Source of the DNA: Tubulanus polymorphus | Lineage: Eukaryota > Nemertea > Palaeonemertea > Tubulaniformes > Tubulanidae | DNA: 64,000 bases | Reading direction: 5' to 3' | Assembly: GCF_964204645.1 (NCBI RefSeq) | Contig: NC_134028.1 | Span: forward strand, 19,876,153-19,940,152 | In this document: piece by piece, positions 1-64,000 of the stretch | How positions within the stretch are numbered: position 1 is the stretch's first letter | How the letters are laid out: every line of letters begins with the position of its first letter | Translations under genes and position numbers: made by a program | Notes under the pieces: model-generated | What the model was told of the DNA's origin: nothing | The model's input: the letters and a program-made list of their open reading frames with translations, nothing else | The model's database searches: none

Positions 1-99
1 CGCTCTTGCGACTGGCAGAAACTAGTCGCACACAATCGTATTGCAAGCGACTTGCATCGAAACTTGCGATGCAACGCGAGGATCGCATCGTGTCACAAG

Positions 100-690
100 A
101 ACAACCAACGTCTGGCTTTAAGTTACTGCGGAGCACCAGAAATATCTTTTTTTTTCGTTCAAAAGACCTTTCCCTTGAAAATTCTTTCGTCGGAACAATA
201 TTTATTTCGTTCGAACCAATGATATTCTATACAATTGAACCAATTTGAAAAAATCGTTAGAACAAAGTTGAACAAACTTTTTTTTGTCCAAACGAAAGGT
301 TTTTCGTTCGAACAATCATTCAATTGAACAGAATCGTTTTAATTTGAACAGAATTTTCTTGTCAGAACATTAAGTTTTTCGTTCGAACAAGTATATTGAA
401 AAAAGTTTTTTCTCCGAACCGAAAGTATTAAGTATTTCGTTCAATCGAACAGAATTTTTTTCATTCAAACATTCGTTCGAAAAAATTGTTTTCGCTCAAC
501 CAAACTTTTCAATTCAACAATAACATAGCTTTTTATTCGAACACATTTTCTGTCAGAATGAAGAAAATTTTTGGTTCAAGCAAAAAGCGTATTGTTCGAT
601 CAAACAGAATTATTTTCATTCGAACAAGATTTTCTGGTTGGAACATTAAGTTTTTTGGTCGAACAGCGCGTTAAGTTCGATTTGGAAATT
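100..690. repeat. Degenerate short tandem repeat, TTCGTTCGAACA-like
   Basis: The stretch is filled with irregular copies of a short AT-rich motif built around TTCGTTCGAACA, separated by runs of T or A. Spacing is not constant, so it is a decayed simple repeat rather than a clean satellite. No coding potential is credible here; the open frames are by-products of the repeat. Confidence 0.6.
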
Positions 691-696
691 TACTCG

Positions 697-968
697 GTCT
701 GGTATATGTTGGATAACTGTGTATGTCATTTGTCAGGACATTAAACAGAAGACAACTTAGGATACTACCTTGCGTGACTCCACTAGTTAGACTGACTTAT
801 TCCAAGATGAGGCGTACCGTTGATTTCGGCTACAAGTTTTCGTTCAGAGATAACTGCTGAGCCATTTGAGTGACCTTTCATTAATGATATTTCCTAATAG
901 CCTGGTTAGTAATGCCTGATGTTGTGCCTTATCAAATGCTTTGTCGAAATCCACCGTTGAACTGGATT
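697..968 (-). pseudogene. Non-LTR retrotransposon reverse transcriptase fragment
   Basis: On the minus strand this reads as the middle of a LINE reverse transcriptase. It begins with a DFDKAFDKAQHQALL block (the family's DFxKAFDxVxHxxLL motif, containing the first catalytic Asp). A SGVTQGSILSCLLFN block (the VPQGSxLGPLLF motif) follows about 50 codons later. The blocks lie in different frames, with a TGA and at least two frameshifts between them, so this is a dead 5'- and 3'-truncated copy. No endonuclease or tail is visible. The LINE clade cannot be assigned from so short a piece. Confidence 0.8.
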
Positions 969-984
969 CTAAGACTGTGCAGAA

Positions 985-1215
985 AACCCGTTATCGCTGC
1001 TTTGCAGCTATATTTCACATTCTTGTTCGCTGAGATATTTCTAACTTGAACGCGTCCGGTATTAAAAGCTGACTCTGGTTCTCTTTAAAGATGACTTTTA
1101 ACTGAACTCGACTGTAATTCATTATCGTATTGATCGCCAGGTGCTCCCCATTGGAAAAAAAACTCCCACAAAGCAAAACGAACAGAAAAATAAGGTCTGA
1201 AAATCAGCAATTGAA
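985..1215. repeat. Diverged copy of dispersed repeat R1
   Basis: Contains the same landmarks as three younger copies near 9.2-9.5, 52.7-53.0 and 54.1-54.3 kb: TTCTTGTTCGCTGAGATATTTC, the CGTCCGGTATTAAA block and the CCCACAAAGCAA block, in the same order and orientation. It is clearly older and more substituted than those copies, so the repeat family predates the recent segmental duplication. Confidence 0.6.
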
Positions 1216-1448
1216 GAAATCATTTGAACGAAAAGGGATTATGCATGCGCAATTCCCGTCCTACCTAGGAAGGTATATCTCCCCATTGCTTCTTCCCTAG
1301 TTGACTCTGAAACCCGCTGATGAGGATCAGTGGCAACGGAACAATTTCATCTTTCCGCATTCATTTCGGTAAGGCACCGTCCATCTCATAAGACGAAAAC
1401 GAATCTGATATTTTATATAATTATATAACATTGTTATCATATGGTTAT

Positions 1449-1775
1449 TTATAATTTATATAACAAACAGATTCTCCTCAGTCTCATTTCTTTTCGAGGT
1501 TCTCGCGGCAGTGTTAGGCCTGCGTCGCTTTCGATTCCATACAACTGCTCTTTTGTCATCAACGCCATTAACTTCCCTTCTACAGGCGTAAGATCTCCAC
1601 CAGTGGTGTTTCTTCCCCCTGTACCATGCTGGTGTCTTCGGATAAAAATGTGCCCCCGTTTGCTACGACTCTTCAAATTGGTTTATTTTTCCTGCACTCT
1701 CCGTTCGAGCACCGGAGCAACTGAGTTTACGGCCTGAGAAATTTCCGTCCATCGACTTTCTTTCATCTTATTTGT
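1449..1775 (-). pseudogene. Myb/SANT-like DNA-binding domain pseudogene (NAIF1/Harbinger-associated type)
   Basis: On the minus strand one frame reads KMKESRWTEISQAVNSV, then a stop codon, then NLKSRSKRG, and later TGGDLTPVEGKLMALM. This order matches Myb/SANT-like domains of the NAIF1/MSANTD type: a WxEIxxAVNxV helix, a kkWxNLKSRxKK helix, then a GG-linker and an LTPxEEKvlxLi segment. The in-frame stop replaces the usual KKW before NLKSR. Such domains often come from Harbinger-type DNA transposons. I infer a dead transposon-related or domesticated gene remnant. Assignment rests on motif order only. Confidence 0.5.
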
Positions 1776-3184
1776 GATTCCATCGGAGGAATGACAGTTC
1801 CCATTCGGTATGAAATTTGATCAGTGTGTCAACTACACCTGTAAATATTGTTCTTTTATTGCTTTCGCTGCTTTTTTGCATCGCCGCTGCGTCACGATGT
1901 GGATGTACAAGGGACCTGCAATTATCGCGGTCTACAGTAGGTTCCTCCAGGAAAGTCGAATGAGATAGTACATGCAAATATTCTAATGAAGAATTTCAGA
2001 AGTTAAAACAATGTACGTCACAGTGATATATCTATTTCTGCAGCAAGATATCTCTATACCGATGGGCTGGTCGCGATTGCAATATTTTGCTGACGAACGT
2101 CTATTTTCAAGGCAGTATATGTTTTGCGGCCTGATTAAGCCATCAGTGAATATTGATTCAGTAACATGTCGGTATTGATAGCGTTTCCAATTCCACAATA
2201 CAGATTATTCAATGTTTAGTATTCATGCAATCGTACACGATTGTGGATGATATAAAATTTGTACAAAAATGATGTATAAAACTTATACATAGAACGATAA
2301 TGAAAAGAAAATTAACATTATTGCAAGTTACCGAATTTAATATTCACTCGGAATGGGTAGATATGGAATTAGATATTCAGGCCTTAAACTCTTGATCCAA
2401 AGAATTTGCTTACAATTTTGGCTAATAGATGGAAAGAAAGTAGTAGGTTAATTGGTGTTCCTTGTCGAGGCTTCTAATGTTGGGGAATATTTTGATGATA
2501 TCGTTGAAGAGTTCATCCCGCAGATTTTCCCATCTAGAGCACACCATTAAAACAAACGTGAAATTCGGGTTAGATCACCTCGCTTTCCATTGCAAAGTTT
2601 TGGCAAAGGGCCTGTTGATTAAGAGTCGAAAAGATAGATACAAGAAAACTAGTCCAATCATAAATATTTTGGCGATTTAGTTTAAGCATGCTACGCGAAC
2701 TAAGCCATCCGCTGTATGTTTGACATTTTTGATACATTTGCTGTAATTTTATATTATATTAAGCCGCAACCATTTATATGATTATTTACTGAATAAATTT
2801 TGAATTGAATTGAATTGAAAATTGCGTTGTCATAAGTTGAAGATTCTTAATGCCGTCCTGGTCTAACTGATTATGTAATCATTGGCTGGATCCAAACAGC
2901 CATATCTGCCCAGGTTGGAATAAATTCTGTAGACTTATCCTCGGGTTCCATTCACAATCTCCCGTTTGCATTAATTGGCACGCAAGATCGTCCCACTACT
3001 AACTCCCTTACCCGTAATGTTAACCTCAATGAAATCAATACATCACTACATTCATTTTATGCCGACTAAAAACTATTTATTTGCGTTTTCAAACATTGAC
3101 ATAAATTTTAATCGTATAGAACAAGGAAACCCGGAATTTATAGAATTAGAACATACATCTTCTAGTATAAATGCAATTTAGCTC
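1776..3184. other. Gene-poor stretch
   Basis: No convincing gene seen. There are short open frames on both strands without recognisable motifs or splice structure. A short GAATT-rich run near 2.80-2.82 kb follows an AATAAA, which may mark the 3' end of an old retroelement. Confidence 0.4.
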
Positions 3185-3213
3185 GAATTATCGATCATTA
3201 TGCATGGAATTTT

Positions 3214-4038
3214 CTAGTTTTCTAGTTTTTTCAATGCTTCTTTCAAAGTTTTCAAATTGTTTCTAATGACGTTGACATTGTTTCGTACGTAAGCGAAAAT
3301 CTTCGATTTGCCTTGTGTTGACTTGAAGACTTTTGCCAAAACGCTAGGTAGTTGTGAACCTTGTAACTTTAGATCGTCCAAGATCTTGCTGTTGACGATG
3401 GTATCGCAATCTAATTTGCCCAGTGGTCCTGATATGGCCTTGCCGTAATGTTCGACAGCAAGAGATGCTACCTATATAATAAAAATGTAATTGAAAATGG
3501 TTTTTCCTGCTGAACCCTTAAATTACAACATTGATGTCACGATTATCAGGAGGTTATACTAAGAGGTTATAAATAGTTGAGACTATTTCCAGTCCTGCGT
3601 AAAAACCCACAATATAGATCTTAAACAACAGTTGTTATTTCATTCTAACGTTTCGGGTGGAATACTTCCACTCATCTTCAGAGATTTGTTTCAAATACTG
3701 AGAGGTTTTTCCGTTAATTAATCTTCTTTCCCTAAGTAATATCAACTGCACGTAGGATCAAGGAGATTTGTAGACTTAAGGTTCAGGAGTGTAGCTGCGA
3801 TGGATTAACACACGTGATATGACTAAAAGATATTTACCTTGCGACATGTACTTTCATCAATGGCATCGGTTGAAGCCCAGAGAACGGCCAGAAAAACCAC
3901 CAAAAAACTTATCAATTTCATGTTGTATCCGAAAAACTGCAATCAGATCATAGAAAATAGAGTCTTGTTCCCGGCAGTCAGAACTGGATACTCGTTTCCA
4001 GCTGTGTCAGAACTACCGATATTATAATTGATCTTACC
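3214..4038 (-). CDS. Small secreted cationic protein, copy A
   Basis: A split gene on the minus strand. A non-coding 5' exon ends at 4038 (CAG|GTAAGA). Coding exon 1 is 3838-3921 (28 codons) and coding exon 2 is 3214-3471, joined in phase 0, giving 113 aa. Residues 1-20 form a signal peptide (MKLISFLVVFLAVLWASTDA). The mature part has two cysteines 24 residues apart (Cys26, Cys50) and a Lys/Arg-rich C-terminal amphipathic stretch ending KKLEN. About 85 percent of residues match copies B and C by eye. The family is not recognised; secretion and a cationic helical tail are what can be seen. It sits head to head with copy B inside the inverted duplication and shares its TATA and 5'-exon architecture. 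Confidence 0.8.
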
Positions 4039-4118
4039 TGTATAATGTGTATAATGAGATTTAACGTACTGTTGAAGCGACTGACGAATGTCTCATTTTG
4101 TCGATTGAATCTTGCCAG

Positions 4119-4125
4119 TTTTATA
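4119..4125 (-). promoter_or_regulatory. TATA box of peptide gene copy A
   Basis: TATAAAA on the minus strand, about 80 bases upstream of the 5'-exon donor at 4038. The same motif in the same setting precedes copy B (7793-7799), and the sequence between TATA and the donor is conserved between the two copies. Confidence 0.6.
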
Positions 4126-4439
4126 CATTTTTGGCTGAATAATATTTGATCAGAAGTTGCTGAATTAATTTCAACTATTTATCAGGATCGATTCGATTAT
4201 TTTTGCTTTGTTTAATCTGTCTGGCCCTGTTTTTCTACTCTATATTGCTGGAAATTTGAAGGACGATGGAGGTTCGACATATTTTTTATGCACACATGAA
4301 TTGATTATTGTAAAAGACTAGATTTAAACTTTAGATTCAAATATCATACGAACTACTTCCGGTTCTACAGTTCCACAATTTCACAGAGAGGCAACTTATT
4401 GAAAATGAACTCATTTTCAAACTCTTGAGTCAAATTCAA

Positions 4440-4985
4440 CCGAACTTAGGAACTTTGTCCAGGACTGTGGCGCTGGATCCTAAATAAGCAAATCCAGAAG
4501 TGTGGAGTCATGACCACAACTGTCGGGGTAGGTCCACATCTGTGGAACTTGGCCAACAACTGTAGAAACGGGTCCAGAAGTGTGGAACTAGGTCTTAAAC
4601 TGTAGAAGTAGATCCAGAACTGTGGAACAGGGTCCACAACTGTAGAAGCAGGTCCAGAGCTATATAACCGATCCACCATGGTTGAAATGCGTCCAGCTGG
4701 AACTGGATCCACAACTGTAGAAGTAGTACCATAATTGTGGAACTGGGACCAAGTTGTAGACGTATCTCCATTACCGTGGAACTGGATCCAAAACGGTAGA
4801 AATAGATTCAGAACTGCGTAGCTGGGTCTACAACTGGAGGGTCCATGCAGAACTGAAGAATTGGGTCCACACGTGGAAATAGATCCGGAACTGTGGAACA
4901 GAATCTCGTTTTATGGAACTTGGTCCAGGAGTGTGGAACTCATGGGCAAAACTGCGGAATTGGGTCTCAACCTGAAAAAAGGACG
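4440..4985. repeat. About 21-bp minisatellite (left arm)
   Basis: Degenerate tandem units alternate GGTCCAGAACTGTGGAACT and GATCCACAACTGTAGAAG forms, period about 20-21 bases. The reverse complement occurs in the right arm of the inverted duplication (6900-7240 and 7490-7565). Open frames across it are repeat artefacts. Confidence 0.8.
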
Positions 4986-5509
4986 TTTTGACTTACATAT
5001 TCTGTGTTTTTTCTGTATTTGCAATAAATCGACGAGAACTTGTTTGATTTGGGGAGAATGGGCGAAAATAACGCATTACGTCGATTGTTTTAACGCAGTG
5101 AATATCAATAAAATCATTGATTGTATTGATCACCAGTTATATTCTATCTAAACCGACCAGTAATTATTTTGTTTTAATTAGATGGCAATGGTCGGTTTTA
5201 TCAGATCACTTCTATGGCAAATACTCCAAGTCATGTCTTGAAGTTTCTGCCACGGTTTGAATTCATGCCGACAAATCTGTATGCTCATGAATTGTAAACC
5301 TGAGGAAATTTAATGAATTTAAATGGGAAGGGGGCGATGAAGTCTAGGGGTACCGTCTGAATAAGCCCCGGACGTTGTTCACACAAAATGATGTTTTAAC
5401 ACTGGTATTTTAGTTTACACAGTTCACGTGTCCCCTAACGCTTACACGGTATATACGGTATATATCCCGTGATGAAACACACGATCATTTAGACAAACGT
5501 CATATTCTG

Positions 5510-6340
5510 TTGCAAGTCATAACAACTGATTACACATTGTATTACACAATTATTCGATTGAGAGCTAGTGTAGAATTCAATCTTGCGCCTGATCGAAATC
5601 GATCTGCAAAAATAGTCAAGATTTTCTGAATAACAAGATTGATCTAAAAAAAAATCTGCGCAAATGCAGGAACTGTTGAAATGCGATTGTATAATGCAGT
5701 TTTTCAAGGTGAAATGAAGGTGATTTTAAAGATTGCGGTTTATGTCGGGTTTGGTTGTAATATATCACCAGTATGCTTTGCCTTGCCCCCGGAGGTGACA
5801 CGATGAAAAAATATCCTTATTTATTCTTACAAGAAGGAATTCTCGACCGGAGTTTTCGACCGGAATGTCATATACATGTATGGACGTAAAGGGCGGTGCT
5901 CACGTGATTTTAAAGGGGGTACTTCATTGGGGTGTAAGATTATAATTCCAAATCCGTGATCGATCCACAAGTAGTTAATCTTATGCTCGATTCAGGTAAC
6001 ATTCTATTATAATCAACCTTTTCATTGAAACTAAATGAGAATCATACAATATTTCGGCTACTTTCTATACATAAAGGGTTAGTAACATATATTAGGAGGA
6101 TTAATGGGTATTAGGTATTCACGGAACCGGTTTTTGACTGACAAATGGCAATGATCTCCTTAATAATCTGTATGACCACCTCGTTCATAGATTAAGGGGT
6201 TAGGGGAAATCGCCTACCATCAAAAAACAAGCATTTCGCTAGAATGAAAAACGTGTCGTTCCTACGAGGAAATTTTCGTTAGAATGAAAAAAATGCCGTT
6301 CCCACGAAAACATTTCGTTCGAATGACATGATTAACGAAA
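5510..6340. other. Spacer of the inverted duplication
   Basis: Unpaired centre between the two arms. It holds a short GAATTCTCGACCGGAGTTTT block and AT-rich sequence. No gene is seen. Confidence 0.4.
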
Positions 6341-6899
6341 TAATCTTGTAACACAATATGACGTTTGATCGCTTGTTTGCTCGTGGGATAATACCGTGTT
6401 AGCGTTAGGGACAAGTGTGAACTCAACTATCAGCGTTTAAACATCATTTTGTCTCAACACCGTCCGGGGCTTAGTCAGACGGTACCCCTAGACTGCCTCA
6501 GTCTCTCCCGTTTTTGCAATTTTTTATCATGCAGATTTTCGGCAAATTCAAAATGTGGCAGAAACTTCTAGACATGACTTGTATTGTTTCCAATAGAGAG
6601 GGGATTTGATTAAACCTATCATTGTCATCTAATTGATACGAATAATTAATGGTGGATTTGAATATAACCTAACTGGTGATCAGTGCAATCAATGATTTTA
6701 TCAATATTCAATGTGTTAAAACAATGGGGTACATACAAAGTTGCTATCCCGCCAGATGGCCTGACGAGCAGTAGGTTTCCGCTGTCAAAATAAGTTCATT
6801 TTTAATCTTTGAACTGAATTTTAGACTCCCTAATCTATATATTATCACAGCGCCCATCAAATATGTAAAACTTTCATTCTTCAAATTGAACGACTTCTC

Positions 6900-7565
6900 G
6901 TCGATTTATTTCTACAGTTGTGGATCCAGTTACACAATTTTGGACCTGCTTCTACAGTTTTCGATCCATTTATACAGTGCTGGACCTATTCGACAGTTGT
7001 GGACCCAATTCCACACTTCTAGACCCACTTCTATACGTGGACCCAGTTCCACACTTCTGGACATACTTCTACAGTCCACAGTAATCTGGACCTTCTTCGA
7101 CATGATTACCCAGTTCCACACTGTCTTCTAAACCTACTTCTGCAGTTGTGGGCCCAGTTTCACAGTTGTGGACCTACTTCATAGTTGTGGACCCAGGTCC
7201 ACATTTCTAGGCCTACTTCGACAGTGTTGTGGATCTGGTATGGTTGCTGAATGTTAACCAGTGTTGCGATTGTGTCATTTCTCCAGTATCGGGTTTCTGT
7301 TAAAATCTTCTTACTGTTATTGTTTTATACGTGTGACGCAAGCATCAACGCAGGTTGTCTGAAAATAGCAACACTGGCCATGAACTCCAGTTTCCGTACA
7401 TTACTTGTTGCTTAACCACTGAAATAACTGAAGCTCAATAATATTCATGAAAGCCCATAAATATAATTCATGAAAGCCGCATAATAGATCCAGTTCTGGA
7501 CCTACTTCTACAGTTTTTGACCAAGTTCCACACTTCTAGACTTGTTTCTAGGATCCATTTACACT
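6900..7565. repeat. About 21-bp minisatellite (right arm)
   Basis: Reverse complement of the left-arm minisatellite, with units such as CAGTTGTGGACCCAGTTCCAC. It is interrupted around 7.25-7.48 kb by unrelated sequence containing a duplicated ATAATTCATGAAAGCC motif. Confidence 0.75.
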
Positions 7566-7792
7566 GTCCTGGACAAAGTACCTAAGTTCAGTTGAATTGA
7601 AAATGTAAAACCTCCATCGTCCTTCAAATTTCCAGCAATATACAGTAGAAAAACAGATGCAGACAGATTAAACAAAGCAGAAATACCCGAATCTCGATCC
7701 TGTAAATAGTTGGTATTAAATCTACTGAGTGGGATGTTTAATGTGAAGCCGTTCAGCAACTTCTGATCAAATATTATTCAGCCCAAAATATG

Positions 7793-7799
7793 TATAAAA
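7793..7799 (+). promoter_or_regulatory. TATA box of peptide gene copy B
   Basis: TATAAAA about 80 bases upstream of a non-coding 5' exon that ends at 7878 (AAACAG|GTAAGA). Position and surrounding sequence match copy A. Confidence 0.6.
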
Positions 7800-7878
7800 C
7801 TCGCATGATTCAATCGACAAAATGAAACATTCGTCAGTCGCTTTGACATCACGTTAAATCTCAACACACATTAAACAG

Positions 7879-8527
7879 GTAAGATCACTCATGATATCTG
7901 TAGTTCTGAAACAGCCGGGGACCAGTCTCCAGTTCTGACACTGCCGGAAACCAGTCTCTATTTCTATGATCTGATTACAGTTTTCCGGAGACAACATGAA
8001 ATTGATCAGTTTTTTGGTGGTTTTTCTGGCCGTTTTCTGGGTTTCAACCGATGCCATTGATGAAAGCACATGTCGCAAGGTAAATATCTGTCTATAAAGA
8101 GAAAACGCTGTATAGCTAAAAAGCGTTTTTTCAATCCTATCACGTGTGTTAATCCATCGCAGCTACACTCACTATAACCTCTTAATATTCTTATAATCTC
8201 AGTATTGTATTTAAAGGGCTTTCCGGGAAATAGCAGTTTCAATTATGTGTTTGGTTTCATCGACAGGTATCATCTCTTGCTGTCGAACATTACGGCAAGG
8301 CCATATCGGGACCACTGAGCAAATTAGATTGCGAAACTATCGTCAACAGCAAGATCTTGGACGATCTAAAGTTAAAAGGTTCACAACTACCTAGCGTTTT
8401 GGCGAAAGTATTTCAGTCAAAACAAGGCAAATCGCTGATTATCGATTACGTAAGAAAAAATGCCAAAGATCTAAGAAACAATTTGAAATCTCTGAAAAAT
8501 GCATTGAAAAAAAATAAAGAAAACTAG
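7879..8527 (+). CDS. Small secreted cationic protein, copy B
   Basis: Coding exon 1 is 7996-8079 and exon 2 is 8267-8527, joined in phase 0 (AAG|GTAAAT ... TCGACAG|GTATCA), for 114 aa. A non-coding first exon ends at 7878; its intron ends at CTGATTACAG about 20 bases before the ATG. Residues 1-20 are a signal peptide. The mature part has Cys26 and Cys50 and a basic C-terminus (YVRKNAKDLRNNLKSL then KKNKEN). Copy C at 51.5 kb differs in only one coding position that I can see (Ser24 to Ile). No family is recognised. A secreted host-defence, venom-like or developmental peptide are all possible and none is shown. Confidence 0.85.
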
Positions 8528-8929
8528 AAAAAGTATTTAGAAATGATGGATAATTTGACCTGCATCGCATTATACTAGAAGATGTATGTTCTAATTCTGT
8601 AGGTTTCGCGTTTCCTTGTTCTATACGATTCAAATTTGTATCAGTGCTTGAAAATGCAAATAAATAATTCTTTTGGCATTAGAAATGAATTTAGTGATGT
8701 ATTGATTTCATTGACGATTCGCAGTTTACAGTTCTCCAGAAAGGGGTGTGCGGATATTACTTACAAGTACCCGGGAACCTCTTAGCAGGTGATACTTACG
8801 AGCTTCCAGTTGTTTCAGACGGTGTCCAATACATAGGACAAGTTTATATTGCCGTAACGCCACCTAGCATGTAATAAGAAGAGTTTTTCGTCCCAGCAGC
8901 TAGTAACACTGTAACCCTGTTCTTAAGAG

Positions 8930-9115
8930 ACGGCCAAGGCCTTTTTATAGGTTGATAAGGCTCACAACCTGACAGAGTTACCAGAGCTGAGTCCATGCAT
9001 GTGTCTCGACAGCCAACGCCAGATGTGGTTTCGATCTAGGGATCTCTTGGTTCCCAGTCCTCCACTCAAACAACTGCATGAGACCCCAATCCCAACAATA
9101 ACAAGTAATTCGGTT
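8930..9115 (-). repeat. Decayed tRNA-derived SINE-like sequence
   Basis: On the minus strand a TGCAGTTGTTTGAGTGG segment (A-box-like) is followed about 35 bases later by GATCGAAACC (B-box-like). This is the spacing of a tRNA-derived internal promoter. The same block recurs at about 52.48-52.65 and 53.82-53.97 kb as part of the duplicated peptide-gene locus. Too decayed to name the tRNA. Confidence 0.35.
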
Positions 9116-9189
9116 CATCTGGATAAGAAAAAACAAATTAAACAGTTTAGAAACGCCAGAAAAAAGATATAACTTTCAACTTGACATGT

Positions 9190-9495
9190 TCAGTAAGAGA
9201 GCTGATACCTGTAGGTGTGACCGATGTGTGGGCGTGTCTTCCAGCTGTCGCTAACAGCTGTGTCTGGCAGTACGGCAACGAACGCCATTTTTTACATTCT
9301 TGTTCGCTGAGATATTTCTGACAGATGAGTGAATTAAACCTGAAGGCGTCCGGCCGGTATTAAATACTGTGACAGTGGTTTCTCTTTTGAGACGAGGTTT
9401 AACTGAGCCCGACTGTAAATCAACTGTTATAAAATCTCCTACAAAGCAATGCGAACGGGAAATAAGTCTGAAAATCGAATTACCTATAAACAATA
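9190..9495. repeat. Dispersed repeat R1, copy next to peptide gene B
   Basis: Nearly identical to 52.72-53.01 kb and close to 54.06-54.34 kb; a diverged copy lies near 1 kb. On the minus strand all three young copies keep a frame with CQKYLSEQECKKW-like residues (CKKYLGEQECEKW in the 54-kb copy). This hints at a captured cysteine-containing exon, but no gene context is visible. Confidence 0.65.
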
Positions 9496-9499
9496 TCGA

Positions 9500-11057
9500 T
9501 ATCAACTCGCAAAACACTCAAATATGAAAATCTTTTCCTAGTTTCATCTTTCACGTCAAACATCGAAGCCATATCGAACGGGAGATTATTGTTCTGTCGC
9601 GTGCAATAGACATGCGCAATGGAACATACCGTAAACGGTTCGAATCCAATCTTCTGAGGATTCCGCGGAAGTTTCCAATCCCGAATATAGACTTCCTACA
9701 ACAACTTATTTCCAAGTTCTGTCCATCCCATGTAAATTGTTTTCCTCGGGATTTTATGGGTTTTAGAATTATTCTTTAACCATTTTTGTTATCAATCCCA
9801 TACCCTCGGCCAATCAAAATTAACGGCTTAACTATTTTGCAGATATACATTTCATTTTTACAATATGATAATAGGCGTACTAGCAGTAAGTAGATAGAGT
9901 GATAATTGAAAATGCCATTTGAAATAGGTAGAATTTCCCCCAATCTGTTCCAGGAGTCAACTTTGTCAAAAGCCGCCATCTTTTGTGTCCCGGACTTTTA
10001 GCCCGCCGATAATTGACCAGCTCGTGGCGCCCCCTTTATCATCTTCGCTGTCGTTCCACCAAAAGGCAAAAAGTCAGGAATGTTGACCAGTGACCAGTCA
10101 GGTATGGCGTGAAATATGGTGAAAATTAATGAATTGAGTCAGATCTCTGATGTTACACAGTTTACTCACTATGCGCTATAGGCATTTACTTTATTGAGTA
10201 CAGATTATATAATCAGCATTTCAAATGAAAATTTTACAAATGAAATACATTTTAAGAACATCAACCAAATACTGGTAATTTACAGATCGATTATATGAAA
10301 TACATTATAATTGGAAAGCATCAACCAAATACTGGTAATTAACCGATTGATGATATATAAGTGTTTTGGTGCAACTAAAAGATCTATTGATTGATTTCGT
10401 GTGTCAGTAATTCATGAATCCTATCACATGTACATTATAACTAGATCTGTGTTCAGTTGGTTCTTTTAGTCTACGAGAGGTAAACTGACTGGGTTGGTTG
10501 TGATTATTAGCGGCACATGCTAATTCGTCGGTATCTACGCCTTACAATAGAATAAGCGATTACGATACTTTGACAGTTACTGTTTGTAACTCTAAGCGAA
10601 ACTGCGTCTTGCATTTTGTTTCGCTGTCGCATCCAAAGTTTGGATGGTAACACGAGATCAGCGTTCTCAATACACATCTATCCGAAAGTGTTTTGTAATT
10701 TTGTGGGTATAGCTTTGCTCTTCGTCGGATACTATAATTTCCTATTCTTTTCACTGAGAAACACAGCTCTTTTGAAGGACGATTAACTATGAAATGGACC
10801 CGCGCCATTTACATCTGTCGTTATTTCGATGTCTTAGTTTGATCGCATCCATGAAGAAAATTGATTTCAGAAAAATCCGTTTAAAATGTTGCAAACTCTG
10901 CACCCTCTGTATTCTGATTGCTATCGAGTGATGATGAACCAGGTTTGAAAATAAATAGTCAGCCTAAAAAGCAACCTAACTTTCAGTCTCGAATTTCACT
11001 TATCTAGAAAACAACCAAACACCGGAAACAACCATAACGAATATTATCATATCTATA
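9500..11057. other. Gene-poor stretch with a 58-bp tandem duplication
   Basis: No gene seen. Two tandem units, from about 10239 and about 10297, each contain ATGAAATACATT and ATCAACCAAATACTGGTAAT. Confidence 0.5.
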
Positions 11058-11993
11058 CTATAGATTATTGCATTCGTCGGTGGTGCAGCATTTCGGTTCA
11101 ACAGTTTTAGTGCTGTGTGGTAGACGATATTCGCTTTTACAATTTTTGAAACAGCCCCGAATAAACACTGAACTTTCGTATTGCAATTTCTGAAATGAAA
11201 CGAACAGTAATGATTTCTTAAACCGATGAATGTATCAACGAAATTCACCGGGGTGATTACTGTAAATCATTACTTACCCTGCACTGATAACCGCGGCTGA
11301 GGGGACACGTTGTGCTATGAACATCATCGCTGGTTTCACAGCCGTCGGTAAAATATGACCGTTTTCCGATGTCGTTTGTGGTGTTTCTTTTCAAAACAAC
11401 TGAAACAGATGAAACAAATTAACTGTCGGGGGGCTCAACAGATTAGGCACGAATGACGCCAGTAAGTTTGTTTTTAAGTTGGGCGTCGTTATTTTGTCTC
11501 CGCTCGTTAGGAAGATGCGTCACAAGACTGCATTGAAAATGTCTACATCTATATTGATTTCGATTAAAAAATGCGAATAAAGATAAACTTACTACTGTCA
11601 ATAGCAAATTGTTTCATCGCATCATATACTGCCTTATAACCGTCTTTATGATATTCACAATAGTAGCATCTCATTACAGTTGCTGTCACTGAAAATAAGG
11701 ATAAGAAAAAAATTAGATGAAATACTTACCGTCAATAGCAAAATGTTTCATTGTATTATATTCTGCCTTACAACGGCTTTTAAACACACGAGAGTGGCCT
11801 GTCAGACTTTTAAACAACTGTTGTTGAAAACGAAGATGATATGAGATGAAAAAAAAGAGTTTGAGATGAAATGATTTTTTCACGAATTAAGCTGCATTTG
11901 AAGTGGACAGAATATTGTGGGGCTGACTAAAATACAAACTCACCCTGAGCTAACAGAACCAGTAGAGCTGTCGCGACTGTAAACACAATTCAT
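11058..11993 (-). pseudogene. Ly6/uPAR (three-finger) domain protein gene with out-of-frame start
   Basis: Four exons on the minus strand: 11944-11993 (signal peptide), 11593-11688, 11278-11399 and 11058-11189, with consistent phases across the three domain exons. The domain reads RCYYCEY, then DGCETS, TTCPLSRGYQC, RGCFKNC and finally CCTTDECNNL before the stop. That is the classic Ly6/LU layout with the terminal CCxxDxCN. The signal-peptide frame reads IVFTVATALLVLLAQ and splices in phase to the domain. However, the only ATG (11993) is one base out of frame with it and a TGA lies immediately upstream in frame. The gene is either a fresh pseudogene, a sequencing or assembly error, or uses an unseen upstream start. 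The domain call is firm; functionality is doubtful. Confidence 0.7.
11730..11790 (-). pseudogene. Partial duplicate of Ly6-gene exon 2
   Basis: Inside intron 1 of the Ly6-like gene a second copy of the exon's 3' half is followed by a donor (GACG|GTAAGT). It encodes CKAEYNTMKHFAID, against YKAVYDAMKQFAID in the real exon. The 5' half with the CYYC cysteines is missing, so it is a partial tandem exon duplication, not a usable alternative exon. Confidence 0.6.
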
Positions 11994-11999
11994 CCTGCT

Positions 12000-14968
12000 A
12001 TGTTCCGTATGTCTGCTGTCACTTGTAGACCTGCTGTCGTCTGTCAACACGGGTTTGCGCTGTTTTATGGCACTCTCTTCCCCCGGACACCATTTGGGCT
12101 TCGCAAAATATGTTTCTTTGAAATATGTTTCTTTATTCTTTGAAATTGGTCATTTAGAAATAAATGAAATTTCAGATTTGTTATCATTACCTTTTTGGTG
12201 ACAATTTGAGATCAATTGTAGCGAGAACAATAAAAGTTTAATTTACCAAAGCAATTTTAGATTTAAAGAGAAAATTCCATAAACTGCACTACTTCTTATT
12301 GAAATTTAGAATAAAATATCCCCGCTGATTAAAAGGCAAAAATCTGTAATACATGAAAAAGTTAAAACGATTTTCTTTTCGTTCGACTGAAAAAAAAAAT
12401 GGATAGGACTCCTTGAAGATATTCTTGAAAATTAACCTTTGAAGATATAGATTTTTACCATTCGTCAAATTGTAATCTATATGTAATTTGATGATCTTGA
12501 ATATTTTCTTCTTTGCACAACAGGATAATTCCATTTTTCTACAAAGATTTAATCGTTGAAATGAATATATATATATTGCATTCAAACGTCGTGCAAGATT
12601 TAATTTGATTTCGTTGAGTCAGTAAACTAACTGTAGGAGTGCAAATAGGGAAATAAACTGAATGAAAAAAGTAAGATAAGTGTTCAAAAGAAACTATGCA
12701 GAACTTCAATAAGAAAATTACGGACTGTGAAAAGATCTCCATAGATATAAATATTATTGACCAACAACTGTAGAGATCTGAACTCGAATGTGTTCTGTGC
12801 CTATGTTGACTTCAAAATTAAAGCATTGATCCATTTGTTTTCGAATAATTCAGCAGAGGAAATAAATTGACGAAGAATACGTAGCAGTGTGGCCCCTAAA
12901 AAAATATTTGCCCTTCACGGGCAGTCCGACGATTGGTGTCACTATCATCCGAGTATCGAGTGGAAAAAAGCTTTGTGACATAAGATTGCACTAGCACGGC
13001 GGACAAGTGATAAAGATTAACTACTTGCCCTGGTGAGAATATACTTGTCCCGGGCAATCGGACAAGCGCTTAGATCGGACCCTGAATTCGCTGGAGACTG
13101 AATTCGAGCAAGTTTTTCCGATTATTAACTAAATTTTCAGTGAAATCTGTAACATACACTGAGTGAGAAAGGGAATCGTATATCTATTCGATGCCTCGTT
13201 TGATAAATGTCGGGGACGGAAGCCTAAAAATCAACTAACTTTCATTGAAAATGAACTGATTTTCATTACGAATGACCCAATGTTTTTATGCGCCATCTGT
13301 TAGTGCCAGTGTCCCATTATTCTTTAGTGATCAGGGGCTTATCAATCACGTCGAATAGCCCAAACTGTTCAGGCGTGGAGAGAGGGGATGGAATTTTTAT
13401 GTTCTCTTTATGTCCATGGACTATCTGGCCTGGTAAAAAGTTGCTTGGTCATTGTTAATTGCGCTTACGGCGAAGGATGTATCGAACAAATCCTTACAGT
13501 GATGAATTGAAACTCTGCCCCGGAACGAAACCCTGCCATGGTGGGCACATCCAACCTGTCAATATGTGATGGTGCGCACAAGACGCGGTACAAACAGCTA
13601 TTAGTTTGTATGAAAAGTACCACTTGTAGACGGCTGAAGCGTTGTCACACTAGGTGAAAAACATATCAATCATATTCAATTCCCTGTGTACTTAATCGGA
13701 TATTTCAATTCAATTCTAGTTTTCCACTTATCATAATTGTTAGATTGGTTTTCAATGTATAAATTATTCACGGAGATGTCTGTAGGTTGTTACGTATATT
13801 CTTAATATACATTTGATTTAATTACAGTTAAAAAACCTCGAATAAAATCCCTAGAAACTAGATCTCATAAGGCGTTATGTTGTTTATTTCATTGCTAGGG
13901 CTTTGTGTGATAACTTTGGTCAGTTTTAACCTAAAAGACTTCATGAATCAAAGCTATTGGAGATATTACTAATCAAATCCTCAAGATGTTTATTAGATTT
14001 TAACACTAAACTAATGCAACAACGGTCCACGGAGTCTTGACTCATGAATCGCATAATACGCGAGTGCCTATATTGGGTGATATGAAATTCTACCCAAATA
14101 TCTGAGATGTCTAATGGGTTATATATATGCTATTTTTCAACTTCCATAGGCTCCTTCTTACTCAATATCGCTCAACCAGTACGCCGGAGCAGACCTTGCC
14201 TTGTGTTTGTTGGACGATACAAATAAAAATACTCAGTTGCTTTATATAATCCTTCTCGATAGAAAATACATTCGATGATTTATTCTTTGAAAATGGTTAA
14301 ATTATCTCATCATCAATCGTAGATTAAAATTCGACCTGGTATTCAATTGTGGATACATAAATCTCATGAACTATTCATAAGAGGCAAAAACAATGATATA
14401 ATTCAAGTGTTGTATCGTCGGACGAATATTGATCGATTTAGCCCGATTCTAACGTGGAAAATCAAATTCCAACATATTAAATTTCATGCATTTATTTCGA
14501 GAAGAAGCAAATTTTTAAAATACATTGCAATGAAAAATTAGTCATTGAGAATTGTAGATTGCATAAATTATGAAAATATTTACACGACGCAAGAGCGATC
14601 AATAATCAAAACAGATTTTTAACGGATATGGACTCATACCGGTCCACTTAGAGCAAAAAAAACACTCAAGTTCAATGCAAATATAATGTTAATGGAAGGT
14701 AAAGTATGTTTTGTAAATGATTCGGGCCTCTTACACTACTGTCCTTTGTAGTGACTGACTGAGTAAATGGTCGAGTCGGAGCCTTCTCAACGGATCCCTT
14801 CACACTACCATCCCGTAGCGACTGACTGAGCCGAGGATCAGTCGAGTTATTGGATATATCAGGTCAACTTCACTTCATCGTTTTCGAGCAATGCAAATAG
14901 AATTATTATCAACATAATGTGCAGTTATTCAAACGATACTATAAGAAATGTCTTAAATCTTTCAGCGT
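12000..14968. other. Gene-poor AT-rich stretch
   Basis: No gene supported. It contains a block near 12.90-13.08 kb with GGGCAATCGGACAAGC and GGGCAGTCCGAC motifs (probably an old dispersed repeat) and a roughly 75-base internal duplication near 14.74-14.85 kb built on CACTAC-TAGTGACTGACTGAG. Confidence 0.4.
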
Positions 14969-17900
14969 TTAACTGATGATGATATTTCGTTTTTTAGATT
15001 TTTCCGACGACTTCTTCATTTCCTCCAGTTCGGCCATTACGTCTTTGCTGTCGGCTTGTTTTTTAATGTAGTTCTCCAGCCTGTCGATGATCAAATCGAC
15101 TCGGTTCGAAAGCTCGCGGCACTTCTCATCCGCGCTATCTTGGGCTCCTGTAAATCGAAAACATCAAATCCACATATACCTCAGTGTAAGGAGGAAGATC
15201 AATGGATGTTGTTTGAGGTTGAAGAACAGCAGAAACTGTTTATCAAATTCAAAGGATGTTCTAATAAAAACTATGCAAGGAATCTGTGAGGGAAATGTAT
15301 AAACATTCAGTTCATGAGGATAAGTTGCTTTGAAAATTAGATTATAAACTGAAATTTGTAGAATTGGTCATTATACTACTTTTGGTATAGATAACGAGAC
15401 GAGTAGTAACTATATTGGTTATCTATTAATTTGACGCACGAGATTTCGCTACTAATGCATAGAAGCTTCATCAGGTGAATGAGAATGAATGGAATACTTT
15501 TGGTATATACGTATACGAATGTTGCGTGTATTTGTTTACATTTTACGTGTATTTACTGATTTTAACCATTGGGGAATATTTCTTTCATATTTCACCATGC
15601 TTCTCGAGGAATTAAACAACCTATAGTATACGTATTTCGAAGCTAGTTCCTCGAGTGAATAATTGATTAGTGAGACTCCATATATAAATAAAACCCACGA
15701 CCGATAATCTAGGTTCTAGTCAAATTAGTTCAAGAACTATGAAACTAGTTTCGAATAAAGCCAATCTGCAAATGTACTGTAGAACTTAAATCCTGTCTTA
15801 CAAACACAAACTAACAAATCCAATTTCGCAAACAGCCGCAGAACTTGAAAATGTTGGGTTTATCGTTGGATTGTTATAGTTCAATTAATGTTGATGATAT
15901 GCTATAAAGATCATACCATATATCAAGCTAGCATTATGTAGATAAATGTATCCAAGAAATAAATAGATCTTAATTATTTCAACTACTTTACTCTGTATAA
16001 TTTACTCTACCTGAAATATCCACAATGAATAAGTTAAAATGATTTAAATCCAGTTTACCTTCCAAATATTCCAACCGGCATTCTGTAGGGTTCCCTTCTA
16101 TTCTAGTCATACCGATGGCTTTTTTGAATGATTGCATCATAAAATCCACAATTTCATACTCGTTCGCTTGTCCAGCTATGCAATCCATCGCGTACGTGTA
16201 GCCCTCCAAAATGATCGCAACCATGAAGTTAACCATCATGAAATTTACGATGATAACGAATGCCACGAACATTAACGGAGCCATCACGGGACTGACTGCC
16301 TGCATTCGTCGGAAATTGAATTTATCTAGAATGGAGGTATACAATGAATTGAAACGTTATAAAATTGAATAATTTGGGCGTGAGAATGGTCGATTCGGAA
16401 ACCTCAAAATGGACCCCCTCCCCATCACTTAAGCGCGACGTACACGACGCGGTGAAGCACAGAAACAGGAAGCACATGTTTCCTGTGTTTCCCTGTTGTA
16501 TTTCCCTTTTGTGCTTCAAGCCCACAAACGAAAACACGTTTGACCTCGGAAACATCTTTTCCCGAAACAATGTTTATCGTTTCTTGTAAACGCTAGTGAT
16601 CAAGAGAAACGCCAGAAACATGTTTCTATCACCCGTTTTCCCAGTGCTGCGTTCGTTGGGCTTTGATAGAGACGGAATGGGTGGCACCCAAATCAATGTC
16701 CTCCGGATGGAACCCTCTGAACCTATGTCCCTATAGTAGAACATCATTCAGTGAGATCCTAGTAATAACACTTACTTAACATCATGTTCAATAATGTCTC
16801 CATACTAGCAATGAACGTTGAATATTCTCTCAAACGGACCATGAACTTCAGGTGACACAAACTAACAAATCCGAAAAACAGAACCAAGAACACGACCATA
16901 AATCGCATTAGTGGCCAGGACAACCACTTCATCATCAAAGCCAGGGCGCAAATCCTTTTGTTAAATCGCAGTAGTTTCAGCCCTTGAAGTGTCGATAGAA
17001 ATACGATCATTGCGAGTAAATAAACCGACAACTGCAAATATAGACAGATAACATTATACAAACATATGACAATCACAAACGTTACATAGTTTATCATTTC
17101 CTCATTTCGTTAGTTGTATTCTGTGAAAATTACCTCGTCGTACAAAACGACATAGTCAAGATTTATGAATTTGGTTCTGTCCACCATCATTTCAGCCATC
17201 GCGTACGCCCCGAAGAATCTCACTATTTGCATGAATATGGCCACAAATCCCATGAGTATCACCGCAAACTCGTAAACATCCCAAAATGACTGTAAAAAAA
17301 CGAACTTGAACGTTTATTGACGCCTTAAAATAACGCATATATTGCTTTTAATATTGTCGACAATAAATAATACGATATAAATCATACAATATCAAGCATC
17401 AAGAAAGTTATATCGGATTTGAATATATCGATTAATGAATTGAATTGACTGGCAACCAGTCTAACACCGATGTATTGATGACTTAGTCCGCATCTTCTAA
17501 AAACTAATTATTGAAATTTATCAAAAATAAAATGAGAATCATGAAATATATCTAAACAGAAATGAATTCCAAAAATCACAGTTTTAATTCTTATTTTGCA
17601 ACGCGAATATTGATGACGTTGTGCACATCGACTTTAAACAGAACGCCTTCTATAACGCAGGATGTCATTATAAACAATATTGTAACCGTTTTGAAGGCGT
17701 CAAAAGCCAGATAACGAATAGTTAGATAGTGAGTTATTCGAAAACTACGGGCCCAGGGACACCATGCCCACTTGGGAAGTGGTTTCAAATGCTCAACAAT
17801 CTAACAATTCCAATATTCAACGCCCCCTGGTGACCATATACAGAATCCAATGACCTTGAAACTCACCAAAATCATAGAACATGTCAGCAGCTACGATTTT

Positions 17901-20658
17901 GTAATTGATTGTGATAGCAAAATATGCCTCGTTACCAATTTAATATAGAAATACTAAGTCATTCTACTATTCAACGCCCCCTGGTGACCATATTCAAAAC
18001 CCAATGACCTCGAAACTCACCACAATCATAGAATATGTCACGAACTACAACTTTGCAATTGATCATGGTAACAAAATATGCCTAGGTACCAATATAATAA
18101 GGAAATACTAAGTTATTCTACTGTTCAACGCCCCCTGGTGACCATATAGAAAAACTTATGTCCTTAAAACTCGCAACAATCTTAGATGATGTCATGCGCT
18201 ACAACTTTCCAATTGATTGTGGTTACAAAATATGCATTGATACGAATATAATAAAGAAATGCTAAGATATTGTATTATTCAACGCCCCCTGGTGGCCATA
18301 TACGAAATCAAATTACCTTGAAACTCACCACAATCATAGAACACGTTATGAGCTACAACTTTCTAATTGATTGTGGTAGCAAAATACGCTTAGGTATCAA
18401 TATAATGTGGAAAAACTTTTTCCAACTTACGAATGAGTACTGGTGACACCAAGATGGCCGCCAATTGCGTCATAATTGGCTGATGAAAAATACCTGTCTC
18501 AGGTATAAAACATCCCTTTCCAAAGAATACCCATCACAAATTGTAATGAGAAATGGCAAACCAGTAGGAAGCTACAGGACTCAGAATTCGGGCCAAAATT
18601 AACATTTTTGGGCACTAAAAAGGTCATAGGACGGCCATCTTGAGTCCGACCGACCCAATTTTTGTTATGTTGATGGGTCCTGGGGGGATTCACATATATC
18701 CGAAAGATCAAGGTAATTGATCGAAGCGTCTTCAAAAATTTCCTCAAAAAGTTCAAAAATGTGTAAAAAGTGCTGATTTTGGTGAACAACAATGGCTGCC
18801 AGTCGGCCATCTTGATTCTGACAGGGCCAGTTTTTGGGCTGAAGATGTGTCTAGGGTAGATACATGTGTAACCCAAATATCAAGACGTTACCTTGAAGCG
18901 TCTTCAAATCCTCCCAAAATAACTGGATTCCGTCTACGGACGGACGAACGGACGAACGGACGAACGGACGGACGAAGGACGGACGGACGACGGACGAAAA
19001 GTGAACGCAATAGCCCGCTGGGACTAAAGTCCCAAGTGGGCTAAAAAGAAATTCAGTCAAATCCGATGCAAAAAAATTACGTCTCCGTTCTAATCTTCAT
19101 ATGTTCACACATTTTATACTTACATTAAAATATTGACGTCGACCGATTTTCCGCAGTCTCTTCGAAGCGCGCACCGCGAAGTAGATCAAGAACCCGAGAA
19201 AAATGAATTGGAAAAAGAACATCACTGAGTTCGTCGGTGTCATTCCTTTCTCCAGGCGCATTACTGTCACTTTATACTTTGTAAACGCCCCTGAATTGAG
19301 AGCACGATTCTGACTTAAACAAATGCATCAATCGTGATATGGATTTTTTAATTGGGAATACAATTGGTTTTTTTCGATATTTGTTCATCTCAACACGTTT
19401 TCAACGGGCTTCGTGATATATAATGGTGGCTACTACGGGCTCATACACATAGACAAAATTCGATATCTTTCAAATATGAAATAAAATATACTTATATAAA
19501 AATGCAATCAATGAATCTTGAATTTGATAGGAAAACAATATTGGAGTTTTTGTCGACAGATAACCTTGATTTACAACTGTCTATAGTCAGGACTGTAATG
19601 TAGTCCATTGATCGGGCGCAGCCATATTGCATCAATAATTATAAGCTCCTCTATATATTCACTATGTATGTGATTACCTCCACTATTTAGGAATTCCACG
19701 AGGAGAAACGCCACACCATACAAGCGAACGTTGTTGTTGTAAAGCAAAAACTCGATGATGATACATCTTGTATTCTTATCCAACCAGTTTCCAGCTTTAA
19801 TCGTTTTTAGAGTGCGCAGAGCTTGTTTCGGCTGCGTTCCCAAATTCACTACGTAACCGCCACCGGAGTACGTGGCAAATTTCCCAGACGTAGGCGAACC
19901 CTTGAGTTTCCAGGCCGACGAGTAACCGAACCCATAATCCGGTTTATCGTTTGGATCTAGAATATCGAAATCTCTACATGTAAATTCATGAAAATATAAA
20001 CAACGTCCAAATCTAAAATTGACGTCGAGAGAATTGATTTCATTCGAATCATTAATGCGGGCATTTTATACGGGGGGGGGGGGGGTTACGGCATCCGCCA
20101 TCATTTCTCGAAGGAGCGATGGAATTCACTTTCAGGCTGGAACTACGCACTATGCATACATTAATATCTTTTTTGCATATTGAATTAGTTACTCATTTTC
20201 CAGATGGCGTGTATTCACCTGATTTATTAACGGGAATCCATCCAGCTTTGTAATTCCCTTCTTCTTGGCTAAACATACTATAGCTAGGCCGGCACACATC
20301 ACCAAATAACCGATCTAATCTCGAGTTACATGCGACTAAAACGATATTTACTACTAAAATGAATGTATAAGTACGTAAAAAGTTTATTTGGAAACGAAAT
20401 TAAAGCAACTGTTCTCGATTACCGATGAACATATGAGTTGTATCTTTTAGAACCAATAGCGATTTAGCCAAAACAGGAAAACTTACCAGGTTTTGTTCGT
20501 AACTGACGTAGACGTGGAACGCAGACTCTCAACGCCTGTCGATCAACGATGTAATTCTTATATTTGTACCAATCATCACCCGGGAACATATCGTACCCGA
20601 ACATTCCAGGCACCAGCGATTTTTCGGCGTAATCCCAAAACTGATCGAAATTCCTCAC
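14969..20658 (-). CDS. Polycystin gene, 3' block: TOP domain, channel TM segments, coiled-coil tail
   Basis: Eight exons. 20487-20658 (VRNFDQFWDYAEKSL) and 20219-20335 (ending in CRPSYSMFSQEEGNYKAGW) start the extracellular TOP domain. 19678-19956 carries FATYSGGGYVVNLG and NWLDKNTRCIIIEFLLYN, both hallmark TOP strands. 19124-19290 (FFFQFIFLGFLIYF) and 17134-17289 (SFWDVYEFAVILMGF) are TM segments. 16776-17031 holds the LQGLKLLRFN linker and further TMs. 16011-16325 covers the last pore-region helix (FVIIVNFMMVNFMVAIIL). 14969-15147 ends with a coiled coil (KCRELSNRVDLIIDRLENYI) and stop. This corresponds to the cation-channel half of polycystins. Phases match at every junction, including the one spanning the Polinton. 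Confidence 0.9.
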
Positions 20659-23600
20659 CTGCAGAAACAGGCAACGAAAGTGACCGATGAAAACGTATCA
20701 TAAGAAAATAAGAAATAAGATACCCCGAAATGCTGAGAGTAGTATAGTCAGAGGGGGGTTCTGGCACAGCTAACTTTTGGGCTAACTGTGCTAATGTGAG
20801 CTAACTTTGAGCTAATGTAAGCTAACTTTTGAGCTAATCTGAGCTAACTTTTGAGCTAATCTGAGCTAATGTCGGTTAACATCTGAGCAAACTTTTGAGC
20901 TAATCTGAGCTAATGTTGGTTAACATCTGAGCTAATCTGAGCAAACTGTTGAGCTAATGTGAGCTAATATCGGTTAACATCTGAGCTAATTTGAGCTAAT
21001 GTCGGTTAACATCTGAGCTAATCTGAGCTAACATTGAGCTAATGTGAGTGAATGAATGTTAATACCGAGCTAATGTGAACTAGTTATCGGGCTAATGTCT
21101 ATGTGTTATATGGAGCTAATGTGGGTTAACTATTGAGTTAGGTATTGAGCTAATGTGTGTTAATGTTGTGCTGATGAGGGTTAACAGCGGGTTGTTTATA
21201 CTATTTCTGGTATATGAGTAAATTTCTGAAAGTATTGTGAAAGGGGGTACAGTAAAATCTGATAGAACAAAGTATATGTTATAAGTATGGTATGATGATG
21301 TAATTATTTCGAGTGTTAATTAAACAGGGGAGACAAAACTATAAGTATAGCAAGATATTTTTTATTGAATGTGTTTGAAATGAATTCAACAGACAGGTGT
21401 GGATGTGATGGTGAATGTAGTCGAATAACAATAGGGGCTAACATGATAGTTGGGATATGCGAACCCAGATGACCTGTTAATGAGAATACAGAACAATAAC
21501 ACTCCGGTGTAATTTCGAGAGTTCCCACCGACGGTAATGGCATTTTTTCTCTTTATAATCTTCATTATGAATACTGGGTTCAATGTGATTTATTAGGTTT
21601 TGCTTCCGAGAATACTATCATAAATGAATTTATCGTCGGACATCTGTATTGAAACTCCCTGTTCTTTTCAAAAAGTAATGTGTTCAGAAGGTATTATCTG
21701 TTTGTTTTATTCGTTTCTGTTGATGACTGTTTGACTGAATAGATAGTAATATAGATTTTCTACTCTGATGACCATCCCGGTGGTAAACCGTGAGAAAGTT
21801 TGAATATTCTCTTAACAGGGGGGGTAAAACAGACATAGGTGGAGTGACAGTATTTAAAGAAACAATGAAGATCAATCACGTGATTTAAAGTAGACCAATG
21901 GTATGATTCTGTGGTAACTTAAAAATTACGTTGATTGGTAAATTTTAACATCCTATTGTTGATCGAACATTTAAAAATGCCGACTACCGCAGCACGGTCT
22001 TTTTCGTTCCAACGCGCCGAAGTATCCAACAACGCAGAACCACGCTATCATCATCATCATCATCATCATCGACATTATCGTCACCAAAGGAGACTAAGGA
22101 AAGAAAACTCATTTACTAAGGTAAGCTACGTATTATTTTCCTTAATTCTACATAATTCTTTTGTTTAGATATTCTCAATGTGAAATATGTATACTCGTTA
22201 TCGAAATTTTTGCATTGTATCGAAAAATATTTTACAATTTTTATCAATTTTTTAAGATGAAATTTACATTCTAATGAAATACTTACTAACAAATTGTTTA
22301 ACATAATAATCATTATACTCGTAATCAGTTTTACTAAAACTACTGAATATCTCGGGAAAACACATACCGTGTGAGAGAAGAGTTACAAAATATATGCAAT
22401 AATATCCGCAATTCGTACTAAACAAACTTTGTACTCTAACTCGAGAATAATCCCAGTAATGACAGTGTGTATCTAAATAGTTTCTTAATATAATATTATA
22501 GAATTGCGGTTGTTGTCCGTAACTATCTAGGAAATAACCTTGTTTATTTGCAAATATTATAAAACAAATCCAATGTTCTCCGCTCTTATCACTATTTTGA
22601 GAGTTTACAATGAAAATACTGGGATACTCAGGAGGTTCGGGTAAACGATCAGCTGCGTAGACACCTTTAAACAATTTGTTCGCACAGGTATCTTCGCGCA
22701 AAATATTAATTAATTGATCGGTATACAACATCTTTTTAAAAATCTGTGACAACAGTGCGGTCTTTTGTAATTTCCAACACTTCATCAAAGTTGGCGTATA
22801 ATAGTAAATTAATATTTTCTGGTAGAGGTTTTGAAAATTCCAATTCCACGCGAAGGGAACCCTTTTTACTGATAGCCAGGTCACTGAATCCGAAATCAGG
22901 TGTCAGATCGAATGCGGTTAGGAAATATCCGTTAGCATAATCTTTTCTGGTTATTCCAATTGTCTTATCTTGATATAAAATACCGGTGCCAGTGAACAAT
23001 GAGAAATATCCTTCACTCAAGTCTTTCGACTCGAAATTTATTGCCGACGCTTCAACTTGCGACCCATTGATGGACACCGCAATTCTAGCGATATCATAGT
23101 GTTTAAAGTCGAACGGGTTTTTATCGTAACTTCCACTCAGCGATTCGTCCGAGCAGAATCCGATAATTATATTCCTCGGTAAATTTCCAATTATCAGATT
23201 ATCTCTTATAACACTGCGTACTCCACGTGGTATATTCACCGGAAAAATGCTTGTTTTTACAAAATGGTATTTGGCATTACTAGTAGCCAATGCTTTCTCA
23301 TGCGCTAACTGAACTGACGGGCTTAGTTGTACTCGTCGCACATTTAATGTAGCGTTTTCAATTTTCACTTTGAACTTTACGTCTGGATTCGGGGACATTA
23401 AACAAAATGCATCCTTACTTCTGATTAACTTAACTTTAACCGTTACATTCGAGAGAAGTAGTTTATCTAGTCCGAACGCATCGCTGTGTAATCGAAGTTG
23501 CGCTTTTACGAGATTGTTCGGCTTTTTCAGTAAATCATAACGTTCTTTGAGACCCGAGTTACAATTCGCGCTTCTAGGATCTGTATCGTTCATACGCCCG

Positions 23601-26600
23601 GCTTCGTCTTTATATATCATAGCACTTTCCATCCATCCCGGTTTCGTAGATGATTGACAAAATATCAAGTTCTCAATAGCGGCTCTAATCGGGTGTAAGT
23701 CCATTCCATTACTAATTAATTTGTCGTTGAATCGTACCTCGACGTCACTGAATAGTGACTGAGCGTAATTAATAAGGGTAGCTACGGGATCATCTGCTTT
23801 GTCATTGTTCATCGGACTGCCATCGCCCTTTACAATTTTAAACGTTGCATCTAACCACGTGTGGTTTAAATCTAGATAATGTTGTGAGTTACCGGTTATA
23901 AGAAAATCGATATTTCCGCTATCCGTAATTGTAGCTAACGGTTGATATTTAGCATAATGTGCGGACTCCATAGTGATATTAGTCATCGGCAGTGAAAAGA
24001 TGTCCAATTCACTCTTGAGTGCAGGGTGCGAGTCTTTGTGTACTTTCAAACCCATGTTATATCAGTGTTGATGTTGGCGATAACAATGAAGATGTTAACA
24101 ATGATAACGATCAGTTAATTAATATGCTTCCAGGCTTTCGATTGTTCCACGTTGACGTTTCACCCGACGTCTATTCGACTTCGATTTTACTTTACGTTTT
24201 CTCTGATTATTCGGGGCTTTTAATACATTTCGAACGGCTGTTTTACCGTTATTCAATAACGATTCTCCTAGATCTCTTCCACCAATGACGTCACCTATTG
24301 TGTTGACACCGGCTTTAACTATATGTGGTGCTGCTTTCTTTGCAATTGTCTTAAACAAAGGGATCGCTCCCCTGAATAATCCTCCCAGAATAGATCCGAT
24401 TCCTGCTCCTTTTTGTATCGGTCTACCGTGATAGAAATCATTCCCGCCACCCGCCTGCCGTAAATAATAATTACAGCAAGCGTCTTGATCTATGATACAT
24501 TCGGTTTTCATAGTAACAACTTTCGTCTAAAATGTAACACGAGGGATACTTTGCCCCTTTTAAAGATGGGCGGAGTACCACTGTCCTTAAACATATAGAT
24601 TTCAATAACGTCCAGTCGATTACTCCTGAGCGGAAGATAATAAGGTCGTCTAAATTCACGATCTATAACTGTTTGATTTATATCGTTTACACCTACAATC
24701 CTTAACAAAGGTGCGCTATCGTGTCCAACTTGTTGATGTTGAATTAACTCTGAATAGATTAAGATGTTATGATTATCGGCCATAAGGTCGACCGGTCTAG
24801 ACGCTATGACCTCGACGTAGCCGAAGTTATCGGATGAACTTGCTTTTCCTATGATTTTAGTTTCGGTAATATCATCACTAAAAATGTCGGCGTCGACTAC
24901 ATGCATCGAAGGGAAGCCCAACACCCAGGCTAATTCCTTCCTGAACTTAATTTTCGCGTTAGCGGATAATCTAATCGAAACTCGTTGGCTTATCTCATTA
25001 TACATTAGTTGTATTTTATTCGCTGCCGGTGATCGCGTTATAACCGAGTTCACATGTTCTATCAATGTTTCGATATTTCTATACACACCGCCTGGCACGC
25101 TATACGCGTCACTCCATTGTCCATCACCAGAGTCCACATAAAATTCTCCAGTAATTACGTTGTCGAATTCGCAATTGAAATTTATGTGAACTAACGCGAC
25201 TTCCCAATTACCTTCTAGGTTAATCGTCCCTCTCAATTTAACTTTAAACTTTTCTTGAGAGTTTCCTGGAAATTCATCCACGCTTCCATCGCTCAATAAT
25301 GTTAGATAAAAGTCATGCATTCTTCTTCTTTAGTTCTCGTGCCGGAATCCACGAATTGAATTTCGTCGGGTATCCCAACCACTTCACGAGCAACTCGCGG
25401 TTTCTTCCTCGACCGCGTCTTCTTATAATCTTCTCCACTCGGTAATCATCGTCGTTTTTAATTACTTTTTGTAATTCGTGACGATAGAATTGTCCCTGAA
25501 CCTGCTCACCCATTTGATCTATAACGTTATATGTCGGTGGGTTGTGCGGGATCTGTTTTGAAACCGAGAATATTTCGTGCGACCATCCGGGTAAATAACC
25601 CTTGTCGAAATCTTTCTTATATCTTGTGATTCTGACGGTATCCCCAATGGAAAACTTGTACTGTTTGTTCATAAGAGACTCTTTTCCGTATAGGTTTTCC
25701 CACACCAACTTCTCATTATTTTCACTAACTTGAGACGGGTTCATTTTTATCGACCTATGATACGAATTGTTGTAGGCATTTATAATCTTAGGAAGAACAT
25801 CTATATAGGTTTTCGTCTTGTACGCGGTCATATAGCGGAATAATCTTCCCTTTAACGTTCTGATGAATCGCTCGACAATACTACATTTCACTGTATCCTC
25901 GCTCGTAAAGTGATGAATGTTATACTTCTTTGTTATCTTACTAAAATATGCATTCAAAAATTCTTTGCCCTTATCACTTTGAACTTTTTTCATACGACTT
26001 TTAATCGCTATACCTTCGAATGCGCTACTAACTTCTCCACCATTTTTCGACTTTAGGGGTATGGCGTAAGCGAATTTAGAAAAAACGTCGATCGAAACCA
26101 GTAGATATTTAATTCCTTTATTATACTTAGATATATTCGATAAATCACACAAATCGATTTGATGCTGTTGATTGATACCGGATACTATTGTTCTATTCCT
26201 CTTGAAACGCACGCGAGTAGGACGATGAAGCGTATATGCCTCTTGCGATTTCAGAAAGTCTCTAATAACGTCTATACCAATTTCATTTCCGGACAGCTTC
26301 GCGGTGCGATGTAATGCATTCAAACCACCGAATGCGCTTGGGTTTTCTGGGTTGTAGTACAGGTTGTTCAGTATCTTTTTCAAGTCCGAGGTCAGGCGAG
26401 TCGACATCGTCTTTCACTTTTGACTGTTGCACACAACACGAAATGTTGAATTTTTTACAATTAATGTTAATGAGCGATTGCGGTAAACAATCAGACTTCA
26501 TCATTTCGTTATCCCGATTATTCACACATATGCATATTGAACAACACATGCGGCAACACCGAAATCATCTGCTTTAAAGATTTACACCCGCTAATAATCA

Positions 26601-29600
26601 CACATCCCTTATGTTGTATTATAAATGTAACATTTCCACAGCGAGATATGAGGCTGGGGGTGATCTCCGGATCATATCGTCCACCTAATAACGTGTGTAG
26701 TTGGGATAAGTTAACTTTAATTCCCGTTCTCGCAACACCTGTCATTGTTTGAATTTTAAATTCTGTCAATCTAACGGCGGCAGTGGTATTAATCTTTTGT
26801 ATCAATCTAGCAAATCGTCGCACACTGGTATAACTCTCGCTGGATGACTTTGCTCCGTTACATACTATTCTCCCGCTTGCGAATAATAGACACGTGCCCC
26901 TGATGCGCTTATTCCTAAGAATTAATGCGTTAAATTTACGAGGGTTGTACACTACGTTTGACATTGTCCTAGACAACTCCTCTAGATTGAGCTTACAATT
27001 AAGATTTGCAGTCGCTACTACATTAACAACGTCGATCATTTCTGATGTTACCATTACGAGAACTAGATACTAAATGAACTTGGATAAAATGAGATAGAAT
27101 CTAAATTTTCTCCATTCATTCTCTTTCAGATATAGATCACTCGACGACAACGACGACGACGACGTATATTAGAATTTCAAACTTACATTAGATTCATCAA
27201 AACGTATCAAGACAATCGAATAAAAAAGGTAATCCGATGATAAATTAGCTTTATCATTATTATTATTATTACTATTATTATTATCATTATATTCTACAAA
27301 TACACTAAACAAAAATATGTTCACATATAAATCCAATTTTCGAAATCTATATCTTTAGAATTTTTAGATGGCGTAGTCATCCTCCTCCTCTTCGTCATCT
27401 TTGCTTCGAATTCATTCTTAACGTTCGGGCGATTGTTAATTAATTTATTTCTAACGAATTTATTCGGGATAAACGTCTGTGGAACGGACATATCTTGTAA
27501 TGCCTTGATGAAATCGTCGAGTCCGTTCATTTGTTGAGACTTGTTAGGTGTCATGCAGAGATTGATTAAATCGACGATATTACTATCATCTCTTTTGACT
27601 CCTTTTACTATTATCTCCCCCTTATCGGTCCATGACAATATTTCGGAATATCGCTTTATTCGCTCCAATAACATTTCCGATTTCTTTCTATAGTTTTTCG
27701 GTACGTTATTCAAAATTTCCTGGTCGAATTCACTTTTAGTTTCGGTAGTTCGTTTTAAATCACGATCGGTATTCAATGCACTGCTTTTACTTACTATGTT
27801 AGAATTAGTGATCGTCGACTCCTTTGAATGTTTTTCGATTTGCATTAGTTTATTCAACGCGTCGTTATACATCTTCAATTTCACGTCGTCCTTCACATCA
27901 TTATCCATTTGAAGGATATCGGACATTTGACTTTCTATATTTTTCACGCGATTCGTTTCACCACTCGAAGATTCTCGCTTGTCATCGGTTGATGTGATTT
28001 TTTCAATCATGGGAATAAATGATCCCGGAACAACGTAAAGTTTTTCAACGTTCTTCATTCCATAAACCCGAGTAGTCGACCGATTCCTTTCAGTATCAGT
28101 CCAAGGAAACCGCCTTTTTGCACGATTAATGATTTTTTCGATTTAATCGGTACTCGTCTATTAGCGAGAATTCGAATCCACTTCTTATGTCGCTTCAATT
28201 TCTTTTTATCCGATTCGCTGTGTTTGATATTCCCTCTTAATGAATTTATACAGACTTCGCAAATAACTTTCACTAATCTGTTCGACGATGATGACAGAAT
28301 CGCATCGCGCATATTTTTCTTTCCATCGCATAAAAGTCTTAAGTGAGGAGCGAATTCCTTCAAATGCAAGTGGTTCCTCATTTTATCAATTGACGATGTT
28401 CGCGTGAAATTACATTATTTAATACTTTTTATCTTATAATAAATATGATATCCCTCGCTGGGAAATATTCGTGTGCGTAATCTCCATTTGTCCGACGTTT
28501 GTGGTTTGAAATCACAAAATAGATATCCACGCGGTGAAATTGAGGTCGCATCTGTAAACGCCTCCTCGAGCGATTTACCTAACCCGGACTGCATCGCTAA
28601 AGTCTTTACTTGGAGTCGATCCCTCGGATGCTTGAATAGAACTATATAATGCGTGTTTAACGATATTGTCCGAAAATGAGGTCCTCTCGGGAAAAGGGTT
28701 TGCGATATTAGAATCACTTGAAGTTTTCTATGATGACTACCACGTGTAAAAATGGTCTCCAATAATTTGGGGTCGCACTCGTTCAATACATCATCCAAAA
28801 TAAGTAGTTTTGTTGTCTCTGAACCTGACAAACTTTCGTACAATTCCTCTGTTAAACCCTTAATAAACTCAACTCCCTCTGTATCGTGATAGATTTCCTG
28901 ATCTTCGGCGTACACCCAAACTATACGATCGGGAAATGGATCGAACATTCTTTCTTCAATCAATCTTTTAGTAAAGACTGTCTTCCCGATACCAGTCATT
29001 CCATTGATAATCGACGTGAACCATCCTTGCAATTTAGTCGGCGGTAAATCAGCTATTTCCATTGCCCCCTTTTACCACAGATTAACAGAATCAAAATTAA
29101 CAGCGATCTATCCAAAACACGTTCATTTTAAAGATTATTATCCACACATTATATTTATTTCTGTCTTCCTTTCTTTTTCTTTAGATGGCACAGAAACAAG
29201 TATCAGAACGACTCAGCTTTGGACCAGTCGCCCTACCCAAGCGGTATGGGTGCACAATGTGCGAGCTGGTGTTCGCACACGCCAGCTCGAGATCCCGGCA
29301 CATTAACCGGGTGCACAAAAAGAGTAAACCGCTTTGTGCCAAATGCGGGGAGGGGTTTAGCACGACGGCCTACCGGGACAGGCACCAATCACGTTGTGCG
29401 AGACCCCTCCCAATCCCAGCGGCACGACGGCGACTGGTCCTTGAAGCACCGGCACCGCCAGCAGCAGCAGTAGGGGCGCCGCCAGCAGCAGCAGTGCCAG
29501 CAGCAGCAGTAGGGGCGCCGCCAGCAGCATCAGTGCCAGCAGCAGCAGTGCCAGCAGCAGTATTGCCAGCAGCAGCAGTAGGGGCGCCACCAGCAGCATC

Positions 29601-29723
29601 AGTGCCAGCAGCAGTATTGCCAGCAGCAGCAGTAGGGGCCCCACCAGCAGCAGCAGCAGTGCCAGCAGCAGTGCCAGCAGTAGTAGGGGCACCACCAGCA
29701 GCAGCAGGGGCACCACCAGCAGC

Positions 29724-29758
<35 letters not shown>

Positions 29759-32700
29759 GGGCACCACTGGAATGGGAATGGGAAGAGTTACCGGATCTTG
29801 ATGAGGAAACTCTTGCCCTCATCGGGATCCGGCAAGGTGGCGCCTTAGAGGGGTATGTACGAAAATACGAGTTCCCATCCACTGAAAACAACAAGTTTGA
29901 TTTGATTAAATTTTATAACGATATCAAACCGCATCTCATCCGACTGCTTAAAGATGATTTAAGTAGATTGGGTGGGATAAAATGGTTTACCAGCATTCAT
30001 ATAATTTTAGAAAAAGATATCGATGGTGTCCATCAACAAAGGACTGTGTATTTTACTAGCCACACTCGAAGTGCTTTCAATGGTGAACAATTTGACGAGC
30101 TCTTGGATCAGGCTAAGAATAAAATGATCCAATTATTGGAACAATACAATACTGAGGGTACTGGTTGGAGGTTTGATTATGTCGAAGTGTTCGATCTACA
30201 CGTCGGCATATATGAACCATTAGGTGGAGGTTCGTATATACCCTCTCCTCGTGTAATCGTTTCACGAGGAGGGGTTATAAATATCCAAAATTTCGACAAT
30301 ATGTGCTTTCTTTGGTCTATACTCGCCCACCTCCACCGAATGGACACGAACCCCCAACGAGTATCTAAGTATTTACGGTACAGAGACGAATTGAATATGA
30401 ACAATATCAATTATCCAGTAACCGTAGAACAAATACCCATTTTCGAACAGCAAAACGATATATCAGTTAACGTATTTGCCTATGAGGATGGAAATATTTT
30501 TGTTCGTCGTTTGAGTGATAATCCACGCGCAAATCATGTTAATTTATTATTACTAGTTGATAACGATAACGCCCATTATTGTTTGATAAATGACCTTAGT
30601 AAATTCCTTTTCCATCTAAACAAAAAGAAAGCCAAATGTTTTTGGTGTTTTAAGTGCATGCACTCTTTTTTATCGCAAGAAAATCTTGATGTTCATACTC
30701 GGTACTGTATTCAAGGAATACAAAAGACAATCATGCCACCGACAGATGAGAATGTCTTGAAATTTGTTAATGTCACAAAACAGCACAAACTGCCATATGT
30801 GATATATGCTGACTTCGAAATGTTTTTAGAACCGATTGAGGGGTGTAAATTGAACCAGAATCAATCTTGGACATATCGTTATCAGGTTCATGAACCGTGT
30901 GGATTTTGTTTTAAAGTCGTTGGCCCTGACACCAGACATTCCCATCCGACAGTCCTTTATAGAGGAGACGATGTTATGAAGAAATTCTTAACATCCCTCC
31001 TCGAAAAAGCAGAGGAAATATTACAGGAATACAAAAATCCTCAACCTTTGGTTATGAACGACGTCGATGAAACACACTTCAAATCAACTGATATTTGTCA
31101 TATATGTAAGGAAACCATAAATGGTAAGAAATGTCGGGATCACGATCATATAACCGGCAAATACAGAGGCCCAGCTTGTAATTCATGTAATCTGAGTTAT
31201 AGGGTTCCTAATTTCATACCTGTGATATTTCATAACTTGAAAAGTTATGACAGTCATGAAATTATTAGATCATTGGGCTTGGTTGAATTTAGGGGGTATA
31301 GAATTTCAGTGATCCCGACGAACACTGAAAAGTTTATCGGATTTACACTTGGTCCCCTACGCTTCATCGACTCGTTGGCATTTCTCAATACCTCTCTCAG
31401 TACTCTTACGGAAAATTTGGTCAATTCGGGTAGAGAGAAATTCATTCATTTAAACTCGGAGTTCCCCGCCAATAAACTTGATCTTTTATTACGTAAAGGT
31501 GTTTACCCATACGACTACATGACAGGTTCGGAGAAATTTAATGAGACAAGTCTCCCTCCTAAGGAGGCATTTACCAACACCCTGACGAACACTGAAATTT
31601 CGGTAGATGACTACAAACATGCACAGAATATTTGGTCGCAGTTTAACATGGCAAACATGGGCGAGTATCACGATCTCTATCTTAGAACCGACGTATTGCT
31701 ACTTTCAGATATTTTCGAGGAATTCCGCAAGTTCGCTCATAAGAGCTACGGATTAGATCCTTGTCATTACTACACTCTACCCGGCTACTCATGGGATGCC
31801 TGCTTGAAACTGACAAAAGTCGAACTTCAATTGTTCACTGAAGTCGATATGTATTTGTTCATAGAACAGGGGATACGCGGCGGAATATCTGTTATTACCC
31901 ATCGATATTTCGAGGCTAATAACAAGTATTTCGCCGATTACGACGAGGCCAAGGAGTCATCTTATATCATGTATTTAGATGCTAATAATCTGTATGGGTG
32001 GGCAATGTCTCAGGCATTGCCTGTTGGTGAATTTAGGTGGTTAGAAACAGAAAACGATCCCCTTTGGCCCGACGCTCAGGATATTTTAACGATGACGGAC
32101 GACGCCCATTTCGGCATGATACTCGAAGTGGACCTTGAATACGGTGCCGAGTTACACGATCTACATAACGATTTACCGTTAGCTCCGGAGCGCATGTTAG
32201 TCAACGAAGATTTAATGTTATCTCCGTATCAAAAGCTTCTATTTCAGACTTTGAAACTATCGTCCAGCAAGATACACAAGCTTATCCCTAATCTTTACAA
32301 TAAAACTCGGTATATTGTTCATTATAGGAATTTGAGGCTTTACATGAAACTTGGTATGAAATTAACAAAGATTCATCGTGTTCTCCATTTTCGACAATCA
32401 GCCTGGATGTCACCGTACATTGCTTTGAATACCGAATTCCGAAAAAATGCGAAATCCAATTTTGAGAAAGATATGTACAAATTACTGAATAATGCAAGTT
32501 TTGGCAAGACAATGGAGAACATTAGGAATCGAATCAACTACCAAATTATTAACGAACCGGGGAAATTGAGAAAAGCTCTAGCGAAGCCATCTACGATTTC
32601 ATGGAACATTATTTCGGAGAATGTTGTGGGGGTAAAAAAACAGCAGATTTCGATCAAGTTGGATAAGCCTGTGTATCTTGGCTTTTCAATTTTAGACATA

Positions 32701-35700
32701 AGCAAAACGTTAATGTATGATTTTCATTATAACACCATCAAGGCAGGATACGGGGATAACGCTAAACTTCTTTTTACAGATACGGATAGTTTAACGTACG
32801 CTATTCGCAGCAACGATTTGTACACGGATATGGCGGGGATTTCCGACCAGTTCGACTTTTCAGCCTATCCCACCGGCCATCCTTTATTCTCGGACAAAAA
32901 TAAGAAAGTACTAGGCAAATTTAAGGATGAGACCAATTCTTTTCCCGTTAAAGTGTTCTGCGGTTTACGGAGTAAGATGTATTCAATGACATATCTTTCT
33001 CCGGATAACAACGGAACACTTGTGGAAAAGAAAACTGCAAAAGGTGTTGCGAAGTACGTCGTTAAGCAGTCCGTATCCCATAATAACTACGTTGATTGCT
33101 TGCGTAATCAATCACGTATGATGGCTAACATGCGGTCTATCCGGAGCTTCAATCATAAGTTACATTCAGTTAATTTAAATAAAGTCGGATTATCACCATA
33201 CGACGACAAACGTTATATACTAGATGATGGTGTAAGCACATATGCTTATGGTCATCATAAAATTCCGGAGATAAATCATCATTAAAAGAACAAGTCGTTA
33301 TACTTAATATATATTTGCATATCTTTATTTATTCATAGTTATAAACATTGATTTATTTACACTCACTTATACATGCGTTTATGTTTTCAGTTTTACTTTA
33401 AACTATTTAACTAATATATATATATTTATTTATTTATCTATTTATTTAAGATTATATGAAAGTTGGTAAACCATTGGTTTAATATCGTTATAAGTGTTTT
33501 CTATATTTCTTTTTATTTCAGGGATGGGATCTAACTCGTACCCCCTCTAAGCGCACCTTTTCCCGTTTTTTTTTTTTTTTTCCTTTTCTACTTTTTTATG
33601 CCAATTTCCCTATAATTCATTTTTAAAATAAATAAAGAAAAAACCAGCATTTGATTATTAACATAATTCATGACTTTAGTTTTTGATATTTATCTATATA
33701 TGGATTGAGGATACAGGAGATACATATATTCATTAATCATCGATTTGGAATACAGGATGAGGATTACAGTAAACACACTGGAGAGCACCCATCTGATTCT
33801 GATGATCATCATTGAACATACACGCTTTCATCCCAACGAGTTCAGGTTCCAAATCAACGAAAGAAATATTCATCAGTTTCTCCCACTGTTTTTCAGATAG
33901 TTCTATCCCGGTTTTCGTATGAACTCGTTGTTCCGTTGCAGCTATATAACAAAAATATCTAATGTCGATTATAACCTTATTGAAACGTTTGAACACGGTC
34001 ACGTATCGGTTCCTACCGACGTGTAATCGAAAATCCTCTATGATATTATTGTTATTGTTGCTTTCATTAAACGAATTGATGGCGGAATTTATGGAATCTC
34101 TATGCCAGTCGAGATTAGCCCATTCTTGCAGGTGTAGGCTAATGCCGCGTTTCGTTGGAAATAATCGAAGGTCATCACTGAGTTCATAAGTTCGTATGTC
34201 AACACGTTTAACATCCTGCCACTCGCTGACACACGCAAACACTAAATTGCCCAGATAATGACGTTTCACATCCGCTTTCGCATAGACGTATTCTTCTTTA
34301 GACTCACTCAGTTTTATATCCGTTTGTACACAAGCATTCTCTTTAACAACCGTATCTATGACAAAAGAAAAGATAATATGGTTACATTACAAGTGAAACA
34401 ATAAATAACTCAAAGGAGGAGAGGATGTTTTACAAACAAACAAATTAATTACACATACATACCAGGCTTAGCAGCGTTAATATCTAGCTTTAAATTCTTG
34501 AAATTCAGTCTTCGAGGTCTCTTTTTTGGAGCATCAGGTTCAGACATGTTTCGTTTCAACACGGGAGTTGTGTGCGTATCCATGATCAACTCAACGAATG
34601 AAATCACCTTTGGAGAACACACGTTATATACCCCTCATGACGTCAGATATTTTTCAGAACGAGGATCGTAATCATCGAAACAATTGATAATTTGCATATG
34701 TTTATATTCATTCAGATCTAACCATATTCAAATGATCTCGTTTTTAAATTTCACACACACCAGCTCAATAGATTACCATAAAAACCGGTAACTAAATACC
34801 TAACTCAATAGTTAACCCACATTAGCTCCATATAACACATAGACATTAGCCCGATAACTAGTTCACATTAGCTCGGTATTAACATTCATTCACTCACATT
34901 AGCTCAATGTTAGCTCAGATTAGCTCAGATGTTAACCGACATTAGCTCAAATTAGCTCAGATGTTAACCGATATTAGCTCACATTAGCTCAACAGTTTGC
35001 TCAGATTAGCTCAGATGTTAACCAACATTAGCTCAGATTAGCTCAAAAGTTTGCTCAGATGTTAACCGACATTAGCTCAGATTAGCTCAAAAGTTAGCTC
35101 AGATTAGCTCAAAAGTTAGCTTACATTAGCTCAAAGTTAGCTCACATTAGCACAGTTAGCCCAAAAGTTAGCTGTGCCAGAACCCCCCTCTGACTATACT
35201 ACTGCTGAGTATTTCATAGTAGAGTATAGTATAGTATAGTAGTTTACTTGTCACCATCAATATGTAGAAAATGAATACCTTAAAACAAAATAGGTTACAG
35301 ACATTGAAGTGACAGGAGTCCGAGTAGAGCAATAAAGGCTGTATTTAAAAGGATGTTCAGGCACCTCGACATAAAAACGAACAAATAAAATAAAAGAAAT
35401 GAAAAGGGATGAAACGATGAAAAATGAAGATAAATTTATGTCATGCAGAAGTCTCTCTGAATGAAAATATATTTTAAAGTGTACATCAATCAAGCAGCTT
35501 ACTACTTACGAGGGTGCTGATAGTTGGGGCGGATTTAAAGTGCAGGTTGGCTTTGCCAAATTGAAGGAACTTTACAGAGGAACGGCTTATTGAAAATGCT
35601 AGTTTCGCGGGCCTAGATTCTGGGGTGGTTTCGAGCTCTGGTATTATATCTGTGATTAAATGAATTCCAATTAAATATATTTAGAATTTGTTGCGGAAGT

Positions 35701-38700
35701 TAGCTATTCACAAATCCGTATGCAAGTTTGATAAGTTCCAAGTTTATCATATCTTCGAATTTCGGAATCTGGATCTTTTTACAAAGAGGCATCTCATTAG
35801 TTTAAGGGTTTATTAGAGGGTATTAAAAACGATCCAATTGCTCACAACCATAAAAAAACTCACGGCGGATAAGGCATAAGTTCCAACGGTGTTGTTTCTG
35901 GTGTATCTATCGTTGTAGAAGATGTTCTCTATGTCTTTATAGAAATAGTGAGATCTCGTATCTCGATTTTCATAAGACAAAACCATCAGAATTCCAACAT
36001 ATATCGTGTAGAATATGATCTCCCAGATAATGTTCACCATTTCGATTTCCTTAAGCCTAAAAGAGATGAGAATTGACCATGTTAACACGACAAAGAACAA
36101 GGTTGCAGTTTTGCGGGTAGGATCGGGGAAAAGAACTGAAATATTTATGTATGTCATTCTAACCATGAGTTAAATTTCGCTTACGGCTGAGGAACCGCGT
36201 TTTAACTGGCTGCTTAGCGTTTAAACCAAACAACAAATGAACTGTTACTACGATTCCGACTAAAAAGCATTTGGTCCTAAGTGTGAATACCATGTATCTC
36301 TGCCTTTGTCATCTTTATTGGAACATGGATTCTTGATTCCATGATTGGAATGGCCTACAGTCTATTCCCTCTTATTCCAGGTAGCTTTTAGTTCCTCACC
36401 ATGTATATATGTCTTCAGTTTATCGAGGCTGTCATCTGACTTGATTTGTTTTGATTTATCTCTATTGCCTAAATTGTATTCATTCGTACGTACCTCTTAT
36501 CCCTGGCAGCTTTAAGTTCTTCCTCGTCCGGTGGCAGTGGTATGGCTTTATATCGAGCGATTTTTTCTTTAATATCAGGCGAGTTGCAGTAAGGATCGTG
36601 CAACCACTCCTCGTTGTCCTTGAGGCTGTTGTCGTACTCGCTCTCGTCCGGTTCCTCAAGGTCGGGTTTCTTGATGATCAGGGCGTAAAGAAGGGCCAAA
36701 AACAAAACCTGAAAAATGTCAAGGGAAGTGAAATGACAATGAAACGATCATTCATCTACTGAATGAAAAAACGAAAAAAAGAGAAATATATTAATCTTTA
36801 TTTATCTAAGCATAATAAATTACATACAATTAATGTAAACATAATAATGGCAATCAATGCATAGAGATGTGATAACACTTCATCACAAAAGTAAAAAAAA
36901 ATGCAAAAAGTTCGAACCCACGTGAGAATATACTATGGTGAATGTACTACGGTACCTTAATCGGTTGTTGAAGCATGATCGACTGGATGAGAGAAACTCC
37001 AAATGATGCAATCCACTCCTTAGAGCCTGATAACCCGAGGTCTTTGGAGAACATGTTCGCGAAATAGAAGCTCACTGCCACGGCAATAAATGCAAGCGTA
37101 TGGCCGACAATCACACACCACCACGGCAAAACCACTTTCTTCTTCTTCTTTTTCTGGTCGTCTTTTTTCGGTGATTCTGGTATTTTCCCGTAGCCCGATG
37201 CGTCCGTGTAGCTGATTTTCTGACTGGTTTGGGAGTCTTTCCAAGGTCGTCGCGATGGTGTCGCGGATTTTCTCTCGCCTGAACCGTAAATAAGTACAAA
37301 TGATTAGTAAGATAAGTAGCTAAATTCCAGTCAAAACGGGCTTGATTTAGGTATTTACGTGCCTGTATCTAGATACTCTTTTTCGTTTTGCAACTCTATT
37401 TCCATCGCCTCCGAAGCCTGGTCCGACTTCATTTCGCTGTATTTCGAGTCGCACACGCGTTTGTTGCGACAACATTTGCCACAGGCGTTCGGTGGCCAGG
37501 GACCGGACATCCTGAACAGCAGCACGATAAACACATTCACCGGTACGATTATCAACGACGCCAGGATAGAAACGACCAGTTGCTCGAGCGTAAACTTGAT
37601 CGGCCCGATGACAATTTGCGTGACGTTTTGCCGCATCGCCATCGCCTTGTAGAAGGTCAAACTGGCCATCATCGACACGTAGACGAGGGTTAAACAACAC
37701 GTCAATCTCTGAACGCGGGTGAAGTTGCTTTTCGGAGGTCTTTTGAAAACCGATAACCAAATATGCCCGTCGGAGAGGTCTTTGCGAGTTTTCGACCAGA
37801 ATAGATAGTTGAAGGCTTTCATCTCGATGTCTCCCGCTAGGGGAATTATTCTGTCGATCTGAAAAAACGCATCGACATATCTCGAGTGGACGATTGCTTC
37901 ATTAATGCTAAGGGTCCATTAAGGCCTACTAGTTTTAAACGTTATTACGTAGGTAGTAAATAATTAATTAAAAACGTTTATATTAACCATAACTTGCAAG
38001 GTCTGGCCCATTGCTAATTCCATCCGTACTGCTCACGTTTCAAAAAGCAATCTACGTATATTTCGGATCATTTCTTGCTTATCAGTGCTTATTTGATGAG
38101 AACTGTTGCAGCTAAGAACATATTTTGGTTATACATGTATCAGTATTTACAATGCTTAGGCAAAACAACACGTAAGGTCCCAGTGGAGAAGAAGGAATTG
38201 GAATGACACTCACCAAACCGTCTTCTTGTTCTACGGCCAACCATTTGTCACAAATGAACAGATATCTATCCAGAGTTTGAATATCGGTTACTTGCATCTG
38301 GTTGAAAAACCAAGACGGATTCTTGCCACCATTATCGTGCCAAATACTGAATGATACATTTCAAAATTAACTTTCTATCATTAGGAGAAACTGAATAAGA
38401 CAGTATGGTATCGAAGATCTACACTTGACAGTAAGAAACGCTTAGTTCTCCTAATTCAGATGTTGATAGAATTTCATTTAGAAATGATTTAATGTATTAG
38501 AACGTATTACCGTAAGTGCGCTAAGTTTCCCAGCGGTTTCGGCACTACCATAATGAACGAATTAACATCGCCTTTTTGAAGAACCTTCCTTTTCTCATCC
38601 ATTAAAACTCTGGGACCCGTATCACCATCTTCACCGGTCAATACAAACGATACTTGAGCTGTCGTACCTGAAAATGTAAACACATTAGGTACCGCAGGAA

Positions 38701-41700
38701 ACACGTACGTAAGTCAGGTGATAGATCTAAGGAACTTTCAAAGGGAATACGAGTTGGATTTCGTTCACAATACCGGCTTCTTTCGCTTCTCCTGTAGTTA
38801 CGAGTATTTCATAAATGTATTTATCTCGGGGATCGTTATCCGGCAGCGGCGTGGAACCAGCCTATCGAAAAATAGGTATAATGATGTTAATACTATCCAT
38901 TGATAATTCGTTAAAAAGCATTTTTACACAACATCAACTACAAATGTAAAACTATGCGTCAGTAACACAGTGAAGGGTTAGATACGACCATCAAGGCCAT
39001 GTTGTCTCAAATACTCAAATAACATTTTTAGAGATTTTGACAGACATTTTTAGGGTTTTGACTGTGCAACTATCGGTCCAGAACATATCTTGTTATTGTG
39101 AATTTCTGAAACCTTACCCTTACGAGATCTTTTCTGTCGGCTTTAACAGCCCAGATCAGTAGAATTAAGTATAAACATAGTAGAGACACCATCGTACCGA
39201 ACACCACTGGATTGTCGTTAGGATTGAGAAATCCGCCGCTAAAATCTATTTTCGGTAGAGGAATCGTAAAAGACGACCCGAACGTCGTCAAATGTGTGCA
39301 TTTACACTGCGTGCTATCACTAGTAGTTAGGTCACCAACCTGTGGTAGAACATAGATACGATTAGCGCCAGAGATTTCAAACTACAGCCAACCCCCGGTA
39401 TACCGGCTTCATCGGTTCAGAACGATTTTGACTATATGGAGAGTGAATGGCGGTATATCGGGGTGTTTTACTATGTATTTGTATTGAGATATACATTGGC
39501 GGTAGGTGGGGGCGGCGGTAAATGGGAGGGTTATTAAATTTGACTGGTGGCCAGCGCCTCGAGTCAAGAACGAAAGAATACTTCAAGTGGATTTTACTCA
39601 GAACAAAGGAGGGCGGCCAGTCAAAACTAGATATTGATTATGACTAGGATCCAGAATGAATTTTGACTTCGGGGAGCTTCCTCAAAAATCGTATTCCACG
39701 TCAGATGAAGTAAGAGGGGTTTCCAAGAGGATATTTTACCGTGCAGCCAGCATTCGACCATTCTTCGGTCTTTGTATTCCAGTACAAGCAATCAGCAGTG
39801 AAAAATGATGCATTGTACATAGCCTCCTTGTAATCATTGACAGTTGCATTGGCAGGATCTGCAAACGAATCGTAGACGGTATCTTGAAGAATTCGGAATA
39901 AATTTTCAAGAAATGCATGCTTGCGTCATAGAATCGGGCATCTAACCTATAGTTCCATTCAAAGCCTTGATGCCAACATAAACTGGTTTATCGGTTCTGC
40001 AAGAAAAAAGTCGTTCAGTATGATATGCAGGTTAAAATATCTGATTAAATCGAAAACTTACTCGCGCAAAGAATGACTTGAAATATTTTGGATTAAAACT
40101 GTTAAGCTTATGCAGAACAATCAATACTTGGTGTCAATACATCGTTTACCCATTTAGAATGTTGTGGAACAAGCATGTATTCAGATCCCTTTCTGCTGCT
40201 GTAGAGCCATTCAAATCAGTTTCAGCATGAAAGGGCAGCGTGCAGTTGAAATCATGTTTAGAAACAGTTGGACGTGAACCGACTTTGACGAAAACGACGA
40301 ATCTCGTTATATTCTCCGAAAGAACAAAACCACCAGGAGGATCTTTAACAAAATTGAGAAACAATTCAGAAATGTGTATTCACACGCTTACTACGTGACC
40401 TGAAATGTTTAAGTCTAATGATATCGGTTGCACCATTGACAAAGTTCATGTTCTTCGATATCATAATCTTTCATCCATGAATTCAAATCAACGCTTTAAA
40501 AAAACTTTCGCTGATAACAACCGTAATTACAAATCAAGTTAACTCCGACCGTTCGTAGATTGTGTAGATGATGACAATAAAAAGGAGTGTGAGTACCTTT
40601 CATCGGGGCTGTTGTAGTAACATTAATTTTTGGATTTATCGACGGAGTTGAATTTGTCAGTGAAGTCACAGTTGCAGATGTCCCAGTGACAATAGTTTTG
40701 GTATTGGTAATACCGGCAGTTGTTGCGCCGAAAGTGGTAACATTGGTTACATCAGTTACATTGAATGAAGTAGTGTCCAATGTCTGGTCTGGAGTCTTGA
40801 AAATCTTGGAATTTGGTAAAGTAGTTCGGGGAGTACTACTGGAAGTTGCAGCGCTCGGAGAAGTAACGCTGGAACTCGAGGATGTAACCGTATTTGAAGT
40901 CGTGCTATTTGAAATTGAAGACAACTTTGTAGTTGGGGCTTGCTGCGTGTTGTTGTTGGTAGTCGATTCTGTTGTGCCGTTGACAACGTCCGTGGCGTTT
41001 TCACTTAATACAACTTTAATGCCGAGCGTTGCGTCAAGTGGTACCGTTATAGTATGGATCAGCATTTCCTCATTAGGCTTCGTCGATTCTACAACACTTA
41101 TATCTGGAATCTAAGTACATTTAAAAAAAAAAACATGATAAAGTGCAATATCTGATATTACTAATTAACATTATCAACAGTTTCTTTGCTACGATATTTA
41201 CGCCGTTTCGTTTCCTTTCGATAACTAGTACGATCGGGTCTGGCAGACCGCCAACGATCATCGGGTCACCGGTTTCATTTCTCATATCTAACGACAGTAG
41301 TCCTGACGTCACTTCCTTGGGTTTGGTTGCCGCGTTGTTACCGGTGTTGTTCGAAAACGTATAAATGTTTGAACTGATTGAAAGACACTTAAATACGAAG
41401 AACACGAAAACGTGTTAACATACATTTTTGATATCCGACAAAATATAGGAGAAATTGTATACTTAGAGCTTTTGATGTTCCACTAATACGAACCTTTGAC
41501 TCTACAAAGTAAGTCGTGTCATTCCCTTCTCCGACTATCAACGAAGGGTTAGGCAAATCTATTTTATCCTTCGAGTTTTTCCTGCCAGGCGTGATAGGTT
41601 CTAAATTGCAAAAAGAAACTCAATTAGTCGATTCAAATAGTAATAAATCGAACATTTTGATATTACGTACTTTTGGATAGCTCTCCAGAAAACCTCTTTT

Positions 41701-44700
41701 CCAGACTCATACTCATTGATGCCGTTGTCATAACGCTTGGCTCGTCGCCGGGAACTTTTCGTTGCATCACAATCATAACCATACAAGATTTAACTAATGT
41801 GTCCAAATCCAGAATATACTGTTTAGCCTAAAACGATCATAACAACATAAACATGTCTATTGGAAAGTCGCGTCATGCAAAATATTAGTTGAACAAACGA
41901 TTGATTTTTTGTCATTTGTGTATAAACCTCATATTGTCTTCTAACCCCTAGCAAAATGTTGGCCATACGTACATGTATATCCTATTGTCTTGTAACCGAA
42001 TTTGCATTATAGCCTTTTGAGGCTATATGTACTGGATAGTCAAAACGTGTGGCTTTATCTCACATTTAAACCTTCGCAGAAATTACATGCGTTTTTTTAG
42101 ATGCGTTGGACTTTCGCGCTTTACCATCATCGTAAGAAATGAATCTTTGAACGACCGCGTTGGAAGGCTTATCGACGGCGTTCAACAGTGTCAATGAATA
42201 CTTTTGACTCAGCCGTTAAAACAGTTAATTACATACCGTATTTACAACATCATCCAGTTTTAGCATTTCTTTCTGTAATTCAGCCCGAGACAAAGTTCTT
42301 GTTGGAGGAGTATTTTGTTGTTTACTATTCGGATTCAACATCGATTCATACATGGCAATTTCTTTTTGCGCATTTTTGCTGACCTCTCCAGCACCAATAG
42401 CCGCATTTCCTAAATTGAATAGACCCATTATACTAAGATAAATCTTCGAAACCTTAGATCAGAGAAAAGAAACAAAAGCCAATTAAGAACTTGAATTCGA
42501 TCGCAGACCCGTGGCCCAAGAGCTGCTTCCACACTCGCAGTTCAAATTTGAATCAAGCATTAATTTTTGTCGTCGTATCAGAAATGATGATCATTTGGTT
42601 AATAGGGTCTGGTCGCTTGAAGCCAGTAGTAAATTGATATGAGTTTTACGTTTGAGTTGAATACAATCGGAAAGGAATAATGTTCAGTATAGTTTATAGT
42701 GTACAATCTTAGAAATAACCTACCGACCACTTCCAGTAAAAACCTGCTAACGCTCTCAATGTCTTCGGCGGAACTTTCAACTTGACCCGCGCGTTGAATT
42801 GACATATGACAGTAATCCGTCAGTATTGCGTAAAGCAATTCCTATTTGACATCAAAAGAAGATGGAAAACTTATAAGTAAACTGGAACTGTTTTCTGTAG
42901 ACCTTATTTAGTGACGCAAGCATAATGGGTATTAAAGAGGTTCACTGAATTTCGACCCGCGAGATTCTTTTTTCGATTACTTTTACTCGCCAACCAACTT
43001 CTCTTGAAAATAAACTATATTTATATAACCAAACTTGATGAAACCTTTCAGTGCGTCTACACCGCAGTGCGGGGTATAAATCGATAATGGACTTTGTTAG
43101 TACGCCGCACTGGCTACCGCACTAGAAGGTATTGATTAGTCAGCACCGAAAGGGTTTCAATTAGATAAAATCGTTTCGTTACAACTTACAATCGTTCTAA
43201 TGGATAACTCGTCATGACGCGCTGTTACTACACCTAACGCTGAAGCTAGCTGGTTCAAAACGCCGATAGTAGGAGGCGTTATTGCTGTATATTCGCCCAC
43301 AACTAATTCACGATACTGAAAAATAAATCATGCGTCATCGGAGTGAGACCGATGCCAAATTTTTGGTATTTATCAAGTTGTCAGTTGGGACAAGTCCAAG
43401 AACATTTTCAAATCCTCGTCGGAGTTGTTAGTATCAGTCGTCCAAACCGTGCTCATTAATTGGGCTTAGATCAGCCCAGTAATGTCGGGTCAAATGTCAA
43501 CCCTGAACAAAGGGTTTACTTGATTTGGTAGGACGGGATATGGTTACGGATGATACCGGTATTGAAATCCTCAATGGATTACCACTGGATTACCTTTTCT
43601 CTCACTTTTTGTCTGGCAAGAAGGGATTCGTTCCTCGGTGGTATATTCGCTGCATCAAACGTTTGGTTCAGCGAATTCAAATCTGTTTATGTAAAATAAA
43701 CAAGAAACGAATAACAGATCTCCAATCCCTTATTATCAAAATGAATTTCATAATTCCAGTCGTATAAACGATATGAATGCTGCTAAAGATTCAACAGAAG
43801 AAAAACAAATGGCTCAAAACCTCCATATCCAACCGTGTCAATGTCGTGTTAGAATTTGAGGACACCCTAAAACTAATGCGATCCGTTTAATATTTAATAG
43901 GCTTTATGTGCCATCGTGTAAAGAATGCTTACAATCGTTGAACTGTGCATCATCACTGGCCGCTTCGTTATTCAGATAGCCGCCGTATAAACCAATGAAC
44001 TGAGCGAATCCTGCAAGATTAGCTGCCGCCAATTGATCCTGAATCTTCGCTTCAACCACTGACCACTTAGACAGAGTATTGGCGATAGTTTTAGGCGTAG
44101 GTGGCAGCACCTGTAAAAGTATTAGGCGGTTTATATTGCTGGACTTACGAAAGCGCGGCTTTAAGATTTAGAAAACAACGTTGAAGTGGAATATATAAGA
44201 ATGGCTATAATGCAGACCATGCCCGTGCAATCACATGCTGTCTTAAATTGTTACTAAGACACAAGCTATACACACGACCAAGCCACGTCGTATAGCTATT
44301 TTAACTAAATTACTAAATAGTTTTAAAATCAATTAAATCCAAATATACATTTAAAATGGTGTTGCTTTTCCGGGATTTTCAATGGAATGAATGGCCAATC
44401 ATGACGTACAATGAACGTGTGATGACGTCATGTACAAACGATCTGTTTTCACCAACAAATCAGGTTTTTTATTTCATAAAAATCACGACGTACTTTGACT
44501 GAAAGGAACATATCAGTAAGGGCACCCAGCCGGTCTAAACAACGCAATGTCACATTTAAGTGATAGTCATTAGACACTAAACCTGTCGGTAACATTGAGG
44601 GTTTTTCCATCGTCGCGTTGTTGCCTGAAATTGAATTGAAAACCTAAGTAAAATTACACTCCGAAATTACAATCTTAAAATCGTATGATAGATCTACAAT

Positions 44701-47450
44701 ACAATAACAGTCAGTATAATTGTCGGGATTGTAAATGATACTTGATTTTCAATTGTTTCTAATTCAAAAGACAAATGTATTTTCGTGATGATTGCTACGA
44801 CGCAGCCATTATTTGACGTTTATATTGCTTGAACAATGTCGGTCATCAGCTTAAGTAACCACTGTCATTATATCAGAAGAATCTTTTTCGTGGAAAAAGT
44901 GTTTTAAATATCATATCTCACCGTCGTAAATCCAAATGGGATCATCTGTAGGCTTTACCCTGTAAGCGATCTTGTACCGAAGTGGACCGTCCTGATCGCT
45001 ACAATCCTTACTACAGAAAACGTTAAACTCTGTACCGATTGCCGTTCCTTCAGGCGGATCCACACCGCAAATCCCTTCCTTCGGAGTATCGTTTATCTCG
45101 AACGGCAGACTGGCCTTTCCTATCGATGCAAAGAAAAACTAACAGGATCCGTTTTGAAGTTATATCTGAGGTCAACTAAGTTATCAGTTAAGATTCTCAT
45201 GTTTGGAGTTGAAAATGACGTATTAAACCTCGTATAAATTTCCAATCACATGAACCAAACGTCCGCCGACTAGTTTGCTATCTCTTCCTAGGGCCTTCTA
45301 GACCGAAGATACTAGCGGTCCAAGATTTCAATACAGACACCATTTCAAAAGGGCACAGGCAGATGCAAAAAAGGAACATTTAGGCCCTAAGAGAAAGACG
45401 TAGCTCTCTTAAACTGATTTTGTTTTCTGATGAAGCTAGTGTGCAGTAGTGAATATCAGTATGTGGACGCTTCGGGAAATTAAATATTGACAGAGTCATT
45501 CATTTGGAAACCATGATCATGCTGTTTTGGCGCCCTCTCATCATAGGTTATATGCCAGAAACTGACCTAAAGACAAAACCACAAATATCCATTCAGCCAA
45601 GCCGAATTAAAGTAAGATAGACACGATGATTTTATACCTTTGATTTTCGGGTTTGCTGTCCTCCACGACTGCACTAATAGCGCGTATCTCGCATCTTGAT
45701 CGGTTCTCAAATTGTTGAAATAGCCATCTACAGCTGGGTATATAGAAATGTAATCATGCGTGATACCGGTGGGCACTGATTTCGCCCAATCGTTTAGCGC
45801 AATTGTTTGGAAAAGGATTGTGTGACCTTGGATTTTCACTTTTCTCAACGTCCAGCTAAAATGCGATTTTTCATGTCAACATATATCCCACACGTATATG
45901 TACGTGAAAAATCCCACAATAATTCAGCCAAATATCTAAAGCGATTAGCAAAACTCCTTCCGAATTGGTTCAGACGTACTGATGATTGCGAATAGTCTTT
46001 AGCCCAAACGTTGCTCAAATTAAGGGAAATTGTCCATCGAATGGTGGATAATTGTATTTACGCGACGAGAGACTGAGGACCACGCACTGGCGCCATCTAT
46101 CACTAAACCTTCACGTGCGCTCGCAGCTGTTCAATAGCCAATCGGATACCTTGCGCCTTAGTCTCTGCAGAGCTGCGTCATGATAGGTAGACGTGTTTTG
46201 AGCATTCGTTCTCGCGAAAATCCATCTTAGTCGTCGCATTTTACTTTGTTGGCGCCGACGAAGTAGGGGCCACTGTTATTTATCATGTGCGCTGTAACAA
46301 CACAACTGTAATATACACTTCCATTCTAGAACTTATGACCTTTGGCTGAATTTATTATGGGATTTCTCCCGCATATTTATCTTATACGGATGTTGTGTAT
46401 CTTCACGCCTTATCCAGTTTGTTACCTATTACTTCGGATTATCTGGAAAACATCGAATGATTTGATTATCATTACCTATGATTGGAGAAGGGTCGTATAA
46501 ACTTACTCGAAACCGAAATCGCGAAGCCCCGGGAAATTTGTGATGGTCGTTCCTATTGAAAATCGGCTGCTGGGATTCATTTTAGTTTGACAGTTCGTAA
46601 CACATCTAAAAACAAAAACGATTACCAAAATTTACGCAAAGGTTTTGCAGAAATTACCGAAAATGTGTCTTGAAGTTTTTTTTGAGAAACGTCATCGATT
46701 CCGTATAGTTTACATGTGTGGTATCGAGGCCGTTTTTAGTTACTCGGAGTATGGATTTTTTTTCAAAAAAGTGGGAGAACGAAGGGAGAAAATAAAAATG
46801 AGCTATTTTGGACGTTTTAAAACGGAAGGGAACGGAAAATCGTATTTAAAACAAAATTATTGTTTGAGTATTTTCCACATAAAACCTCGGACGGACTGCA
46901 TAAAATAAGCAAAAAGTTGTAATGAATTTGAATCAAATGTCGGAAGAAATAAATTTTTTCAAATCACGAGATCTAGAAATTAAGATGAATATAACTTAAC
47001 GTAGATATATAATTACAGAACAACAAATAGGATAAATTAAAGTATAATGAATTAGGAACAAAAGAAATCATGAATACGATGAATTAGTAACTTGTGAAAG
47101 TTACTAGATTTAAAATCGAGGCTGATATGATGAAGCAATTATTTTGTTATTGAAAAAAAAATTTAAAAACACCCCTTGTAATTAAAAAGGTTTAAAGCCT
47201 ATAAATGTTAGATTTAGCCGCGTACGCTTGGGGATCTACGGCGGACAAGGTAGACGTCCTACGAAGGGGACTTAACTGTATTCGTACTACAAAGATAACA
47301 CTTACATCATTTTGATGTCAGGTGGGTCACCGTTAACCACTGATACTGACTGCTCAAAATACGCTGCTCTCAGGCCGCCCCAAAACGGGTCATATTTCAG
47401 TACCATGAGTTTCAACGTTAAGTTGAAAGCTTCGTTCCAGTTAGCGGTAT
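14969..47450 (-). CDS. Polycystin-1/REJ-like gene, 32 exons seen, 5' end missing
   Basis: Exons read on the minus strand, 5' to 3': 47306-47450 (broken), 46507-46605, 45638-45855, 44922-45119, 44494-44624, 43933-44110, 43190-43303, 42720-42841, 42237-42432, 41671-41827, 41494-41600, 41202-41387, 40597-41110, 40150-40342, 39947-39996, 39740-39858, 39118-39339, 38774-38861, 38511-38667, 38214-38346, 37359-37858, 36956 to about 37270, 36494-36708, 35864-36158, 20487-20658, 20219-20335, 19678-19956, 19124-19290, 17134-17289, 16776-17031, 16011-16325, 14969-15147. Domain order is REJ, mucin-like linker, GAIN/GPS, TM1, PLAT, ten further TM segments with the extracellular TOP domain, and a coiled-coil tail, as in polycystin-1 family members. 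The reading frame is kept throughout, with some uncertainty at the 37.27-kb acceptor. No start codon or N-terminal domains are present in the window. Confidence 0.9.
17818..18435. repeat. Four tandem 154-bp repeats, each with a CTCF-like motif
   Basis: Units start with TTCAACGCCCCCTGGTGACC; the CGCCCC core falls at 17821, 17975, 18129 and 18283, an exact 154-base period. The reverse complement of the fourth unit, GGCCACCAGGGGGCG, matches the core of the well-known CTCF consensus almost perfectly; the other three carry GTCACCAGGGGGCG. The array lies in the polycystin intron between exons 19124-19290 and 17134-17289. Two more units in opposite orientation lie at 55.86 and 56.01 kb. CTCF binding is inference. 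Confidence 0.85.
18436..19044. repeat. Non-satellite part of the same dispersed element, with (GGACGAAC)n and terminal hairpin
   Basis: Follows the 154-bp array directly and is also found, inverted, at about 55.48-55.78 kb (shared CAGCCCAAAAAC, ATCAAGATGGCC and AAATCAGCACTTTT blocks). It ends in a GGACGAAC/GGACGGAC simple repeat (18936-18998) and a hairpin at 19012-19042 (AGCCCGCTGGGACT pairing with AGTCCCAAGTGGGCT). The layout suggests a non-autonomous transposable element with a subterminal satellite. The superfamily is unknown. Confidence 0.65.
20072..20085 (+). repeat. Run of 14 G
   Basis: Uninterrupted G14 in the intron between polycystin exons 20219-20335 and 19678-19956. Length may be unreliable in the assembly; G-quadruplex-prone. 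Confidence 0.9.
20732..20737 (+). repeat. Polinton target-site duplication, left copy (GCTGAG)
   Basis: Direct 6-bp copy of 35204-35209, immediately outside the TIR. Six base pairs is the Polinton-typical duplication length. Confidence 0.95.
20738..21146 (+). repeat. Polinton left terminal inverted repeat, 409 bp
   Basis: Matches the reverse complement of 34795-35203 over its full 409-base length by eye; similarity stops at GAGTTAGGTATT. It is internally repetitive, made of GAGCTAATCTGAGCTAAC and CGGTTAACATCTGAGC units. Confidence 0.93.
21147..22263. other. Polinton left subterminal region
   Basis: Continues with GAGCTAATG-like units to about 21.19 kb, then AT-rich sequence without a convincing gene, apart from the exon-like segment at 21977-22120. 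Confidence 0.5.
21977..22120 (+). other. Candidate leader exon with poly-His tract
   Basis: ATG at 21977 opens 48 codons (MPTTAARSFSFQRAE..., seven consecutive His, then RHYRHQRRLRKENSFTK) ending exactly at a strong donor, AAG|GTAAGC, in phase 0. The plus-strand PolB frame begins immediately after a pyrimidine-rich acceptor (TTTCTTTTTCTTTAG|ATG) also in phase 0, 7 kb downstream. A long-intron leader joining the two would be in frame. This is conjecture; it could equally be an unrelated small gene or chance. Confidence 0.3.
22264..22731 (-). CDS. Polinton adenovirus-type (Ulp1-like) cysteine protease
   Basis: 155 aa, starting 4 bases after the major capsid stop; the ATG giving MLYTDQ is chosen because it avoids overlap with the capsid gene. 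The catalytic set is visible: His53 in GEHW, Asp69 in LDSYG, Gln101 in VQS (oxyanion) and Cys108 in NCGYYC. This matches the His-Asp/Glu-Gln-Cys order of adenovirus maturation proteases and Polinton PRO proteins, and the length is normal for the short Polinton form. The expected role is cleaving capsid precursors at Gly-Gly/Gly-X-Gly sites during particle maturation. Such sites occur in the neighbouring 130-aa protein (24119-24511). Confidence 0.93.
   Translation of the reverse strand: MLYTDQLINILREDTCANKLFKGVYAADRLPEPPEYPSIFIVNSQNSDKSGEHWICFIIFANKQGYFLDSYGQQPQFYNIILRNYLDTHCHYWDYSRVRVQSLFSTNCGYYCIYFVTLLSHGMCFPEIFSSFSKTDYEYNDYYVKQFVSKYFIRM
22736..24055 (-). CDS. Polinton major capsid protein (double jelly-roll)
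   Basis: 439 aa. Recognisable features of Polinton/adintovirus hexon-like proteins include the N-terminal KSELDIFSLPMTN and SAHYAKYQPLA region, a DLNHTWLDATFKIVKGDG strand early in the first jelly roll, and SLFSDVEVRFNDKLI in the segment that follows. The C-terminal roll ends with DLTPDFGFSDLAISKKGSLR and LLLYANFDEVLEI. The length is slightly short for, but within, the family range. It would form trimeric capsomers of an icosahedral shell. It is packed between the protease and the 130-aa protein on the same strand, as in other Polintons. No breaks are seen. Confidence 0.93.
   Translation of the reverse strand: MGLKVHKDSHPALKSELDIFSLPMTNITMESAHYAKYQPLATITDSGNIDFLITGNSQHYLDLNHTWLDATFKIVKGDGSPMNNDKADDPVATLINYAQSLFSDVEVRFNDKLISNGMDLHPIRAAIENLIFCQSSTKPGWMESAMIYKDEAGRMNDTDPRSANCNSGLKERYDLLKKPNNLVKAQLRLHSDAFGLDKLLLSNVTVKVKLIRSKDAFCLMSPNPDVKFKVKIENATLNVRRVQLSPSVQLAHEKALATSNAKYHFVKTSIFPVNIPRGVRSVIRDNLIIGNLPRNIIIGFCSDESLSGSYDKNPFDFKHYDIARIAVSINGSQVEASAINFESKDLSEGYFSLFTGTGILYQDKTIGITRKDYANGYFLTAFDLTPDFGFSDLAISKKGSLRVELEFSKPLPENINLLLYANFDEVLEITKDRTVVTDF
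24119..24511 (-). CDS. Polinton pVI/pX-like small virion protein
   Basis: 130 aa. A Cys-rich start is followed by RQAGGGNDFYHGRPIQKGAG, then GIGSILGGLFRGAIPLFKT, a glycine-rich amphipathic helix, and a strongly basic tail (NNQRKRKVKSKSNRRRVKR). Polintons carry a protein of this layout next to the capsid genes. The RQAGGG and KGAGIG segments look like adenovirus-type protease sites. By analogy with adenovirus pVI/pX it may be a core or membrane-active protein released by cleavage; that role is inferred. Its 3'-most coding base lies 63 bases from the major capsid start, and its start overlaps the end of the minor capsid gene by 4 bases. Confidence 0.8.
   Translation of the reverse strand: MKTECIIDQDACCNYYLRQAGGGNDFYHGRPIQKGAGIGSILGGLFRGAIPLFKTIAKKAAPHIVKAGVNTIGDVIGGRDLGESLLNNGKTAVRNVLKAPNNQRKRKVKSKSNRRRVKRQRGTIESLEAY
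24508..25320 (-). CDS. Polinton minor capsid (penton-like, single jelly-roll) protein
   Basis: 270 aa. Opens MHDFYLTLLSDGSVDEFPGN, the typical start of Polinton minor capsid proteins, followed by FKVKLRGTINLEGNWEVALV (the first beta-strands of the jelly roll). It ends with a strand region VIEIYMFKDSGTPP and SLVLHFRRK. Expected role: pentameric vertices. It overlaps the integrase stop by 8 bases and the 130-aa gene by 4 bases, a compact translationally linked layout. No frameshift seen. Confidence 0.9.
   Translation of the reverse strand: MHDFYLTLLSDGSVDEFPGNSQEKFKVKLRGTINLEGNWEVALVHINFNCEFDNVITGEFYVDSGDGQWSDAYSVPGGVYRNIETLIEHVNSVITRSPAANKIQLMYNEISQRVSIRLSANAKIKFRKELAWVLGFPSMHVVDADIFSDDITETKIIGKASSSDNFGYVEVIASRPVDLMADNHNILIYSELIQHQQVGHDSAPLLRIVGVNDINQTVIDREFRRPYYLPLRSNRLDVIEIYMFKDSGTPPIFKRGKVSLVLHFRRKLLL
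25313..26407 (-). CDS. Polinton integrase (retroviral-type DDE) with chromodomain
   Basis: 364 aa. The catalytic triad is visible as Asp85 (QIDLCD), Asp145 (VQSDKGKEF) and Glu179 (IVERFIRTLKGR), a D-59-D-33-E spacing of the rve fold. The N-terminus has the usual Polinton LYYNPENPSAFGG...LHRTAK module before the core. The C-terminus (about 318-360) carries a chromodomain-like module (YRVEKIIRRRGRGRNRELL, VKWLGY, SWIPARE). It should join the element's ends to target DNA with a 6-bp stagger, consistent with the GCTGAG duplication. The chromodomain may bias target choice; that is inferred. The frame is intact. Confidence 0.95.
   Translation of the reverse strand: MSTRLTSDLKKILNNLYYNPENPSAFGGLNALHRTAKLSGNEIGIDVIRDFLKSQEAYTLHRPTRVRFKRNRTIVSGINQQHQIDLCDLSNISKYNKGIKYLLVSIDVFSKFAYAIPLKSKNGGEVSSAFEGIAIKSRMKKVQSDKGKEFLNAYFSKITKKYNIHHFTSEDTVKCSIVERFIRTLKGRLFRYMTAYKTKTYIDVLPKIINAYNNSYHRSIKMNPSQVSENNEKLVWENLYGKESLMNKQYKFSIGDTVRITRYKKDFDKGYLPGWSHEIFSVSKQIPHNPPTYNVIDQMGEQVQGQFYRHELQKVIKNDDDYRVEKIIRRRGRGRNRELLVKWLGYPTKFNSWIPARELKKKNA
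26518..27054 (-). CDS. Polinton-encoded TATA-binding-protein (TBP)-like protein
   Basis: 178 aa, almost exactly the two-repeat TBP core with no N-terminal extension. Repeat 1 reads NVVATANLNCKLNLEEL, VVYNPRKFNALILR, CLLFASGRIVCNGAKS and RRFARLIQKI. Each block aligns with the TBP saddle (VNLGCKLDL, YNPKRFAAVIMR, LIFxSGKMVxTGAKS, RKYARVVQKL). Repeat 2 reads FKIQTMTGVA, YDPEITPSLISR and VIISGCKS, against FKIQNMVGS, YEPELFPGLIYR and VVLTGAK. The two DNA-intercalating Phe of repeat 1 are kept (Phe41, Phe58). Both of repeat 2 are lost (Thr132, Gln147). DNA bending or TFIIB/TFIIA contacts may therefore differ from host TBP. Family call by sequence is strong; function is inferred. TBP is not part of the canonical Polinton gene set as I know it. 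Confidence 0.92.
   Translation of the reverse strand: MVTSEMIDVVNVVATANLNCKLNLEELSRTMSNVVYNPRKFNALILRNKRIRGTCLLFASGRIVCNGAKSSSESYTSVRRFARLIQKINTTAAVRLTEFKIQTMTGVARTGIKVNLSQLHTLLGGRYDPEITPSLISRCGNVTFIIQHKGCVIISGCKSLKQMISVLPHVLFNMHMCE
27055..27320. other. Polinton non-coding gap with trinucleotide repeats
   Basis: AT-rich, with (GAC)n-like sequence near 27.14-27.17 kb and a (TTA)n run at 27.25-27.29 kb. It probably holds the promoter of the TBP-like gene and the 3' end of the 245-aa gene. Confidence 0.5.
27321..28058 (-). CDS. Polinton uncharacterised protein, 245 aa
   Basis: N-terminal 100 residues are polar and low in hydrophobics. A compact middle region reads VPKNYRKKSEMLLERIKRYSE, with SWTDKGEIIVKGVKRDDSNIVDLINLCMT after it. 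The tail is basic (AKMTKRRRM) and ends NWIYM. The middle pattern (helix, then a G-E-I-x-x-x-G strand, then SNIVDLI) resembles a recurrent uncharacterised protein of animal Polintons, but I cannot name a fold. The start overlaps the stop of the 108-aa gene by 4 bases, suggesting co-expression. Confidence 0.75.
   Translation of the reverse strand: MKNVEKLYVVPGSFIPMIEKITSTDDKRESSSGETNRVKNIESQMSDILQMDNDVKDDVKLKMYNDALNKLMQIEKHSKESTITNSNIVSKSSALNTDRDLKRTTETKSEFDQEILNNVPKNYRKKSEMLLERIKRYSEILSWTDKGEIIVKGVKRDDSNIVDLINLCMTPNKSQQMNGLDDFIKALQDMSVPQTFIPNKFVRNKLINNRPNVKNEFEAKMTKRRRMTTPSKNSKDIDFENWIYM
28055..28381 (-). CDS. Polinton uncharacterised small protein, 108 aa
   Basis: Reads HLHLKEFAPHLRLLCDGKKN, then ICEVCINSLRGNIKHSE and a basic helix, ending LIVQKGGFLGLILKGIGRLLG. 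A HLxxFAPxLRxLxxGKxxxR...LVKxIxExxxNxLxGN...LVQxGGFL layout recurs in animal Polintons. QKGG resembles an adenovirus-type protease site in front of a hydrophobic amphipathic C-terminal helix, which may be released as a membrane-active peptide. That is inference. Compact overlap with the 245-aa gene. Confidence 0.75.
   Translation of the reverse strand: MRNHLHLKEFAPHLRLLCDGKKNMRDAILSSSSNRLVKVICEVCINSLRGNIKHSESDKKKLKRHKKWIRILANRRVPIKSKKSLIVQKGGFLGLILKGIGRLLGFME
28415..29062 (-). CDS. Polinton DNA-packaging ATPase (FtsK/HerA, A32-like)
   Basis: 215 aa. Walker A is GMTGIGKT (21-28), Walker B is LLILDD (86-91), and a HerA/FtsK-type sensor region reads VILISQTLFPRGPHFRT. This is the usual short Polinton ATPase, related to poxvirus A32 and adenovirus-like packaging motors; it would pump element DNA into capsids. 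It is divergently arranged with PolB, with 122 bases between start codons. Frame intact. Confidence 0.93.
   Translation of the reverse strand: MEIADLPPTKLQGWFTSIINGMTGIGKTVFTKRLIEERMFDPFPDRIVWVYAEDQEIYHDTEGVEFIKGLTEELYESLSGSETTKLLILDDVLNECDPKLLETIFTRGSHHRKLQVILISQTLFPRGPHFRTISLNTHYIVLFKHPRDRLQVKTLAMQSGLGKSLEEAFTDATSISPRGYLFCDFKPQTSDKWRLRTRIFPSEGYHIYYKIKSIK
29063..29184. promoter_or_regulatory. Divergent ATPase/PolB intergenic region
   Basis: 122 bases between the ATPase start (minus) and the PolB ATG (plus), AT-rich and the likely site of both promoters. It also contains a textbook splice acceptor immediately before the PolB ATG (CTGTCTTCC then TTTCTTTTTCTTTAG), suggesting that PolB transcripts may carry an upstream leader exon. 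Confidence 0.5.
29185..33285 (+). CDS. polB: Polinton protein-primed DNA polymerase B with N-terminal zinc fingers
   Basis: 1366 aa, the only major gene on the plus strand. Two zinc-finger motifs open the protein (Cys23-Cys26-His39-His44 and Cys51-Cys54-His67-Cys71), followed by a Pro/Ala-rich low-complexity region (about 90-197, many PAAAVGAPP units). A conserved DNMCFLWSILAHLHRM region sits near residue 372. The 3'-5' exonuclease starts at Asp543/Glu545 (YADFEMF) and has Exo II in FHNLKSYDSHE. A Cys/His insert (ICHICKETINGKKC, RDHDHITGKYRG) lies inside it. Polymerase motifs are A (Asp932 in YLDANNLYG), B (LLNNASFGKTMEN, about 1100) and C (DTDS, Asp1199/Asp1201), then KKTAKGVAKYV. It ends in SPYDDKRYIL and YAYGHHKI. 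All catalytic residues are present. It should replicate the element by protein priming. The alanine-rich linker is unusually long. Confidence 0.96.
29450..29766 (+). repeat. GC-rich CAGCAG/GGGGCGCC low-complexity tract inside polB
   Basis: Imperfect repeats of GCAGCAGCAGTAGGGGCGCC encode Pro-Ala-Ala-Ala-Val-Gly-Ala-Pro units, ending in a run of 14 Ala-type codons (GCAGCAGCAG). Composition is strikingly GC-rich in an AT-rich element. Likely length-variable between copies. Confidence 0.9.
33286..33732. other. Polinton non-coding gap after polB
   Basis: AT-rich, with TATATATATTTATTTATTTAT simple sequence, a T15 run near 33.57 kb and AATAAA signals near 33.63 kb. It separates the convergent ends of polB and the PC4-like gene. 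Confidence 0.5.
33733..34547 (-). CDS. Polinton tandem PC4/Sub1-like protein, two exons
   Basis: Exon 1 is 34463-34547 and exon 2 is 33733-34355, joined GCCTG|GTATGT ... GTCATAG|AT in phase 1, for 235 aa. The N-terminus carries a basic nuclear signal (PKKRPRR, residues 7-13). Two PC4-like domains follow. The first (about 60-115) reads HYLGNLVFACVSEW, VDIRTYE, TKRGISLHLQEWANL. The second (about 135-205) reads HVGRNRYVTVFKRF, KVIIDIRYF, TKTGIELSEKQWEKL. Both match the PC4 pattern IGxxRYVxVxxFxGKVxIDIRxY...GxKGISLxxxQWxxL. PC4/Sub1 binds melted or single-stranded DNA and supports Pol II initiation and reinitiation. A tandem copy could act like an intramolecular dimer. With the TBP-like gene it suggests a dedicated transcription module. 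Domain call is strong, role inferred. Confidence 0.9.
34548..34794. other. Polinton right subterminal region
   Basis: Non-coding, likely promoter of the PC4-like gene. Contains ATGACGTCA-like sequence near 34.64 kb (a CRE-type palindrome) upstream of the gene on the minus strand. Confidence 0.4.
34795..35203 (-). repeat. Polinton right terminal inverted repeat, 409 bp
   Basis: Reverse complement of 20738-21146; begins AATACCTAACTCAATAG and ends in TCTGACTATACTACT. Confidence 0.93.
35204..35209 (+). repeat. Polinton target-site duplication, right copy (GCTGAG)
   Basis: Direct copy of 20732-20737, immediately outside the right TIR. Confidence 0.95.
35210..35863. other. Remainder of the host intron
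   Basis: Polycystin intron sequence between the Polinton and exon 35864-36158. Holds a short (AGTAT)n run near 35.22-35.24 kb. No gene seen. Confidence 0.6.
35864..39339 (-). CDS. Polycystin gene, middle block: GPS, TM1, PLAT and following TM segments
   Basis: Exon 39118-39339 carries the GPS (CKCTHLTTFGSSF) with an intact HL|T autocleavage tripeptide, then TM1. Exons 38774-38861, 38511-38667 and 38214-38346 form a PLAT/LH2 domain (KYIYEILVTTGEAKEAG, then FVLTGEDGDTGPRVL, then RIWHDNGGKNPSWFF). Exon 37359-37858 holds the next TM pair with RPPKSNFTRVQRLTCC. The exon at 36956 to about 37270 is Lys-rich and then hydrophobic. Exon 35864-36158 ends ...YALSA and joins VRNFDQFW of the next exon in phase 0 across a 15.2-kb intron filled by the Polinton. 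Confidence 0.9.
39380..39476. mobile_element. Short MITE with CAGYMAACCCCCGRTATACCG-type termini
   Basis: Left end CAGCCAACCCCCGGTATACC and right end GGTATATCGGGGTGTTTTACTATG are imperfect inverted repeats about 95 bases apart, in the polycystin intron upstream of the GPS exon. A related CAGTAAACCCCCGATATACC end occurs at 56452. Tc1/mariner- or pogo-like by terminal sequence; autonomous partner not seen. Confidence 0.5.
39740..47450 (-). CDS. Polycystin gene, 5' block: REJ module, mucin-like linker and GAIN
   Basis: REJ-type exons include 46507-46605 (CVTNCQTKMNPSSRFS), 45638-45855 (DWTLRKVKIQG), 44922-45119 (EGICGVDPPEGTAIGTEFN, the most diagnostic REJ strand) and 44494-44624. Exons 43933-44110 to 41202-41387 continue REJ/GAIN helices. 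Exon 40597-41110 encodes a long Ser/Thr/Asn-rich, likely O-glycosylated linker. Exons 40150-40342, 39947-39996 and 39740-39858 finish GAIN, ending CLYWNTKTEEWSNAGC just before the GPS exon. The first visible exon (from 47450) has no splice acceptor: it runs straight into an LTR at 47451. Confidence 0.88.
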
Positions 47451-48006
47451 TATTGGGGTGATAAATTAGTAGTTTGCATAGAGGGAGGGAAGCCAGAGTT
47501 CAGGGCAGTGGCTGAAGTTAGTAAACAAACTACGTAGATGCTTACGTCGCACACAAGACACTGAATAGAAGATAGGTGAAAGTGACGTGAGTATCTGCGT
47601 AGGGTTGCTGGTTATAGCGGCAGCCTTGAGCTCTGGTATGGCTAGGAAGTAAACAAGTAATAAACTCGTGACGTATAACATATGTAGAAGTATACGTCAC
47701 GAGTAACATGAAATAAGATAAAAAGGGAGGGTCAGCACAGTAAGGGGGAGAGAGATGCTAGAGTGGCGGAGAAGCCTAAAAATACGAGCTGTAGGAAGGA
47801 ATAAGAATTGTGCGGGAAAATAAAGAAAGAACGTAGACCCACGAGAAGAGTTGTTATTATTCCGGAGTCAGAGGGATATCACTTATCGGATTAATCGGAG
47901 CCAACAACGACAACACGAGGGGAGAACGCAACGTGGCCCCCACAACAATTGGTTGAGAAACTCAACCCCACAACATTGTTGGAGAACCGAAAGCAACCCC
48001 ACAACA
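47451..48006 (+). repeat. 5' LTR, 556 bp
   Basis: Direct repeat of 50946-51503. Contains a 39-base hairpin (47665-47703), an AAGATAAAAAGG TATA-like stretch near 47.71 kb and an AATAAA near 47.82 kb. Its 3' end is a short internal repeat of CCCCACAACAxTGGTTGAGAA-type units. Confidence 0.92.
47665..47703. promoter_or_regulatory. Perfect 13-bp hairpin with paired CRE-like half sites in the LTR
   Basis: CTCGTGACGTATA and TATACGTCACGAG are perfect inverted repeats around a 13-base loop; each arm contains TGACGTA, a bZIP/CREB-type core. It is conserved base for base in the 3' LTR (51162-51200). A likely LTR enhancer or RNA stem; which of these is unknown. Confidence 0.7.
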
Positions 48007-50929
48007 TTGGTGGAGAACAGTGGTGTATCCTGCACCTCTCGCTGCCAAGCGATCGTGTATATTTGGTGAGTGAACAGGGGTGAAGTAAAAGTGTAAGATG
48101 AACGTTACATTCCGTAACCGTTATAATTACATGAAATACGGGCCGCTACCGCGGGTTAAGTTGAAATATTGCGGATAACTCGATCTGTGTATAAAAATCA
48201 TTCCCGTCAGGATTTAATAGCTGTTTGTTTGTCTTATTCGAGAAATATGTAATCTTCATATCGTCAGATTCAGTTGAAATGAATTATAGAGCTTCCAGTG
48301 CGGAAAGAAGTTGTTTCTTTCCATATTTAAATTAATTGAATTATCCGATTTGGTGTGGCGTTTTCGTAAGATCGTGTTTTGGACACTACGTTTTACATCA
48401 AAGCAAATTGAATTTACGACTCCGAATTTAGATTCGTGTGAATTAACGGACATAATGGCGTTCGGAAACGAAGCGATTCTGCGATCGTAACGCGATAAAT
48501 GAAATACAGTGGGGTATTAGAGGCATTATACAAACGCATTTCATCATCGGACAGTTCATAGATCTGCTACGGGAAATCGACCTTGGAGACGTTCAACGGA
48601 CTACGATTGCGGCTTATAGTAATTGTAAATAATATGATATGTATTTCTGCATGTTTTGATTGCTTTTGTAGAATGATACTCAGCGTTTTTAAGTTGCTTG
48701 TGTGCTGGGTTATTGTATCTACGTAGATATAAATATGCACTACGTAAATCTTTTATAGTTTGCTAAAATTGCTGGATGGTATTTCGCGAAAGAATGATTT
48801 ATTAGTCTAGGTGAGCCACTCGGTTATCAGTGTAACGATAGTTGAAAGCGCTCACTGCCTGTATATACCTAACAAATAACTGTGGTGTTTATGTGGTTTT
48901 AAGAAATATAATGAGTATCGCGAGTTAGTATAGAATATGTTTATTGTGCAAAGGTTAGATTGGGCGCTCAGTGGTGAATCTTACCGGAGGGGGTTTGAAT
49001 AGAGTAGTTTATATGAGATGAATTAAGGTGGACCAGGGACCTGGATGAAGAGTAAGGGATTCTCTAGGGATGGTCCGGAATAAAACGGGGGATTATAGCC
49101 CGAAGGATTAATTCTGAAGATCCTTTGAAACAGTATAATGTTTAGTGGCTAGCCTCTGGGAAAGATTGGATATATATGTTGGACATTATTAGGGTCGAAT
49201 ATCAAGAAATACCAAATGGGTGATTCGTCGGCCGGTTCCCTATTTATCCATAGATTTTATTTACTCCGGTAAGGCGTGACATGGGGGATGATACGGAAAT
49301 GAGAAATGTCACGATACAGCTATTTGTTAGGTATGCTGAAATGGCCATTCAGGGGATTGGTTTTTTAGAAGTAAAGGGTTGCTCATTGCGTAATACAATA
49401 AGTATGATAAGTATTATTCGGTAGATTGGGTATCTTAACTGAATGGTCGTAGATTGCAGGGATGTGTGAGCGCTATGTTTTTTTTTTCCGAACTTTCAGT
49501 CCGTCTTGACCGGTTTATATACAGGATGATGCGTCGGCCGTTTTACATGTGGGGTTATATCCCCTGATTTGCGGGAAGGAATTAGAACAATTCGAATATC
49601 AGATGTGGGTGGTTTGGAAGACCATAGGCCCAGGAGTTAAAGTTAATTTTTGAGAATCGGCTGTTTGAATGGCACTGAATGAGTAGTGTCCAGAGGAATT
49701 TTCCCTAACTTTTGGGTGATGCATCTTAATGAGTTTTGTGGTCACTTTATGACATCCTTCCATAAATATATGGCGGCCTGTCTGTCTATTTCAACGGTTC
49801 CAAGCCGCAAATAGCAGTTCATGTTATCCCTGCCTAGACTACGGATAAATGTGCTTTCTGAGGAAATGGGTGGGGACTAGCAGCTGACATCCCAATAATG
49901 CGAATGTACGCATGCGGTATATTCATTTTTGGTATGTTTTGGCTTACCTTTATGTTACGTACACATAGAAAAATTATTATGAAATTGTTTGTGAATTCAT
50001 TGTTGAGCATGTATGTTGCCAACGTGTGCTGGGCACATAATAATCAACTAAATGATGTATCTGGCATCTGTATTAATTTACGTCGTTGATTGGGGTCGGG
50101 ACAGGTTTGACAAATCATCTGATATCGGTTAAGGTAACGGCTGATAGTTTGGACAGTGGCAAATTGACGTGTTTGCAATGGTAATTTTAAAGACAAATTA
50201 GGCTGCACACACTGATTATTTTTTTTGGTAAAGATAACGAGAACGAGAAGAGTCAGAAAGTTGAAGTGGTTGGTCATATATTGTTAAATTATTAGACTAC
50301 ATAAATGTGGATATAGAGAAATGGGTGATTGTCTATGAAAGCTATTTGGGAAGTTGTGTTTGATATGATTTTTTTGCATGACTACAATTGTATAGGCTTG
50401 TTCTCATTAAATGTAAGATCAATATACATATGTACATGCCTCATGATTGTTATATATTACTGATGAAAAGAGTCTCATATTTGATATTTGTAGATGATTG
50501 CTTTCCCTTAGATAAAGTTCGTGTGTTAAGTTTATAAGTATCTAGAAATTTTTTTTTGCTTACCGTAAAATTCTATGGGGTCCATGTAGGTCTCGTTGAT
50601 GAATCAGATGAACTGATGATGAGTGGGGTGTGTTGCTTAGTTTAGGTAGAAGTTATGCGGGATGGGATAATAGGGGAAAGGGTCAGAAATTGTGATTTAT
50701 GGCTACTTTACAGGTGTTGTAAATTGATGTACGGAATGGTGGTTGTGTATCATTAGTCTTGATGTTCTGAAGGTTTTGTGTAATTTTCATTACCCTGCGG
50801 CTGGCTTTAAGTTGTAAGAGATGTTGCTTATAAATGATGTTCTGAAGCCTGTGCACTTTTGAAAAGATTTTTTTTTTTGGGAAACTACAATAGGGTCTTG
50901 TGAATTTTTGGCGATTGGGGACCAATCGT
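48007..50929. other. Internal region of the LTR element
   Basis: About 2.9 kb without gag, protease, reverse transcriptase or integrase motifs on either strand. Short open frames only. Confidence 0.75.
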
Positions 50930-50945
50930 CTGGGGAGGAGGATAG
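50930..50945 (+). promoter_or_regulatory. Polypurine tract of the LTR element
   Basis: CTGGGGAGGAGGATAG directly abuts the 3' LTR, the expected place for plus-strand priming. Confidence 0.8.
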
Positions 50946-51503
50946 TATTGGGGTGATAAATTAGTAGTTTGCATAGAGGGAGGGAAGCCAGAGTTCAGGG
51001 CAGTGGCTGAAGTTAGTAAACAACCTACGTAGATGCTTACGTCGCACACAAGACACTGAATAGAAGATAGGTGAAAGTGACGTGAGTATCTGCGTAGGGT
51101 TGCTGGTTATAGCGGCAGCCTTGAGCTCTGGTATGGCTAGGAAGTAAACAAGTATAATAAACTCGTGACGTATAACATATGTAGAAGTATACGTCACGAG
51201 TAACATGAAATAAGATAGAAAGGGAGGGTCAGCACAGTAAGGGAGAGAGAGATGCTAGAGTGGCGGAGAAGCCTAAAAATACGAGCTGTAGGAAGGAATA
51301 AGAATTGTGCGGGAAAATAAAGAAAGAACGTAGACCCACGAGAAGAGTTGTTATTATTCCGGAGTCAGAGGGATATCACTTATCGGATTAATCGGAACCA
51401 ACAACGACAACACGAGGGGAGAACGCAACGTGGCCCCCACAACAATTGGTTGAGAAACTCAACCCCACAACATTGTTGGAGAACCGAAAGCAACCCCACA
51501 ACA
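50946..51503 (+). repeat. 3' LTR, 558 bp
   Basis: Near-identical to the 5' LTR. It ends 48 bases upstream of the ATG of peptide gene C, so it replaces that gene's own promoter and first exon. Confidence 0.92.
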
Positions 51504-53230
51504 AAACCAATCTCTATTTCTATGATCTGATTACAGTTTTACGGAGACAACATGAAATTGATCAGTTTTTTGGTGGTTTTTCTGGCCGTTTTCTGGGTTT
51601 CAACCGATGCCATTGATGAAATTACATGTCGCAAGGTAAATATCTGTCTATAAAGAGAAAACGCTGTAATCGTCAAAAAGCGTTTTTTCAATCATATCAC
51701 GTGTGTTAATCCATCGCAGCTACACTCACTATAACCTCTTAATATTCTTATAATCTCAGTATTGTATTTAAAGGGCTTTCCGGGAAATAGCATTTTCAAT
51801 TATGTGTTTGGTTTCATCGACAGGTATCATCTCTTGCTGTCGAACATTACGGCAAGGCCATATCGGGACCACTGAGCAAATTAGATTGCGAAACTATCGT
51901 CAACAGCAAGATCTTGGACGATCTAAAGTTAAAAGGTTCACAACTACCTAGCGTTTTGGCGAAAGTATTTCAGTCAAAACAAGGCAAATCGCTGATTATC
52001 GATTACGTAAGAAAAAATGCCAAAGATCTAAGAAACAATTTGAAATCTCTGAAAAATGCATTGAAAAAAAATAAAGAAAACTAGAAAAAGTATTTAGAAA
52101 TGATGGATAATTTTACCTGCATCGCATTATACTAGAAGATGTATGTTCTAATTATTCTATACGATTCAAATTTGTATCAGTGCTTGAAAATGCAAATAAA
52201 TAATTCTTTTGGCATTAGAAATGAATTTAGTGATGTATTGATTTCATTGACGATTCGCAGTTTACAGTTCTCCAGAAAGGGGTGTGCGGATATTACTTAC
52301 AAGAACCCGGGAACCTCTTAGCAGGTGATACTTACGAGCTTCCAGTTGTTTCAGACGGTGTCCAATACATAGAACAAGTTTATATTGCCGTAACGCCATC
52401 TGGCATGTAATAAGAAGAGTTTTTCGTCCCAGCAGCTAGTAACACTGTAACCCTAGTGGTTCTTAAGAGACGACCAATGCCTTTTTATAGGTTGTTATGG
52501 CTCACAACCTGACAGAGTTACCAGAGCTGAGTCCATGCATGTGTCTCGACAGCCAACGCCAGATGTGGTTTAGATCTAGGGACCTCTTGGTTCCCAGTCC
52601 TCCACTCAAACAACTGCACGAGACCCCAATCTCAACGATAACAAGTAATTCGGTTCAAAACAAATTAAACAGTTTAGAAGCGCCAGAAAAAAGATATAAG
52701 TTTTAACTTGACATGTTCAGTAAGAGAGCTGATACCTGTAGGTGTGACCGATGTGTGGGCGTGTCTTCCAGCTGTCGCTAACAGCTGTGTCTGGCTGTAC
52801 GGCAACGAACACCATTTTTTACATTCTTGTTCGCTGAGATATTTCTGACAGACGAGTGAATTAAACCTGAAGGCGTCCGGCCGGTATTAAATACTGTGAC
52901 AGTGGTTTCTCTCTTGAGACGAGGTTTAACTGAGCCCGACTGTAAATCAACTGTTATAAAATCTCCCACAAAGCAATGCAAACGGGAAATAAGTCTGAAA
53001 ATCGAATTACCTATAAACAATATCGATATCAACTCGCAAAACACTCAAATATGAAAGTCTTTTCCTAGTTTCATCTTTCACGTCTAACATCGAAGCCATA
53101 TCGAACGGGAGATTATTGTTCTGTCGCGTGCAATAGACATGCGCAATGGAACATACCGTAAACGGTTCGAATCCAATCTTTTGAGGATTCCGCGGAAGTT
53201 TCCAATCCCGAATATAGACTTCCTAAAACA
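51504..53230. repeat. Segmental duplication of the peptide-gene B locus (7.96-9.70 kb)
   Basis: From 29 bases before the exon-1 acceptor onward, this stretch follows 7.96-9.70 kb nearly base for base: both coding exons, the 3' flank, the SINE-like block, repeat R1 and the GAATATAGACTTCCTA end. Differences are scattered substitutions and small indels, including loss of TAGGTTTCGCG near 52.15 kb. A second, shorter tandem copy follows at 53.25-54.35 kb. Confidence 0.9.
51552..52084 (+). CDS. Small secreted cationic protein, copy C, behind an LTR
   Basis: Exon 1 is 51552-51635 and exon 2 is 51824-52084, giving 114 aa that differ from copy B by Ser24 to Ile as far as I can read. Signal peptide (1-20), Cys26/Cys50 and the basic C-terminus are all kept. 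Unlike copies A and B it lacks the TATA box and non-coding first exon: the LTR ends at 51503, inside the former 5' intron, 29 bases before the CTGATTACAG acceptor. If expressed it would need a transcript started in the LTR, possibly spliced to that acceptor. The open frame argues that it is recent or still under selection. Confidence 0.8.
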
Positions 53231-53248
53231 ACTCATTTCCAAAAATAA

Positions 53249-53395
53249 GGTTCACAACTACCTAGCGTTTTGTCGTAAGTCTTCAAGTCAAAACAAGGCA
53301 AATCTCTGATTTTCGATTACGTACGAAAAAATGCCAAAGATCTAAGAAACAATTTGAAATCTCTGAAAAATGCATTGAAAAAACTAGAAAACTAG
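53249..53395 (+). pseudogene. Peptide gene copy D, truncated exon-2 pseudogene
   Basis: Starts at GGTTCACAACTACCTAGCG, in the middle of exon 2, so signal peptide and both cysteines are missing. A TAA replaces the Lys of LAKVF. The C-terminus ends KKLEN like copy A rather than KKNKEN like B and C. It is followed by the same 3' flank and repeat blocks as copies B and C. Confidence 0.85.
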
Positions 53396-54345
53396 ATATG
53401 TATAAAGAAATGATGGATAATTTGAACAGCATCGCATTATACTAGAAGATGTATTTTCTAATTCTGTAGGTTTCGCGTTTCCTTGTTCTATACGATTCAA
53501 ATTTATGTCAATGCTTGAAAATGCAAATAAATAATTCTTTTGGCATTAGAAATGAATTTAGTGATGTATTGATTTCATTGACGATTTGCAGTTTACAGTT
53601 CCCCCAAAAGGGGTGTGCGGATATTACTTACAAGTACCCGGGAACCTCTTAGCAGGTGATACTTACGAGCTTCCAGTTGTTTCAGACGGTGTCCAATACA
53701 TAGGACAATAGGACAAGTTTCTATTGCCGTAACGCCACCTAGCGTGTAATAAGAAGAGTTTTGGATCCCAGCAGCAAGTAACAGTGTAACCCTGTGGTTC
53801 TTAAGAGACGACCAAGGCCTTTTTATAGGTTGTTATGGCTCACAACCTGACAGAGTTACCAGAGCTTAGTCCATGCATGTGTCTGGACAGCCAGATGTGG
53901 TTTCGATCTAGGGACCTCTTGGTTCCCAGTCCTCCACTCAAACAACTGCACGAGACCCCAATCTCAACGATAACAAGTAATTCGGTTCATCTGCGTTAGA
54001 AAACTAATTAAACAGTTTAGAAACGCCAGAAAAAAGATTTGTTTCAACTTGACATGTTCAATAAGAGAGCTGATACCTGTAGGTGTGACCGATGTGTGGG
54101 CGTGTCTTCCGGCTGTCACTGACAGCTGCGTCTGGCTGTCCGGCAACGAACGCCATTTTTCACATTCCTGTTCGCCGAGATATTTCTTACAGACGAGTGA
54201 ATTAAACCTGAAGGCGTACGGTATTAAATACTGCGACAGTGGTTTCTCTTTTGAGACGAGGTTTAACTGAGCCCGACTGTAAATCAACTGTTATAAAAAC
54301 TCCCACAAAGCAATGCGAACGGGAAATAAGTCTGAAATTGTTTAT
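53396..54345. repeat. Tandem partial duplication of the copy-C 3' flank, including repeat R1
   Basis: Follows 52.08-53.01 kb in order: AAATAATTCTTTTGGCATTAG, the TTTTTCGTCCCAGCAGC-like block, the SINE-like block and R1 (54.06-54.34 kb). More diverged than the B/C pair. Confidence 0.8.
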
Positions 54346-55480
54346 TTTTTGTTTATTCATAATAGGGGCCGGGGACAACTGGGCCTCAGTCAAACTGTGA
54401 ATACCAGTCGTATCAACTGATTCTCATCAAGCTGTAAAATCGTCTTGAAAGTGAAAATTTTCAGTTTTTTGACAAGCCGCCATCATTAGTCTCCACCGAC
54501 CTTGACCTAGTAGAGGTGTGTCGCAAATACAAATTAACTATATACCATTTATATATGAGCTGATCAATTCAACATGGAATTTTGATCTTGAAAATCTTTA
54601 AAAGTTTGAAAATTGCCGTGAAAATAGCTTAACCCGCGTATGCAGAAAATCGACGGTCGACCACTTGCACGCTTTGCACTGATCAACCCGTGGCCACGCG
54701 CGTTTCTATGAAGATAGTTTTACGATTGCAGTATAAACAAAATCCTCAGATGAAACTCTATCTTAAGTGAAAAATTCTAAATTGTATCTCAGAAAGTTTA
54801 AAAGTTACAGCCAATAACACAGAATTACCAATTTTTTTTGAGGCGCCTTCCTAAAAGTGACGCGCATCTTTTTTTGTATCGGATTGTTGCAGCCGAGAAA
54901 AATGAAATAAATAATAAGAAAAAAACATTGTCAACTTTCTTACGATTCAAAAGTTTAGATTTTGTGCCTAAGAAGGGATGGACGACAATTAATCGCACTA
55001 AAGGTTTTAGTTTTGAACATGTTAAAATCTGCGCGACAATGTGAGACACGCTGAAAATGGCACCTGGTAACTGGAAACTTTCCTATTGTAATTAAATATT
55101 CGATGAATGACACGAGTTTAACATTTGGTTTCTACAAATCGAGTTTCACGATTCAAATCTCTCAAAATTCACGTTCGGGGGCTTTTTGCTTATGTTTTAT
55201 TTTGCCATTTATCAATTCAAATGTAATTCTTCTAAGTCAAGAGTGTATGAATTTTTCTGAAAAATGAATATAATTGATAAACTTATGACACGTTGTCTTT
55301 CTCGTAGGACTACGCGCTGTTCTAGTCAGGTTCTCTTCTCTAGACATCCCCTTGGACACCATGTTCCCGTCTCGACCCATTACATCTGTCCCTACTTTCT
55401 AGGGCAGCTCCTTGGACACCATTCCCGTCTCGACCTTTCACGTATCTACTGGTAGACGGAATCCATTTATTTTTGGAAAT
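54346..55480. other. Gene-poor stretch
   Basis: No gene recognised. A CCTTGGACACCAT motif is repeated near 55.35 and 55.41 kb. Confidence 0.4.
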
Positions 55481-56035
55481 TTTTGGAAAAGACGCTTCAA
55501 TGTAATGTCTCGATATTTGGGTTATATATGTATCTATTCAGACTCCGGCCACCTCATTGTCTTTAAATAACCTATTTTGTTATTTTTCATTTGTACATAT
55601 TGATGGTGACAAATAAACTACTATACTATACTATCTACCCAAGACACATCTTCAGCCCAAAAACCGGCCTTGGTAGAATCAAGATGGCCTACTGGCACAG
55701 CCATTGTTGTACGCCAAAATCAGCACTTTTCACACATTTTTGAAGTTTTTGAGGAAAATTTTCGTTTTTGCTCTATGATGTTCGTTTTGCGCCCGTTGTA
55801 GATATGACATGTTCTATAATTGTGTTGAGTTTCGATGTCATTGGGTTTTGCATATGATCACCAGGGGGCGTTGAATAGTAGAATGCTTAGCATTTCCATA
55901 TTATATTGGTACTTAGGCATATTTTTTATCACATTATCGATTACAAAATCGTAGCTGCTGACATGTTCCATGATTGTGAGTTTCAAGGTCATTGGTTTTT
56001 GTATATGGTCACCAGGGGGCGTTGAATATTGACTG
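55480..56035. repeat. Inverted copy of the CTCF-motif satellite element
   Basis: Carries the AGACACATCTTCAGCCCAAA, ATCAAGATGGCC and AAATCAGCACTTTTCACACA blocks of 18.7-18.86 kb in reverse complement, then two satellite units with CACCAGGGGGCGTTGAATA near 55862 and 56015 (about 154-base spacing). Orientation is opposite to the copy at 17.8-19.04 kb. Confidence 0.8.
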
Positions 56036-56155
56036 AATTGTTATGATTGTTGATCATCTGAACATAGGATTGAATAAACTCAAGGTGTATTCAATTGCTG
56101 CTCGATTAACATTTATTTATTCATGTTTTTAAATGTTTTAGCATATTTCATTATT

Positions 56156-56940
56156 CTAACCACTGCATTGAGCTGTGAAGCCTCGGTTGTAACCAATAGA
56201 ACAGTGTTTCTTGATTCCTTTCCAGAGTTTCTTGAACCATCCTCGTTTCATCAGTTGAACGGTTCGTCTGGCCTCCATCAACTGCAGCGGATCGTGTCCA
56301 GCAGTCTCAGCGTCTCGGAGAGCTCGTTCTATTTGATCACCAGTAACGGCGACCACCAGTAAAAAACACAACACAAAAACTGCCGACAATTTCATTTTAC
56401 CGATTCGTCTGTAATCAATGAATTACAGATTATTATCATTAAAAAAATACAGTAAACCCCCGATATACCGCCAATCCCGTCTGAAGCCGGGTTTACTGCC
56501 GAGAACGGAACAGATAATTTGTCTCGAAACTGGTCAAAATCAACCTCTGAAATTACGCTATACTCGCCAAAAATCGAAATGACCGATATGGGCGCGGAGT
56601 TGATCAGGGGTTGACTCATTTGCACTGATATTAGCTCACTGAATGATGAGGTCAACAAGTCATTAGTTACCAATATACATGTAATGTATTCCCTCTTGTA
56701 GAATAGAATCGGCCATTCTTCAGAATGGTCTTAAATATGTTAACAACTACACTTTCGATTCTATGATAGGTAGATGTAGTCAAACAAACTGGCCAATCTT
56801 TCTATTTTCTATAATTTGACTAAGGATTGAATGCTACACTTTCAACAAAAATACAGTAAAACTAAAAACAAAGAACATATATCTACTTACGGAATCTTTC
56901 ACTCTGTGACAAGTCGAAAAGCTTTCGCGATGAGAGTTGA
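56156..56940 (-). CDS. Cationic antimicrobial-peptide-like precursor
   Basis: The coding region is 56156-56395, one exon, 79 aa. A non-coding first exon ends at 56891 (ATTCC|GTAAGT) and joins an acceptor at TTGATTACAG about 15 bases before the ATG. Residues 1-19 are a signal peptide. Residues 20-51 form a pro-region ending in Lys50-Arg51, a dibasic processing site. Residues 52-79 are a 28-residue cationic, amphipathic peptide starting GWFKKLWKGIKKHC, with Cys65 and Cys77 able to pair. The GWFKK start recalls centrocin-type peptides of sea urchins, but the rest differs, so I only call it antimicrobial-peptide-like. Activity is inferred from composition and processing. Confidence 0.8.
56452..56500. 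mobile_element. 49-bp foldback MITE
   Basis: CAGTAAACCC at the left end and GGGTTTACTG at the right end are perfect 10-bp inverted repeats. The internal GATATACCGCC matches the MITE at 39.38 kb. It lies in the intron of the antimicrobial-peptide-like gene. Confidence 0.5.
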
Positions 56941-56960
56941 ATGTTTCGATTTTAATCTCT

Positions 56961-56971
56961 GTTTATATATA
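56961..56971 (-). promoter_or_regulatory. TATA box of the antimicrobial-peptide-like gene
   Basis: TATATATAAAC on the minus strand, about 70-80 bases upstream of the first-exon donor. This is the same compact TATA plus non-coding first exon architecture seen in peptide genes A and B. Confidence 0.65.
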
Positions 56972-57819
56972 CCAGACTTAATTCCTTTTTGATAGAGGAG
57001 CTTTCGGAGACAAAATACCGCATAGAAATAACTTAATCCCTTACTGAAAGCAGTCGTTTGTTATAGACTTAGAATCCCATAAACATGTGTCAATCGAACT
57101 GTTGATATTCATCAAAGTATTGTCTCTCAGAATACAAGTCATCCTAGCTGCTTTTGAATATCAAATCTAATTTAATGAATCGACCTGAAGATACTGAAAT
57201 CCTTTAAGCACCAGAGTGTTTCGTTTATTGTAGTTTTGTGAAGTAAACGAATTGTTTTTGCAGGTGTTAGAAGCTAATTGATATTCGTTGTATCCCATTT
57301 TTTTCAGAATAGTCTATAGATAAATTGATGGGACTTAAATTAGCTCAATTCTATCTCTCACATTTTGTTTCGTTCTAAATCTGTTTATAGTGGCTACCTC
57401 CTTTTCACGTGAGTCCAGATATTTTTGGAAGTTTTTAAGATGGCTTCAGACGGATTGTCTTGATATCAGCAGGTTTATAAACCCCCCAATCAGAATCAAG
57501 TTTTGTTTTTGAATGTTTACGGCTGATTCAATATTCGGCAGAATATATCCCGCGAGGACAACTGGTGGCCCCGGTATGTACTATAATAGCTATACACGAC
57601 CCTCGCAAGTTGTGGGCGCCCTGTAACGACCGGCGACCCCTGACAAAATGAAATATACAATATCAAATATGCATCCCTGTAATAAAACCCCTGCTCATCG
57701 ATGAGAATTGTTTGGTTAAACAGGCATACACAGCAGGAGATCGAACTTGAACATTATTTTCATGATTTGATTTCTAAAGTTTTTAGGGGCAAAGGCTGGT
57801 AAAATGCATTCAGAAATAC

Positions 57820-57978
57820 AGTGGAACCTCGTTATTTCGAACTCGGTTGACAACAAAAATATGAAGAATTCCGTTCCAAGTAAGAAAATGTTATCGATTT
57901 CATACTAGTTATAACTATCGGTTATAACGAACATATTTTCTGGTCCCGTGAAGTTCGCTGTGTTCCACTTATATTTTG
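57820..57978. mobile_element. pogo/Tigger-like MITE
   Basis: Begins CAGTGGAACCTCGTTATTTC, the terminal sequence common to pogo/Tigger elements, and ends GAAGTTCGCTGTGTTCCACTT, an imperfect inverse. About 160 bases, non-coding. Confidence 0.65.
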
Positions 57979-57999
57979 ATTTGCCTTTCAAAAGAAAAA

Positions 58000-58703
58000 A
58001 CTAGTTAAAATTTCTACAATTCCCTTTTTGCGACCGCGCCCGGGGATGTTCGAGTATCACCACCCTACTCAAGACACGATGCTGATATTGCGCATAAGTG
58101 AAGTTTGACGACAAATTGTTTATAAATGATATCAAATGTTTTATTTCAAACAAATGTTATAAAAAACATACGATTATTTAAATTATCCTGAAAAAAACCA
58201 GATATTTAAGTAACAAATCAATAGAATTTAAATTCATTATAAGAGCACAGTATATAATAGTTGTAACATTACAAACGTCAAGACGTTGAATTTGAGTTAA
58301 AGAATTATATAAAAATACAAAAATTTACAAAAACATACTAATTACAACCTGCAAAACAAAGTCGCAATATGATAACAAAATCGTACAGTGTATATATACA
58401 TATGTAAAGCAATGTTAGAGATAAAGGCATTGAAAACAATGCCACAAAAATATAGAAATATTCTACATTTTCTACGAAATGACTATAAATCCTGAAATGG
58501 CAAAAACTCTGAAATAAAAATTTTAATTAATAACAAAATCATCAACAGCAGCAGCAGCAGCAACAGAAAAAAGAACACCGAGAATCAATTTTTCCACTAG
58601 ACACAAACATTTTTTTCACTCAATCATTCTGAATTTTTTTACTAATCTTAAAGTCAACATTCTTTTAGAACAGGTTTTAACATTATGTAGGATCTCGCCC
58701 GTT
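58000..58703. other. Intergenic / 3' flank of the BMPER-like gene
   Basis: AT-rich, with a short (CAGCAG) run near 58.54-58.56 kb; probably 3' UTR of the BMPER-like gene in its right part. No other gene seen. Confidence 0.4.
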
Positions 58704-62004
<3,301 letters not shown>

Positions 62005-62969
62005 TGTAATCTTTAAATCCTATGAGTGGTAATCCGTAAATCATCGATTGAATGTTAATTCGTTAATCCCGTGCTTACTGATTATCCGCTAATCCAATGA
62101 AAGTGATGATGATGACTAGTCATTGGCTGAACTGATTTGTTGATGTCGCATCAGATTGTTTTATACCGGGATCATCTGTCACTCAAACCCGACACGTGAG
62201 AGAGGAGCACATCTCATTAATAAAACACTGGCGACTGACATTAATTACTTAATTACACATTTTCGACTTCTGTGAAGGTAAACTAATTCAATGCTGTTCT
62301 AATTATTGTAATTGAGTAAATCGATTAAGATCTAATTGACATATTGAAATCAGCAACGAATTAACAGCGGTATAGATTAATTACATCCAGTAATTAGTTC
62401 TATAGATATGATGCAACTAATTTATATCGTACAAAAACACATTATATAATTATCAACTCATGAAGGCTTCCGACCAAATTGCCAAAATCTAGAATCCTTG
62501 AGAAATCATCCCTCAAACAGCAGGTCCCCGCAGCATCCAGGAATTTCGTATGAACCAATAAAAACCTTAATAAACCTCTGTACATGATCAAGCAAATTGA
62601 ATGGACTTGATAGTGTTCGTCGATATCATCAGAAAGGGCAGGATCTCAGCTTATGATATCGCGGATATTCGTCACCGTGAACAGGTGCAACTTTTGGGGG
62701 AAATCTATTTCCCAATGGCAACGGTCCAGTTAATGATTTGATATACATCAAAACTATCATTCAAGTTGCCTAGACGGAACCTCATACAACAACAACAGAA
62801 TATACGCGTGACATGTATATCAAGGCAATCAATTTCTATAACCATCAAATGGGACAACGATGGTTGACCTAATAGTAGAATGTGTTTTCTGTAAAATTCA
62901 TAGACCAGTTTGGAAATCTTTGTCAAACGTTAAACGATTCAAGGTGGCCTTATTTGCAAAATACTAGAT
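62005..62969. other. Divergent intergenic region between BMPER-like gene and BHMT
   Basis: About 1 kb separates the two divergent start codons. AT-rich (many TAATTA motifs, homeodomain-like) in the BMPER-proximal half. No gene seen; probably contains both promoters. Confidence 0.45.
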
Positions 62970-64000
62970 ATGGCAGCTAAACCGAATATACTGGAGATAT
63001 TAGCAAAACGCATAATCATTGGCGACGGTTGTTACATGAATACATTCGAAAAAAGAGGATATGTGACTGCTGGGCTGTATACTCCTGAATGCGTTCTAGA
63101 ACATCCTGACGCCGGTAGGTTTTACATGTTTGTGACTTATTCTATTCACAGCCCAACTTTACCCGATCAATTTTAGCACACCTTCCTGCCTGCAACAAAA
63201 TCTATAGTTTCGTGGGCATCATTTTGAATCTAAACAATGACGAACTACGAGGCATCTGCCAGAAAAAAAGTCCTTTAAAATAACCGTTGGGTTATCTTCA
63301 AGTCAAAACGGGGATTAGCCGATAAAAGAAAAATCATTAATTTGCCATTTTTCAGTCAGTGGTTTACACAAAGAATTTGCTCGAGCTGGAGCTGATGTAA
63401 TGCAAGCATTCACCTTTCACGCGACAGATGGAATGCTTCAATGTAGTGAGTCGGCCAAAAATTATAACGTAGGTTGTGGTCTTTATCTATCTCACTCTTA
63501 TTCAACTATTCAGTGACACAAATTGTACTGAATGGTTAGTTCTTTGGTAATGATGTACATATCTATAATGTATTTATCTTAGACCTCTGAAATAAACCAC
63601 GCGGCGTGCGATCTTGCACGTAATGTTGCCACATTATACAATCTACTAGTTTGCGGAGGTTTGTCGCCTACACCGACATATACAGCTGGAAAAGGGAAGG
63701 CAGCAGTTCAAGCAGAATTCGAAAAGCAATGCCAAGTGTTCAAAGAAAAGGATGTCGATTTCTTTATAGCGGAGGTAAAATTCTACTATTCAAGACAAAG
63801 ATGGTATTCATTGGTATTTTACATTGGAATTTCCCTATCAACAAATCGAACTTTTGTATAACACTGTAGAATGTATACATATACTTTTCGAATCCAGTTT
63901 TTCTGTTCAATCGAAGAGATGGAATGGGCGATTGATGTCATGAAGAAATACAACAAACCTATAGCGTGTACGATGAGAATAGGTCCAGTTGGGTGTATGG
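62970..64000 (+). CDS. BHMT: Betaine-homocysteine S-methyltransferase, 5' part
   Basis: Four exons are visible: 62970-63114, 63356-63468, 63583-63774 and from 63898, running off the window. The protein starts [20 protein letters not shown] (the family's N-terminal ILExLxxgexviGDGg motif), then [49 protein letters not shown], and [21 protein letters not shown] with IGPVG. This is the first half of the zinc-dependent TIM barrel; the C-terminal zinc-binding cysteines lie beyond the window. It moves a methyl group from betaine to homocysteine in the cytosol, yielding dimethylglycine and methionine. MRIGPVG replaces the common M(C)IGPxGD, a small departure near the homocysteine site. Confidence 0.93.

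Follow-up and report, generated by a model that had tools for sequence, protein, structure and literature searches.

A gene of the TATA-binding protein family in a Polinton of the nemertean Tubulanus polymorphus

Introduction

Polintons are regarded as key players in the evolution of eukaryotic DNA viruses; to our knowledge it is not settled how these elements are switched on. The question is raised by a stretch of 64,000 nucleotides of contig NC_134028.1 (the window), in which a frame of 178 amino acids next to an integrase gene was originally predicted to be a TATA-binding protein (TBP) owned by the transposon. Is it a true TBP, is it a regular gene of the element, and what could it be used for?

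Outside cellular genomes, TBP homologues are known from some large DNA viruses and herpesviruses. TBP-like sequences occur in 107 dsDNA viral genomes, and dsDNA viruses with TBP mostly have a viral TFIIB as well (PMC7221094); TBP is found in 59% of mirusvirus genomes (PMC10132985); redirection of host Pol II was proposed for an algal virus that encodes TBP together with two TFIIB proteins (PMC12085832), and mirusvirus-like endogenous elements of a green alga have TBP genes now and then (PMC10675990). No report of a Polinton TBP was found in the open-access literature, the founding Polinton and adintovirus literature lying outside the reach of the search, and term searches of the main text of Polinton/virophage papers (PMC11071308, PMC12220804, PMC10120064, PMC11071296, PMC3671162) gave no mention of one.

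The element and its genes

The window contains a Polinton of 14.5 kb with the terminal inverted repeats (TIR), 6-bp target-site duplication (TSD) and rve-chromo integrase of Polinton/Maverick elements. Its features are given below, where conservation refers to five diverged families (A-E) of this genome.

20732..20737, no strand: left TSD, GCTGAG
20738..21152, plus: left TIR, 415 nt, 100% complementary to the right TIR
22264..22785, minus: adenovirus-type cysteine protease-like protein (PRO; PF00770 E 0.0011, under the curated cut-off)
22736..24055, minus: probable major capsid protein, 439 aa, from place and conservation
24119..24511, minus: basic protein, 130 aa, conserved in families A-E
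24508..25320, minus: probable minor capsid protein, 270 aa, from place only
25313..26407, minus: integrase, rve core and chromodomain (PF00665 E 3e-9, PF00385 E 1e-8)
26518..27054, minus: TBP, 178 aa, two lobes, without intron, from profile, sequence and fold searches
27321..28058, minus: 245-aa protein, conserved beside TBP in families A-E
28055..28381, minus: 108-aa protein, conserved in families A-E
28415..29062, minus: packaging ATPase-like protein, A32/IVa2 matches under cut-off
29185..33285, plus: candidate DNA polymerase B of protein-primed type, 1366 aa, with an Endonuclease_7 domain (PF02945 E 2.8e-6)
33733..34355, minus: second exon of a PC4/Sub1-type coactivator gene, two PC4 repeats (PF02229 E 1.8e-17), splice site set by eye
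34463..34583, minus: probable first exon of the PC4 gene, without a Pfam match of its own; predicted intron GTATGT..CATAG at 34356-34462
34789..35203, minus: right TIR, 415 nt
35204..35209, no strand: right TSD, GCTGAG

The protease-like protein gave no PDB sequence match of weight, and the probable major capsid protein, which lies where Polintons have a double jelly-roll capsid gene and is conserved in families A-E, gave neither a profile nor a PDB sequence match. For the packaging ATPase-like protein, the family C orthologue scores above the Pox_A32 cut-off. Polymerase profile searches returned no match for the window polymerase candidate; polymerase motifs can be seen by eye in its translation, BLASTP against the family D polymerase gave E 2e-4, and PF03175 matches the polymerases of families D (4.7e-52) and E (9.7e-44). 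When the 245-aa protein was folded from its single sequence as a possible TFIIB, the model was useless (pLDDT 42.7). Integrase relatives numbered 5518 among the 8000 candidates scored.

With Polintons/Mavericks and adintoviruses the element shares the TIRs, the 6-bp TSD and the rve-chromo integrase, joined in one element by candidate protease-, ATPase- and polymerase-like genes and capsid-place genes; it differs from them in the presence of TBP and PC4. The TBP-bearing Polinton has intact ends and recent copies: in family A, the three copies whose TBP frame is open are all bordered by perfect 6-bp TSDs (GCTGAG, GATATT and AACGGG) and differ from one another at 6, 6 and 0 of 3534 nt, and one copy each of families B and D has, by eye, the TSDs AGTGTT and CACATA. 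Polycystin-like frames adjoin the window copy.

Identity of the TATA-binding protein

PF00352 matches the 178-aa protein in two stretches with 115 bits (curated cut-off 22.9) and is found in all nine members of the TBP set A1. The predicted structure has the saddle of the TBP family, and the fold search placed it at about 31% identity to eukaryotic TBP structures. The protein is a member of the TBP family with a predicted TBP fold, as had been claimed from the frame itself; profile, sequence and fold searches agree on this placement.

Residues were tabulated for 12 such proteins, with positions in human TBP numbering. F197, L212, F214, R235, R239 and the TFIIB-contact E286 are kept in 12/12. 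The N-lobe intercalating phenylalanines are kept in all, and the remaining DNA residues of this lobe in 11 or 12. In the C-lobe, N257 is replaced by T and V259 by T or S in every protein, and F305 is replaced in 10/12; the second TFIIB contact, E284, is kept in just four. R188, an arginine in the host TBP and in five of six controls, is lost in all 12, so that the regulator surface of the N-lobe has not been retained in full. In PMC7221094, mutation at F305, E284, E286, R235 and R239 is reported to impair transcription; R118E is printed there as well, perhaps for R188.

In the window protein the N-lobe phenylalanine pair and N167 are kept, while T stands in place of F288 and of N257, and Q in place of F305, so that the four intercalating phenylalanines and two central asparagines of a canonical TATA binder are not all present. 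On these residues it was not placed among the canonical TATA-box-binding cellular TBPs, a class that is defined by function and is narrower than the family. Cellular TBP, TRF and TLF/TBPL1 resemble it in the two-lobe saddle, the N-lobe DNA face, R235/R239 and E286, and differ from the Polinton proteins, which stand in a clade of their own, at the rewritten C-lobe positions. Among the cellular paralogues, initiation without defined promoter elements is described for the TRF2 complex at fly piRNA clusters (PMC11125864). Judged from sequence, the Polinton TBP is a natural hybrid with a canonical N-lobe DNA face and a rewritten C-lobe.

Another possible role is host shut-off: with the DNA face of its C-lobe damaged, the TBP could act as a decoy by titrating TFIIB or TFIIA or by competing with host TBP. 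In favour of this, that face is altered while E286 and R235/R239 are retained. A pure decoy would have no need of the well-kept N-lobe DNA residues, and the low dN/dS, calculated over the whole protein, also speaks against this explanation, which we regard as unlikely.

Orthologues, selection and origin

The gene order around TBP is equal in families B-E, so that in all five diverged families the gene occupies one and the same position. The orthologues lie in Polintons, as the original prediction demanded, and the claim that a Polinton carries its own TBP is confirmed as an observation. Nine pairs were compared for dN/dS over the whole protein, all lobes together; three were usable, three had a dS of zero and three an undefined dS. 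The pair L006-L007 gave 0.068/0.545, and with saturated dS families A-B gave 0.179/2.08 and C-D 0.221/2.53.

TBP was found with one group of integrases (14/15 and one remnant) versus 0/97 other integrases; the group counts the window element and two near-identical copies, and the split was set after the list was seen, 112 of 1779 candidates being scored. Within these 112 the more abundant Polinton lineage of the genome had no TBP match, so TBP is dispensable for being a Polinton.

The Polinton TBPs form one clade (support 100/100), and 18 sampled cellular eukaryotic rows stand on the opposite side of the tree with weak support (95/73). Polinton TBPs of this genome are 31-37% identical to host TBP, as against 56-69% for five other eukaryotic TBPs and, for scale, 36% for the archaeal TBP P0069. 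Recent capture from this host is ruled out by the 31-37% identity. The donor is not settled by the tree: the AU test gave p 0.303 for the clade constrained with host TLF and p 0.123 with host TBP. The latter value, and the host-type nature of the gene, might favour the view that the gene is a passenger, copied from host TBP and without function in the element. The chance of this is negligible: contamination or a passenger copy is ruled out by the common slot in diverged families, the low dN/dS and the predicted absence of introns, which was borne out against seven exons in the host gene. The low identity to host TBP and the relatives in other sources count against it too, and the reading is already refuted because orthologues occur in diverged families.

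TBP and integrase adjoin in five families and are apparently together on two foreign contigs. It could be argued from this that a TBP made beside the integrase tethers it to host promoters, at TBP-, TFIIIB- or TFIIB-bound DNA, and yeast Ty elements use TFIIIB. Such integration targeting is improbable: the order of the other neighbouring genes is kept too, a chromodomain is already present in the integrase, six TSDs share no motif by eye, and the neighbours of the window copy are polycystin-like.

Scans of viral contigs with TBP, MCP and integrase queries found no Polinton; their only locus was L023, a contig of 7.2 kb on which unrelated genes surround a TBP of archaeal type. PHROGs gave no match.

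A proposed transcription factor of the element

The PC4 gene, which had no part in the original prediction, is present in each of families A-E; PF02229 scores 63 bits on its protein (cut-off 25) in two stretches. It is proposed, with a probability of roughly 0.6, that with this TBP the element encodes a general transcription factor, which one Polinton lineage acquired long ago and has maintained as a regular gene under purifying selection beside a PC4-type coactivator. Counting against the proposal are the loss of R188, the retention of E284 in just four of 12 proteins and the more abundant lineage that shows no TBP match. TBP and PC4 together suggest that the Polinton brings along some of its own transcription start-up kit instead of depending wholly on that of the host. 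The original interpretation is supported as regards the TBP family and the place of the orthologues in Polintons; the TBP may also control the timing and promoter choice of element transcription, as was then suggested.

The PC4 gene lies close to one TIR, PC4 binds single-stranded DNA, and a linear protein-primed genome needs recognition of its ends, all of which would also suit a replication or packaging factor, with TBP bending DNA at the terminal repeats or origin. This is very unlikely: the Polinton lineage that is most common in the genome shows no TBP match and has spread all the same, and such a role would not need E286 to be kept.

Under the transcription factor reading, TBP would bind element core promoters in the nucleus through both halves of the saddle, the conserved N-lobe and the rewritten C-lobe. 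It would recruit host TFIIB and RNA polymerase II, since the element has no recognisable TFIIB or RNA polymerase gene (none among 12 window frames scanned). Transcription of the element could thereby bypass host TFIID and follow a promoter preference of its own. This action would be akin to that of the herpesvirus late TBP mimic or of viral TBPs to which a redirection of host Pol II is ascribed, and would differ in source, a 14-kb transposon, and in the use of host TFIIB.

Large DNA viruses and mirusviruses likewise encode a TBP fold; the viral fold matches listed, none of them from mirusviruses, are 8-18% identical to the window TBP. These matches come from far larger genomes and, according to PMC7221094, mostly have a viral TFIIB, whereas none was found in the window element. 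The KSHV ORF24-type mimic of the beta/gammaherpesvirus late pre-initiation complex resembles the present case in that a DNA virus relying on host Pol II provides the promoter-recognition factor itself; it acts in a six-protein viral set, whereas the window protein is a true TBP-family member for which no such set was found.

A lineage with its own TBP makes the switch-on testable, at the level of promoter sites, TFIID bypass and an initiation pathway proper to a 14-kb element. The hybrid protein is useful for learning which half of the saddle sets promoter choice, and the lineage may stand early on the path from host-dependent elements to viruses that own a transcription machinery.

Promoters of the element

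A more far-reaching form of the transcription factor reading is tentative, with somewhat less than even odds: one Polinton lineage would carry a minimal portable promoter-recognition module, a hybrid-face TBP and a spliced double-PC4 gene, which nucleates host Pol II on element-specific, largely TATA-less promoters independently of TFIID. If true, a 14-kb transposon would possess an orthogonal initiation system, a parallel to the late complex of herpesviruses that is derived from a true TBP. One putative box precedes the PC4 gene.

34624..34630, minus: putative TATATAA box, followed some 30 bp downstream by an initiator-like motif, TCATT

The scan for six chosen motifs covered 21 upstream stretches, including some divergent regions that are shared. 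Its outcome counts against the transcription factor reading: there was no enrichment of TATAWA (2/21 versus 3.8 expected) or of TATTWAA (2/21), and shared 8-mers did not rise above shuffles. TATTAA occurred in 5/21 stretches (2.4 expected, p 0.083). The best of the six motifs was the initiator-like TCAKT, a weak signal present in 13 of the 21 stretches against 6.7 expected, a count reached in 0/300 shuffles.

TBP in five Polinton families

A gene of the TATA-binding protein (TBP) family is kept across Polinton families with low dN/dS within a mobile element. The original prediction that a Polinton carries its own TBP (26518..27054, minus strand, 178 aa) is thus borne out, and in five families. 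The ends of the element in the window are:

20738-21152, left terminal inverted repeat (TIR), 415 nt, 100% complementary to the right TIR
34789-35203, right TIR, 415 nt, 100% complementary to the left TIR

A GCTGAG stands just outside each TIR, and between the two TIRs lie protease-like, capsid-place, integrase (rve + chromo), TBP, 245-aa, 108-aa, ATPase-like and polymerase-like genes. The capsid-place genes (439 and 270 aa) matched no profile, so they are named probable capsid proteins from place and conservation only. Short internal repeats of the type TTTGAGCTAATCTGAGCTAAC are found within the TIRs (20806-21035 and 34906-35135), and a GC-rich Ala/Pro repeat (PPAAAVPAAAVGA) is found at 29370-29822, towards the N-terminus of the polymerase. 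One flank has a PKD_channel match and the opposite one membrane-protein-like frames by eye, with no Pfam match of weight (flanking stretches 16759-17097 and 35813-37822 (-)); the element may have been inserted within a same-strand polycystin-type gene. Outside the element, GC skew is strongly positive, up to 0.42, at 47001-51000.

In the genome of the worm itself (268 Mb, 77 contigs) TBP was matched 22 times by protein search and 43 times by Pfam search. Grouped by place, the matches give 24 loci: host TBP, host TLF/TBPL1 and 22 of Polinton type, of which all but two on contig C9 were read in sequence. The TLF/TBPL1-type paralogue, named by eye, has introns and is present beside TBP (L053, G000:C2:27277500-27278900). 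Family A comprises the window, C6 and C7 copies and one broken copy on C4, and the other families are separable by identity to the window TBP (B 69%, C 46%, D 42-43%, E 36%). It had been considered that orthologues might lie outside Polintons; instead, by tblastn, TBP stands in the same gene order in families B-E, with two exceptions: neither the protease nor the capsid-place genes were matched in the C copy on C3 (L033), and a polymerase of the A type occurs only in B and, at the edge of locus L036, next to another integrase. The three A copies whose TBP frame is open differ by 6, 6 and 0 of 3534 nt and are flanked by perfect target-site duplications (GCTGAG, GATATT, AACGGG); for the C6 and C7 copies the reading covered only the two ends and a 3.5-kb stretch about TBP. 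Duplications also flank one B copy (AGTGTT) and one D copy (CACATA); the TGTATG of an E copy falls within a TGTA repeat and is only a candidate, and none was found for C copy L006.

The polymerase of families C-E (L032, L038, L039) differs in type from that of A and B (window 29185-33285), and the TBP and capsid-place block is common to all five families despite the differing polymerases. With the A polymerase as query, tblastn gave no match in the pieces of C and E, and BLASTP against the D polymerase reached E 2e-4 only. The D and E polymerases match PF03175; the window polymerase matched no polymerase profile. It looks as if a polymerase module was swapped between A/B and C-E.

Association with integrases

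A search with the window integrase gave 1779 candidates, of which 112 were scored. Among the best 15 (43-100% identity, the window's own included) 14 have a TBP match at most 1.6 kb away and the 15th (C4:21338949) has a 54-aa TBP C-lobe remnant at the expected place, overlooked by the genome-wide searches, whereas for the remaining 97 (38-40% identity) no TBP match lies closer than 14.9 kb, well beyond the 5-kb limit applied; TBP is therefore the mark of a single Polinton lineage in this genome and not of Polintons generally. For two of the 97, some 4 kb towards the expected TBP place were read directly and gave no TBP profile match; one of these stretches contains a reverse-transcriptase-like insertion. 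No scored integrase lies within 5 kb of 8 of the 22 Polinton-type TBP loci: an integrase-like frame was seen in the fetched stretch of four (L015, L016, L017, L019), and the others (one on C10, three on C9) are decayed or barely read.

The 97 integrases represent another Polinton-like lineage, which is far commoner. The majority (87/97) are without an inner stop, and the lineage (for example G000 C6:9554332 and C8:2488508) has different neighbours and no TBP match.

Origin and relatives of the Polinton TBP

A tree of 33 rows places ten Polinton-type TBPs in a single clade (100/100, stem 1.55). Archaea split off from the eukaryotic side, to which the clade belongs, at 100/99, and within that side the 18 cellular eukaryotic rows group apart from the clade at 95/73; a 51-row tree recovers the same clade with 13 rows (100/99). 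Its sister may be host TBP or host TLF, as holding the clade with host TBP (AU p 0.123) or with host TLF (AU p 0.303) was not rejected. Identity to host TBP is 31-37% for the Polinton TBPs of this genome, 36% for one archaeal TBP and 56-69% for five other eukaryotic TBPs. The simplest reading of these sequences is a single old capture from some eukaryote.

A profile search with the alignment of Polinton-type TBPs gave 1748 proteins. In the tree, the Polinton clade takes in the top six (P0009-P0014) and P0020; host TBP and another 26 rows of eukaryotic type, selected among the best 120 of 1748, fall outside it. The longest contigs of P0011 and P0009 have 9114 and 8156 bases, and P0129 and P0131, which rank among the top three integrase relatives of another search, show the same figures and overlapping sources, from which it appears that TBP and integrase share those two foreign contigs. 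A 7.2-kb IMG/VR contig (L023) carries an archaeal-type TBP beside frames that are phage-like by eye.

Full-text searches among open-access papers turned up no Polinton described as carrying TBP or PC4. Where TBP appears in the papers examined (PMC3671162 among them), it is that of the host, of large viruses or of mirusvirus-like elements.

Selection, residues and possible role

For two C copies dN/dS is 0.068/0.545; dS is saturated for A-B (0.179/2.08) and C-D (0.221/2.53), and six further pairs yielded no ratio. Residues (human TBP numbering) were tabulated for 12 Polinton TBPs, four near-duplicates left out, and six control TBPs. In the N-lobe F197, L212 and F214 are kept in 12/12, V169 and V220 in 11/12, and N167 in 11/12 (one truncated); R235 and R239 are kept in all and R188 in none. 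In the C-lobe N257 is replaced by T and V259 by T or S throughout, F305 by Q, H or L in 10/12 and F288 by T or L in 3/12. The TFIIB contact E286 is kept in 12/12 and E284 in 4/12; the controls are canonical at all tabulated C-lobe and TFIIB positions. Between the window TBP and host TBP, identity is 40% for the N-lobe but 26% for the C-lobe. According to PMC7221094, F305A, E284R/E286R, R235E and R239S impair transcription in human TBP, and most viral TBPs are accompanied by a viral TFIIB. No TFIIB was recognised among 12 window frames scanned.

Most likely, the Polinton TBP would nucleate complexes of host Pol II at promoters of the element, engaging host TFIIB via E286 and using those parts of the N-lobe regulator surface that persist (R235 and R239, but not R188). 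With one half of its saddle rewritten, its sequence preference would be changed. TATA is not enriched in element upstream stretches (2/21) and an initiator-like TCAKT is present in 13/21, which might hint at such a changed promoter preference.

A second transcription factor gene

Between the polymerase and the right TIR lies a gene that encodes two PC4 domains (PF02229, E 1.8e-17):

33733-34630, minus strand, PC4 gene with promoter motifs (by-eye reading and PF02229)

The main frame has no early ATG, so an upstream exon is required; a GTATGT...CATAG intron, predicted by eye, links it in frame to an exon encoding a basic stretch, by eye nuclear-signal-like. A TATATAA box, also read by eye, stands about 30 bp ahead of a TCATT motif upstream of the gene. 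The double-PC4 gene near one TIR is probably spliced, and its product would help promoter opening or single-strand protection. Each of the five families has PC4 in one copy or more (the window element, L029, L031, L035, L038, L039). The whole genome gives 90 PC4 domain matches, mostly two per gene, and PC4 therefore occurs at more places than TBP. Many PC4 loci are without TBP, and some are inverted pairs 5-29 kb apart, perhaps shortened derivatives:

C7:11957352/11962263, inverted PC4 pair
C7:11153031/11181874, inverted PC4 pair
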